Source of the DNA: Cymodocea nodosa
Taxonomy: Eukaryota > Streptophyta > Magnoliopsida > Alismatales > Cymodoceaceae
DNA: 64,000 bases
Direction of reading: 5' to 3'
NCBI GenBank assembly: GCA_036874045.1
Contig: JAZBRI010000004.1
Location: forward strand, 6,200,001-6,264,000
Shown here: piece by piece, positions 1-64,000 of the stretch
How the letters are laid out: each line of letters opens with the position of its first letter
How positions within the stretch are numbered: the first letter of the stretch is position 1
Translations under genes and position numbers: made by a program
The notes under the pieces: generated by a model
Database searches by the model: none
What the model saw: only the letters and a program-made list of their open reading frames with translations
Told to the model about the DNA's origin: nothing

Positions 1-2277
1 CTTCCTCTTCATTCTATTTTTACTACAATTTAACCCACATGTAATCCCCTTATTAGCCTGTTAACATTCATCTCTCCTTGAAAAAAACCATGGATTTCCA
101 AACAGACATGCAGTAAGCCTCAAGCAATTTTCTATCAATATGAGAAAAAGAAGATCTAAATAAGTTGGTACCAGATGCAATATAAACATGAAAGTACACA
201 TAAGTTTCTTTTCTAGTTATTCAAATGGATTTCTAAACCAAACTAGGCAACTTGAAAAGCAACATCAAGGTGGCATCCCATCACAATCCCTGGATGAACA
301 GCCTGACTGAAGCAAGGGAGAAATGAGCCATTCTTGTATTTTGCGACATACATGGGTTATAAAGGCAAAAAATAAATACATATGCAACATGACATTAATA
401 ATCCATTTAATTAATTAGATAATAATGTAACGAAATTCTCTATGAACTACAGTGCATAACAATACAATATAAATGTCAACATTCTTTCTAAATGGATGCC
501 TTTTCTAGTCATACCATACAATATTGAATAGTTTAAAATTTTAAGAAAACAAAAAAGTTTTTTTCGGAAGAGTAAAACAAAAAGCCCATAATAGTGTGTA
601 TATATAGGATCTTCTATATTCTTGTGAATGAAATAATAAGAGAAAAATGAAACTAGGAAAAGTTTACCATGTATTTGTGAGTAAGAAAGTATAAACTCAT
701 CTATTTGTATGGAAACACTTTGTAGAAATGTAAGACATTTAACTTAAAATCAATTGATTATAAGGTAAATGTTTCACATTTTCTACATGGTATCAAAGCT
801 AAACACAATCTTCTAAGTCTCTAAACATCCATCTAACTCAAAAATAAGGACACTTGTAAAATATAAAAAAGACCACTAGTGACAATGTTGAAATGGTCTT
901 ACATTGCAAATGTAAGATGGGGATTGCACATATATACATACGAGACTTCACTCATAACCAATTTGTTTTGAATTAAATGTCTTACATTTCAACAAATTGA
1001 AAAGAAGAGAAGATGAAAGCAAAAAGGGGGAGGGGGGGGGGGGGACGAGAAGTCCAAGAGGCAAGCCTTAGGAATAGATGAAGAAAATGGCATAAAAGCA
1101 AATGAGAAGAAAAAGATAAAAAATGAGGTTAAGGAATCAAAATAGAAATAAACATAGAACAAAAGAGAGAAATAAAATACCAAGAGATAGAGAAAAAAAC
1201 ATCATAAAAAGTATCACATCTCAATAAGGAAATCAAGATAGTGATTCAACAAAGCAAACAAGATAAGTCAAGGTGACACAAGGTGGTCAACTAGTCATGT
1301 AAGCGATTGTCAATGCAACCAATGGCTTGGTATAGCATCAGGCAACAAGGACTAGCTCTAACAATAAGGACTAGCCTTAACAACATTGTTGTCAAATATA
1401 GGAATCAAGATTTGTGACATTTTCTAAGGACTTAGGCTCACATTTTTGGCACTATTGTTTTTTATAAATTGAACATAGTTTTCATGTAATTGGATTAACT
1501 AGGAATATAGTCATAAATTTATGTGCATTCATGTCCAACTAGTTGTTTTGATTATTTCATCATTTACAATTTACATTGAGGTCTGAGTTCAAGAAAGAAG
1601 TGAACACATCAGTGAAATCATGGGATGCAATACAATCTCGTGACCAAGAGAGGCAACAAACAAATCAATGAAATAGCCAGATGCAATGAAACATGTTTCA
1701 AAGAATATAAAAGGATCGACATGCATAACAAACATTCTCCATGGTTCATACTTTTTTTCCTCTCCTGTGAATTTATTTTGTCTTATTATAGTTTTTACAT
1801 GCCATAAAATAATAGTTTGATTTTATTTTTGTCTGTAAAATAAATATAGTTACATCATCTTTTATTTTCATCAAAACAGAGACACTTCATATGAAAGCAC
1901 TGTTCATGCCAATTAGAGATGGCATAGGAACTGGTTGGGATCTCATGATTCAGATTATGTGGTGTGAAATTTGAGGATGATTTGTCATGTCAATGATGAT
2001 TGAAACAGAATGAACATCAAATTAAAGCATAGAAAATCACAGAAATAGTCATAGATTTACTTTATAGATAAACCTTCAATGGAGACATGTCAAAGCAAAA
2101 TTATCCAATATGTAAAAAATGAGGACAAGATTTATAACAAATTAAAAAGGAAAAAAGAAACTTTTGCATTTAAATGAATACATGCTATGAAACTCTGAAA
2201 TAAATCATGGCACACAAAAAATAAGTCAACAAGAAAATAATCTCAAATTGCTGATTAAACGTGATTGTTGAACTTAC
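1..2277. other. Gene-free stretch, probably intron of the PTM-like gene
   Basis: No convincing exon is visible on either strand. The PTM-like gene at 2278-3874 runs leftward and ends here in a good donor (GTAAGT), so most of this stretch should be one long intron. It holds a poly-G run near 1023-1044 and, at about 700-990, sequence resembling decayed LTR ends (separate entry). Confidence 0.5.
700..990. repeat. Possible decayed LTR-type remnants
   Basis: A plus-strand stretch at about 720-795 ends in TGGTATCAAAGCT, close to the initiator-Met tRNA primer site used by plant Copia elements. A related stretch in the opposite direction lies at about 880-990. Both share a block like GAAATGTAAGACATTTAA with a stretch near 36,390. 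This suggests old copies of one LTR family. No coding part or target duplication is visible, and the family call is inference. Confidence 0.3.
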
Positions 2278-3874
2278 ACTAGAACATAGCCACAACTGCC
2301 AAGAAATATGCGTCCATGAAAATCAACACCCAAAAACTCTGCTCCGCGACATGGACTTGGTGGTATAGCAGGCTGATCTGCCTTCCCCACCAAGCAATCA
2401 GGACAGAACCAGTCACCTTCGGGGAGGGTGTCACGGGCCACTCCAACGCACCTTGAATGAAAAGCAGCAGGGCAACCATCACAGCAGATTAAGTTCCCCT
2501 CCAATTTGCAGAGACAGCACTCATCGTTATTCCAATCAACATTTTCTCCATCAATAGAATGAGAAGGAGAAGTAGGCGGATCATTCAAGGAAGAGCCTTT
2601 ATTTCTACAGTCATAGGGTGCATTCTGCTCATTATCTGCATCTGGTTCAGTTTCTAACACTCGCTTTCCGAGTTCTGACCTAAAAACCTCAGCTTCAACA
2701 ACATCATCACACAGACATCTAAGTATCTCTAGCTTTATAACAGCTGATTGCCTGTAGTAGTCTGCATCCAAAAGCTTCAATTCGGTAAGTTTGAAGCATG
2801 GTTTCATATAAGAACCGTGCAATAGTAGGTAACCGGCTAAATAAATGGGCCAAGTGACCAAGTCCAGCAGATTCCAATCAAGACACCTGAGAAGAGCTAG
2901 ATCATGTGAGGTAATGGACAGAACAAAACAATGAAACCAAAGCTTAAAATTTCAAATAAAAGGGGAGGCATCTAATCGAAGAAATTGCCATGTAATAACC
3001 TTAAGCAGTTAGAGGCAGACTTGATGCCTTCTTCAGAGAGGCGCTCTAAATGTACTTTCAGCACATGTAGAATAGAGAAATGCACCCAATCAATCAGAGG
3101 ATTGACATAGTTGCACCTCAAAGCTTCGACAAAAACCTCCAAACTGAAAGGACTTAAAAAAAGTAATGTACTGAAAGACCTTAGGCATGAATAAACGGAG
3201 AAAACATCCAAGACAGGAAGTTCATCCAAGTTCAGATTCGTTGACGAAGGTGGCAATGGCAGCATGTGTCCTTCAAGATTCTTCTCGATGTTCTCTTCAA
3301 CTGCAGCATCAGTGTCGGGATACGGTGGCTTGTCTGAGGTAATCACACCATTCGGTGGAGCCGGTGAACCATTGATGGCTGCTCGCCGAGCACTTCTTCT
3401 CAAAGGAGCGTCTGGCCTTACCTTTATTCTATTAGACGCCCTCCTCTTCTTCTTAGGTCTTTGCTCGTCTTCGGCAGGAACACAAACCAAAGCTCCGACG
3501 TTGTCCGGTTCCACACTTGCTAAATCAGCACGACACTTCTCCTCTTCCACTGGAAGGCCCTCTCCACCCTCCAAACAGACACTACGGTCCTTCACCTGCT
3601 CTTGAACCATATGAGACGCCTCCTCAAAAACGACATCACCACCTCCCAATTCCGGCATCACACTAGCATCCCCACAGCCACTCGGAAGACCACCGGTTTT
3701 CTCCCCAAGCCCCAAACCTTCTCTCAATTGAACACCTCCCTCCTCGCCCCCAACCACCAGATTCTCGCTCAAACCTTCCCTGTCCCCGCCATCTTCATCG
3801 ACAACCACACCTCCTCTGGAATCCCCCGCCCTAGAAATCCCGCGCCTCCACCTGCCCCGCTTCCTCCCCCGCAT
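2278..3874 (-). CDS. PTM-like DDT/PHD-finger protein, first two coding exons (partial)
   Basis: Two coding exons are visible: 3000-3874 and 2278-2886. They join in frame through a split Arg codon, and the second ends in GTAAGT at 2277, so the gene continues left of the window. I start at the Met at 3874 (MRGRKRGRW); the upstream frame is low in coding character and holds a telo-box like a 5' UTR. Residues 140-145 are a basic nuclear signal (PKKKRR). A DDT domain covers about 220-292 and is followed by the NCLRCLDWNLLD stretch typical of plant PTM. A C4HC3 PHD finger lies at about 413-456 (CCLC, CCDGC, HSRC, CPDC). In the family, DDT and PHD modules bind chromatin remodellers and histone H3 tails, and Arabidopsis PTM also has C-terminal membrane segments and was linked to chloroplast-to-nucleus signalling. 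Those segments would lie outside the window. Confidence 0.82.
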
Positions 3875-4583
3875 TCTCCTACCAAAGAATTTCCTTATCC
3901 GACCCCCTCCAATCCCGGAGAACAAGCACGCGACCCAAACCCTAGGAATCACAGTTTCTCCCGCAGCCGCATCGCGGAAGGGGCCGCGAATTCGGACATC
4001 CTCCACCAGCGGAGCCACTTGGATCACCGGATCACCTGCCGAGGTTGGGGTTCCGGAAGAGTAAGAATTAGAGGGACGACGGAGTTCATTTTCCCGAACA
4101 ATAAATACAAGGGAAGGGAACGCGGGGTCACCGGTGGTCGGATTCGGTCTGGTGTCTCCCGGAACTGGATAAGATGCACATCTTTGACGTGGACGTCGCT
4201 GCGATGGACGCTCAGGATGGGAGACGAGAGGTACATAAGCTGTTCCGGCGGAATGGATATATTTTTGATGGAACGAGAGCCGTTCGTATGCGATGGAAGA
4301 GGAATCTCCGGCTTCTAACCGCTTTTTCCCGATCGAGAATGACTTCCCGCTGTTAATTTTATTTTGAATTTTCGTCCATCTCTCCAAACGTGTGAGACGC
4401 ACGTGATTATTTCTATCGTTGATGTTTTCTTCATTTTTATTTTTTGCAAAGTATCGTCGATGTATATTTTTCGTTGTATTTATTTCATTAATTTCGAGTT
4501 TTGTCAGTCTTTTCTCCACTCGTACTTTTCCACTGCCGTCTTATTTGCGCTCCCTCGAGATTCCACTCCCCAAGTGCGCACGC
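3875..4583. promoter_or_regulatory. Shared 5' region between the PTM-like gene and a divergent ORF
   Basis: About 700 bp separate the leftward PTM-like start from the rightward start at 4584. A telo-box-like AAACCCTA lies near 3940. No clear TATA box was found for either side. A bidirectional promoter is inferred from the head-to-head layout only. Confidence 0.3.
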
Positions 4584-5054
4584 ATGGCAACCGAAGAACG
4601 TCAGATCTCGCCTCCATCTCCCCGCCACGACGACGAAATCCTCGTTCCGACGAGCACGATTCCATCCCCCGACGGCACCACCACCGCAACCAACGGCAAC
4701 GTGCAAAAACAACAGGAGCAGAAGGAAGGAGGAAAGGTGGAGAAAGAAGAAGAAGAAGAGAGGGAAGTCGAAGACGAAGGGGTGGGGGAGAACCGAGAGA
4801 AGAAGAGGAGGAGGAGGACGTACAAGGGAGGAGAAGAAATCGCCGCGGTTGTTGACGGTGGAGGTGGATTCTCGTTCTCGTTCGATACGACCACGCTGGG
4901 ATCGCCGATCGGGACAACCCCGAAGTTCGGGTCGTTCGCCTCCTCGCGGTCGGATTCCTCTGTCGTCGACTCTGTGGATTTCGGGATCAGGAAGGAATCA
5001 TCGGAGATTGCTGGAGGAGAGGAAGGGGAGAGAGGGAGGAGTGAGGGCGGGTAG
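4584..5054 (+). CDS. Hypothetical acidic low-complexity protein, 156 aa
   Basis: A single open frame starts with MATEERQISPPSPRHDDE and ends in TAG at 5052-5054. The frame also extends upstream to a Met at 4419, but that part looks non-coding. The middle (about residues 40-80) is a long run of Glu, Lys and Arg. The C-terminal half is Ser/Gly/Phe-rich (FSFSFDTTTLGSP, TPKFGSFASSRSDSS), which looks like a real folded or motif segment. I do not recognise the family. It is head to head with the PTM-like gene. The opposite strand is also open for 174 codons because of the repetitive purine/pyrimidine composition, so an artefact is possible. It could also be the first exon of a longer gene. Confidence 0.4.
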   Translation: MATEERQISPPSPRHDDEILVPTSTIPSPDGTTTATNGNVQKQQEQKEGGKVEKEEEEEREVEDEGVGENREKKRRRRTYKGGEEIAAVVDGGGGFSFSFDTTTLGSPIGTTPKFGSFASSRSDSSVVDSVDFGIRKESSEIAGGEEGERGRSEGG

Positions 5055-6464
5055 GGGCGTTTTTGGAATTTCAGATTTTTATTTTCGTCGAAAAGGGTGA
5101 GCAGGAGAAACACTGACCTGACCACCCCTTCCCTTCCGCTGCTTGAGCAAGGTTTTTGTTCCTTTCTTTTTGTATATTAATTAATAAGGAATTGCTATGA
5201 ATAAGTTCTGTTTTTTGAATTATAAAACAGTTCGCCAGAAAAGTTTTCTAGATATATATATATATATATATTATTGGAGTTCCAAATGGTCAATTCTGAA
5301 ACTTCCGTAATTGTTAAATGAGGAACAAAGAGGTTTTGTATACTATTTATTGCAGATGCTTATAGGAATATTTCCTATAAGCGTCCCTTTTTGCGAGTTT
5401 TTACTTTCAAAAGTTCGATTCAATCATATGTTAACTTATAATATAATCTGCCATGTTTTTTTTTCGATAATATTTGAACTCCTAATGTCTTTTGATTAAT
5501 TGAATCGATTATATAATCTGATATGTTAAATTCCATTCTATTCATGGTTATATTTGTCAATTTTCACTTAAAATTATTTATTGAATTTAGTATGTTAAAT
5601 TTAAGACCTTCAGATCAATAAATGGAGTTCAAGCAAAATTTCATCATATACTCGTGAATTTAGTAACGAAATCTCGTCGTTTATATATATATATATATAT
5701 ATTTAGAAAAGAATGATTTGATGATTACTTCGAGCTCAAAATAAATCTTCACAATTTTTGCCATCAAGTGCAAGAAATGCCTTGTTAAGTTGCATCGTAT
5801 TGATGACTAAGATTTCCTTGGTCATTTATGTGAAATTGTGCCCCACCGGCGAATGGTAGCCTTCGCCGTAGAAAAGTATAACCAATCACCCAGATTTGTA
5901 AGCTTGGTATAAGCAAAATCTGTTAAATGATCGAATTTTCTCATGCAATGTTCATGTATTCATCTTCCTCATAGGAACAATTACGATTGAATGGGCATAT
6001 CTAGCCAAATGGAAACCATGTTTATACGCCAAGATCAGTCAAGGTCTGTTATTAATTCAAGGTGAACTAAACTATGTCAAATGATATCCAAAACGATGTG
6101 AGTCTAAAATACAGGGTACCAACAAATGAGTTCTTGTCCCACGTAATGTAACGACTCTACCAGAGTTGTGAAGTAAATGGTCAACAAAGTCACAAGAAAG
6201 CTACCTGTAAATATTGTTCTCATGTTATTTGACATTACAAAACTGATACGAGGAAGATCAGTGCTTCCAATGCTACTACTAACAGGACGATATGCAGATT
6301 CTGAAATACTGCGAAATTTTTAGGGTTTCAAAGCAGTCCAACTCTTCCATAACAAACCAGCTCAGATAAATCATGAATTTGTTTGAAGATGACAATCGCC
6401 TAGAAGTCGGATAATTGCATACCCTAACTGCTTCATCCCAGAAAAATTGCATGTCTCATAATGT
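5055..6464. other. Gene-free AT-rich stretch with two TA repeats
   Basis: No coding signal is visible. (TA)n microsatellites lie at 5252-5271 and 5682-5702. The right end should contain the 3' UTR of the GrpE gene. Confidence 0.6.
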
Positions 6465-9400
6465 TTAATCCTCGAAACTTTTCGCTGCATCACCGTCACT
6501 CGAGCCCTCGATAACACCAACCTCGGCTGGTCGAATGATGCGATCGTGTAATGTATATCCCGCCTGAGTCCCCAAGAAAAAGCCAAAAATTTCGATCACT
6601 ATGAAGGTATAATGAATAGCAGGCGAACATTTTTATTTAATTCACGTAATGGAATACAAATAAATTTTTTTTTGAAAAAAAACGCACACACACTGCCAAA
6701 CGTCAAGTCATTTCAAAGCAAAGCACCTGAAGCCGAGGGAAAAAGCCAAGAGGTTTACAAAATACGAATGCTAGAGAAAATACCAAAGTCAAAACCCAAA
6801 AAAGGAGATAAAACTGGCAACGCCATAATTTCAACGACACGATTGGAAAATGAACGGAGGCTATATTCTTCCCAAGGCAAGTGGACCATGCATGAAGGAT
6901 TCCAAATCTGGTGTGAAAATGGAAAGTCAAAAATTTGTTCATTTGTGATTGAGAAGGAAACTGGCCCTAATTCAGCAACAAAGAAACATAAAAAATGACC
7001 TAGAAAACTTCAATCCACAATCCTCGAAATGGATCCTCTAAACAAAGGCTTTTCTGGAAAAGACTCAACTGACAAAGAATCGAACCCTTTTTTATGCAGA
7101 ATGAAGTAATATCTTATCGTAAAGACTTCGTTATTACAAAATATTACAAACAGAGAATTCGGTAGCAAATTAAGATATTTTTAGCAGATGAGATAGCTCT
7201 CAATGAGAAAGAGAGAACGTTTAATTTTTGCACCATTTTAAAAGTTGTCTCGATAAACTGGGGAATAATTATAATAAAATTAATAGCGACAGAATTCTCA
7301 GTGAAAAAGGTAAGGTCATGAAAAAGGCCAATACCAAGTAACCTTTATTTTCCACAATGCCAAGAAATGTTTCTCAATAAAATTATTATTTGCACAAAAA
7401 AATACCATAGATGAGGACTAGAATAGTTATCTGTTATTTTCGTTTAGAAATACAGAAAATAGAAAAAATTCGTGAGATTAAAATCGTAGTAGTTGATAAT
7501 ATGGATTTGTTAGTAGCATGATTCTTGAATTTCATACCTTCAAAACAGCTGCAACAGTACCAGGTGGCTTAGAAGCATCAGGTATTTGAAAGAGTGCATG
7601 ATGCCTATGTGGATCAAAATGCTCATTAATTGGATCATACTTCTCTATCCCAAACTTTCTGAACACCTGAAAGTTACAAGATTTCTATTAACCACAATAA
7701 AAGTTGCAGCAATATAAGGTATGTGACAATAGAAAGGGTCTTCCTTTAGTCCACAGAAAATACATAGCTTACTGAACATTCAGAAAATTGAAAGAAAAAA
7801 AAAAAAACCTTTGATTATTTAAAACAATAACATAGCTATTTACATCTAATATGGATTGTATAGAGCGTCCCTAAATGAACTGGAACAAGTTCTATGGTTA
7901 AGGTCAGTCCTAACATTTTGTGTACAAAAGACAGCACAAGAATAAACTAATAGTGGACTCTGGATTTGTTAGTTGTTATTACAATAAACGACAACAGTTT
8001 GTCTACCAAAGCCTGAGCTTCAGCTCCTTGAAGAGCCACTATTATTCATGCAACAAAGAGTGAAACTCAAGAAGCAAATAAAAAAGGCTTCCAAACTTTT
8101 CCTTAAAAACCGTACTCAAGAATTATTTTTGGGCCAAGAGATGGAGTTAGGAAAAGAAGTCTGTGTTTAAAAGAGCTAGAGTTCATTCTTTGAAAAATGT
8201 GCTGGAGCCAAAGCCCTTTACAAGAGCTACAAGCAAATGCGGTGGAAAACAAACATAAACAATTAAATACACACACCAGCCATGTTAATCCTCCTCTAAT
8301 TACTAACACCGGAGACATGTTTATCCTTAAAATATTTCTGAAACAAAAGACGATTACGAAAGTCTTTTGCAGAATGAAACCGAACACAAAATGGTTATAC
8401 ACGTCTTCTGACAAATATACAACATTATACCAAGTTAGTTAATTTTTTCAGCAATGAACGTGTCTTCATCACTTTCTTTGAGCATTAGACAAATTATTTG
8501 CATGATGAGAGATACGACCCACAACAATATATCCCACCAAATGTCTAGCTTTGCCCAGACATTCAAACACTTTATGAATTATATTATACTTGAACATCGC
8601 TATAGTTGATATTTACACCACTGGTTTTTTTATAAATGTTCAAGACATTAGTTACCTCCCACCCACATTACCAACTAAAGGAACTATCTTCATTTTTTCT
8701 TAGATCGCAAATATTATTGTTATTTCTTCTTAACTCTTTATAATATTTTTTTTGAGAAGAACTCTATAAACATTGATTTAAAAAAAATATGTTTAAAGTA
8801 TCATCTGATCATGTGCATTATTGCAGGCTTTTGTTAGTGATGGATGCATGGCCAATAATATTTTTAAACTATAGGAATCCAATCCTTGTGGATTAGGAAT
8901 AATAGGAGAGGGAAAAAGAAAACTTAATGACGAACAGCCAAGCATCTATTACCTCAGCAAGTTGCTTTTCTGTCATATCAACACCCTCTAGAAGTGTTTT
9001 GAGAAGTGGTGCAGTTCCGACAGAATCTTTTGATGCATCTATCTTTGAAAAACTCTCTTTCACAACAGATGAGGCCCTTCCTAGATTATCAGCAACATCT
9101 AACAGGCCTTTGGCGAAGTTCTATTTACAAATTTTCAAAGAGAAGCAAACAGCACATCCATTATGAGTTTAAATCATCAATTTTCACACAAAATACATAT
9201 ATGTAGGAAGAGATAAAAAACCTGTATTGCAAATTTCTTAGCATTCTCTGCTTCACGTTTTGTCCTATCTAGAACATTTTCCATTTCAGCATAACTCCGT
9301 AGAACTTTGTCCTGCATCTTCTCAATCTCCTTGTGCTTTAACTTTAACAATTCTTCTTTTTCATCAACAAGCTTCACCAGATCATCAACGGAGAGTTCGG

Positions 9401-10543
9401 CCTCCTCATCTGAATCAGAAAATGCAATTCGCTTAGAAGTTTTCCTCTTCCTTACAGATGAAGTATCTGAATTTCCATTTGTCGCCTCTGTGCCAGTACT
9501 ATCAACGGTTGCCTTTTCAGAAGCATCATCTACAGCTTTTTCTTCATTGGTAGACTGGTTTGCCTCCTCAGCAGGCTCAGGAGAAGTAGTGGTGGTGGAG
9601 AATCCAAACTGCTGAAGTGTAGAATTTCCAAAGACAGTTTTCTGCAACCTCACCAAGCAAGGAACCCACTGTATAAAGGATAGATTGCAAGATTAGACAC
9701 AGTATTTGAAATGTCTGACAATGGGACCGACTCCATTATCTGACGGAAAAATACTCTTAGTAAAGATGACCAGCCTACATCTACATGAAACAGAGAAATA
9801 TTAAGAACAATAGACATCGAATAGAAATTAAATCGCCAAGTAATTTAGTGGTGCAACTTATCCATTCTATGCAGGAGATAAATCAGCAGCATCCACAAAT
9901 AGAAAGGCTTCTATTTGCTGCCACTGATGACGAAGCCCCATGTCATGACAAAAATTGCCACGAAATACAAACATAGTCTACGAAATCCCATTTAAAGTGA
10001 GTTCAGCTGTTCCAGAAAATGGCGAAAGAAGAAGAAACAGAGGAAAATGGAGCAACTTGCTGCAATCGAGATAATCCTTATTAATAAAACTTCTTTACAG
10101 AAAACATGAAACCCAACTCCACACAACCTCTACCAACAAAGTGCAAATCTCACCATCACGCCATGTCCTATAACACATTACTTCTCAATAACTAACAATG
10201 AAAACTCTAAAAGTTCCTCCATAGTTACTACAGGAAAAACTACAATTTTCTACAAGAAGGAAATAGTTTTCCCATGTACTCCGTTCGGTCCCTTCTCCCA
10301 ATAATACTAGCACAGAAACAAACACCTACCAAGTTCGAGCCAGAGAAGCTAACAAAGGCACCGAGCGTCTAAGCGAACGATCCTTACCTCCCTCAAAGAC
10401 CCGGTCTGCGACCGTCCGAGTGAGTGAGAGCCATCAGACATGCGGCGTAGTTGCTGCCGCCTTAGCTGAGAAGGAGCAAGGAAACCTGCGCGTGCAGCAC
10501 CGGCGCCGACCCTCGTTATCCACGGCAAGACCTTCGAAGCCAT
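6465..10543 (-). CDS. MGE1: Mitochondrial GrpE nucleotide exchange factor, 5 exons, 332 aa
   Basis: Five coding exons join in frame with GT-AG introns: 10388-10543, 9222-9668, 8953-9120, 7538-7666 and 6465-6563. GrpE releases ADP from the matrix Hsp70 and so drives protein import and folding. The first about 60 residues (start MASKVLPWITRVGAGAARAG) are rich in Arg and lack acidic residues, as in a mitochondrial presequence. An acidic/Ser-rich linker follows, then a coiled coil (about residues 150-200, EELLKLKHKEIEKMQDKVLR). The GrpE head (about 200-332) shows FAKGLLDVADNLGRA, KYDPINEHFDPHRHHALFQ and the C-terminal GYTLHDRIIRPAEVGV. The length fits plant mitochondrial GrpE. All exon joins are in phase 0 and I see no defect. 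Confidence 0.93.
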
Positions 10544-10723
10544 GAAGGTGGGAGAAGGCATGAACCGGAAAAACGCGTTTGCTTGCAGAGGACGAGGGAT
10601 TGGTGGAGGTCGATGGCAGAAACGAGAGGAAGGACGGGAATCGAAGTGGAGGTGAGGAAAAAAAACCCAAGGCAGAGTCTGCGAGGGTTTCGTTTTGTAA
10701 GGACGATACTACGGACCCAGTTG

Positions 10724-10800
10724 TTAAACCGGTTCGACCAAATAAACACCTTAAACCGGTTCGACCAAATAAACACATTAAACCGGTCGAAGCAAACAAG
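10724..10800. repeat. 27-bp tandem repeat upstream of the GrpE gene
   Basis: Two near-perfect 27-bp units (10724-10750 and 10751-10777) and a third shortened, diverged unit (10778-10800) each carry the palindrome AACCGGTT or its core ACCGGT followed by a CGACCAAATAAACAC-like stretch. The block lies 180-260 bp upstream of the GrpE start codon, within its likely promoter. Confidence 0.8.
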
Positions 10801-11316
10801 CAGGGACCGCCGCCGCCGCCGCCTCTTGACACGAAAGCCAAGCCAGCGTGTCATCTGCGGGCGCACGGTTAACTTCGTCTGCGACACCTCCCGCTTCCTC
10901 CTCCACCTCATCCTCCTTTGTGCCTGTTCTTGCCCCCAGCCCTTGTAAATCTCATCCTTTTTGTTTCCTTTCTGTGCGCGCTTCTGTTTGAACTTCTCTG
11001 TTCCCGCTCCACCCTAAGGGAGTCTAGCGTGACGCCGGCATTGATGGATGGTGCGTCGTGGCAGTGACGTCGACGGCAACAGGCTCTCCAAGTGAAGGTA
11101 TGGAAGGGGTTAGGTTAATGAGATCTTCTCCTTTTTCTTCTCCTTCATTCGAACGCGAAGAATAGAAAATGGCCCTCCAAATTGTTCTTTTGGGATCTCT
11201 AATTGTATTCTCCAAATCGTGTTCTTCTTCCATCGCTGTTGTTGTTTCCACAGATTCAAGCGTCATAAATTTGGACCGAAAATTCCAAAACAAAGAAGAA
11301 TAAGGAAGAACCACAG

Positions 11317-12853
11317 AAAGGAAGGGAAGGCTTAAAGCAATGCAAATGAGAGCTGGACAAGCTGAGAGAATATGCATCCAAAATACTCCTACCTGTCCAA
11401 TATCTCTCTTTAATCCTCTAAATCAACCAACTTTGAGTCAAACTACAGATCACTCGTCTTTGTTGTCCATGTTTGATTATTATATAGATTCAGTGTCTAC
11501 TTTCCATGGTAACAAGAAGAAATTCAACGAGAACAGCCATGCTTGTTCGAATAACTCACAACCTCTTATACATAACAATATCATGGGAACTCATCCGCCA
11601 TCCCATTTCAAAGGTAGCACCAGTCTTTGATCTCTAACCTTTTTTTCGCCATTGACGCTTGCTTTAAGGACATGATGAAACATATCTTTTAATGCGGTAA
11701 TTGCATCATCTAAACTCTTTGCTTTCATTTTAGCACAAACTTCCCCATACAAAACCCTCTGCACTGCTTCGAAACCAAAAGAAGTTGTTATTTTAGTGAC
11801 ATTATGTCATAGAAAGAAATGCTGATTTTTTGGATTTCATCCTTTAAATTAACACTATTTCTCTTTCCAAGGCTCATACAATGTGCCGATTGTCTATTTG
11901 GTGTGATGGATGAAGATCAAGATTTTGTACGAGCTATGCGGCATATATTTGCCAAGACCATTGCTAGTCTTAGTTTCCTGTCAAGTTTTTGTGTTCTATT
12001 TATATCCTGCTACTTGTACATGGTTTCTTTTATAAAGGGTAACAAGCAGGGCCTAGGGAATCCTTTATACCACCATTCCAGATACCTTAAACCATTTTCA
12101 GGTGAATCATTCTCCAAAGGCAGGTCCATATGAGATCCAATCACCTACTTTCCAAAATGCTTATTGGCAAAGTCCAATTGGGGAGGGAACTTTATATTCT
12201 TCAGAGTCCGATTGGTGACACTGACCAATGGAATAGAGCCACTGGCTCTCCTGGCTCTGTGGTTTCTCCCATTGAAATAACAGGTTATTTGACATGGAAC
12301 TTAGTCAGGAAGAGGTAGACATGAGTTTTTATGTGGTACAGGGAAGCAGCCCTGGGTCTTATTCGATAAGAGTAGGACATGACAATTTTTCTGGAAGAAG
12401 TAACATTAACATGTACTCTGGAAATAGCCCTGGTGCATATCCAGAAAGAGGAAGACATGGCAATTTTTCTGGAACAGAAGTGTTTGCATGTACTCCAAAA
12501 GGAGTAACAGTTCCCCCTGCAGAAGTAGTCCTAATTCTTATCCAAGTTGGAGCAGTAGCCAACCTAAAGACTCCCAGGAGCATTCATTGGCATGTGAAAA
12601 GTCACACATTTTCTACAGCAATGGCTGTGGATCCATGAAATGAATTGGAACCTGTTGTTTGTGACATACTTGTGCTCTTCTTCAATGGTCTGCAGCTTGT
12701 GGTTCTTTAGATTCCTGGCTTCCAAAAATCCATCACTGTGAAGAAAACTAAAGCTGATGAAACTTGCAACATTAAGAACTCCTCAGAGTTGAATCTTACA
12801 GAGTTTTGGCTCGATCATTTGAAGATGCAAGAAGTGATGCAGCAGACATTTGA
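11317..12853 (+). pseudogene. SICKLE-like proline-rich protein gene, decayed copy
   Basis: Pieces of one protein family appear in order on the plus strand. First comes RKGRLKAMQMRAGQAE at about 11,320-11,370, then SLFNPLNQP, FDYYIDSVSTFHGNKKK and HNNIMGTHPP up to a donor-like AAAG/GTAGCA near 11,610. Later pieces are GNKQGLGNPLYHH (about 12,040) and two SPG-containing Gly/Arg/Ser repeats (12,340-12,480). The end reads GSLDSWLPK, then VKKTKADETCNIKNSSELNL, then LARSFEDARSDAADI before TGA at 12,851. The last three lie in different frames, so at least two small indels split the C-terminus, and there are more breaks upstream. Intron-like gaps remain, so this looks like a DNA-level duplicate rather than a retrocopy. 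SICKLE proteins act in microRNA biogenesis and splicing in Arabidopsis. The family name comes from memory of the N- and C-terminal motifs. Confidence 0.55.
11614..11790 (-). other. Coding-like fragment on the opposite strand, unrecognised
   Basis: Inside an intron-like gap of the decayed SICKLE-like gene, the minus strand reads about 58 codons without a stop, including VLYGEVCAKMKAKSLDDAI and LKDMFHHVLKASVNGEKKV. The composition looks like a real helical protein. No start, splice context or family could be assigned, so it may be a captured fragment or chance. Confidence 0.2.
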
Positions 12854-15380
12854 TATGTAAAATGGATTATCCATTGGGCATGGCTGGCACTAGGAGGCAG
12901 CCTGGCGTTATCGTTAAATAGTCTCACTGATATTCACCTATGTACATTAGAAAAAGATTTTTCTAGGGAAGGTAAATCTACAAGAACTGAAACCATTATC
13001 ATTTCAAAATTGAACAACAAAAATTCTCGTTAGTGTAAGGGTCTTAGCTTTTACCGTCCATTGCATAATTGATTTATTCTTTGTGCATATTTGGGGGCCT
13101 GCCATCTATATGGCTTTGACCTGAAAACATGATGTTCGGCATCATTAGCGTTGGTTGACATACATACAGGCACATTAATGTCTATGTGCAAATTGATTGA
13201 ATCGATGGAGGCTACTTGCAAAACAACCTGCAATTCAAACCAGTGTTCTGGTACTGACTGGTTGGCACTACATGGTGAGTTCTGAAGGTTTGTTTTGAAT
13301 TAGATTTTTTTTTAATAAAACGAAACTTGGCATTTATCAACAAACAGTATGATGGCCGTACAATTCATTCTTCTGCATACGTGTGAAGTTATTAGAAAAA
13401 AATAAAATAAAATTTATCCGATGAACTCTCACAAGTCACAAGGATGGAATTATTATTACGCAATTACGGTTATTTATTTGCATTTTTAAGTAGTATCTGT
13501 GTTCACATGAATATTTGAGATTTAACATAAAAAGTCTATGATTACATCTTAGAAAAGAAACATGAAAACATACACTGCAAAAAAAATCTTGCAAAATAGG
13601 GGGGAAATGATGCTCTACCGCCATTGCAATATGTGATTTTATTGTAAGACGCTACATAGATTGGGGGGAAAAAAAAATTACAAAAAGAGTTGATACACAT
13701 TATTTTCAAATTTTATGAATAAATATAAAAAGAAAGAAATGCAGAATGCTGGTTAACAAGTTTCCCCTGCAGGTTTTATTGAGAATTTGACAGCTGAAAA
13801 AGCTGTGTAGATATGAAAGATAGAAGTGGGATTTTTATGAGAAAATAAGCAATTCACCGGCCAATGAAAATATATGTCAACGTATGAAGAACATGATATG
13901 AAAAACAGCAAGTGAAACCCAAATTATGAGATTTGATAAGGCATAATGTGTATGTTCTTGCATAAGCGCATATACTTAATGAAAGAAAATATTAGATAAC
14001 TTCAAAACATTGGTAGATCTCATGGCAGCAGCAAGGTTCGAGAAGATCTTCGCCTGTACGTCCATCTGTTACATCTATTAGATCTTTGTTTCTACGTCCT
14101 GGTCGCAACTGAGAAGGTGGAGCAGATCAATGGTGCATGGTGAAACTGAATTGAGAGGTCAGTCCCTTTTCACCAGAATTTGAATGTGTCTCTTACATTT
14201 TCAGCTATGATTCTCAGGGATGCCAACAGATACGAGATGCAAAAGGCTTCTAAACATCCACATGAAATTCTCTGTTTTATCTGAACATCCGAAGGAGAGA
14301 GATCAGATACAGAAAATGGCCCTCAAATATGGGTGTTGATATAATGATACATTCAACTCCAAAGCAGTAAATGGTCCCTCCTCCTTGCCTCTACGGTCAC
14401 TCTCCTCTACCTCTTGTATCTTGTGTCCATCCCTCTCTACCCTTCTTGTATCTTGCCACCATCCCCTTTCTCCTTTATCAACACTCCACCTCCAATCTTC
14501 CACTAGCCTGTCTCCTCCTCCTCTCCTTTTTGCCCTTCTTGTGCAATACCACATTCTCTGCACAAAGAAATGTACCAAGAACCTTTCAAATCAAGGAACA
14601 AATGGTAGGTCTGACTTTAAAGGGGGGAAGATGGTTCCCATGAAGACAGCTACAGTTTCTTATTGGTCTCAATGAAACCAATGTTGAAGGAGTGTATCAT
14701 TTTCATGATGAGCCCCTCACCAACCATCAATCAAGTCAGGCCTTCGTTCTACAAGAGGGAAAACAAAGACAACTCTGTACAACAGCCAAGGAGATGATGA
14801 TGGTACAGTAATTGCGACAAATAAGAGTCAATTTCTATAAAATGCAAAGAAAAGTTAGATGCAACAGATAGATGGAAAGAAAGATAAGAAGCTTATATCA
14901 TACATGAACTGTAATAAACTAAGGCATACTGTATAAATAATGAGAGGGCCTTTAACAAAAGGAAATACATATTGCCGATGCGCCAAAGCAAAGCAAGAAT
15001 TGTTAAAAGTTCAAGTCAACCACTAGAAATCAATCGACTAACCCCATTCTATTTAGGATGAAATCACTTTATACATCGAACAACGGAAGATGAGGGTTTA
15101 GATTTTGATCCAATCATTATTTTACTGATTATAGGAGGAAAATCATGTAAAAAGAAACTTTTCACAAATATAAATAGTTCTAGAAAGAGAAAACAATTAA
15201 ATTATATATTTCAACGTATTTTAATTAGCGTCCATCGAGGTACAGAAATGAGTTGACCAGAAAATTTCAGATGTTTACGAAAATTTAGGGTATTTAAATT
15301 AATGTCCAAAATTAAAGGATTTTAATACTTGTAAAAATCTAGGGAACCTTTACAGTTTCACACGGACATGGAATCTTTCT
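12854..15380. other. Gene-free stretch
   Basis: No exon is supported. A pyrimidine-rich block at about 14,365-14,560 opens reading frames on both strands by composition alone. From about 15,209 the sequence is homologous to the region starting at about 36,733, which marks the left edge of the NACA duplication. Confidence 0.6.
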
Positions 15381-15385
15381 TCAAT

Positions 15386-15550
15386 AGGCTGGGCTGGGTA
15401 TGTCTAGCCCAGCCCATTTTGTTCCAATATGTAAGAAAAGGGCAAGTTCCGTAATTCCGACGATTAATGACGCCACGATATAAATTCTCCCGAAAAACGT
15501 CTGCCGCACCTCATCTCTCCTCGAGGCCGTAGGGTTTTCTAGGGTTTCAT
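15386..15550 (+). promoter_or_regulatory. NACA-1 promoter with site II and telo-box elements
   Basis: GGGCTGGG and AGCCCAGCCCA (15,387-15,416) form a short inverted repeat of site II (TGGGCY-type) elements. Two AGGGTTT telo-box motifs lie at 15,531-15,537 and 15,541-15,547, just before the ATG at 15,575. In plants this pairing marks promoters of ribosomal and translation-factor genes, bound by TCP and Trb/Pur-alpha-type factors. The second NACA copy keeps the same layout. Confidence 0.7.
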
Positions 15551-15574
15551 CTTCGCTCCTCTCGCCGATCTACA

Positions 15575-17781
<2,207 letters not shown>

Positions 17782-19089
17782 TGCCCTCCTTGTCCTTGGT
17801 GAGATGCGTTTGTCCATTGAGACCGACCATAAAATTATGTTGCAGCTTATTTGTGCCCTCGGTTTTGTCTTTCCGAATTGGGTATTATGATGGCAATGAA
17901 CTTTTCACCTTTTCTGTTTTACCACTACGTTGAGTTTTTGCTTCAAAAAAAAAAAGTTGAATTGATTTGCAGTCAAACGCTTTGGTGCCATTCGCTGCGA
18001 TGGTTTTAAGCTTCGTTGCTAAAAATATAAGATGCAAAATCACGGATTTTATTGTAATTCTATTGGACGACTGCTGCTTTAGCCTGGTATGATTGATGGG
18101 ATCGTAGCAAATTCGTGTTTTGTAGCTGTTCATTGAAAAGTTTCGAGAAACGCTAGCAAGCGGTGAAATCTTGCACATCTTAAAGCAGATTGCTTTTTCG
18201 GTCGCGTCAGCAACAGTTCGTTTTGGGGGAATTGTGGCGAATCATTAGGGTGTGTGTTCTTGTGGATACAGGTAATTGTATCTCGTCAAAGTAGAAGATT
18301 GATTTTATAGAAGATAATATCCAAGTAAACAAATCAATAAAATTGATAAACAAAATACATAATTTTACAAGGGCCCATTCCTACCCACCAGATTTGAACC
18401 AACGGTAAAAGATTGATTCTGGATATCATCTACAGCAAGTAATAAATTGGATATCTAATTATACACAAGATGGTCTTTCAAAGCGGTATGAAGCATCAAA
18501 TTTCAATCAAATGCGAAAGAAAATAAAGGAAATTTATGATTATACACGCAAATATTTTAAAATATCTTCTTTTCGTATCCATATAAGGGTGAAATCTGAG
18601 CCACTTGTTCCTCTGATACCCTGGATATATAAGTGCCACCAGAAGTTAGTCATTAATATTAAAGTGTAAAATCAGATTAAATTGATAAACACAATAGCAA
18701 AGGAATTTCTTACTTCCTGCAGTCGTAATACCATGATGGGCTGGAAAGATCTACGTGCAAATTTGTTTCAGTCTCCAGAAAATTATCGGCAATGTAGAAT
18801 TTTCAAAACCAAATGCAAGTTAATTAAAAAAGGGCAGACCAGACGCATGAGGCTCTCGTCAATGAAGGATCTGGTAAAATTCTAATTGTACCTAATCTTC
18901 TCTCTACAAATGAAGTCCTAAAATTCAAACATACGAACTAATTCAGCAGCATTAATTAATGTTTTATTACCATTAACTTTCTTAAAAATATCATAAATGA
19001 ACCGACAGAATTTGAACAAGAAATATATATCAAAATGTTAGAGTAGTAGCTGCTCTAAATTATGGTATTTGGGTGTTCAACTGATGGTA
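17782..19089. other. NACA-1 3' flank, no further gene
   Basis: The first about 270 bp are nearly identical to the 3' flank of NACA-2. Identity drops abruptly at about 18,048, after which weaker homology continues to about 18,310 (to about 40,098 in copy 2). The rest is AT-rich without a supported gene. Confidence 0.6.
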
Positions 19090-21395
19090 AAAACTGACAA
19101 AATACGTACTTACACACATAGGAAAGATGAAGACCAAAATAAAGAAACGGTGAATGTCAATGTACCAGACTACTCTCGAGTTTGTCGGTTCTTGATAGAT
19201 AATTTCTCAACTTCTCCTTTGCCGTCTACGTAGATCAATTCGGAATCATCATTCTGTGGACGGATATGTGCGGAGAATCCCAATTGTGGGCAATTGATGA
19301 CAAACAAGCTAGAGAAACGTTCGAGTTTGTCTTTTCGCTCCATGTCGGTTTCTCCCAGGAAGCCAACAGATTTCAAGTTATCACAATCTTCAAGCCATAG
19401 TTTCTTATCAAGTGATGGAAGCTTTGGTAGCATCTCCAGAGCTGAACAATATGACACGGACAAATCACCAAGTTTTTCGAAATTGGGGAGCTCCTTTAGA
19501 CCATCACAAGCAACCAAACGTAGAGTCTTGAGTTCAGGGAGCATTGGCAAGGACCTTAGTGCGCCACAATTCTCCACCTTCAATTCCCTTAAAGAAGCAA
19601 AGTTAGGTATTTGCTCTAGCATGGGGCAGTTAAAGCATGTGAAAGTTTTCAATTCTGGGAAATCATTTTCTGTAACATCTGTCCAACTACGTAACTTGTA
19701 AAGCTCGTTGAATATAAGCTCTCGTAGATTTGGAAAAGAAGATTTCGTTCCAGAGCTGCGATCGAATTCAGATCCAATACTTTCTACCTCCATGAGATTT
19801 ATAACAAGTTCTTCAAGTAAAGGAAGTCCGCCCAATGCTGGAAGAGTAACACATTTCTTGCAATTTTCAAGAAATAATTTTTTCACTTCAAAGGAATCAT
19901 CTGCCATCCATTTTGGAAAAGCTGTTCCGTCATATGACTTGACAACTAGGACTTGAAGTTTCTTATGTGGCCGTAGTTTTTCAAAAATCTGGTTTTTATC
20001 ACTGTCATCCTGTGGTACATCTCTGAATGATGAATGCTCGTCACTTTCTTCTACGGTGGTTTCCATTGAATTAAGCATAAAAGGGATGGTATTGTTGTTT
20101 TCCTCAGGCATGAAACTTGAAATTGGATTTCTAATACTTACTTCCTGTGTGCCAATGCTTGCGTTGTCAACAGCCATCGGATTTGTTCCTCTCCTGTCAC
20201 CTTCTTCATCCCACCTTGCATTGGGTGCCTCACTTGTTGACTCTACATTTTCCAAGTTGCTTTCCTTACCGTAAGTCTCATTTGGTGAAACCAAGTCGTC
20301 ATTGAATTCCTCATCGTCCAAGACAATCATTTCAGGAAGAGGCCAAGCTAAGGTGAGTTTTTCGATACTTTCCTTGTTTGCCAAGTCAGCCTCTTCACAA
20401 TCAGAGTAATTGGCCACGTTACACAAGCCCGAAATGCAGAGATCACCTGTAAGTTTTCTCAAATTCTTCAACTCTCTTATCCCAGCAAATCCCTCAGCTC
20501 TACCTACATTGAATATCGGTAGCGTCTGCAATTCGGTTAAGTCCCCGAGCCCGGCTGGCATGCACAAGTTTGTGTCATTGGACATCTCTAGATGGCGTAG
20601 CTTTCTCATGTCTCTTATGTCCTCAGGTAGCTCTTCAAGTCTGCAACAGTCCTTCAATTTCAGTGTCTGTAGATTGTGAGACCCAGTGCAGCTGCATTGT
20701 GGTAACCTCCTAATCTTGGTTCCACTAAGACCAAGGAAATGCAGATGTCTTGAGAGCTGGATAACAGACATGGGGACCTCTTTCAGTTCAGTGTAGCTCA
20801 AATCCAATACTCTTAAGTATTCCAACTTTGGTAATGCAGAGAGATCAATCTTCAAATATGTGAGCCCATCCTTCTTTGGATGATATTTAGGGCATATAAT
20901 AAATGTACGAAGTTTACTTGCTTGACCCTTTTGTTTCCATTCAACCATGTGCTGACCATCGACTGCATACGACAAATGACGATAATCAGTGTGGTTACTT
21001 GTGGAGTTGCAGTAGTCTATTCTCAAGCTTTCTTCGAAAAGTAATCTATTCATAGGCATGCGAAATTGGCCTTCACTTATGTAAAGGAAGAAGGATTGGC
21101 AGCACAACTCGTCAAAGTATTCCTCGCCAATTTTCTCCAACTCCTCTCCACCATTTGGTTGAACGAAACCTTCAGCTATCCATAGCCTGACAAGGGAGTC
21201 TTGGGAGAATATATGGTCTTCAGTAAACAGGGTGCAGTAAGCAATGCAGCGCTTGAGCGGTGCCCTTAGACGACAATAGCTCGCTTTTATGTCGGAGGAA
21301 TCTCCTTGCAGTCCATCTCCATACTTCCATTCAAGGCCGGTAACCGCGACTGAGGCGGCACTCTTGAGGAATGCGGGTATTCCACTGCATCTATT
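19090..21395 (-). repeat. Left arm of a 2.3-kb inverted repeat (within NLR-A)
   Basis: This segment, from 80 bp past the NLR-A stop up to the GLPL region, is repeated in inverted orientation at 23,045-25,342. The arms are 2306 and 2298 bp long. The 8-bp difference is fully explained by one 8-bp deletion in the right arm. About 15 amino-acid differences over about 740 residues suggest roughly 98-99% DNA identity. The spacer is about 1.65 kb. Confidence 0.9.
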
Positions 21396-22382
21396 GATTT
21401 CCTCTCGGGACTCCCACTCCGATGCCACATGTCGCCCTTCAACAGACGCCGAGAACAACTTCCTCGAGGCATCTTCGTCTAAAGGTGTGACGATAAAGCG
21501 CTCAACGCACATTTCCTGGGGCATATTTCCTTCGACAAGGAAGCTTCGGGTGGTAACGAGGACGACACTCTCCTCAAGCTTGGGGGCGAGTGGATTCCAG
21601 AAGCGACACCAGAACTCTTTTCCAGCGTTCCAGACGTCGTCAAGAACGAGAAAGCATTTCTTCCCTTCCAATTCTTCTCCTAACTCGTTTTGCGCCCGTT
21701 GGAGTTCGTTCGAACTGCTGGCCTTCCTGGTCAAGGACTCGTACACGGCCTTTGTCAGCATCAGCTCGTCGTAGTTGTTACGGACGAACACCCAACCGAA
21801 CCGCTGGAAGGTGGTCTTTATCTTTTCATGGTTAAAGATGTGCTGCACGAGGGCGGTCTTGCCGATGCCCGCGGCTCCGACCACGGTGACGATAAACCCT
21901 TTCCTCTTCTCGTCGGTGATAAAGTCAATGATTTCATCCATTATGTCGCCTCTGCCGTAGATCTGGCTGTCGCTAGGAAGAGGACCGGTCGGTTGCCTCC
22001 CCTGCTGCTCCGCTGTCTTTCGTCTCTTTCCGTCTGCTTTTCTGAACTTCAACGCCTTTTCCCTTTTGGCTTCATCCTTACGCTTTGAAGAGATACGTTG
22101 TATCCTATTCTCCAACATTCCCCTATCAATTCCATCGTCATCGGCGTCCAAGTCGGAGATGATGTCCTCGACGTCGTAAGCCATATTCTTGAGTTCCTTG
22201 AGGCGGAGCTTCTCGTACTCGGTCTGGCATGTCTTCGAATCTATAGTGTCGATCTCAGATCTGAGCTGGGACAGCAGTGTTCGTGGGCACAGCGGCTTGC
22301 TGCTGGAGCTGCCGTAGGTTTGGGAGGCCGACGAAGAATCCGACATCGTTTGTGCGTCGACGGTGGTTTGGGAATTTCCCAT
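19170..22382 (-). CDS. NLR-A: CC-NBS-LRR disease-resistance protein, 1070 aa, one exon
   Basis: Intact single-exon NLR starting MGNSQTTVDA. A coiled coil holds an EDVID-type motif (YDVEDIISDLD, about 69-79). The NB-ARC core shows a canonical P-loop GAAGIGKT (169-176), kinase-2 LVLDDVW (245-251), RNBS-B VVLVTTRS (283-290) and RNBS-D CIAYCTLF with LWIAEGFVQP (389-409). Two motifs are unusual: GLPL reads GIPA (about 334-337), and the MHD region reads RMPMNRLLFE (441-450) with no His-Asp. LRRs run from about 515 to 1050 and are interrupted by an acidic, Asn/Ser-rich linker (about 681-798). The family binds ADP/ATP and triggers effector-induced immunity at membranes or in the cytosol. A near-identical inverted partial copy lies at 23,045-25,342. 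Loss of MHD can deregulate NLRs, so an altered switch is possible; that is inference. Confidence 0.92.
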   Translation of the reverse strand: MGNSQTTVDAQTMSDSSSASQTYGSSSSKPLCPRTLLSQLRSEIDTIDSKTCQTEYEKLRLKELKNMAYDVEDIISDLDADDDGIDRGMLENRIQRISSKRKDEAKREKALKFRKADGKRRKTAEQQGRQPTGPLPSDSQIYGRGDIMDEIIDFITDEKRKGFIVTVVGAAGIGKTALVQHIFNHEKIKTTFQRFGWVFVRNNYDELMLTKAVYESLTRKASSSNELQRAQNELGEELEGKKCFLVLDDVWNAGKEFWCRFWNPLAPKLEESVVLVTTRSFLVEGNMPQEMCVERFIVTPLDEDASRKLFSASVEGRHVASEWESREEINRCSGIPAFLKSAASVAVTGLEWKYGDGLQGDSSDIKASYCRLRAPLKRCIAYCTLFTEDHIFSQDSLVRLWIAEGFVQPNGGEELEKIGEEYFDELCCQSFFLYISEGQFRMPMNRLLFEESLRIDYCNSTSNHTDYRHLSYAVDGQHMVEWKQKGQASKLRTFIICPKYHPKKDGLTYLKIDLSALPKLEYLRVLDLSYTELKEVPMSVIQLSRHLHFLGLSGTKIRRLPQCSCTGSHNLQTLKLKDCCRLEELPEDIRDMRKLRHLEMSNDTNLCMPAGLGDLTELQTLPIFNVGRAEGFAGIRELKNLRKLTGDLCISGLCNVANYSDCEEADLANKESIEKLTLAWPLPEMIVLDDEEFNDDLVSPNETYGKESNLENVESTSEAPNARWDEEGDRRGTNPMAVDNASIGTQEVSIRNPISSFMPEENNNTIPFMLNSMETTVEESDEHSSFRDVPQDDSDKNQIFEKLRPHKKLQVLVVKSYDGTAFPKWMADDSFEVKKLFLENCKKCVTLPALGGLPLLEELVINLMEVESIGSEFDRSSGTKSSFPNLRELIFNELYKLRSWTDVTENDFPELKTFTCFNCPMLEQIPNFASLRELKVENCGALRSLPMLPELKTLRLVACDGLKELPNFEKLGDLSVSYCSALEMLPKLPSLDKKLWLEDCDNLKSVGFLGETDMERKDKLERFSSLFVINCPQLGFSAHIRPQNDDSELIYVDGKGEVEKLSIKNRQTRE

Positions 22383-23044
22383 TTGTTGGTGATCAGAACG
22401 ACAACGAAGTGGCTACAGCAAATTAGACTAGAATAAAAGTCGCCGTATTTTCAGAAAAATTAAAAAATCGGTCGCAGGTCATTTTCACTTTTCAGGAGCA
22501 AGAAAAAATTATGAACTGATTCACGATTTTAATCGTTTCCGTAGACAACTCGTCAAATGTTAGTTACATTATTTTTAAAAAAATATATATAAATTATAAA
22601 TTTAAAAATTAAAATTACTTTAACAAATAAATATCACTCTTAAATTTTTACTTTTTTCCTTTAATTTACGATCACAGTATTATTCTGGTCTGAAACTATT
22701 GCATAGACTCTAAAACTAAAATAAATGTAGTTTTAAGAGACCTTTTTAAGAGATTTGATTGAACTTAATCGATTTTTAAAATGTGACCAACTATTTAATA
22801 AGACGTACTTCATTTTTGAAATCTGATTTTCCTGAGTTAATTTTATATGTCAAATGAGTACGAAAATTCATGAAAAATTTACAATATCTTTTAACATGAC
22901 AAGAAAGATTAATTCTATTTTGCTTTTACAGAAGTTCTTGGTCGCACACTTTATTGCATGTAAATACTCCACAATTGGATTGAAACAAGAATTCAGGTAG
23001 ATTTAATGTACATGACTCTACGACCAACCTTTTTTTTAAAAACA
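22383..23044. other. AT-rich spacer upstream of NLR-A
   Basis: This contains the NLR-A 5' region and the junction to the inverted copy. It is AT-rich, with no gene and no clear core promoter box. Confidence 0.5.
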
Positions 23045-25262
23045 AATAGATGCAGGGGAATACCCGCATTCCTCAAGAGTGCCGCCTCAGCCGCGGTTAC
23101 CGGCCGAGAATGGAAGTATGGAGATGGACTGCAAGGAGATTCCTCCGACATAAAAGCGAGCTATTGTCGTCTAAGGGCACCGCTCAAGCGCTGCATTGCT
23201 TACTGCACCCTGTTTACTGAAGACCATATACTCTCCCAAGACTCCCTTGTCAGGCTATGGATAGCTGAAGGTTTCGTTCAACCAAATGGTGGAGAGGAGT
23301 TGGAGAAAATTGGCAAGGAATACTTTGACGAGTTGTGCTACCAATCCTTCTTCCTTTACATAAGTGACGGCCAATTTTGCATGCCTATGAATAGATTACT
23401 TTTCGAAGAAAGCTTGAGAATAGACTACTGCAACTCCACAAGTAACCACACTGATTATCGTCATTTGTCGTATGCAGTCGATGGTCAGCACATGGTTGAA
23501 TGGAAACAAAAGGGTCAAGCAAGTAAACTTCGTACATTTATTATATGCCCTAAATATCATCCAAAGAAGGGTGGGCTCACATATTTGAAGATTGATCTCT
23601 CTGCATTACCAAAGTTGGAATACTTAAGAGTATTGGATTTGAGCTACACTGAACTGGAAGAGGTCCCCATGTCTGTTATCCAGCTCTCAAGACATCTGCA
23701 TTTCCTTGGTCTTAGTGGAACCAAGATTAGGAGGTTACCACAATGCAGCTGCACTGGGTCTCACAATCTACAGACACTGAAATTGAAGGACTGTTGCAGA
23801 CTTGAAGAGCTACCTGAGGACATAAGAGACATGAGAAAGCTACGCCATCTAGAGATGTCCAATGACACAAACTTGTGCATGCCAGCCGGGCTCGGGGACT
23901 TAACCGAATTGCAGACGCTACCGATATTCAATGTAGGTAGAGCTGAGGGATTTGCTGGGATAAGAGAGTTGAAGAATTTGAGAAAACTTACAGGTGATCT
24001 CTGCATTTCGGGCTTGTGTAACGTGGCCAATTACTCTGATTGTGAAGAGGCTGACTTGGCAAACAAGGAAAGTATCGAAAAACTCACCTTAGCTTGGTCT
24101 CTTCCTGAAATGATTGTCTTGGACGATGAGGAATTCAATGATGACTTGGTTTCACCAAATGAGACTTACGGTAGGGAAAGCAACTTGGAAAATGTAGAGT
24201 CAACAAGTGAGGCACCCAATGCAAGGTGGGATGAAGAAGGTGACAGGAGAGGAACAAATCCGATGGCTGTTGACAACGCAAGCATTGGCACACAGGAAGT
24301 AAGTATTAGAAATCCAATTTCAGGTTTCATGCCTGAGGAAAACAACAATACCATCCCTTTTATGCTTAATTCAATGGAAACCACCGTAGAAGAAAGTGAC
24401 GAGCATTCATCATTCAGAGATGTACCACAGGATGACAGTGATAAAAACCAGATTTTTGAAAAACTACGGCCACATAAGAAACTTCAAGTCCTAGTTGTCA
24501 AGTCATATGACGGAACAGCTTTTCCAAAACGGATGGCAGATGATTCCTTTGAAGTGAAAAAATTATTTCTTGAAAATTGCAAGAAATGTGTTACTCTTCC
24601 AGCATTGGGCGGACTTCCTTTACTTGAAGAACTTGTTATAAATCTCATGGAGGTAGAAAGTATTGGATCTGAATTCGATCGCAGCTCTGGAACGGAATCT
24701 TCTTTTCCAAATCTACGAAAGCTTATATTCAACGAGCTTTACAAGTTACGTAGTTGGACAGATGTTACAGAAAATGATTTCCCAGAATTGAAAACTTTCA
24801 CATGCTTTAACTGCCCCATGCTAGAGCAAATACCTAACTTTGCTTCTTTAAGGGAATTGGAGGTGGAGAATTGTGGCGCACTAAGGTCCTTGCCAATGCT
24901 CCCTGAACTCAAGACTCTACGTTTGGTTGCTTGTGATGGTCTAAAGGAGCTCCCCAATTTCGAAAAACTTGGTGATTTGTCCGTGTCATATTGTTCAGCT
25001 CTGGAGATGCTACCAAAGCTTCCATCACTTGATATGGCTTGAAGATTGTGATTACTTGAAATCTGTTGGCTTCCTGGGAGAAACCGACATGGAGCGAAAA
25101 GACAAACTCGAACGTTTCTCTAGCTTGTTTGTCATCAATTGCCCACAATTGGGATTCTCCGCACATATCCGTCCACAGAATGATGATTCCGAATTGATCT
25201 ACGTAGACGGCAAAGGAGAAGTTGACAAATTATCTATCAAGAACCGACAAACTCGAGAGTAG
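23045..25262 (+). pseudogene. NLR-A inverted partial copy, 5'-truncated and frameshifted
   Basis: Homology to NLR-A begins abruptly at AATAGATGCAG (GLPL region), so the coiled coil, P-loop and kinase-2 are absent. The reading frame then follows NLR-A residues about 333 to 1010 and stops at 25,042. There, 8 bp present in NLR-A are missing (after the Ser-Leu-Asp of LPKLPSLD) and shift the frame. The remainder, from IEDCD-equivalent LEDCDYLKSVGFL to the end, stays open in another frame to 25,262. About 15 substitutions separate it from NLR-A in protein, so it is young. It has no promoter of its own that I can see. If transcribed it could give an LRR-only product or pair with NLR-A RNA. Confidence 0.9.
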
Positions 25263-25342
25263 TCTGGTACATTGACATTCACCGTTTCTTTATTTTGGTC
25301 TTCATCTTTCCTATGTGTGTAAGTACGTATTTTGTCAGTTTT
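23045..25342 (+). repeat. Right arm of the 2.3-kb inverted repeat
   Basis: Mirror of 19,090-21,395. Homology extends 80 bp past the former stop codon and ends at GTCAGTTTT, so the copied unit was genomic DNA rather than a processed transcript. I saw no target-site duplication at its ends. Confidence 0.9.
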
Positions 25343-26049
25343 AACAGGAGTTAAAAATCAATGTTGCCAGTAAACTGCATGGGATTAGTTGTAGTCTATG
25401 ACACCACAACTTATGCCATTAGACTTGTCTTGAACACCTCCAGAGACATCCAAAGCTCTCCGAAAGTCTTGCTAACTCCCGATCTGCATTCAAACCCATC
25501 CACGCCTGCAAATAATAAATGCCACAGGTCCTCATTCTTCAAGCAAATATTCTGTGTACACTTGCCCAAGAGAAGCCTATTTTCTGTTTCGGATCTGTAT
25601 CGATATTTTTCCTAAAACAGCCAGAGAGATTGTTATGAATTTTGATCAAGTTTCTGTCGGAAGTAGTTTGTGAAATGACAATATATATATACAGCCCTTT
25701 CCCAGCATAAATCTGTTTCAGGACTTGCAATGTAATTGATATAGCAAGTGTATTTGATCTTCGATGGCATGAGTAAAAATAATCGAGTGTATGATAAGAT
25801 TAAAAAAATCCAATATCAGAAAAGAGGTCCTTTATTTTCTAGGTCTTACAAATGTCTCTTTTACTTCTAGTGAATGTGTACATGCAGATTTGCATCCATT
25901 TGTACATTGACTTTGCTATTACGTTAAAACGTGAATATTCAACTTGATATCATTTGAATATAAGTGATAATGTCCAGTATATAAGTTGAGATAGAAAAAT
26001 TTCTTCTGATCGTATGGATGATACAAGGAATTAAATTCTAATTTCACTT
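25343..26049. other. Spacer, no gene seen
   Basis: Short open frames at 25,361-25,615 and elsewhere have no family features. A short TA run lies near 25,680. The 3' LTR expected for the old Copia element to the right was not found here. Confidence 0.4.
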
Positions 26050-27577
26050 CTATGTGTGGGACTAATATCGTTTGTTTTATTTAGAGAGCTGCCATCCTTC
26101 TATTTCCTTAATGTACTTATCGAGTGAACATCTATTTTTACAAATACTTAATCTCATTTATCGTGTGACTTATAGAACAAACCATGATTATAAATTCCTT
26201 TCACATACTTCGTGATTCTCTTTGCAACTTGCATGTAGGACTACCTTGGATATTAAAGGAACTTATTAATTAAACCAGCTCCATATGAGATATTTGGTCT
26301 TGTATGAGTGAGATATCCAACAATTTGCTTGAAGTACGTAGGATAGAGTAGTGTGTGGTCATCATTTTTTGATAAGTTCACTCCTATTTAATTAGTGTTC
26401 TCGTAGGATTACAATCTTCTATTTGAAACCTTCTCAATAATTGCATAGCATAATATTGTTGACAAACAAAAATGTCATCATTTCCTTGGCGCACCTTCAA
26501 TCCAAGAAAATATGACATGAGTTTAAGATCTGTCATCTCAAACTAGTGAAGCGTTAAGCCTTTAAACTACCCTACCAATTTAATGTTATTTCCTGTAATG
26601 ATTAGATCATCAACATAAAGTCCCACTAATAACAAGTTGTGATCAATTATTACCTTTATATAAATTGTATGATCAGAAGAGCTTCTTTGAAATCCTGCAA
26701 TAAGAAGAAATGAATCCCTACCAAACTTTTGTTCAAAGCCTTGCCTTGCTTTATGCTTCTCAATATCATTATTTGATTTCTTTTTTAATTTTGAAGATTC
26801 AGTTGATGTCATTAGCTTTATGTTGGATAAAAGTTCTATAGGCTGTCATGTTTGATTTCTTTCAATTGCATGCAACTCTTCATGCATGGCTTTCAACCAT
26901 TTCAGATCCTTCAAAGCTTCAATGACAAAGTTAGCTCATAATCAATGAACATCGAAAGGTGCAACAAGTTACCATCATCATTAACTAAATCATTTGAGAT
27001 TACCTCGTAATCACGTAAAATGATTGGTTCTTGTTGTCATTATCTTAGCTACTCAGCATGATTGATTGAGAACTTCTCATGTTCTCAATTGTGACATTAC
27101 TCATGGTGTGGTCTGCATGACTTTCGTCATGTTGCATGTGTTTGTCCAATGCGTGCATTCGAGTTGAGGATTCAAGATCCAGATTGGGAACTCCATTGGA
27201 AGATGGTCATTGTATGCATGCCTCCTCATTTAGTGCATCACGTAACGCACCACATGGGGGTGTTGGTGTCCGACCACCATGCTCTTGAGTAATAATATTC
27301 ATCTCAAGTACATATGGAGGTTGCATGACTTTTTGATTTTGCACCTGACCACTCCAACACCATGTTTCTTATTTACAAATCACCACATCATGACTTACAA
27401 TAACTTTCTTTGTGATTGGATTAAATGACTTATAACCACCACATCACTGACTTACAATAACCTTCTTTGTGATTGGATCAAACAACTTATAACCACCACA
27501 CCTGTAGCCAACTAACATTGTTTTCTCTCCTCCATCATTGGATCTTGTTTGTTTTGGAACATGTACGTGGGCGATTG

Positions 27578-27776
27578 TGTTGGTCTGCGCGGTTTGGGGG
27601 CTCCGATGGTGGATTATTCCAGGTGATCAATACTTTTTGTTATTCACCTCTATTTATAGCATTTGGAGGATTAACTACCTCTACCATCTCTGCCCTCAAC
27701 CTCCTCCTTAATTTCCGGTAACCACCGAAATTTTAATTTGAAACTTGAAACTTAGTCTTTTTGACCAATTCCAACA
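27578..27776 (-). repeat. 3' LTR of the younger Copia element
   Basis: 199 bp, TGTTGG...CCAACA, flanked on the left by the target copy GATTG at 27,573-27,577. Confidence 0.93.
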
Positions 27777-27854
27777 TCTCCTACTTGGTCACAAAGACCA
27801 ACTATATTCTTTTTAATTCCGCTCCCACTACTCGTAGGTAGCATAATTTCAATA

Positions 27855-28350
27855 TTACTCATGAGAATGTTCCATGTTTCCATTATCCATATAAATATTC
27901 CTTAATCCCATTAAGTTTACAAACTTAATGTACTTTTCCGCTGGTATTCCTTTTGTCAAATGATCAGCTATCATATCTTCTGTAGGGATATAATTCAATT
28001 TTATTTCCCCATTTCCTACAATATCACGAGTATAGTGATAATGTATGTTTATATGTTGTCCTTTTATTGTATTTGCACTACTATATACAAGACTTATTGC
28101 TGCTTGGTTATCACAATACATTTCTATTGGACCATTTATTAAGTTTAGATTCAAATCATTTATGAATCTTCTGATCCAAACTGCATGTGATGCGACAGCA
28201 CTACAGGTAACATATTCAGCTTCCTATGTGTATTTTGCTATACACCATTGCTTCCTACTTCCCCAAGATATGGCTGCCCCTCCAAAGATGAATACATGTC
28301 CTGAAGTAGACTTCCCATCATCTTTGTCACCACCTAAATCTGCATCTGTA
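27855..28350 (-). pseudogene. RNase H region of the younger Copia
   Basis: Shows the Copia RNase H hallmarks GYTDADLGGDKDDGKSTSG and YCDNQAAISLVYS. It would degrade the RNA strand of the RNA-DNA hybrid. Part of the broken pol region. Confidence 0.85.
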
Positions 28351-28649
28351 TAACCAAGCACTTCAAGCTCATCTACTTGATAAGTCAATTTATGGTGCAA
28401 AGTTCCTTTTATATATTTCAAAATTCTTTTGACAGCTTCCCAATGTTTTGTTCCGGGATTACTTTGATACCTACTTACAATACTTACAGCATATGCCAAG
28501 TTTGGTCTTGTACACAACATAGCATACATCAAACTTCCAACCACTTGGGCATAAGGTGCTCTTAAAGGTTCCTTCCCTTTCCCAGGACATTGGTCCTTAA
28601 CTTTTTCCCTAAAATATAAGGTGTGGGAGCTGAGGAACAATTGTCCATT

Positions 28650-29430
28650 CCAAACCTTTTTAACACCATTTGCAGGTATCTTTCCTGATTTATACTCAAT
28701 GTTCTTGATTTTCGATCTCTTAAGATTTGAATTCCAAGAACATAGGATGCTTCCCCTATGTCCTTCATTTCAAATTTTCTACTAAGTTCTTCCTTTATTT
28801 CATTCAACATGTCAGCATTATTTCCAGCAAGTAAAATGTCATCCACATATAAGGATAATATAATGAAGTTACTCCCACTATTCCTGACATATACACAGTA
28901 ATCTAATCTGTTTGAAACAAATCCCATTGTGACAATTATATCATGAAACTTATGATACCATTGTCTAAATGCTTGTTTTAAACCATATATTGACTTCTTC
29001 AATTTGCACACTTTTTCCTCATGTCCTTCCACCTGAAATCCCTTAGGTTGTAACATGTAGATTTCTTCCTGCAGGTCTCCATTTAGAAATGCAGTTTTTA
29101 CATCCATTTGATGTAATTCCAAATCTAAATGTGCAACTATAGCCAATATAATTCTTATTGATGCGAATTTAGCAACTGGAGAATATGTTTCATGAAAGTC
29201 AATTCCCGGTTTCTGTGTATAACCTTTAGCAACTAAACGGGCCTTATATTTTTCAATAGACCCATCAACCTTTAACTTTTTTCGGAATATCCACTTGCAC
29301 CCTATAACTTTCCTTCCTTTAGGTAGATCACATAATTCCCACACATGATTCCATTTCATGGAATCAATCTCATCATTCATGGCATCCAACCATAAATCTT
29401 TTTCATGAGATTCGACGACATCCTTATATG
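28650..29430 (-). pseudogene. Reverse transcriptase region of the younger Copia
   Basis: Copia RT signatures are GCKWIFRKKLKVDGSIEKYK, QMDVKTAFLNGDL and the catalytic core LSLYVDDILLAGNN. This segment lies in the longest open piece of the element (28,562-30,166), together with the integrase C-terminus. Confidence 0.9.
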
Positions 29431-29949
29431 TCACAGGTTCCATGTGATTTTCCTCCATGTCTATCATTAAACAAGAAAGCTTACAGGAATACAAATGGTA
29501 GTCATCCATCCATGTCGGCTGATGTCTCATCCTTTTGTTGCTAATAGGTAAATCTGGTTCTCTATCTTCTCCATTTCTATTGTTCTCTTCAATTCTATTT
29601 ATAGGCTCATTTTGGATTTCTCCCATGATTTCCATGGGTTCACGATTGTTTTCATCAGCAATTTCCATAGGTTCATCTATATTTTCAATGTTTCCTTCTT
29701 CTTCAACTCTAGGGTCATTTTCTAGGATATTATTGAAATAGTCATCATTCACCACAAATGGTGGCTCATGTTCCTTTCCTATTTCTTCCTTTTCATTTAG
29801 ATTTTCTAGGAAAGTGGCATCCCTATATTCAATAATTCCCTTTTCTTTACTATAGAACCTATAACCGAAAGAATTTTCACAATAGCCTATAAACCTACAT
29901 TTAAGAGTCTTTGATTTTAACTTATCCCTTAATTGTTTAGGAATAAGTA

Positions 29950-31100
29950 CATGGGCTATAGATCCCCATTTTCTTAAATGATATAAATTGGGCTTAGTTT
30001 CGGTCCATAATTCATAAGGTATGTTAGGTACAGACTTGGAGGGTATTCTATTTAATACATAATTTGCTGTGATCAATGCTTCTCCCCAAAAAACTTTGGA
30101 GAGACCTGAATGTGAAAACATGCACCTAACAGAATTCATAAGAGTTCTGTTCTTTCTTTCTGCCACACCATTTTGTTATGGTGTATAAGGCATTGTAGTT
30201 TATCTTTTAATTCCATGCATTTCACAAAATAATTTAAATTCATTAGAATTATATTCCCCTCCCCTATCTGACCTTAACATCTTAATCCTTCTTCCAAGCT
30301 GTTTTTCTACTTCCAACTTGTATTTCTTAAAACAAGTCAATACTTGACTTTTATGACTTATTAGATAAATGTAAGCATATCTTGAAAAATCATCTATAAA
30401 AGTCACAAAATATTCTTTGTCATCATGAGTTTTAATACTTAATGGACCACATACATCAGAATGAATCAACCCCAATAATTCATCTGATCTATATCCCTTA
30501 CCAAAAGATTTCTTAGTCATTTTCCCAACTAAGCAATGTTGACATTTATTTAATTCCATGTCTTTAATTTTAGGCAACATATTCAATTTTATCAATTGTT
30601 GTATTTTAGATTTATTAATATGTACTAACCTTAAATGCCACAAATCAATATCAGATAAACAACACTCAACATAATCAGAAACTATTTCATTAGCAACGAC
30701 AGAAAGTTTAAACAAATCATGTTCAGTTACAAAAATTCTCATAGCAAAGATCTTTTTGTCTTTTCCTATGGATACACGTTTATTGTAAAATCGAACTTCC
30801 AAATTATTCTTCAAAAGAGTACCTACGGATATTAAATTCTGCCTCATGCTAGGTGCATAGAGGACGTCTTTCAAGATCATAATGTTGTCTCCCAAGTCCA
30901 AACGATATGTGCCAATACCTTCCACATCTAAATAAGTATTGTTTCCCATATAGATGCGTTGTTGTTCAGGACTCAACTTTTTAAATGAGTCAAGTCCCTT
31001 TTTCGTTTTGGCAATGTGCCTTGTGGCACCAGAATCAACCCACCATTCGTTTGAACTAGGGACTACAACATTATTGCATTCCATAACTCCCACGAAGGTT
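29950..31100 (-). pseudogene. Protease and integrase region of the younger Copia
   Basis: The aspartic protease motif WWVDSGATRHI lies near 31,040. The integrase zinc-binding region (LWHLRLVHINKS with CQHCLVGK) and a DDE-type core (SDVCGPL, FIDDFSRYAYIY, LRSDRGGEYNS) follow. Fossil; breaks are not itemised. Confidence 0.9.
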
Positions 31101-31129
31101 CTTTTGTTCTTTATGTTTGACTCCGAGGT

Positions 31130-31933
31130 TCCACCTTTATTTCCATCCCTGTTGGGACAATGTGCCCTAAAATGACCAAATTGGCCACATGCATGGCAAG
31201 ATCCTCGTGCTTTCTTTCCACGTGCTTGATTTTGCTTGAAGTTGTTCTTGTTTGGTCAATTTCTTCTTTTGTTGCATTTTTCAGATCTCTGCTTTTGAAA
31301 TATGGCATTGGCTTCTTCTAAATGAGATTCATGTTGCCTTCGACTGACTATTATTTCTTGTTCAGTACCCAACCTAGCTGGCAATTTAGATAATTGTAGT
31401 GGGGTAGACCTAAGAGATGTGGTAACCATATCATAACTGTGTGGCAAACTATTTAATATGGTTGCTATTTACAATTTTTCTGGTATAGGAGTTTCTACAG
31501 TAGCTAAGTCTTTAGCCATTACCATCATATTATTTACATGTTCCACTACACTTTGTTCCTCTAGCATCCTGCAAGAGTTATATTTCTGAAGGAGCAACTG
31601 TGTATTCATTTCAGTTGCTTTATTATATTTTTCTTTCAAAGCATTCCATAGTCTATAAGCATTAGTATATGTTTCATAGCATTTTACAAGACAATCTTCC
31701 ATGAACATGAACATTAAATTTTTCGCCTTTTTATCATCTTTCCTCCATTGATTTACTCTTTTTATTTCCACTTCAGAAGCGTTTTCACTTATTTCCGGAG
31801 GATGCGAACCTATTACATGTTCAATATCTTCATATTCTAATGCTTGATATATTTTCCAATACCACATTTCATAATTTACCCCATTTAATTTATCCATCCT
31901 TGACAACTCAGTTGTAAACATCTTCGAAGCCAT
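31130..31933 (-). pseudogene. gag region of the younger Copia
   Basis: Begins MASKMFTTELSRMDKLNGVN and shows the UBN2-type gag pattern (NYEMWYWKIYQALE, AYRLWNALKEKYN). The nucleocapsid zinc-knuckle area near 31,150-31,250 is recognisable but decayed. Confidence 0.85.
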
Positions 31934-32039
31934 ACTTATATCTACAATCGAAATTACTTTCCAATTTCAATAAATAATTACCTTATGAATAAAAAATGCA
32001 AATATTAAATTTAAAATTTCAAAAAATCTGAAAAACTAT

Positions 32040-32140
32040 TTGAATTCAAATTTCAAAATTCAAAAATCAAATTTCAATTTCAATTTTCAAATTTTCAAAA
32101 ATATTTAAATTTCCAAATTCAAATTCAAATTACAAATATT
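32040..32140. repeat. AT-rich TTCAAAT-type simple repeat in the Copia leader
   Basis: Many imperfect tandem copies of TTCAAAT/TTCAAAA lie between gag and the GC-rich leader block. Probably replication-slippage sequence of the element's 5' untranslated region. Confidence 0.7.
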
Positions 32141-32319
32141 TCTATTATTTAATTAAAGCATGCAATTTCTAAACATATAATATAAATATAATGACTAACA
32201 TATTTAACAACAACAAAAATTGCATGTTATTATTATTATCCAATATAATATAATATAATATATTATAATATTTTATCAAAAGGGGGAGATTTAGATTATC
32301 TCTAACCAAATCGCCTAAG

Positions 32320-32582
32320 GGTGGAAGACTGGCGATCTGGGTGTGCGCGAGCGGCGGGAGGTGCGCGCGAGCGGGGGTATGCAGCAGCACGGTGGGGGGT
32401 GTGCACGCGGGCTGCGGAGGTGCGCGCGCAGGCTGCAGAGGTTGCGTGCAAGCAGCGAGGGGCGCGCGCGGAAGGACGGAGATGTGCGGGCGGAGCTGCA
32501 GCGACGTGCGTGGAGGACGACGGCCGTGCGCGGAAGGACGGAGATGCGCGGGCGGCGGGACTGGCGGAGCTACCTGCCTCTG
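32320..32582. repeat. GC-rich minisatellite-like block in the Copia leader
   Basis: A 260-bp island, by eye well above 65% GC, in otherwise AT-rich DNA next to the primer site. It is made of diverged repeats such as GGAAGGACGGAGATG(C/T)GCGGGCGG (near 32,470 and 32,530) and GTGCGCGCGAG/GCAGG units. It opens long Arg/Ala-rich frames on both strands, which I take as compositional artefact. Confidence 0.75.
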
Positions 32583-32589
32583 ATACCAC

Positions 32590-32788
32590 TGTTGGTCTGC
32601 ACGGTTTGGGGGCTCTGATGGTGGATTATTCTAGGTGATTAATGTTTTTTGTTATTCACCTCTATTTATAGTATTTGGAGGATTAACTACCTCCACCATC
32701 TCCGCCCCCAACCTCATCCTTCATTTTCGGTAACCACCGGAATTTTAATTTGAAACTTGAAACTTGGTCTTTTTGACCAATTCCAATA
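32590..32788 (-). repeat. 5' LTR of the younger Copia element
   Basis: 199 bp, TGTTGG...CCAATA, followed by the target copy GATTG at 32,789-32,793. The primer binding site abuts its left side (minus-strand downstream). Confidence 0.93.
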
Positions 32789-34853
32789 GATTGAACCAAA
32801 TACTTTGAAATGTTTTACATTCACTTTGTAGCTACTCTAAGCTTTTACCGGTGTGATATTTTAAGAGCGCAATGTTGGCAACCTATTTAGCAAACAAATT
32901 GAACATGATACAGCTTTAGTTCAAAAATAATTTGGCACAACTTTGACTTTTAACATGCTTCGAGTCATGTCCATTATAGACATATTCTTTGCTCTACAAT
33001 GCCATTATATTGAGGAGTATATGAAAATGTGATCTTATGCTTGATGTCATGTTGTTTACAATATTGCTTGAACTGATTAAACATATATTCATTACCACTA
33101 TTAGTTTTGAAAACTTTAATAAAATGACCACATTGCTTCTTTATAGATGCCTTGTAGATCTTAAAAAATCTGAAGGCTTCAAATTTTTGTAGAAAAAGTT
33201 AGACCCATGTTTTCCTTGTAAGATTATCAATAAAAGTGAGAAAATACTTGTTATTACCATTTGAGGCAACACTCATTGGTCTGCCCACATCTAAATGTGC
33301 AATCTCTAGTAGTTGTAATGCATGCTGATTACAACCAGCTACAAATAGATGTCGAGTTTGCTTTTCAAGAGGAGAAGTTTCACATAGTTGTTTAGGATGA
33401 TGTATAATTGGTGGTCTTTCCATCATATTTTGTTGAAAAAGTGCAAGAGTGGTAACCATGATTCATCATTCATCACAGTATTAAGATAAGTGTAAATATC
33501 ATGAGAGATATTAACTTAACTAGAACACACGATTCCTCGTGAGTTGAACCTTTAGAATGGGTGTACCTTCCTTATCAAGAATAATAAGAGAATTATTCTT
33601 ACAATGCAGATCATACCCAAATTCCATTAATTAGCCCAAACCGAGCAGATTATTCTTCACACTCGGCACAAATAAAACATCAAAAATATATTTATGATCA
33701 CCATTTTTTGCATTAATCAAAATCCGTCCTTTACTCGTAACAGGTATGGTGCTAAACTTCGCTAAAGAGCGAATTGATTCATCCAAACTTAGTAAATAAT
33801 GTCTTGTCACCACACATATGATTGGCACACCCTAAGTCTAGTAACCATGTGCATGATTTTGTTGCGTTGCTATCATCAATTGCCATTAAGACAGTGTACT
33901 CATCTTCCTCTTTATTTTCTTCTTGCGTACAATTAGTTGATTGATTGTTTACTTTGCTTCTACACTCATTGGTACAGTGTCCGTACTTGTGGCAAGCATA
34001 ACATTCCACATTAGTCGTAATCTTTTCTTTCCCTTCCTCGACTGGAGAAGCAACCACGATTGTTGGAGTTCATCCTTCCTTACTCTTGATCTTGAGCACC
34101 GTTAGTATGTTGTGTTGAACCGCAACTATTACAATTGTTTGAATGTCTTCGACCACTTCCATGACCAATTTTTTGAAATTATGTTGTCTCCTCGGTTGGG
34201 ACTTGACTTTGGAATACTTGTTACGAAGATCTCTCTATATGATTCTCTCTATAAGTTGTATGCTTTCTCTATTACAACCACAATATGCTTAAAGCTAAGG
34301 GGTGAGTGAGTGTAGAATATTTTCCACCTTCAGCCTGTCCTCATATACTTCATCACCATATGGCTTCGTTTAATTTGTCAATGTAAGCACTCGGCTTACA
34401 TAACTTGCCACAAACTCCGTAGTGTCCATTTATAAGAGTTTATATTGACAACAAAGGGTTTGAAGTCTAACAACTTTCTTCACCTTATTTGGACATTGCC
34501 TCGGTAATCTTCTCATACAACTCATCATTTATGCCTTGATAGATGAAGAGTGCTACGTTTTTGCCTGTCTTTCTCCTTCCTCTCCTTGAATTGTGTTTTC
34601 TATGCATTGGTAGCATTGACCTCCAATGGCAATAAGCCTTTCTCTACGATTTTTGGTAATTCATGGTAATCAAATAAGACCTGCATTTAACTACATCGTC
34701 TATCACAGTTCCTTCCATCAAGGGAAGGAATGGAAACTTACATGGCACCATTCATTCTCGCTTGAAGAAGGAACGATGACGAGCTTAGCGTGGCAATAGT
34801 TGTAATCACAACAGCAATCATCTATAAATTTAGAATTTGGCATCGATACCAGC

Positions 34854-35116
34854 TGTAAAAGGAGGTCGTCAAGTATTAAAGAAGGTAAAGAAGAAGAACA
34901 ACAACACACGTTCTTCATTCAAACGTCGATATTATATCGTTACATGACACCTACATTTATTTATACTTGTACGATGTATTGATGCATCCACTCAACAAGA
35001 GATGTAATCACTTATACACATGACTAACAATACTCGTAAAGAGATATGAACTTACACATATAACAAACACCCTTAAATGAAAAGTCATGATTATACGTCA
35101 GAACTATATCTTAACA
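34854..35116 (-). repeat. Possible 5' LTR of the old Copia element
   Basis: The boundary next to the primer-site-like stretch begins TGTAAAAGG on the plus strand. The other end reads CTTAACA, giving TG...CA termini and about 263 bp. No second LTR copy is available for comparison, so the right end is a guess. Confidence 0.35.
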
Positions 35117-36730
35117 ATTACTTGACGTATTTTAAAAGGTTGGATAGGCAAACACCACCACCACCCCACCCGGCTCCATTCTCTACCATCATCTTTGCAT
35201 CTACGTACTCCAACCCGTCATGAGTGTGGCCTAGTCGTCCATACGTATAACATATTCCTGCATCCGTCGTCTTCCACCATCCACATTGGCATTACTGCTT
35301 CCGTGCCTTCTTCCATTGCTCGTCACTCCTCACTTGTGATCCACCGCAACGCTCCACTTGTTCGAGTAGAGGAGCATCACGCTCCTTCACGAGCTACAAA
35401 AGGGGAGGGGGGCTACTAGAAGAGACCCTTGATCCCCAATCTTCCCTAGATGGCCATTGGTGAGGCATTTCCCCCATGCACAACCACTGGCCTAGCTCCC
35501 TACCTCTATTCCCAAACTTGCACTGAACTCTCATCGTGAGCTCAGGCAACAAGATTGCTTCCATCACCACCACACCTTCGTTTATCGATAATGATGCAGA
35601 GACCAACCCATCATTAAGATCCCTGCAAGAAAGAAAATCATTAGTGAAAGAGGAGCGAAGACAGGGGGGAAAGGTGGGTTGAAAGAATTAGGTCATCTCT
35701 TCCTTCCATTGGCCATCATAACTAACAGACGACGAGAGAAAAGAAATTGTACTACGTCCATTGCTCCACTTCGATCTCTTAATCATTCTTGTCGTACCCT
35801 TTTTGTTTCACCGAATCAACGTAAATTTTTTTTTGATAACGTTGCCAGTGATCTCTTCATCATTGCTCGGCCTGGCTCGGCCCATTCGGCTTCAGCTGTT
35901 CGGGCCCATTTACAAATTGATTCCTGGTATTTGTCTTTAATTTTTATTCTTTTTGCAAATTCTGGTACATATAAATTCTCGAAAAACTCAAGCACCAAAA
36001 AATAATAAATCACATCTCCTTTCTTGCACTTGAAGGTGTTGAGAACGAGAATTACTGCTTGATATATGATTCCTTGGGTTCTAACGTTTGTATGTCCACC
36101 TGAATTCTATGAAATCAAGAACATACATAAGCTAAAGAAATCTATGAAAATAAAATTACATTAGAAAAGTTGGACGAAGTTTGTGTATTCATTTAACAAG
36201 AGAACTTTTCACTCAATGTCAAGCAGATTTTAAGATGTCTTACATTTCAATGGAAAAATGTATATATGCAAGATAAAAAATCGTATATACTGCAATTCTA
36301 GCATCCATTAAGATCTACCTATATATATATATATATATATATATAAAAGGGACAAATTTCTAGCAGTAAAACACAAGCTGTAAGAATTTTATTGAAATGT
36401 AGACATGTAAATTAAAACTAATTGGTTACAAGTGGAGGGATCTATTTTTCTACTAACATTTTGTTTCTTTTTTTTTTCTTTAAAAATTAGCCTATATGAA
36501 CATTCAATTTAAAGTCAATTATATTTACATTTTAACATGATATCAAAGTAACCTGGAGACGCCTCTTGTCACTGAACTCTTAAATAGAGATAACTACACT
36601 TAATAGAGTCGAGCTATTAGGATTGCCTTAAAGCTAAACACAAAATTGGTTTCATTGTTAGAACTCTAATTAAAAGGAGTCGTTAATTCTGTCAACCTTA
36701 CTATCTTTGAAAGGAACAACTATTGAATTT
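35117..36730. other. Gene-free stretch with TA repeat
   Basis: No supported gene. A (TA)n microsatellite lies at 36,319-36,345. Open frames near 35,195-35,600 are compositional. Confidence 0.5.
36220..36550. repeat. Possible decayed LTR-type remnant
   Basis: Shares GAAATGTAGACATGTAAATT-like sequence and a downstream TGATATCAAAGT (primer-site-like) with the stretch at about 700-990. An inverted TGTCTTACATTTCAATGG lies at about 36,236-36,253. Weak evidence. Confidence 0.3.
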
Positions 36731-36894
36731 TATATTTCAACGTATTTTAATTAGCATCCATCAGAAATGAATTGGCCAGAAAATTTCAGATGCTTATGAA
36801 AATTTAGGGTATTTAAATTAATGTCCAAAATTTAAGGATTTTAATACTTGTAAAAATCTAGGGTGCCTTTTCATACGGACATGGAATGTTCCAT

Positions 36895-37055
36895 ACGCTG
36901 GGCTGGACATGTCTAGCCCAGCCCATTTCGTCCGAATACGTAAGAAATAAGAAAGGGCAAGATCCGTAATTCCAACAACTGATCACACCGCCATATCCTC
37001 CACCCTCACCGGCCCTCGCGTAGGGTTTCGTCTTCGCTTCTCTCGCCGTTCTACG
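36895..37055 (+). promoter_or_regulatory. NACA-2 promoter with site II and telo-box
   Basis: The inverted site II pair (GCTGGGCTGG and TAGCCCAGCCCA, about 36,897-36,923) and one AGGGTTT telo-box (about 37,022) are conserved relative to NACA-1. Only one of the two telo-boxes is kept. The start codon is at 37,065. Confidence 0.65.
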
Positions 37056-37064
37056 CAGACCACC

Positions 37065-39442
<2,378 letters not shown>

Positions 39443-39860
39443 TGCCCTCCTTGTCCTTGGTGAGATGCGTTTGTCCATTGAGACCGACCATAAAATTATG
39501 TTGCAGCTTATTTGTGCCCTCGGTTTTGTCTTTCCGAATTGGGTATTATGATGGCAATGAACTTTTCACCTTTTCTGTTTTACCACTACGTTGAGTTTTT
39601 GCTTCAAAAAAAAAAAGTTGAATTGATTTGCAGTCAAACGCTTTGGTGCCATTCGCTGCGATGGTTTTAAGCTTCGTTGCTAAAAATATAAGATGCAAAA
39701 TCACGGATTTCAGAGTGATTGTACCGGATGAGTGTGGATTCTGCTATGGTCTGGTATGATGGATTCGGCTGTAGCAAATAAGTGTTTTGTAGCTGTTCAT
39801 TGAAAAGTTTTGAGAAATGTTAGTAATTCATCAGAAAATGGATTATATATCATATGAAGT

Positions 39861-39938
39861 TTTTTTTTTTTTTTGTTATTATGATACCCTGTGGGATTGA
39901 CGACTCGAGTGGTAAAATGTCCGTTTCTTCTTGGCATG
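39861..39938 (-). mobile_element. Short retroposed insert with poly-T/A tail
   Basis: A 78-bp insert starting with a T run (39,861-39,874) is flanked by 13-bp direct repeats TATCAT(A/G)TGAAGT at 39,848-39,860 and 39,939-39,951. It is absent from the NACA-1 flank. A tail plus long target duplication indicates LINE-mediated retroposition of a short SINE-like or RNA-derived piece. No tRNA-like A/B boxes were recognised. Confidence 0.5.
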
Positions 39939-40127
39939 TATCATGTGAAGTAATTGGTGAAATCTTCCAAATCTCAAAGCAGAAAGTTCTTCTGGTTACA
40001 TCAGCAAGAGTTCATTTAGGGGGAGTTATTATGGATCATCAGAGTTTGTGTTTCTTCTTGATACTGTTAATTATATTTCGATTAAGTAGAAAATTGATTA
40101 TATATATATATATATATATATCTCGAC

Positions 40128-40830
40128 AATCCCTCAACTGTACATACATTGAGTATCGGTAGTGTCTGCAATTCGGTAGTGTCCACAAACCTGGTTGGCA
40201 TGTAGACGTACAATAATGTAGAGACTTCAATACTCGTAAGCATTCGAACTTTTGTAATTAATGTAGAGACTTCGATCTTCGAAATTGAGAGTTAACCCTC
40301 CTTTGGATCTTTTTCTTTTTTGGGCGTACAATAAAAGTACGTAGAGTCCTTACTTCATCCTTTTGTCTACATTCAACTTTGTAGTGGCCATTAACTGCAT
40401 ACGACAAGTGGTTAACTATTGTGAAACTGGGTAGATAATTAGCGTTCGCACTTGTGGTCTTGCAATAGTTTATTCTCAAGCACTCTTCGAAACGTAGACT
40501 ATTCTGAGACATACAAAATTACTCGTCACCGATGTAAAGGAGGAAGGATTGGTGGCACAACTCGTCAAAGTGTTCCCTGCCAATTTCCTCCAACTCCTTC
40601 CCACCATTTCGTTGAACGAAACCTTCAGCTATCCATAGCCTGGCAAGGAAGTCTACAGAGAATATATGGTCAAGCGCTGCCGTTTGACGACGGTAGCTCG
40701 CTGTTATGTCGGAGACATCTCCCTGCAGTCCACCTCCGTACTTCCATCCGCGGCCAGTAACCACGGCTGGGGTGGCACTCTTGAGGAAGGAGGGTATTCC
40801 CCTGCATCTATTGATTTCCTCTCAGGACTT
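40128..40830 (-). pseudogene. NLR-B: relic of the NLR beside NACA-2
   Basis: Homologous to NLR-A from the GLPL end (GCATCTATTGATTTCC at about 40,803) through RNBS-D (LWIAEGFVQRNGGKELEEIG) and the post-MHD region (ECLRINYCKTT; LSYAVNGHYKVE) to LRR sequence near 40,128-40,200 (TATCGGTAGTGTCTGCAATTC). It has multiple frameshifts and large internal and terminal deletions, so it makes no NLR. It sits at the same place and orientation relative to NACA-2 as NLR-A does to NACA-1, which shows the pair was duplicated as a unit. Confidence 0.85.
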
Positions 40831-41739
40831 CTTCTCGCCAATCTACCTTTGTTTCATAACAGTTGCAATAATAAGCTGTAGCATGAGACGAAAGATATTC
40901 TTCTGATCGCTTCAATAGATATCAATAAGCACTGATTGACAAGTATAACTACAAAAGATGCATGTGCACCCGCCAGATATCTTAGGCCAGTCACAAATCT
41001 TAAAAATCAAAGATAAGCATATGTTGCATAACTGACTAGCTTGCTAAAAATATCATATATTTTACCAGTGATGTCTTAAGCATAAAACTAAAGCTTTTCT
41101 AACCAAAAACAGTATCTCTTTTCTAGCGATCATATACAACTATCCGAACAACAATTTCGTTTAGATGAAAGTGTAACCAATAACGACATGTAACTTGCAG
41201 TCTATGAACAACGATTTGCAGAAAGGAATACGTTTTCAGTACTGCACGCAAAGGTCCGTAAAAAAACTTTTAGCATGGGTGATTTGCAAAGTCTACATTT
41301 ACATATATATTGTATGTAGCCAACACAAATAATACGAAGACAATCTATGGAAAAATATTTTTATCGAATAAGAACCTATATATTATACACAATATATAAA
41401 ATCATTTATTTAAAAAATTCCAAACACTATAATTAATGGTAATTACATAAATCAATAAGCATAAACAGATATTTTAAACATACTGGCAATGAACATAAAG
41501 TATCTGCTGAATTGCATGCAAAAGAATAAGATAGAAGTAAAAGGAGTGATGTACCATAGTGTCCTCAACGTAACGTTGAAAAATTTTAAAATGACTAATT
41601 TGTTATATATTGATCATCCATTTAAAATGTGAATAATTGTATTTCAAATTAGAATGATACAACTTGTAAAACAATACTAAATGTACCATACAATTTTCTT
41701 GAAAAGTAGCTACAGGTAGGCCGTGAGAAAGATGGCTAC
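40831..41739. other. Spacer between NLR-B relic and NLR-C
   Basis: AT-rich, no gene seen. It probably includes the NLR-C 3' UTR at its right end. Confidence 0.5.
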
Positions 41740-44700
41740 TTATGCATTATTCTGAAACCAAGTGAGAAGCTTTTCTTTGTCAAATGCAATTGGCAATTTC
41801 TTATCGAAGCGAAATGCAAGTGCATGACAGTTAATGACAATAAAACTACCAAAGGGCTCCAGTTTCTTATGTAGATCTGTAGTTGTAGAACAGTTCACCA
41901 AAAGATCAAGTGATTTGAGCTGGTCGCAATCTTCAATCCAAAGATTTTTCAACAATGGTAGTTCTGACACAGATACAAGTGACTTGCAGTACATGACGGT
42001 TAGATTATGAAGCTCTTTAAGGCTGGGAAGTTTAACTAGTTCATCACATGCAATCAACCTTAAGGTTTGAAGCTTGGGAAATTCAGGCAATGCTTTTAGT
42101 GACCAACAATTTTCTATCTCCAATGTTTTCAGAGAAACAAAGCAAGGTATGCCCCCCAACTTTGGACAATTAAAGATGGTACAAGTTTCAAGCTCTGGGA
42201 AATCAACATCTCTAACACCAGTCCACTTTTCCAGTTCATATAGCTGTTTAAAACATAGTTCAAGTAGTTTTGGGAAACACTTCTCATGTTGAGGATCTTC
42301 AACGTCAAGGCAAAACTCATGTTGGATAGATCTTATAAACATGTGATCTATTGTCAGGTATTTCAATGATGGAAGTAGTCCCAATGATGGCAGTTGGTCA
42401 CAGTTTTTGCAATATTTAAGAGTCACACTCCACAAGTTGGTGAAGGATTTGTCTCCCAACCATTGTGGGAAGACAGTGCCATGGTATGATTGCACTATGA
42501 GTATCTTAAGATTGTTATTTGGTTTGAGGTTTTCCAACACCTGCGCAACATGCTCTGGTGTCTGTTCTGGTGTAGCACAGAAACTTGAATTCAAGGTATC
42601 CACTCCTCTAGCGATTTCCATCAACTCTGGCTCGAGATCAGTTGTGTTTGATTGGTCGTCAACAAGCAATTGCCTCTCATCTGACGTGATCTCTCCCACG
42701 GCAGTTGTATGGGGTACAATATCCACTTCACTGTAAGGCAGTTCTCGATCTTGTAGATTCATTTCCTCAGAGTCATCATCAGAAAGTTTCTCATCATAAT
42801 CATCATCATCAGTTTCTTCCTTATGTTGTTTGCCCACATGAGAAGACCAGTCTAAGGTGAGTTTTTGAATAAATTGTTTGGATTCCAAATTAGCCACTTT
42901 ACAGTCATCAACATTATTCACATTACAAAGTCCTGAAATGTTAAGTTCTCTTCTGATCTTTCCCAAACCCCTTAACTCCTTGATCCCAGCATATCCATCA
43001 GCTTGAGACACATTAAATCTTTGGAGTGTTTGCAGTTCAACCAATTCCCCAAGCTTAGCTGGCATACAAAAGTTACAATTGCTATCAACACGCAAATGGC
43101 GCAAACTTGTCATGCCTCTCATATCTCTAGGTAACTCTTCAAACTTAAGACAATTCATCAATTCCAATGTTTGCAGATGTTTAAACATATTTATGGAATC
43201 TGGCAATGTTCTTATTGCAGTGCCATTGAGACCAAGGAAGCGTAGCTGTTCCAAGTTGCCAATGTACTCAGGCAACTCTTCTAAGTCACTGTAGCTGAGA
43301 TCCAAAGTTTGTAGATTATAAAGCTGGCGCGTGGAATCTGGAAGAAGTCTAACTCCGGTGCCGAAAAGTCCAAGGAAACGTAGATGCTTTAGATCACCCA
43401 ATGAATCAGGCAACTGTCTTATGTCTATGTAGCACAAATACAATGTTCGTAGGTAGTTCATTCTCGACAAAAGAGAAAGGTCAATCTGTGATTTACATTC
43501 ATTCGATATGATAATAAAAGTACGAAGCCTTTTCGCTTGATCTAGCAACTCACCTTTGATCTCATTGTTATGATTTTGAACCACATATGATGCATGACGA
43601 ACATGAGAGAAGGCGTGGGTTGCATTATCACCCATTATCCTGTGGTGTTCTGATCCTCTTGAAGTGGAATTAGTGGATTTCAGGGTATCATAAAGCCGAA
43701 AAGGAATCACATGTCGATCATCTTTAAAGAATTGGAAATAAAATCTGTACAAAAGTTTCTCAAAATACTTCGAACCAATATCTTCAAGTGTGTCTGTGCC
43801 AGCCTTTGGGTGAATGAAACCCTCTGCAATCCAAAGCCTTATAAGTTGTTGCTTGTCAAATTCATGATAATCAGGGAATAAGGAACAATAAGCAATGCAG
43901 CGCTTTAAGGGTGCTTTCAAACCATAGTAACTTGATTTCAAATCTCGTAGAATATCATTCAGGATCTCTCCATTCGAGAGCGCTTCAATCCACTTTCTCT
44001 TTTTTGGATGAACATGATCCTTCACAGAGAATGGAAGGCCTTTACATTTGATAGTTTGATCGATCATTGGCAGCTCTTCCTTTAGACGATCCAAGACGAG
44101 AGGATAGGCAAATTCTATAGAGAGTTGGTTCTTTTTCATTTTTTCAATAACTTTGTAATCTTGGGTAGTAATCACAACCACACCGCCTTTCTCCACAGAA
44201 GCTAGAGTGTTCCATAAGCTTTCCCATTTACCATTCTTAGTCCAAACATCAACCGGAATATCAACGAGAACAATCAAGAACCTCTTTCCATCTAGCAGCT
44301 GTCTCAATTCTTCCTGAATACCAATCAATTCCTTGGAAATAGACGAGCTCAGAGCTAAGGATTCGTAAACAGCCTTCGCAAGCTTCAGCTCATCGAAAAC
44401 ATCAGACATGGACACCCAACCCCTCAATTGGAAGTGATTATCAACCTCGAAATTACGAAACACATGTTGGGCAATTGTGGTTAGATCAATACCAATGCCA
44501 GGAGGGCCCACAACTGGAAAGATGACGATTTGCTTGAAATCTCTTGTTATCGATTCGATAATAAGTTTTATATATTCATCCATACCAACGACAATCCGTT
44601 GCTTATCCGGAATCGATCCCGTGGGTTGCTTGCAACAGCTGTTATTCCTAAGCTTCCCTTCCCATTCATGTATCTCTAGAGATTTCGACCGGTGCTTCGA

Positions 44701-44988
44701 ATCTTGGTACTTTTTCAAAATTTCCTTCATCTTCTTCTGTATAGCCGGCCATTGAGAATCACCGGAACTAGAAGAAGTTCGTACTAGCCACTCACAGTCG
44801 GCGATGGCGTCCTCGGCGTCGAATGCGATATCCTTTAGGGTTTTGACTCTTACAAGTTCGGAATGGGATTGGACGGACTTCGACTCGATCTGGTCGACCT
44901 CTAACCAAATTTCCCGAAGATTATCCTTCAGATCATCGAAGGTATCCTTGGCTTCCAGCGGAATTGGCGGCGAAGAGGTAGTAGCCAT
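41740..44988 (-). CDS. NLR-C: CC-NBS-LRR protein with degenerate nucleotide-binding motifs, 1082 aa
   Basis: Single open frame. I start at MATTSSPPIPLEAKD (44,988) because the further upstream frame is a poly-Lys run from a T tract. The coiled coil has an EDVID-like AFDAEDAIADCE (55-66). The P-loop reads GPPGIGIDLTT (161-171): the conserved Lys is replaced and two extra residues are present. Kinase-2 reads VLVDIPVDVW (240-249), with three residues splitting the Asp pair. GLPL is GLPF (317-320). RNBS-D (CIAYCSLF, LWIAEGFIHP) is normal. The MHD region reads IPFRLYDTL (428-436). LRRs run from about 510 to 1050, with an acidic linker at about 716-815. The frame is otherwise intact over 3.2 kb, so selection may still hold it, perhaps as a nucleotide-independent sensor or partner NLR. 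An ageing pseudogene without stops is the alternative. Confidence 0.88.
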   Translation of the reverse strand: MATTSSPPIPLEAKDTFDDLKDNLREIWLEVDQIESKSVQSHSELVRVKTLKDIAFDAEDAIADCEWLVRTSSSSGDSQWPAIQKKMKEILKKYQDSKHRSKSLEIHEWEGKLRNNSCCKQPTGSIPDKQRIVVGMDEYIKLIIESITRDFKQIVIFPVVGPPGIGIDLTTIAQHVFRNFEVDNHFQLRGWVSMSDVFDELKLAKAVYESLALSSSISKELIGIQEELRQLLDGKRFLIVLVDIPVDVWTKNGKWESLWNTLASVEKGGVVVITTQDYKVIEKMKKNQLSIEFAYPLVLDRLKEELPMIDQTIKCKGLPFSVKDHVHPKKRKWIEALSNGEILNDILRDLKSSYYGLKAPLKRCIAYCSLFPDYHEFDKQQLIRLWIAEGFIHPKAGTDTLEDIGSKYFEKLLYRFYFQFFKDDRHVIPFRLYDTLKSTNSTSRGSEHHRIMGDNATHAFSHVRHASYVVQNHNNEIKGELLDQAKRLRTFIIISNECKSQIDLSLLSRMNYLRTLYLCYIDIRQLPDSLGDLKHLRFLGLFGTGVRLLPDSTRQLYNLQTLDLSYSDLEELPEYIGNLEQLRFLGLNGTAIRTLPDSINMFKHLQTLELMNCLKFEELPRDMRGMTSLRHLRVDSNCNFCMPAKLGELVELQTLQRFNVSQADGYAGIKELRGLGKIRRELNISGLCNVNNVDDCKVANLESKQFIQKLTLDWSSHVGKQHKEETDDDDYDEKLSDDDSEEMNLQDRELPYSEVDIVPHTTAVGEITSDERQLLVDDQSNTTDLEPELMEIARGVDTLNSSFCATPEQTPEHVAQVLENLKPNNNLKILIVQSYHGTVFPQWLGDKSFTNLWSVTLKYCKNCDQLPSLGLLPSLKYLTIDHMFIRSIQHEFCLDVEDPQHEKCFPKLLELCFKQLYELEKWTGVRDVDFPELETCTIFNCPKLGGIPCFVSLKTLEIENCWSLKALPEFPKLQTLRLIACDELVKLPSLKELHNLTVMYCKSLVSVSELPLLKNLWIEDCDQLKSLDLLVNCSTTTDLHKKLEPFGSFIVINCHALAFRFDKKLPIAFDKEKLLTWFQNNA

Positions 44989-45097
44989 GAGGTTGGAGGC
45001 AGCAGATCGGCCGAAGAAGAACGGTACAGAAAGCCAGAAGGTCGTATCGTCCGCAGCCTCTACCCACACTGTGGTTATCCGTGTCCTCCTTGAACTT

Positions 45098-45101
<4 letters not shown>

Positions 45102-45126
<25 letters not shown>
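45102..45126. repeat. Poly-T tract upstream of NLR-C
   Basis: About 25 T in the presumed NLR-C 5' leader. It creates a spurious poly-Lys extension of the reading frame. Confidence 0.9.
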
Positions 45127-45130
<4 letters not shown>

Positions 45131-45199
45131 CTAGTAAAATAAGGGTTAAAATTTCTTATATAAAAATATATATTTATTTTCAATTGATTTTAGAAATTA

Positions 45200-45425
45200 A
45201 AAAGAAAGAAAGAAAGAAAGAAAAGTTAGATACGAACGAAGCAAAATTCGTTAGTAAAACATTTATCTGACAGCATACAATAAACACTATTGAATTGACG
45301 CAGAGAAAACATATATCCCACATGATACAATAGGCACCATCAAATTGACGTGAAGTTAAAAATAAAAAAAAACGAGTATCCCACACACAATACAATAGAC
45401 ACCATTGAATGGTACATGAGATGAT
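45200..45425. repeat. GAAA microsatellite and three imperfect 60-70-bp tandem units
   Basis: A (GAAA)n run lies at about 45,201-45,224. Downstream, three diverged units each carry ATACAATA-ACACCAT(T/C)(G/A)AATTGACG-like sequence (about 45,274, 45,325 and 45,390), two of them preceded by TATCCCACA. Function unknown. Confidence 0.65.
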
Positions 45426-45658
45426 AAAAAACTCTTCCAATCATGATTAGAAATTTTGTTAGAAAAACACAATATATATTAATGCAGCTTAAATAACATT
45501 TAAAAGAACGTGTTGACGTCTGCGAAAGATGTTAGTTACGCGGCATCGATGTAAATTTTTTATTTTTTTTATAGGGATGACACGATCTAATTGATCAACG
45601 GTCAGATCGCACCGAACCGATACCTTCACCGCGAAGAAAGCATAAACCTCGGGAACGC

Positions 45659-46058
45659 TATAAAAATCATTCCTTCCCTTCAGTAAGCATTGAACATCCA
45701 TAGCACCATGGTGAGCTCTCCTTCCTCCTCCTCCTCCTCCTCCTCCTCGCTCTGGTTATTTGATATTTGTTCTTTTATGTAATTCATAACATTCATGTTT
45801 TGTTTTCGTATGCTTCAATCCTTCCTCCCACCTTTCTTGTGCCGACAGGATTCTGGAGAACACACCAGTTCCCAAGAACCGATGTGCCCGGACGGGAAGC
45901 CGATCAGAGACACAAGATCCGGGCCTTCTGCCCCTGGCAAGAATCGACCTGTACAAAGACAAACGCAGCCGGAGGACCACCGCATCAGTCTGCCCAGCGA
46001 GGACGCATCCCACGTCCTCGTGCCCCGCCACGTACGACGCCAACCTCATCTGCAGTAA
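45659..46058 (+). CDS. Possible small gene, unknown function (70 aa if spliced)
   Basis: A TATAAAAA box at 45,659-45,666 lies 42 bp before ACCATGG (ATG 45,708). The ATG is followed at once by a donor-like GTGAGC, and a strong acceptor (TTCTTGTGCCGACAG) precedes 45,849. Splicing these gives a hydrophilic 70-aa frame, MDSGEHTSSQEPMCPDGK at its start, ending in TAA at 46,056-46,058. A different donor after a Ser run would open another frame with several Cys (about 46,000-46,060) instead. The GC-rich exon 2 is unlike its AT-rich neighbours. I do not recognise either product. It may equally be a non-coding transcript or a gene remnant. Confidence 0.3.
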
Positions 46059-47538
46059 ACTGCCCCCTTTTGATTTACTGGGTTTGGGGTTTGCTTGTGG
46101 AGATAATAATTTATGGGCATCTAATCTGTGCTGCATGATTCTCTAAATTCCTGCTGTGCTGCGTGTTGTTCCCTGGCTTCTGCCTTCCTGTATCATGGCA
46201 ATAAGTAGCAACGGTGTGGTGCTTTTGTTTCGATTTGAGTTGAAGATTTCTTTCTTCGTACCAATTACTCCAATGTAATTCATGTACACAAAGCAAATGA
46301 ATGGAACTCCTTTCTTTCTTTTTCCGTCGATTTTTATGTCTTTCTATAAATGAAAATTACTGGGCTTGAAATGGGCGTGCGAAATCTCTCTCCAAGACGG
46401 GACTGATTTATACCTGTCTTCCCACTTTATCTATCTTATAGCTAAATTACGAAGAAGGTAAACTCAGTGCACGAGGCGTTTACCACTGTTGGGTATCAGG
46501 GGGGTCGATTCTACGGAGCTTTTTATTTACAAATGGTATGACTATTTCCTAAGATTCGAACCATCTTCCCCGCAGGATAAAACAGGGCAGCCTTACAGTT
46601 ATATCAAGTCTCTTCCTCTATCCAGTATCTATATTCTATTTGGCCAAATGTATTTTGTTTGGGATCAGTTAGTGAAATGAATGGTTTTTAACATACGTGT
46701 GCCAAGTGGTTTCTTCAAGCATATTTTTTATAACCATCGAGGATTCTATTTCAAATGAAAGGGCGTTTTGTTGCAATCATGTTTTTGCGTTAGTAGTACT
46801 TCAAGTGGATGCTATTTACCTCAGTTTGTCTTGTACATTCCTTACAAACCAAACTTTTAAGTGGTTTTTGAAATTTCTAACTTGTGCTAGATCGTGACTT
46901 TGTGTTCAAGAGCGTTTCTATTTTTTGTGTTCTCAGTTGATTTTTGTTGCCACATTAAAAATTGATATGAATGGATGCATGGCATTAATATTAACATTTC
47001 ACTTACGATAGGCTAGCGGCCAATCCTCCTGTAATCAATCAAAGCTTTCCTCTGCATTCTTCCGCTTCACCGAAAATTATCAGGAAATTTCAGATTTAGA
47101 ACGTCCCGATGCAACTTCCATTTCTCTTCCCAATCGAAGTATTTATCAATCTCGATCCGTAACCAACAAATCCGATACACCCAAGGACGAAATATTGAAG
47201 GCTGGGAAACAGAAAAGGAGAAAAAAAAATTGGAACACATGATTGCCATCAAAAAGTAAAAACTGAAGCCGAGTAATCCGTATAAAGTCATATAATTTGG
47301 AATTATCAAAATCCTAACATAATATCACTAAGTTAGCCTACATGTAATCCAAGTAGAGCTGCTAGTTTAAAATAAGCCTTATACATCATGATTTCTGAAT
47401 TTTATTATCCTTTAGCAATCAGCAGCAGTTGGGACCAAAATCTGAAGATGATCGATTAGTGACCGATAAATAATTGCATACCTGACAGGTGGTCTCAGAA
47501 AATTTCGATCTCAGCGTCACATTTCTCCAAGTCAAAAT
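46059..47538. other. Gene-free stretch
   Basis: No family-like exon on either strand. It should contain the 3' ends of the convergent small gene and of POP1. Confidence 0.5.
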
Positions 47539-50500
47539 CTAAAAGAACTCAAAATCGTCCTCCTCCTGTTCAAGAACTACGGTGGCAAGGGCAAGCCTGT
47601 AGGCGGACGATCTAAGGTTCCGTACCAAAACGAAGATATTCGGCCTTCCCTTGTCTGGCATGTCATCCCATTGCTGTGCTCTCAGTCGAGCAAGAAACGT
47701 TGCTTCGCATAAAGCCTCAGCCACTGGCCTCAAACTAAGTCCCCACGACAAAAAGGAAAAGCAAGAGGTTAATGGGAATGTTGTCACAACTACATAATAC
47801 AGTAGTATAGATTATGCAACACACCTTCCGCGGACAAATCCAGTTGTCACGAAGCCAATTGGCCACCTATGATTGTAAGATTTCAGCATGGACGGATCAT
47901 CAGGTACCTGTAACTCCCACTTGTTAGGAGCCCTCTCTGTGAAATATGATTTTACAAAGGATTGTGGAATCTGGAGCTTCTCTCGTTCTTCTGATCTGCA
48001 AATTCACAGGGAAGTTAGTAATGGTACAATATTCCAAAAGTTGTGTTATATATTTTTGCCTAATACATTTATAACTTCTAACCTAGATGTCCAATGTGAA
48101 ATATCGCCATAAATGGGAGCACAAACAACAGCCCCCCCTTCAAAAACACCCTCTCGAATGGCATGCAAGAGCACCCTTAGAAAGCATGACCTTCCACGCG
48201 CAATATTTTGAATAGCATCACATGTTCTTGCCACATAGCCAATTGAAGGTAAAACATCACCTTCCGAAGATACTGAGCAATTGTCCTGCCCCAAATCCAT
48301 CAACGAACTAGTCCTAGTGAAATCTATGCCACAGAGGTGCATTTTTGATGATTGCATATCTTCATGTTCGTTGGCTTTTACGATACAGGACCTAACACAA
48401 TCCCATGGTGGTGGAATAGGAACTCTCAAAGGCCGTGCAGAAAGTGGACGCAATTCAGAAGCTTGATCAGATGCCACAGCTTCCAAAGTCATGGACAAGG
48501 AGTAAGCTTTACAATCAGGGAAATCAAATGGAAAATATGGTAACCCATTCTGGAAGAAGAGAAAAGCAAGAATATCCGAGTTTTTAAAAAACCAAATTTT
48601 TTAATTTGAAACCTGAAAAAGAAGCAAGCTATTTGCACAAAAACTGTTACTCACATCACAAGCAATCCAACGCCTTTCCCTCAAACCAATTGCCTGAACT
48701 CCAGAGGAAACAAGAGGAATCCAGAAACTCTTGGCCCAGCTCAATGGAAGAACAATAGACCACCTGCAGCAAAGCTTGAGAAATTAGATAAATAAAGATA
48801 ATTTATTCATAGAAAATATTATCCATATCGGTAAGAATGTGTGTTTGACTAATAGAAAATATTATCCATATAAAATTTTGAAATAGTACTGTTGTTTAGA
48901 GAGAAAAAGATCGTTAGATTAGTGATAATGAGAGGGTTGCATGTATATATAGGTTTAGGGTCTTTCATGGATCAGTTTATCCGTCTACATCAACACATAA
49001 TAACCCACTACATAAATATAAATACATCTAACAAGTATATACTACATATCAATCAAATTCATTTAAATTGGTGTTAATTTACAGTCAAACTCTAAGATTT
49101 TATAAACTTTGTCAAGGAACTCAGAGACCAATAAGAATTAAACATTCAATTTTAGATTCATGAACTAAAGGCAGTTTTAAGTAGAAATAGCCGACTTGGG
49201 AATCATAAAGGTGTGACATTCAAATATATCCACAGACTCATTTATTGCCACAATTTTTTCAAATCTCCTGTATAAGAAAAAGTTGAGCTTACAAATCAGA
49301 TGAACAGATACTTCTTGAATGACAACATTAAGAGTTTTTCAATTATTGAAGAATGGTGTGCTATTGAAAAAAAAAACAACATAAATGAGAGGACGTTCAA
49401 CAAGAACCACCCAAAAATCCAAATATAACATATTACATAAATTAATGGTGAAACAAATATATAGACTCCAGAACCAAATATGAGCAGAATATTTGTGATA
49501 AACCTACACTGTATATTTGATCGAGACTCAAACACTGTACAAAGTTTGATATTTTATCAAATGGTGAAGCAAGCAGATATTGGAGGACGAGAAGAAGCTA
49601 CTCCAAATACTACATATCAACTACATTGTTTGATATTACATGATGCTGTATGCCGTTATGTAAAATAGAATCCTCACTAACATACTAGAAATAGAGCTGA
49701 TTAAAACACACAAGGAGGCTTTCATTAACAATATACAAAAGGAAATTGATACCAAAAAAATAGAAAATACCATGTAAAGGTCTTCCTCTGATTATTATGT
49801 TTCAGTAGCAGCACTGGACAAGATGTAGCTTCACTCTCTTTATGATTACTGCCTGATGGAACAACATTTGAAGTAACCATTTTAAAAAACTTTAAACGTT
49901 TTTTGTGTCTTTCCGAGCAAAGAATGCTTTCCTTTATTGGAGGATTCACCTTATCTAAAGAAATCCACAGCATTTTATTATCAGCAAGGAAAGCCCCATG
50001 ATCTTCAGGTTTCATCCATAAAGCCATCACTGACTCTCTTCTCTCATTTGGAGTGCTGTGAACCAAACAATCTCCCTGATTGGGATTTACTTTGCTCGAA
50101 TCATCATCAAGATTCATGGTATTTGAATCAGAAAATGGTTTATCAGGCTCAGACTGTAACTGACGAGGATCGTGAACCTCTAATGAAAGAACTGCATGAG
50201 ATGGTAGATGCTCAGCATGCTCAAGGACAAAAGATTTTTGAAGTTGGGAGGTCACATAATGCTTTGAGTTTGTACATTCCCTCAGCCTTGAATTTGTTGG
50301 ACCATGTGACCTGTTAATATGAAATCACAATGGATTGGATCAATATTAACTTCTAATTATTTTCTTTAAAATGGCATGGTACTACGAGATATACTCACTC
50401 AGATAAAGGATGAAGGAACTTTTGGAGAACTTGCAATGCCTTGAATCCCATAATTTCAAACTTAGCAAGCTTCCCTTCAAGTGATATGCAGCCAAGAGAA

Positions 50501-53021
50501 ACACCACTTGTATTTTTCTAAATAATCAGGCATGAAACTTCAGTATGTGATTCAGGACCCAGAAAACTTACAAGTGCATAAGAAAACTTCATGAAAATGT
50601 AAATATGGTCTTCTTCAAAAACCACGTAACCTTAAAAGACGTAAATTTAAAATCATATACAGTTTCTGCCTTCTGATGAGAAACCATTAATCAATAACAG
50701 AATCTTAAAAGAATTTTGATCCATGGTCAAAGAATATTCTTTATTTTTGAAATTAGTTATTCCTTTTTGTTCTTTCAATAAAGCTTGTCTTTCATGACAG
50801 ACGCCCATGTTCTAGTTACAGTAATGCTAGAAGTAATTCCCCCTAAAAAGGAAGTACCAGGACTTTCATGGCCTACAATAAGATTGTACAAGTTGCATTT
50901 CACCAGTTTTTTAAGAAAAGCTATGGATAAATCTCAATGAAGGATGTGCGTAAATTCTTCTTCTACTCTCCTGTCATTTCCAATATCTAAAATAATCCTT
51001 ACTGATTATGTTCATTGAGCATCAGCATACAATACAAGGTGGCTCTCCTTAATTTCCTTCAAAGCTATAATGTGAAGAAACTGAACGTACAAAGCACCCT
51101 AACAGGCAATGAAATGTGGAAAGATTTGCATTCAAATATGGTAGAAAATTCTAATGGATGTTCTGAAAAGGAATGTGTATGCTCCTTTTTTTAAAAAAGG
51201 TGTGCATGTTCTTATAACCCTAATTGGCTAATTCAGAATTATTTGGTAATTTTATAATTAAAAACAAAAAAAATTTAGGTAGAAAGTCAAGTATGCAGTT
51301 TAAAGAATATCATTGCAGCCATTACTACATTGTAAAATCAATAAAAGGTTGGCACTAGATTAATTACACATGTTATGAAATATACTTGCATCCAAAACCA
51401 AGATTTAAGATAGTGATTTTAGCTGGTCTAAGTATCAATAAATGACTTAAACTTTACCAGAAAATTCTAAATGGAAAGGATATTATTCCAACTCCCTTCT
51501 GATCATTCCTTTTTGAGTATTCTTGTGAATGCAAAAAACTTATAAAGAAATCCTTGGAAATACAAGACAATGTTGCCTCTAAATTTTGACGAGCTAACTC
51601 CATCAACATGTTAAAAAGAACTGGATTTGAACCTAGACTACAAAAGTTGTATTTCCAAAAATGCAGGGACCACTATGTGCATTTAGAAACACTGCAGTGT
51701 AGAGGATGAATGCAAGTTTATAAAAGGCTAGCTCTAATGTAACAAAATAATCAACTACCAAATATTTAAAATATTTTCCTGGAAATACCTGATTTAAGCA
51801 GGCAGCTTTTAATGCATCAAATCCTTCATTAAAAGCGGAAGGATGTATCCATACCCACAATTGGTATCTCTTAATGTTTCTTTTTCCTTCTTCTTGGAAC
51901 CCATAACCATGGAAGGAATTTCCATTTTCTACCACAATATCATCCTTGGCAGATGGTCGCCACATGTAACACACAGGAGCAATAAACTGAGAAGGAGCTC
52001 CAACATGGTAAAGCTGCATCGGGCACCAGGATTACATCAATCTACAAGCTGAATTCATCAAAGGGGGGAAATAAAATTTCCCAAAATAAAAGAGCAACCT
52101 ACCAAACCACTTCCTTGTCGAACTCCGAAAAGTATCTGTCTAGACACTTCATCTAGAGCATCAGATGGTGAAGGTACCAAAACCATCTTCATAACCGCAA
52201 ACAGAGATTCCTTTTCACATGTCAACACAATAAACATTGAAGGCATTGCTCAGGTAAACCAGAAAATCAAAATGAGATATAATTATTGAAGTTGGCCCCA
52301 CTCCAGTCCCCTCAAACTGTAATACCATACCAATGAAAGTAAAAGATATAAGTTACGAATGAACACAGTTATTCACCCTAGTTCCCTCAAGTTGGACAGG
52401 ACAGCAATAGCTTGCATCGTGAACAACCGCTCCAGACTTTATCCACTTCAGAATAGACCTCGATCCTCTTCCTCTGCATCAAATTCAAAAGAAAATAAAA
52501 TTTCAGAGGCATTTCATATTTTTATGCCTAGTTGCCCAAAGGCCATCAAACACCAAAGTACGGTAGACAAAACAGGATGTGTGGAACTACTATCATCACC
52601 TTCCGTGCAATCCGAGTGGAAGGAAGAACCCCCATTTCTTCACCATCGTGAACCGCTTTGCGTGCCAAAGGTGCGTCCTCAATCTCTTTGTCCCGTCCGC
52701 CGACGTCACGAAACCCAACTCCAGATTCTCCCGGAACTCGCGCTTCCTCCTCTTCCTCCTTGGCAGATTCTCCTTCCCATCACCCAACCCTTCCTTCCCA
52801 TCACCATTGTCATGTTTCCTCTTTTTCCTCCGTCTCCCTTTCCGCGCGATCCGTGTGTCGTAGCTGGTGGTCCTCCTCCTCTTTCCGCGGCATTCTCGGA
52901 AGTCATGGTTCACCCGCCCGGCGACGATGGCATGGAGAGACTCCAACTCTGGAGCCCTCGCTTCCGCAAAGGGTTGCACGTTCAAATCTCGAGGAGGGGG
53001 AGGAACTCGATTTCCTCCCAT
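47539..53021 (-). CDS. POP1: POP1, RNase P/MRP protein subunit, 10 exons, 817 aa
   Basis: Ten coding exons, all GT-AG and in frame: 52600-53021, 52377-52473, 52103-52210, 51789-52013, 50399-50517, 49771-50310, 48655-48763, 48083-48549, 47825-47995 and 47539-47734 (2454 nt). POP1 is the largest protein of RNase P and RNase MRP and wraps their RNA for 5' tRNA trimming and rRNA processing in nucleus and nucleolus. The N-terminal POP1 domain shows RDLNVQPFAEARAPELESL, KRRRTTSYD, and RLRTHLWHAKRFTM with LPLGLHGRGRGSR. The POPLD domain (about 500-600) shows WSIVLPLSWAKSFWIPLVSS, GLRERRWIACD and LPYFPFDFPDCKAYS. The C-terminus has WPIGFVTTGFVRGS, LRPVAEALCEA and ends DDFEFF. A telo-box AAACCCTA lies at 53,032-53,039. 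Introns of 1.27 kb and 1.0 kb separate exons 4-5 and 6-7. Confidence 0.95.
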
Positions 53022-54782
53022 GACTAAACGTAAACCCTAATCCCCAACAAGCCCTCGCTCTCCCCTCCCCAACCCTGGTAGGCTGGTCCCTGTCCCACTC
53101 GCTTCTTCTTTTATAGCAAGCACTGCTTCAAGCAATATTCCTCTCTTAGGATTTAAAAAATAAACCCTAGGAACAGATTAAAACAGTAAAATGTACCAGA
53201 ACGACAGTAACCACTAGGAAAAGAGCGATCCAAACAGATTAAAAGTTAGCCAATTCGTACGGAATCTAATTCTACGAAGCAACTTGTACATATGTGTATT
53301 GGATTTACCAGTTCTGGATGAATATGATCCCGTCGCTCTTCTTCTTCTTCGACTTTCCCCCTCCTCCTCCTCCCCTTCGTCTCCGCCGTCGTCGTAATTG
53401 GCGTCTCAGTTTTCTATTCGCCGTCGTCGGTTGCTTCCCCTCTCCGATGAAGCCGGCAGAAGAATTAGATTTCGTTTCGGCGAATTCTCGTCTTTCCCTT
53501 TGTTGCGAGTTTCCGCTTTCGCTCACGGATCCAGCGTCGGATGATCAACCGGATCGGGTGTCCGCGTCATGCGCCCCACCTGGGCGGTAGATTTGGACCG
53601 GAACCATATCAGTATAATACTGGATTTTACATCTTTAGTTAAACGTAAATTTCATATAATTTATTAATCAAAATTTAAATAAAAATATTACATTTTTATT
53701 ATTTTAAATAAGTACACAAACACCTTAAATTCAATATTTCACTATTTCTTTTTAATATACAAATACTACTATATTTGTATTATTTTCTGTCATCTTTATT
53801 TTCCACTATTTTTAAACATTTCCATCGTCTCATTTTTCTTTCCAATATACAAATACACCGCTTCAACCTTGGATTTAATGGAAAATAAACCTTGTGAATT
53901 TTATGGAAGATATTGTTTCTTTGATAGATATTTCTCTTTAATAAATATTACTCTCTTAGGTATGGATTCATTTAGTTACTAAATTTATTTTGATGGATAA
54001 TAAATACTAAGATTTATATATTCAATACACTTTACTTTACATATCAGTAAATCAAAGTTACACTTCAATACAAATCATATTACATTTCAATATAATTAAG
54101 GCTGCATTTTACAATCTAGGTTAATATTTTTGATGAATCGTAAGAGATGAAATATCATTATTATATATTTTTTATGACTCTTCATTCTAGTTGTAGTATT
54201 TTTATTAATACTCACACCAGTACACTTATTACTTTAGGTATTAAATTTTATATTTTTCTGAATAAAAAAATCAAAAATTCGTCAATTCAAATATTTTCCC
54301 AGATTTTTTAATTGATTTTTTTTTGAGATAATTACTAAGATTTATATGTTCCATACAATATAATTCAGATCATATTTCAATAAAATCTAAGATAATATTT
54401 TTGATGAATCGTGATCATCTGTCTTCATCGACAAGCATTGTCACTTGCGAAAGCCGTAACTTACCCATCTATATCTTCTAAGTGCAAAGTGGAGGCATTA
54501 CAGGACCCTTCTTCGGAATCAGTTGCAGGACATCATCGATCATTTCTGTTTACCGAATAACTCATTTACGACAATGTAAATCTTTCAATATGATACTTGA
54601 TTTGCAAAAGGAATGTAATCCAAGCAGTGTGGTACACAATAGTTAAGAAAATTCATTCCATATCTTTCCAGCACAAAATTTAAACGCTAACATGTTGTCC
54701 CTTTCAATGAAAATTGTTTCACCTGTGACTGACTATATATATATATGTGCTTCTGTCTAAACTCAGCCTTTCCATGAACAAG
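53022..54782. other. POP1 5' region and AT-rich spacer
   Basis: 53,022-53,590 is pyrimidine-rich and likely holds POP1 leader and promoter. Open frames at 53,294-53,590 on either strand are Pro/Arg-rich by composition and show no family. 53,600-54,780 is AT-rich, no gene seen. Confidence 0.5.
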
Positions 54783-57700
54783 TCAATCCTTCGAAATGCC
54801 TACAGAATTGATTACCCCCCAGCGTCTTTTTCTGGCAGGCCTCTCCTTCGCAGTTTCCTCCTTTTCACGTACAAAACCACATCGGTAGATTTCGCTCTTC
54901 TCAGGTTCTTTTCTTATACCAGGATCCTTGAAGCGTTCTCTACGTTTCTCCATCTTTGCCAGCATTGTGAGAATGCGTTCCTCCTCTTCATTGGTAATAG
55001 CTTTTTGCTGTTTTCCTTTCCCTGGTTTAGATTTCTTCCCTTTCGGTTTGGGAGGCTTCGAATCCTTGGATGGATGAGTTGCCACTGTATCACAAACATT
55101 GGCTACCATGCTGATACCCTTAACTTCATCTTCCTCTATCAGCTGACCCTCCTCAGGCTCTGAAAAATAAGGATCTCCTGAAATAGCATTATTTTCAGTA
55201 AGCTGCATGGTAGTCTGTCTAGCAGCTTCTGCTAAGGATTGCAAACTGTTGCCTTTCGATCTCTGTGGGCCACCGCAAGCATTTTTGTCATTCATGTTTC
55301 TGGTAGAAATATCCTGCAAATGTAGCTTTCCAGCTGAACTGGAATCCTCTTTTGATGGGACTCTTGTGCAAGTTATATCCTGCTTTCTCATTTTACTTGC
55401 AACCTTTCTATGTCTTCTTTGTAACTGCAGAGAATTATCACTGTTAGAAAAATACAACTCGTAAAATCCAAGGGCCTGAGGTGCCTTGTCTACCACTCAG
55501 GTACTTATAATGGTATGCAATCGTTGAAAGGATCACGGAATTAAAAGCTTCCAAATCATATAAATTATCTGAACGGTTAACTGCCACCGTATTAAATGTG
55601 TACGTACAATATTGAGAGAAATGAAATTCTAATGGGCATAATTTATCATATCAGACAAACTTTACGAGTATAAAACCATGCATAAACTTTGTTAAATTTA
55701 AAGCCTGGCAGACTTTTGTGATCGGTCAAATAATAGCAACCAAAAGATGTGAAAATCCCAACATAATAACAAACTCACAAAAGATGGGAAAAATTCTGAT
55801 ATATGAATGTCCTAAGTTCCAAATACAATTCACAGTGATACCAATGAATTTAACTGTCAACATATTTTTTCACAGAGATTAATACAGAACAGTAAGCTAA
55901 GTATTCTTAACTTCATCATTTGGATTCAGCTGATTTAAAAAGATGGCAAAAATACATCCGCACAGAATTCAATAAATAACAAATATTGCAGTCCTATTCT
56001 GATGAGTTGTTCCCTAAAGACCAATAGAACTTGTGTTGAAAAGAAAATCCAAGAGAGCTCAAACAAGCATTCCCCACAAGCCCCATCCCACAGAAAAAAA
56101 GGTTGGAATCTGAAGGGCAAAAGTCAAGAGTTGAAGATAGGCACGGGAAAAGAAAGCTTTATGTTAAATCATTAATCATAAATCTAAACTAGTGAGTTGG
56201 ATGCCTATAGATAATAGTGTGTCACCAAAATCATTAACCAATCAAAGTTTCAAACAAGAATCTTGTGGAAATTATGGAGTAATCAAACACAACAAGAAGG
56301 AACTCAGATTAAAGAAAGAACTATTCATATATTTTACTTCCTCAGGCAAAACAAAAATGTGCACTAATCAAGTTTAAATATATGGATAATTAGAAGAGAT
56401 CCATAAGTGCTTGAATTTCAAAACCATTATATTATACACTAGAATCTTGAATTTCAATCATAGACCACAATGATGTATTTACACAAGCTCGAATGCCCAA
56501 TCCCAAAATGCCTTAATGTTAATTAATCTGCTCAAGCGGACCGTGACATCTATAATATTTGACTCATAGATTCCAAAGTCTTGTAAGAATAAAAACACCA
56601 TCGAGAACCAATAGAAATGATATTTAAATTCAAGGAACATACAACAATTAATGCCTTGAAACAAACTATATGGGATTTACAACACTGATCTTTCTCCAGT
56701 TATTCCTATCTACTTCTATATTCTTCATTAGATTATGTCAAATATTTTCACATTTTATAGCCATGTAATTTTCCATCTTCCTCTACCTACCTTTAATTCC
56801 ACCCAATTCATCAACACCTTTCCTCCATCTTCTAAATCCATGAGTCATCTAAAATAAAAAATGCATGAATTACTATACACACTCTGTTGTCATACAGGCC
56901 TAATGTGAACCATTCTTTTAAAATCAACTAACCACTTACTCAGTTACTCCAAAGTCCTATGGGTTCTATGTTATTAGATTTTTTTTGATAATGGTAGTAG
57001 TTTTTCCATTCACTAAGATTTAAATCAGAGTAGACTACTGCTGTTCTTAACTGAGTTATTGCCGTAGAGGTTAATCCTTTCAAAACCAAGTCTGAATAAA
57101 GGAGGAAAGTTAGCATTAGATAGACAGCTAATTATGAAAACTTGTCAACCTTTCATGAATATGAATTCCAAAGATAATTCATTAGGATGTAACCCTCTTA
57201 GCAATGTGCTGTGTAAGATCTTGAGTGTAATGAAAATAAAACAAGAGGAAAATGTTGCACAATCTGAGTACAATGCTCTCAAGCTAGGGCTTTGCATCGA
57301 CACCCAAGTGCAGATGAAAATAAATAAGGGTTCTCACCTTAATCTTACATGTAGTGAAACCTATAAGCACCTATCAATTGAATATTCCTTTGTAGTATGG
57401 ATTCTATCGGGGCACCTCCATGGCAAATCTATCATGCAAAAAATTGGACCTTAGTAGGAACTGAGCTAGCCCAAATGAACTTCATCAACCTAACTTTAAC
57501 TCCATCTTGCTCCATTTCCAAACCTACGAAGAGGGTTCTACAAATACAAGAGGTGAGTTGTAAGTCTAAAGAAAAGAAAGAAGTATAATAAGCTTAGATG
57601 ATTTTGTATCACTCTCAAATTCATTTTGAATCAGACATCTCACACTAAAGGAGGAGTCTCCAAACTAAGCATCCTACCAAAAACTAATCACCATTCCATC

Positions 57701-60700
57701 TCCAACCACTAGCCTCTATCCACGCCTAGCCACTTCCTCCACATCAAGGAACCCTTTCCAAATACTAGTCACACCTTCTAATCTACCTCCTCCCTTCCCA
57801 TCCAATTACCCCTATACCACTTCCTTCTGATTATATCTACATATGCCCTTGCATCTCACTCAAATGTCAGAACCATTTACCTAGATTCATAGAACAAAAA
57901 CTTCACAGGCCTAGGTCACCTTCTCATTTAGGTCGACACCATATGCTACCAGTTGCATGCCTAGCAGGTTTCCTTTTTGACACACTTTCCATAAAAATTA
58001 GCATTCAATCTGCTTTAGCCTTTTTACAACACTAATTAGGATCCTGAAGAAGTATAGATAAATAACTTGGAAGATTGAAGAAGATAGAGGATGTCAAAGT
58101 AAGCTTTTCCAAATGATAGGAATCTGCCAACCCATCTTAATAAACACAACTCAAAGTGATCGATCACAGACTACCGATCTCTAACCTTCTCCTTACTGTC
58201 TTACTAATAAGGAAAGACCTAAGTATTTGACTGGAAAAGACTATCTTACACCTTATAAAGTTAGCAATTGTTTGAACCTCCACAACAAAGAGCTTAGTCA
58301 CAGTTACAACCGACTTGTAAAAATTAACCTTTAACCTTGTGATAACACTAACAATCCCAATAGGTACACTAGGTTGTCAATTTGATCTTGATGTGCATTA
58401 CAGAAAATAATCATGTCATTGCACATTATAAATTTCCTTCACTAGGAGCTCCTCTAAGTGGTGTGAAGCCTCTGATCAGGCCGTTTGACTCAGCTTAATG
58501 GCACGTGCATATAAGGACCTCCACTACTAAAGTAAATAGAAACCAAGATAAGGGATCACCTTGATGTACCTCTACCACACCAAAACTCACTTGTAAGGTA
58601 ACCATTAACTAATACAGAGAAAGTGGCAAAGCTTACATAATACCCATTCACACCATATGGTTCCATAGCCCATACAACCCAACCTACCCTAGGCAAGTCA
58701 ATGATACATGTCATGGACCTTTTCCATATCCAACTCCCAGACCAAATTTACCTTCCTCTATTTCCATCTTGCCTCAATGTGTTCATGAGCCACCAATAAG
58801 CCATCTAAAATCTAGTGGATCATCAACAAACATTGACTACTAGTCTTTGATAAGTTCAAGGAGGAAAGGTTTCATTCTCTCAAGCCTCAACCAAGTATTT
58901 AGCTACCACTTTTAGATCTTGTTGAGGAGACTAATGAGCTTAAAGTTCCCAAAATCTATTACACAACTTATTAAGAATGATGACGGGAAAAGTCTTATTA
59001 GCACAATCAATATCCACCCTAGGCCATGATGGAAGTCCCTAACTATGGGCATTAGTCACCTTTAGTCAGGGCCCAATGTCTTATCACCTATCATTAAGAA
59101 AATTGTCTTTCTAACCATGTCGTCAGAAAATTCAGCTTCAAGAGTTGTGATTGTGCTGCAGAAATTTTCTTGAAACCCATGCCATGAGACTTTAAGAAAC
59201 TATGACACTTCTTGCAATGATGACTAACGAGTGACTTTCGACATAGTTTCAAATGTTGTCTAACAAAGAAGCTCTCATCTCCAATTGAGATTGTCTCCAA
59301 GTGGTTGATTCATTGCAGATTGAAAGCCATCTTGCAAAGAATTTTGTGGTTTTATCACCAACCTTCAGTCATAATGCTCTCGATCTATGTCTTCAAGCAA
59401 TCTTTTCCTCACCTAGCCACCCCAAATTCAACTTCAACTTGAGATGCCACTCACGATCTGACATGGATAGACCAATCATGCTCCTTTTTTGTCCAACTCA
59501 GCAATAAGTTACCCTAGTTTGAAGGATCTGATCCCCAAGTCTCCAACATCCTCTATCTTCCATTGCTTAATATGTTGATTAAAATATTTCAACTTGACAT
59601 AAGTCAGTTGGTAGAGCCCTAACTTGTAGGAAAGGTTGCCTCCTCCATGCCTAAGATGGAATGTAATCATCCCCTTAGTTTTTTTATCAAAACCTTCAAG
59701 CTTTAGCTACACAATGCTTCAAAGTGAAATGCTTTAGGTCTCCAGTCAATCATGTCACCTGCAGATAGGAGTAGATGCACATGACCATATGTAACTCATG
59801 GCATGCTTTGTACAAAAGAACTTGGACAGCAGTCATCCCAATCAGGACTAACAAAGATAAGGCCAAGTCAGCCCATAGATGGGTCAACCTGAAATTTGAA
59901 GTAAATTGAGCCCCAACTATCAACAAATCCATCCTTTCCATCTCTCTAATAATTTCATTGAATTAATGCATCTTGATTGTTATCTTAACATTCTTCCTTT
60001 GATCTGTAAAGAACCTTGCAATTTTGAAGTCACCACCCACAACTACGTGCTGATGTTGATATTGGCTGATTCTACAAAGGACATCCCAAAGCACATGACA
60101 CATACCATGCTCAAAGGGTCCAAAACTCCGTATAAATTCAGCACAAATCACTATCTGTCTTAGTTTCTTTGAGACACAAAAAAAGACAGTACCTCTTGGT
60201 TCACAAGGATCCAGGATGAGGCCCACATTACGTCAATACCACCTGTAGCACCGATTGCATCTTTCATGCAAAAACTACATTGTGATTTCATTATTATACC
60301 TAGATCCAACAAAAAATTCAGTTAATCAATAAAAATCTAGACATACCAGCATCCAATAGGTCAATGGTGCCTCTGCCCCTCAAAGCACTAATGTAAAAAT
60401 TATAATTATAAAAAGCAATAATTATCATATATTAAATTATAATTTATAACTTGCACTTCAGATATTACAAATAAGAACAGATTGACAATGCCAAACTTGT
60501 TAAAGCTACATTAGTTGAAAACTTACTAGCAGCATTTGCAAAACAAAACAACTGTTTCCAAAGAAATATGATAATTGGTGTGTAGAAAACTAGAAATTAT
60601 ATAGTGATAATGTGACATCCATACTTCTTTAGGGACAATGAAATGTCCAGATGTTCACCTGGCATTTAATCTCAAATAAGGATGGAATTAGCTCATATTT

Positions 60701-63700
60701 ATGCAAGAAGAATTCAGTCAAGACAAACCTTGACATATGCAGCAATTAGGGAGGAATTTAGAACTAGAGAAATTAAAGTAAATGATTGCTGACATGCTTT
60801 TCCAGTGCATGCATTTTGAGATGTTGCTGAAAAAGGACATGAGAAAAAAATTTCACTCCACTTTAAAGGGAAAATTATTTTCATCTGTATACATGATGGA
60901 TGATAATGCTACAAGCCACTAGACTTGGCTTCCCCAAGTTTTACCTTTTCTTCCAAAACACCTGAATGTCTGCTTATTCCTTTTCCACATTCCAAGTCAT
61001 ATTTTTCCACTCTTCGAAATATTTTACTTTCTTTACCTATTATTTCTCTTCCATAGTTGTCCAGAAAGCAATCATCTGTGGGCCCATCCCCATCTAACTT
61101 ATACATACTGCATTCACCATCACAAGTGGAGCTTCTATAAAAAGGGGTCAATCCACTTCTTATATGATGCTTGAGTCCTACATCATCATCAAGCCAATCC
61201 ATTTGTCGATGACAACTAATATGCCTTTCTTTTCCATCATTAAAGCATGTACCTTTCTCAAAACAGATAAATTCTCTATTAAATGCAGTATGGCATTGTT
61301 TCCTATTTTTACCAAAAAAGTACCCATCACTATTCTTCCGAGGAAGTTTCTCTTCGAAAGCATAGCAACTTGAAATATTTGGATGGTTTTCTCTTAGCTG
61401 TTGTGAATTGTACAAGTGATTTTTCAATGAGAATTTATCAACTCTTCTTCCCATAGTGCTATATTCTTCATCTGTTTGAAAGACCAAAGACATCTGGTCA
61501 GAAGCTCTCTTGAACTTATAGTCCTCTTCAAAGTGTGGCTTGGAATGATCTAAGTCAAACTCAAAGCCCAGAGAATGGTCCCACTTTTCTTTCTTTGCAG
61601 GCTCTCTAGCCTTGTAAGATACATTTCTATGATAGACATCATGAATTGTGCCTTTCTCCTGAACGAAGTGTTGCACATCCATTTCTGATCTTTCATGACT
61701 CATGCATTCTTCATATTTGTCTTCTTCCACATCATAAAACCCAAATTTCATTCTGGCATCTTCATCAATTCTTATTTTCTTTCTCTTCTTTCTAAACAAA
61801 TTTTCTTGCAAAGTAAAGGATGTTTTAGACATAAGGTCAGGTTTCTCACAGAGACCAGCTCTACTTTCGTGAACACTCTGACTCCTTCGGTGAAAATAGG
61901 CATCAATTTGCTTTGAGTGATCACTCCTCAAACGAGTTCTTTGCTCATGAGAAAGACTGCCTTCCAGCATGTAATTATTTCTAGCAATAGCTCTTTCCTT
62001 AGAGGAGTAACTTCCCCTGTGAGAGTTTCTCCTAATGCATTGCCAAGGTTCATCTTCCTTTCCAAAATTTTGGATATGAGAATATACAGTGTCCAGATTT
62101 TTTGTAAATCTTCTGTTTCTTTGGTTGGATGGCATGTTATTTTTACTATCGGAAGTTTGATTTGTTTGGCTATCAAAATCACGGGCACATCTCATAACAC
62201 TAGGACTTGGTTTCAAGAATCTTGAGGAACAGTCATTATACCCTCTGGGAACCTTGACTGCAGACAGTCTTTGGGCAATCCTTCCGTTTTTCCACTCATT
62301 CTGAGTACAGTTATGATCGGAACTGTCTATGCTGTGATGCTCAGAGATACTGGTGGCATCTGTTGAATCACCCTGGTCAGAAGTATTAGCCATTGCTGAC
62401 TCTTGAAATTCAGTCAATGTGTGATGTAAATTAGGAGAGTGACTTTCATCAAATGAAGCTCCGGCTGATTCATGATCACTGTCAAAACAAGGACTAATGT
62501 TACACAGAACTTTATCATTGGGAAGAAGTTCTGATGCATGGTTGGAAACACCAACCATCACAGAACAATTTGCTTTGTGTTCATTTGACTCTGGCTGATC
62601 TTGGAGATCCAGAAGAACTTCATTGGTGATACTGCATGTTATTTTATGGCACCTTCGCATGTCTTTGGTATCAACTAACTCACTCTTCTGATTACACCCA
62701 TTAGATGAGAGAACCTTGCATATCCTCTTGGCAGTTGCAGGCCTGTTAAACAGAAGAGAAGTTTGTTTCTTGAAGAAACAGAATTTGTTGACAAGAAAAA
62801 TGTATATTTCACAATGCAAGAACAATCAATGTCTTAATCCAACTAAGATAAAAATAAAACATATATTTATACAACAACCAAAATGAAAAATGCATATTTC
62901 TCAATGAGATAAAAATAAAATGCATGTCTACATTTGAAACACCAATGACAAATGGATACATCTGAACCCAAATGCAAGCATTTTCATACAAAGCACAAAA
63001 AATGTATTACGTGTCCCTACTCCCTGGTGCTGACAGATTACTATTAATAAAGACACAATGAAGAAAGATGAACCATGCAATTTCACTAGGGATGGATTCT
63101 GGGGCTTTGTCCTTCTCCTAAAAAGGAATAGATGCAGTGGTGGCCCCATTTCCACCTCTCTGTTGTAAGTTCAATTTTCAGCTTATCATCAAAAATTTGT
63201 TTTGATAAAAAAACCATAAGTATAAAAAGAATAGTACTTTCCAAACTATAAAACTTAAGTACAAATTTAATGAATTATAACCTGCAAGGAGGCTTGGAAA
63301 CTATTTTTGAGCAGCAGGTTATTCAGGAAATATTGCTATTTCTTCTCCTGGATTCAAACATGGGGGGAGTTGTGCAAACCACTGCTCCCGTCTACAGTGG
63401 CATCACACAGTGCTTAAGGTGATTTATATGCTAAAGCAACATGAGTGTTCAGTATTTAATGCATAATATATGGTATTAACTTTTCAAATTGAATAGACAT
63501 GAAATTTTTCTTCAAAAGCAAAAACTACAAAGGAAAATCTTCCAGAAACCAAAATGTATGATTTATCACTTGCCAATCAAAACTCATGTTGTCGGACTGG
63601 GGAAAAAATCTTTCCCTATGTACTACTTCCAGATGTTCAGGACAGCAGGCATCTTCTGCATACCCTTCCATTTTGACCTGAAAAAATTATGCTACAGAAA

Positions 63701-63918
63701 TTTAATATTTACATAAGCAGAAAACATTTTCTTGGTTTGGACCTGAAGTAAGATAAAAAGGTGATGGACAAAAATGATTATGCATGAGTAAAACTTGTAA
63801 ATGTCAAAAATACTTGTATCACTACATCAGAATCCTGATTTCTTCCAGGATGCTTTATGCTAACTGATGGTGTTCTTCCACCAACTCCATCTTCAACTTG
63901 AATAGCTTGACCCATTGG
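54783..63918 (-). CDS. FIPS5: FIP1-like pre-mRNA 3'-end-processing factor, 3' part (partial)
   Basis: Exons found, right to left: 63814-63918 (GQAIQVEDGVGGRTPSVSIK, RNQDSDVVIQ, the stretch after the FIP1 domain), 63570-63677, 60945-62742 (about 600 residues, charged and Ser-rich, with VKVPRGYNDCSSRFLKPSPS) and 54783-55424 (LQRRHRKVASKM ... ITNEEEERILTMLAKMEKRR ... RPARKRRWG). The exon pair 60945/55424 joins in phase 0 across a 5.5-kb intron. The 62,742 exon starts on a third codon base while the 63,570 exon ends on a complete codon, so at least one exon or a shifted junction between them is unresolved. The FIP1 domain itself should lie right of the window. FIP1 links poly(A) polymerase, CPSF and CstF and binds U-rich RNA. 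The ending matches plant FIP1[V]/FIPS5 from memory. Confidence 0.82.
55425..60944 (-). other. Large intron of the FIP1-like gene
   Basis: The intron has a donor AAG/GTAAAA at 60,944 and an acceptor CTGCAG ending at 55,425. No family-like exon was seen in 55,500-57,600 or 60,400-60,940. It carries an L1-type LINE relic in the same orientation as the gene. Confidence 0.6.
57650..60400 (-). mobile_element. L1-type LINE relic
   Basis: Minus-strand remnants of the plant L1 pol protein in order. The endonuclease start area is LRGRGTIDLLDAG (about 60,345-60,385), then VVGGDFKIARFFTDQR (about 59,995-60,040) and FNEIIREMERMDLLIVGAQF (about 59,890-59,960). A reverse-transcriptase stretch near 58,520-58,630 has a pattern like FSVLVNGYLTSEFWCGRGTS with an adjoining IPYLGFYLL, as in the L1 FSVLVNG/QGDPLSP region. 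Numerous stops and frameshifts show it is long dead. The ends were not defined, and no target duplication or poly-A tail was identified. Confidence 0.65.
62743..63569 (-). other. Unresolved FIP1-like intron region
   Basis: At least one short exon or an alternative junction is needed here to keep frame. A candidate micro-exon NLSAPGSRDT (about 63,000-63,030, after TTATTAATAG and before GTAATA) would supply a matching 3' phase, but its 5' phase does not fit the exon ending at 63,570. I do not call it. Confidence 0.3.
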
Positions 63919-64000
63919 CTGGAGAAATATCACATAAATGAATTGTACATCATAGATCATAAACTATTATTAAGCTTAAGTTGATCTTAACCACAAAAAG

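What the first reader, a model, noticed from the sequence alone, without database searches (positions are those of the whole stretch)
19090..25342. 2.3-kb near-identical inverted repeat made from an NLR
NLR-A's 3' two thirds are repeated head to head, with arms of 2306 and 2298 bp differing by one 8-bp deletion and few substitutions. A transcript reading leftward through both arms would fold into a very long hairpin, a known source of 21-24-nt siRNAs in plants. Such siRNAs could silence NLR-A and its relatives, a natural self-regulating arrangement for a costly immune gene.
Basis: partly seen in the sequence, partly recalled or inferred. Interest (0 to 1): 0.75.

Follow-up and report, generated by a model that had tools for sequence, protein, structure and literature searches.

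The report
Inverted half-copy of an immune gene
A plant immune-receptor gene sits next to an upside-down, nearly identical copy of its own last two thirds; this could make the gene silence itself through small RNAs, but the DNA alone shows only the copy, not the silencing.

Summary
Arm A (19090-21395) and arm B (23045-25342) are inverted copies, 98.74% identical: 21 substitutions and one 8-bp deletion. The 1,649 bp between them hold NLR-A's 5' third and an intergenic region. Arm A is the original, colinear with an open 1,080-codon NLR frame and with a paralogous segment. Arm B is a partial copy without NB-ARC, inserted about 0.66 kb upstream of NLR-A's start codon and flanked by a 4-bp AACA repeat.

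The hairpin reading is possible but not shown. No clear silencing footprint was found: the CpG fall misses the arm edge, and 1 of 20 differing codons is synonymous (P 0.008, post hoc). One weak hint the other way: CG/CHG excess among transitions (P 0.035). NLR-B is too diverged for silencing.

Most likely a young DNA-repair duplication in an NLR cluster: a new member of a known kind, worth small-RNA mapping.

The parts
19090..21395 (-). Arm A: 3' two thirds of NLR-A (winged helix, LRRs) plus about 80 bp past the stop codon; the original copy
   Evidence: colinear with the NLR-A ORF and with the paralogue at 40.1-40.9 kb
23045..25342 (+). Arm B: inverted partial copy, 98.74% identical, 21 substitutions, one 8-bp deletion
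21396..23044 (.). Spacer, single-copy in the window: NLR-A 5' coding part (to codon 339, NB-ARC) plus an AT-rich intergenic region; would be the hairpin loop
19170..22412 (-). NLR-A open reading frame (1,080 codons stop to stop, first ATG about 22382): NB-ARC, winged helix, R13L1-type LRRs
22964..25042 (+). Open frame through arm B (692 aa stop to stop; in-frame ATG at 23006): winged helix and LRRs only, C-terminus lost by the 8-bp frameshift
22383..23044 (.). Shared upstream region between the divergent copies; TATA-like words on both strands
23041..23044 (+). AACA, left member of a 4-bp direct repeat flush with arm B
   Evidence: chance about 0.005 from local composition
25343..25346 (+). 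AACA, right member of the 4-bp direct repeat
17136..17781 (+). NAC-alpha exons (NAC and UBA_HYPK domains), convergent with NLR-A; possible source of rightward read-through through both arms
27578..32788 (-). Ty1/copia element reading leftward towards the repeat, LTRs 92.4% identical; ends and candidate 5-bp TSD GATTG read by eye
26169..26911 (-). 3' part (RT, RNase H) of an older copia interrupted by the younger one; its integrase part lies at 33040-34003
40128..40878 (-). Decayed NLR-A paralogue fragment used as outgroup, in the segmental duplication 36.7-40.9 kb
   Evidence: 4 stop codons in the piece 40228-40878 read in one frame
41740..45189 (-). NLR-B, distant relative (about 35% protein identity to NLR-A), second outgroup

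Best explanation
This is a recent local inverted partial duplication. The last two thirds of NLR-A were copied and inserted, upside down, about 0.66 kb upstream of the gene's start codon, most likely as filler in the repair of a staggered DNA break. Arm B lacks the NB-ARC half and is most likely a truncated, non-signalling copy. Its likely present effect is passive: usually silent, able to yield hairpin siRNAs against NLR-A only when a transcript reads through the whole locus, leftward from the copia side or rightward from NAC-alpha. Shown: anatomy, which arm is original, low divergence. Inferred: repair origin, young age, lack of protein function, conditional siRNA output.
For: Sharp ends on both arms and a spacer that is single-copy in the window. 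Arm A continues in frame into NB-ARC and its paralogue matches for 17-24 bp past the arm edge in DNA and to codon 318 in protein, whereas arm B's flank does not. AACA repeat flush with arm B, chance about 0.005. 0.91% divergence against 7.6% between the copia LTRs. Divergent orientation. No CpG break at the arm edge: change point 21250, support 21215-21338, edge 21395; NLR-B also falls from CpG-rich 5' to CpG-poor 3', at another place. Of 6 transitions polarised by the paralogue, C/G lost 2, gained 4. The cluster also holds an unrelated near-identical tract, 16894-18049, so local copying occurs here.
Against: Arm B's frame is still open for 692 codons, which is not yet the look of a dead copy, although at this divergence few stops are expected. 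8 of 15 transitions sit at CG or CHG cytosines against 28% of cytosines (P 0.035), a weak hint of methylation. The repair origin rests on a 4-bp repeat. Conversion between the arms could make an old pair look young. No expression data exist here.
Confidence: 0.6

Rival explanations
1. Active hairpin locus: read-through RNA folds into a 2.3-kb duplex, Dicer-like enzymes cut it into 21-24-nt siRNAs, and these lower NLR-A by RNA cleavage or DNA methylation.
For: Near-perfect arms, 1,865 of 2,278 shared 21-mers; leftward copias on the right and rightward NAC-alpha on the left; CG/CHG excess among transitions, P 0.035. Precedents, passages read: soybean I locus, two rice inverted pseudogene pairs with siRNAs and a loop of 1,283 nt in the illustrated one, maize Tpd1.
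Against: Divergent orientation; the upstream leftward units found within 9 kb are old copias; no CpG scar at the arm edge; excess amino-acid change, mostly assigned to the NLR-A side, unlike a gene long silenced unless it is simply relaxed. In the Mu killer study the flanking-gene read-through RNAs were sense and were not the silencers.
Confidence: 0.2
2. Sequence reservoir or switch: the arms recombine. Gene conversion moves variants between them, and crossing-over inverts the spacer, joining the CC/NB-ARC half to arm B's LRRs instead of arm A's. Not exclusive of the other readings.
For: Arms of 2.3 kb at 98.7% identity in inverted orientation are good substrates for recombination (established knowledge, recalled). 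Arm B is in frame with NLR-A codon 340, so the flipped gene would stay open to 25042. 19 of 20 differing codons are non-synonymous, P 0.008. A clear conversion-like tract exists nearby.
Against: Substitution spacing is not significantly clustered (scan P 0.066, KS P 0.054), so no conversion tract is shown within the arms. Only one orientation is seen. Flipping would cost the C-terminus.
Confidence: 0.12
3. Arm B is expressed from the shared upstream region as a winged-helix-LRR protein that binds effectors or NLR-A as a decoy or regulator.
For: Open frame of 692 aa with an in-frame ATG at 23006 and TATA-like words upstream; fewer changes assigned to arm B (3) than to arm A (12), partly by eye.
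Against: No NB-ARC, lost C-terminus; no evidence of a promoter beyond AT-rich words.
Confidence: 0.05
4. Assembly artefact or haplotype mis-join.
For: Not testable here; no reads and no genome held.
Against: 21 scattered differences plus an 8-bp indel, distinct clean breakpoints and different flanks.
Confidence: 0.05

Closest known systems
Soybean I locus (CHS1-3-4 inverted clusters; PMC3804491, passages read)
   Same: Natural inverted duplication of plant genes; two 10.91-kb arms with 5.87 kb between
   Different: There siRNAs and silencing in trans are shown and whole gene clusters are duplicated; here one arm is a truncated NLR and no RNA is known
Rice inverted pseudogene pairs with hairpin siRNAs (PMC2708354, passages read)
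   Same: Adjacent inverted partial copies; loop of 1,283 nt in the illustrated pair, similar to 1,649 here
   Different: Stems of 185 and about 155 bp against 2.3 kb here; there both copies are pseudogenes, and for the illustrated pair no small RNAs were detected from the parent gene
Maize Mu killer (PMC3440606, passages read)
   Same: Partial inverted duplication (about 1.3 kb) of a gene beside host genes, proposed hairpin from read-through
   Different: Targets a transposon; that study found short antisense RNAs, not flanking-gene read-through, with silencing
Inverted-duplication origin of NLR-targeting miRNAs (review PMC10575705, passages read)
   Same: Inverted repeat of part of an NLR gene is the proposed starting point
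   Different: MIRNA foldbacks are short and imperfect (PMC3414853, passage); this one is long and nearly perfect, the stage before any miRNA
Maize Tpd1 hairpin (PMC11390486, passages read)
   Same: Long natural plant hairpin
   Different: Non-coding, its RNAs target another gene (Tdr1), and 22-nt RNAs are shown

Membership tests
Endogenous plant long-hairpin (hpRNA) locus | Long near-identical inverted arms around a short spacer | tested here: met
Endogenous plant long-hairpin (hpRNA) locus | One transcript containing both arms | not testable with these tools
   no RNA data; orientation alone does not provide it
Endogenous plant long-hairpin (hpRNA) locus | 21-24-nt siRNAs mapping to the arms | not testable with these tools
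   no small-RNA data
Endogenous plant long-hairpin (hpRNA) locus | Target sequences that the siRNAs would match | tested here: met
   NLR-A itself 1,865 of 2,278 exact 21-mers; NLR-B none with 0 or 1 mismatch
MIRNA gene | Short imperfect foldback; match to a known RNA family | tested here: not met
   2.3-kb near-perfect arms; 0 Rfam matches at gathering threshold in the window
Foldback or TIR transposon | Target-site duplication outside the outer ends of both arms | tested here: not met
   bases next to the outer ends at 19089 and 25343 show no direct repeat (by eye); the left flank holds old segmental homology up to about 18.3 kb
Retrocopy | Poly(A) at the 3' end of the copy and TSD of usual length | tested here: not met
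   no poly(A) after 25342; only a 4-bp repeat flush with the ends
Head-to-head NLR pair (RGA4/RGA5, RPS4/RRS1 type; recalled) | Two full-length divergent NLRs | tested here: not met
   the arm-B frame has no NB-ARC or Rx_N hit
CC-NB-ARC-LRR receptor (NLR-A) | NB-ARC, winged helix and LRR domains above curated cut-offs | tested here: met
   best solved relative is RPP13-like protein 4 (6j5t), E 1e-35
CC-NB-ARC-LRR receptor (NLR-A) | Rx-type coiled coil and MHD motif | tested here: inconclusive
   no Rx_N hit for NLR-A, weak sub-cut-off hit for NLR-B; MHD position degenerate by eye (motif recalled)

The most novel reading that the evidence does not exclude
One locus with two coupled properties: an invertible NLR whose CC/NB-ARC half can be joined by recombination to either of two diverging LRR halves, and whose inverted arms, when read through from NAC-alpha or copia, make hairpin siRNAs against the same receptor, so that diversification and dosage control come from one rearrangement.
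Probability: 0.04. Interest if true: 0.85.

Novelty: new member of a known kind. Interest (0 to 1): 0.4.

Why it matters
Inverted partial duplications of NLR genes are the proposed birth stage of NLR-targeting small RNAs (review passages), and this looks like a young example with an open parent gene in cis. If siRNAs exist, the locus would let one test directly whether such regulation arises as a by-product of duplication and whether it lowers the cost of an immune receptor. If not, it shows that even a nearly perfect 2.3-kb inverted repeat of an NLR can sit in a genome without silencing it.

Tried and rejected
Methylation scar: CpG o/e is 1.11 in the spacer part of NLR-A and 0.59 in the arms, which looked like RNA-directed methylation confined to the arms. 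Rejected: the change point lies at 21250, 145 bp inside the arm, with support 21215-21338 excluding the edge; NLR-B also falls 5' to 3', with a change point near codon 156 and wide support. Kept as a weak hint the other way: 8 of 15 transitions at CG/CHG cytosines, P 0.035; CG alone 4 of 15, P 0.11.

Conversion within the arms: 9 of 21 substitutions lie in the first 333 bp next to the spacer, but not significantly (scan P 0.066 for 350-bp windows, higher for 100, 200 and 600; KS P 0.054).

miR482/2118/472 sites: best penalties 9.0-10.5 with recalled miRNA sequences and a simple scheme of my own; none convincing.

Rfam: 0 matches at gathering threshold.

Mapping changes on a model: AlphaFold gave mean pLDDT 39.4 with 3 sequences; not used, no fold search run.

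Whole-genome search: none held. The tools offer no plant collection, so relatives outside the window could not be examined; the bacterial, phage, plasmid and viral collections were not searched, as unsuitable for a plant NLR.

Synonymous test: P depends on counting. 1 of 20 codons gives 0.007-0.045 over ts/tv weights of 1 to 6; 2 of 21 sites gives 0.026-0.124; leaving out the two sites past arm B's frameshift, at weight 5, 0.015 and 0.050; simulation with the observed 15:6 ts:tv gives 0.008. It was chosen after seeing the list, so it is a lead.

Polarity: the two outgroups disagree at codon 355, where the decayed fragment has arm B's state and NLR-B has arm A's residue; I counted it by the fragment, the closer relative.

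Literature: nine full-text searches; among the rows listed (lists are capped), no title or abstract beginning was about a long natural inverted repeat made from an NLR gene and making siRNAs. Most subscription papers are not held.
Full report
WHAT IS THERE. The inverted repeat is real in the sequence and the coordinates are right. Self-comparison gives 19090-21395 against 25342-23045 in opposite orientation, 98.74% identical, with 21 mismatches and one 8-base gap; the repeat finder gives the same arms to within 5 bases, split at the gap. The gap is a loss of bases in arm B corresponding to 19400-19407. The spacer is 1,649 bp. NLR-A is an open frame of 1,080 codons on the minus strand, 22412-19170, with NB-ARC, winged-helix and R13L1-type LRR domains above Pfam cut-offs and RPP13-like protein 4 (6j5t) as best solved relative. 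The arms hold 741 of these codons. Arm B carries an open frame of 692 codons on the plus strand with winged helix and LRRs but no NB-ARC; the 8-bp loss shifts its frame near the end.

WHICH ARM IS THE ORIGINAL. Arm A. NLR-A is colinear with NLR-B from codon 27 to 1046. A second, older segmental copy (15.2-18.3 kb against 36.7-40.1 kb, followed by a decayed NLR fragment at 40.1-40.9 kb) matches arm A and continues past the arm edge, to 21412 or 21419 in DNA by two settings and to codon 318 in protein. Arm B's flanks match neither. The bases AACA stand at both ends of arm B, flush with the copy (chance about 0.005 from local composition). There is no poly(A) after 25342 and no direct repeat next to the outer ends of the pair (by eye), so it does not look like a retrocopy or a foldback transposon. 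A break repaired with a copied filler is the simplest origin; this is inference.

AGE. Arms differ by 0.91%, the copia LTRs by 7.6%; with recalled rates of 6.5e-9 to 1.3e-8 this gives about 0.35-0.7 and 3-6 million years. Conversion between arms would make the first figure too low. Copying of that kind seems to occur here: tract 16894-18049 in the NAC-alpha segment differs from its copy at 38556-39710 by two substitutions and one indel, while the 17 steps of 150 columns outside the tract are 39-92% alike, 12 of them 73-92% (the lowest may be misaligned). Within the arms themselves the substitutions are not significantly clustered.

PATTERN OF CHANGE. All 21 substitutions fall in NLR-A's frame, in 20 codons; 19 codons differ in amino acid and one is synonymous. 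A simulation with the observed 15:6 ts:tv gives a mean of 6.1 synonymous codons and P 0.008 for one or fewer; site-level counts are weaker, 0.026-0.124. The test was chosen after seeing the data. Polarised by the decayed fragment, arm A changed at 8 sites, arm B at 1, with 2 ambiguous in that alignment (P 0.039). Adding NLR-B on the protein alignment by eye gives 12 to arm A and 3 to arm B (P 0.035); at codon 355 the two outgroups disagree; 5 of the 20 codons were synonymous or not assigned. The open gene is the faster side. This fits diversifying selection on an expressed receptor, import of variants from another copy, or relaxed constraint. Some arm-A changes depart from residues shared by arm B and NLR-B, which would suit relaxation.

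COULD IT MAKE A HAIRPIN RNA. By sequence, yes: 1,865 of 2,278 21-mers of arm B are exact in arm A; the longest uninterrupted run is 440 bp. By orientation, not by default: the copies diverge from a shared 0.66-kb region, so both local transcripts would be sense. A hairpin needs an RNA through the whole 6.25 kb. Two candidates exist. On the right, a copia at 27578-32788 lies inside an older copia, both reading leftward. In the Mu killer paper, read-through from the flanking gene was sense and not the silencer (passages), a caution for both.

FOOTPRINTS OF SILENCING. None that is convincing. The CpG fall along NLR-A does not coincide with the arm edge. Of 15 transitions, 8 are at CG or CHG cytosines against 28% of cytosines (P 0.035), a weak hint for methylation; but of the 6 transitions that could be polarised by the fragment, 2 lost and 4 gained C/G. 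Targets: NLR-A itself strongly; the decayed fragment at 40 kb moderately (255 of 2,278 21-mers with up to 3 mismatches); NLR-B hardly (25 of 2,278, none with 0 or 1). So silencing of 'relatives' is not expected for the one other open NLR in this window.

RECOMBINATION. Arm B is in frame with NLR-A from codon 340. Crossing-over between the arms would turn the spacer round and give a receptor of about 1,005 residues with arm B's LRRs (arithmetic). Nothing here shows that it happens.

COMPARISON. Natural gene-derived inverted repeats that make siRNAs are known: soybean I locus (passages), rice inverted pseudogene pairs with a loop of 1,283 nt in the illustrated one (passages), and the maize Tpd1 hairpin, which is non-coding (passages). 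NLR-derived inverted repeats are the proposed start of NLR-targeting miRNAs (passages of a review). Perfect hairpin transgenes tend to methylate and silence themselves, and mismatches lessen this (passages), which would be one fate for this locus. The structure is thus a new member of a known kind; membership among active hairpin loci is untested because transcript and siRNAs could not be examined.

VERDICT. Observation confirmed; mechanism plausible but unsupported beyond anatomy; adaptive reading unsupported. Interest 0.4, as a clean and apparently young test case.

Noticed in passing
16894-18049 and 38556-39710: NAC-alpha-bearing tract of about 1.16 kb with 2 substitutions and 1 indel inside segmental copies that are otherwise 39-92% alike per 150-column step: a likely gene-conversion tract.
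   Followed up: partly
26169-34003: Nested Ty1/copia elements: a younger one (27578-32788, LTRs 92.4% identical, candidate TSD GATTG by eye) inside an older one whose RT/RNase H and integrase parts lie on either side.
   Followed up: partly
41740-45189: NLR-B's P-loop region reads GPPGIGIDLTT, without the usual lysine (motif recalled), and the MHD position is degenerate in both NLRs (by eye).
   Followed up: no
23030-23056: Just before and into arm B there is a run of eight T followed by GATGCAG|G, which could serve as a splice acceptor for a rightward transcript (by eye).
   Followed up: no
2274-4540: DDT- and PHD-bearing reading frames on the minus strand (WHIM1 just below its cut-off), a chromatin-protein gene; a GrpE-like exon lies at 9177-9692.
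   Followed up: no
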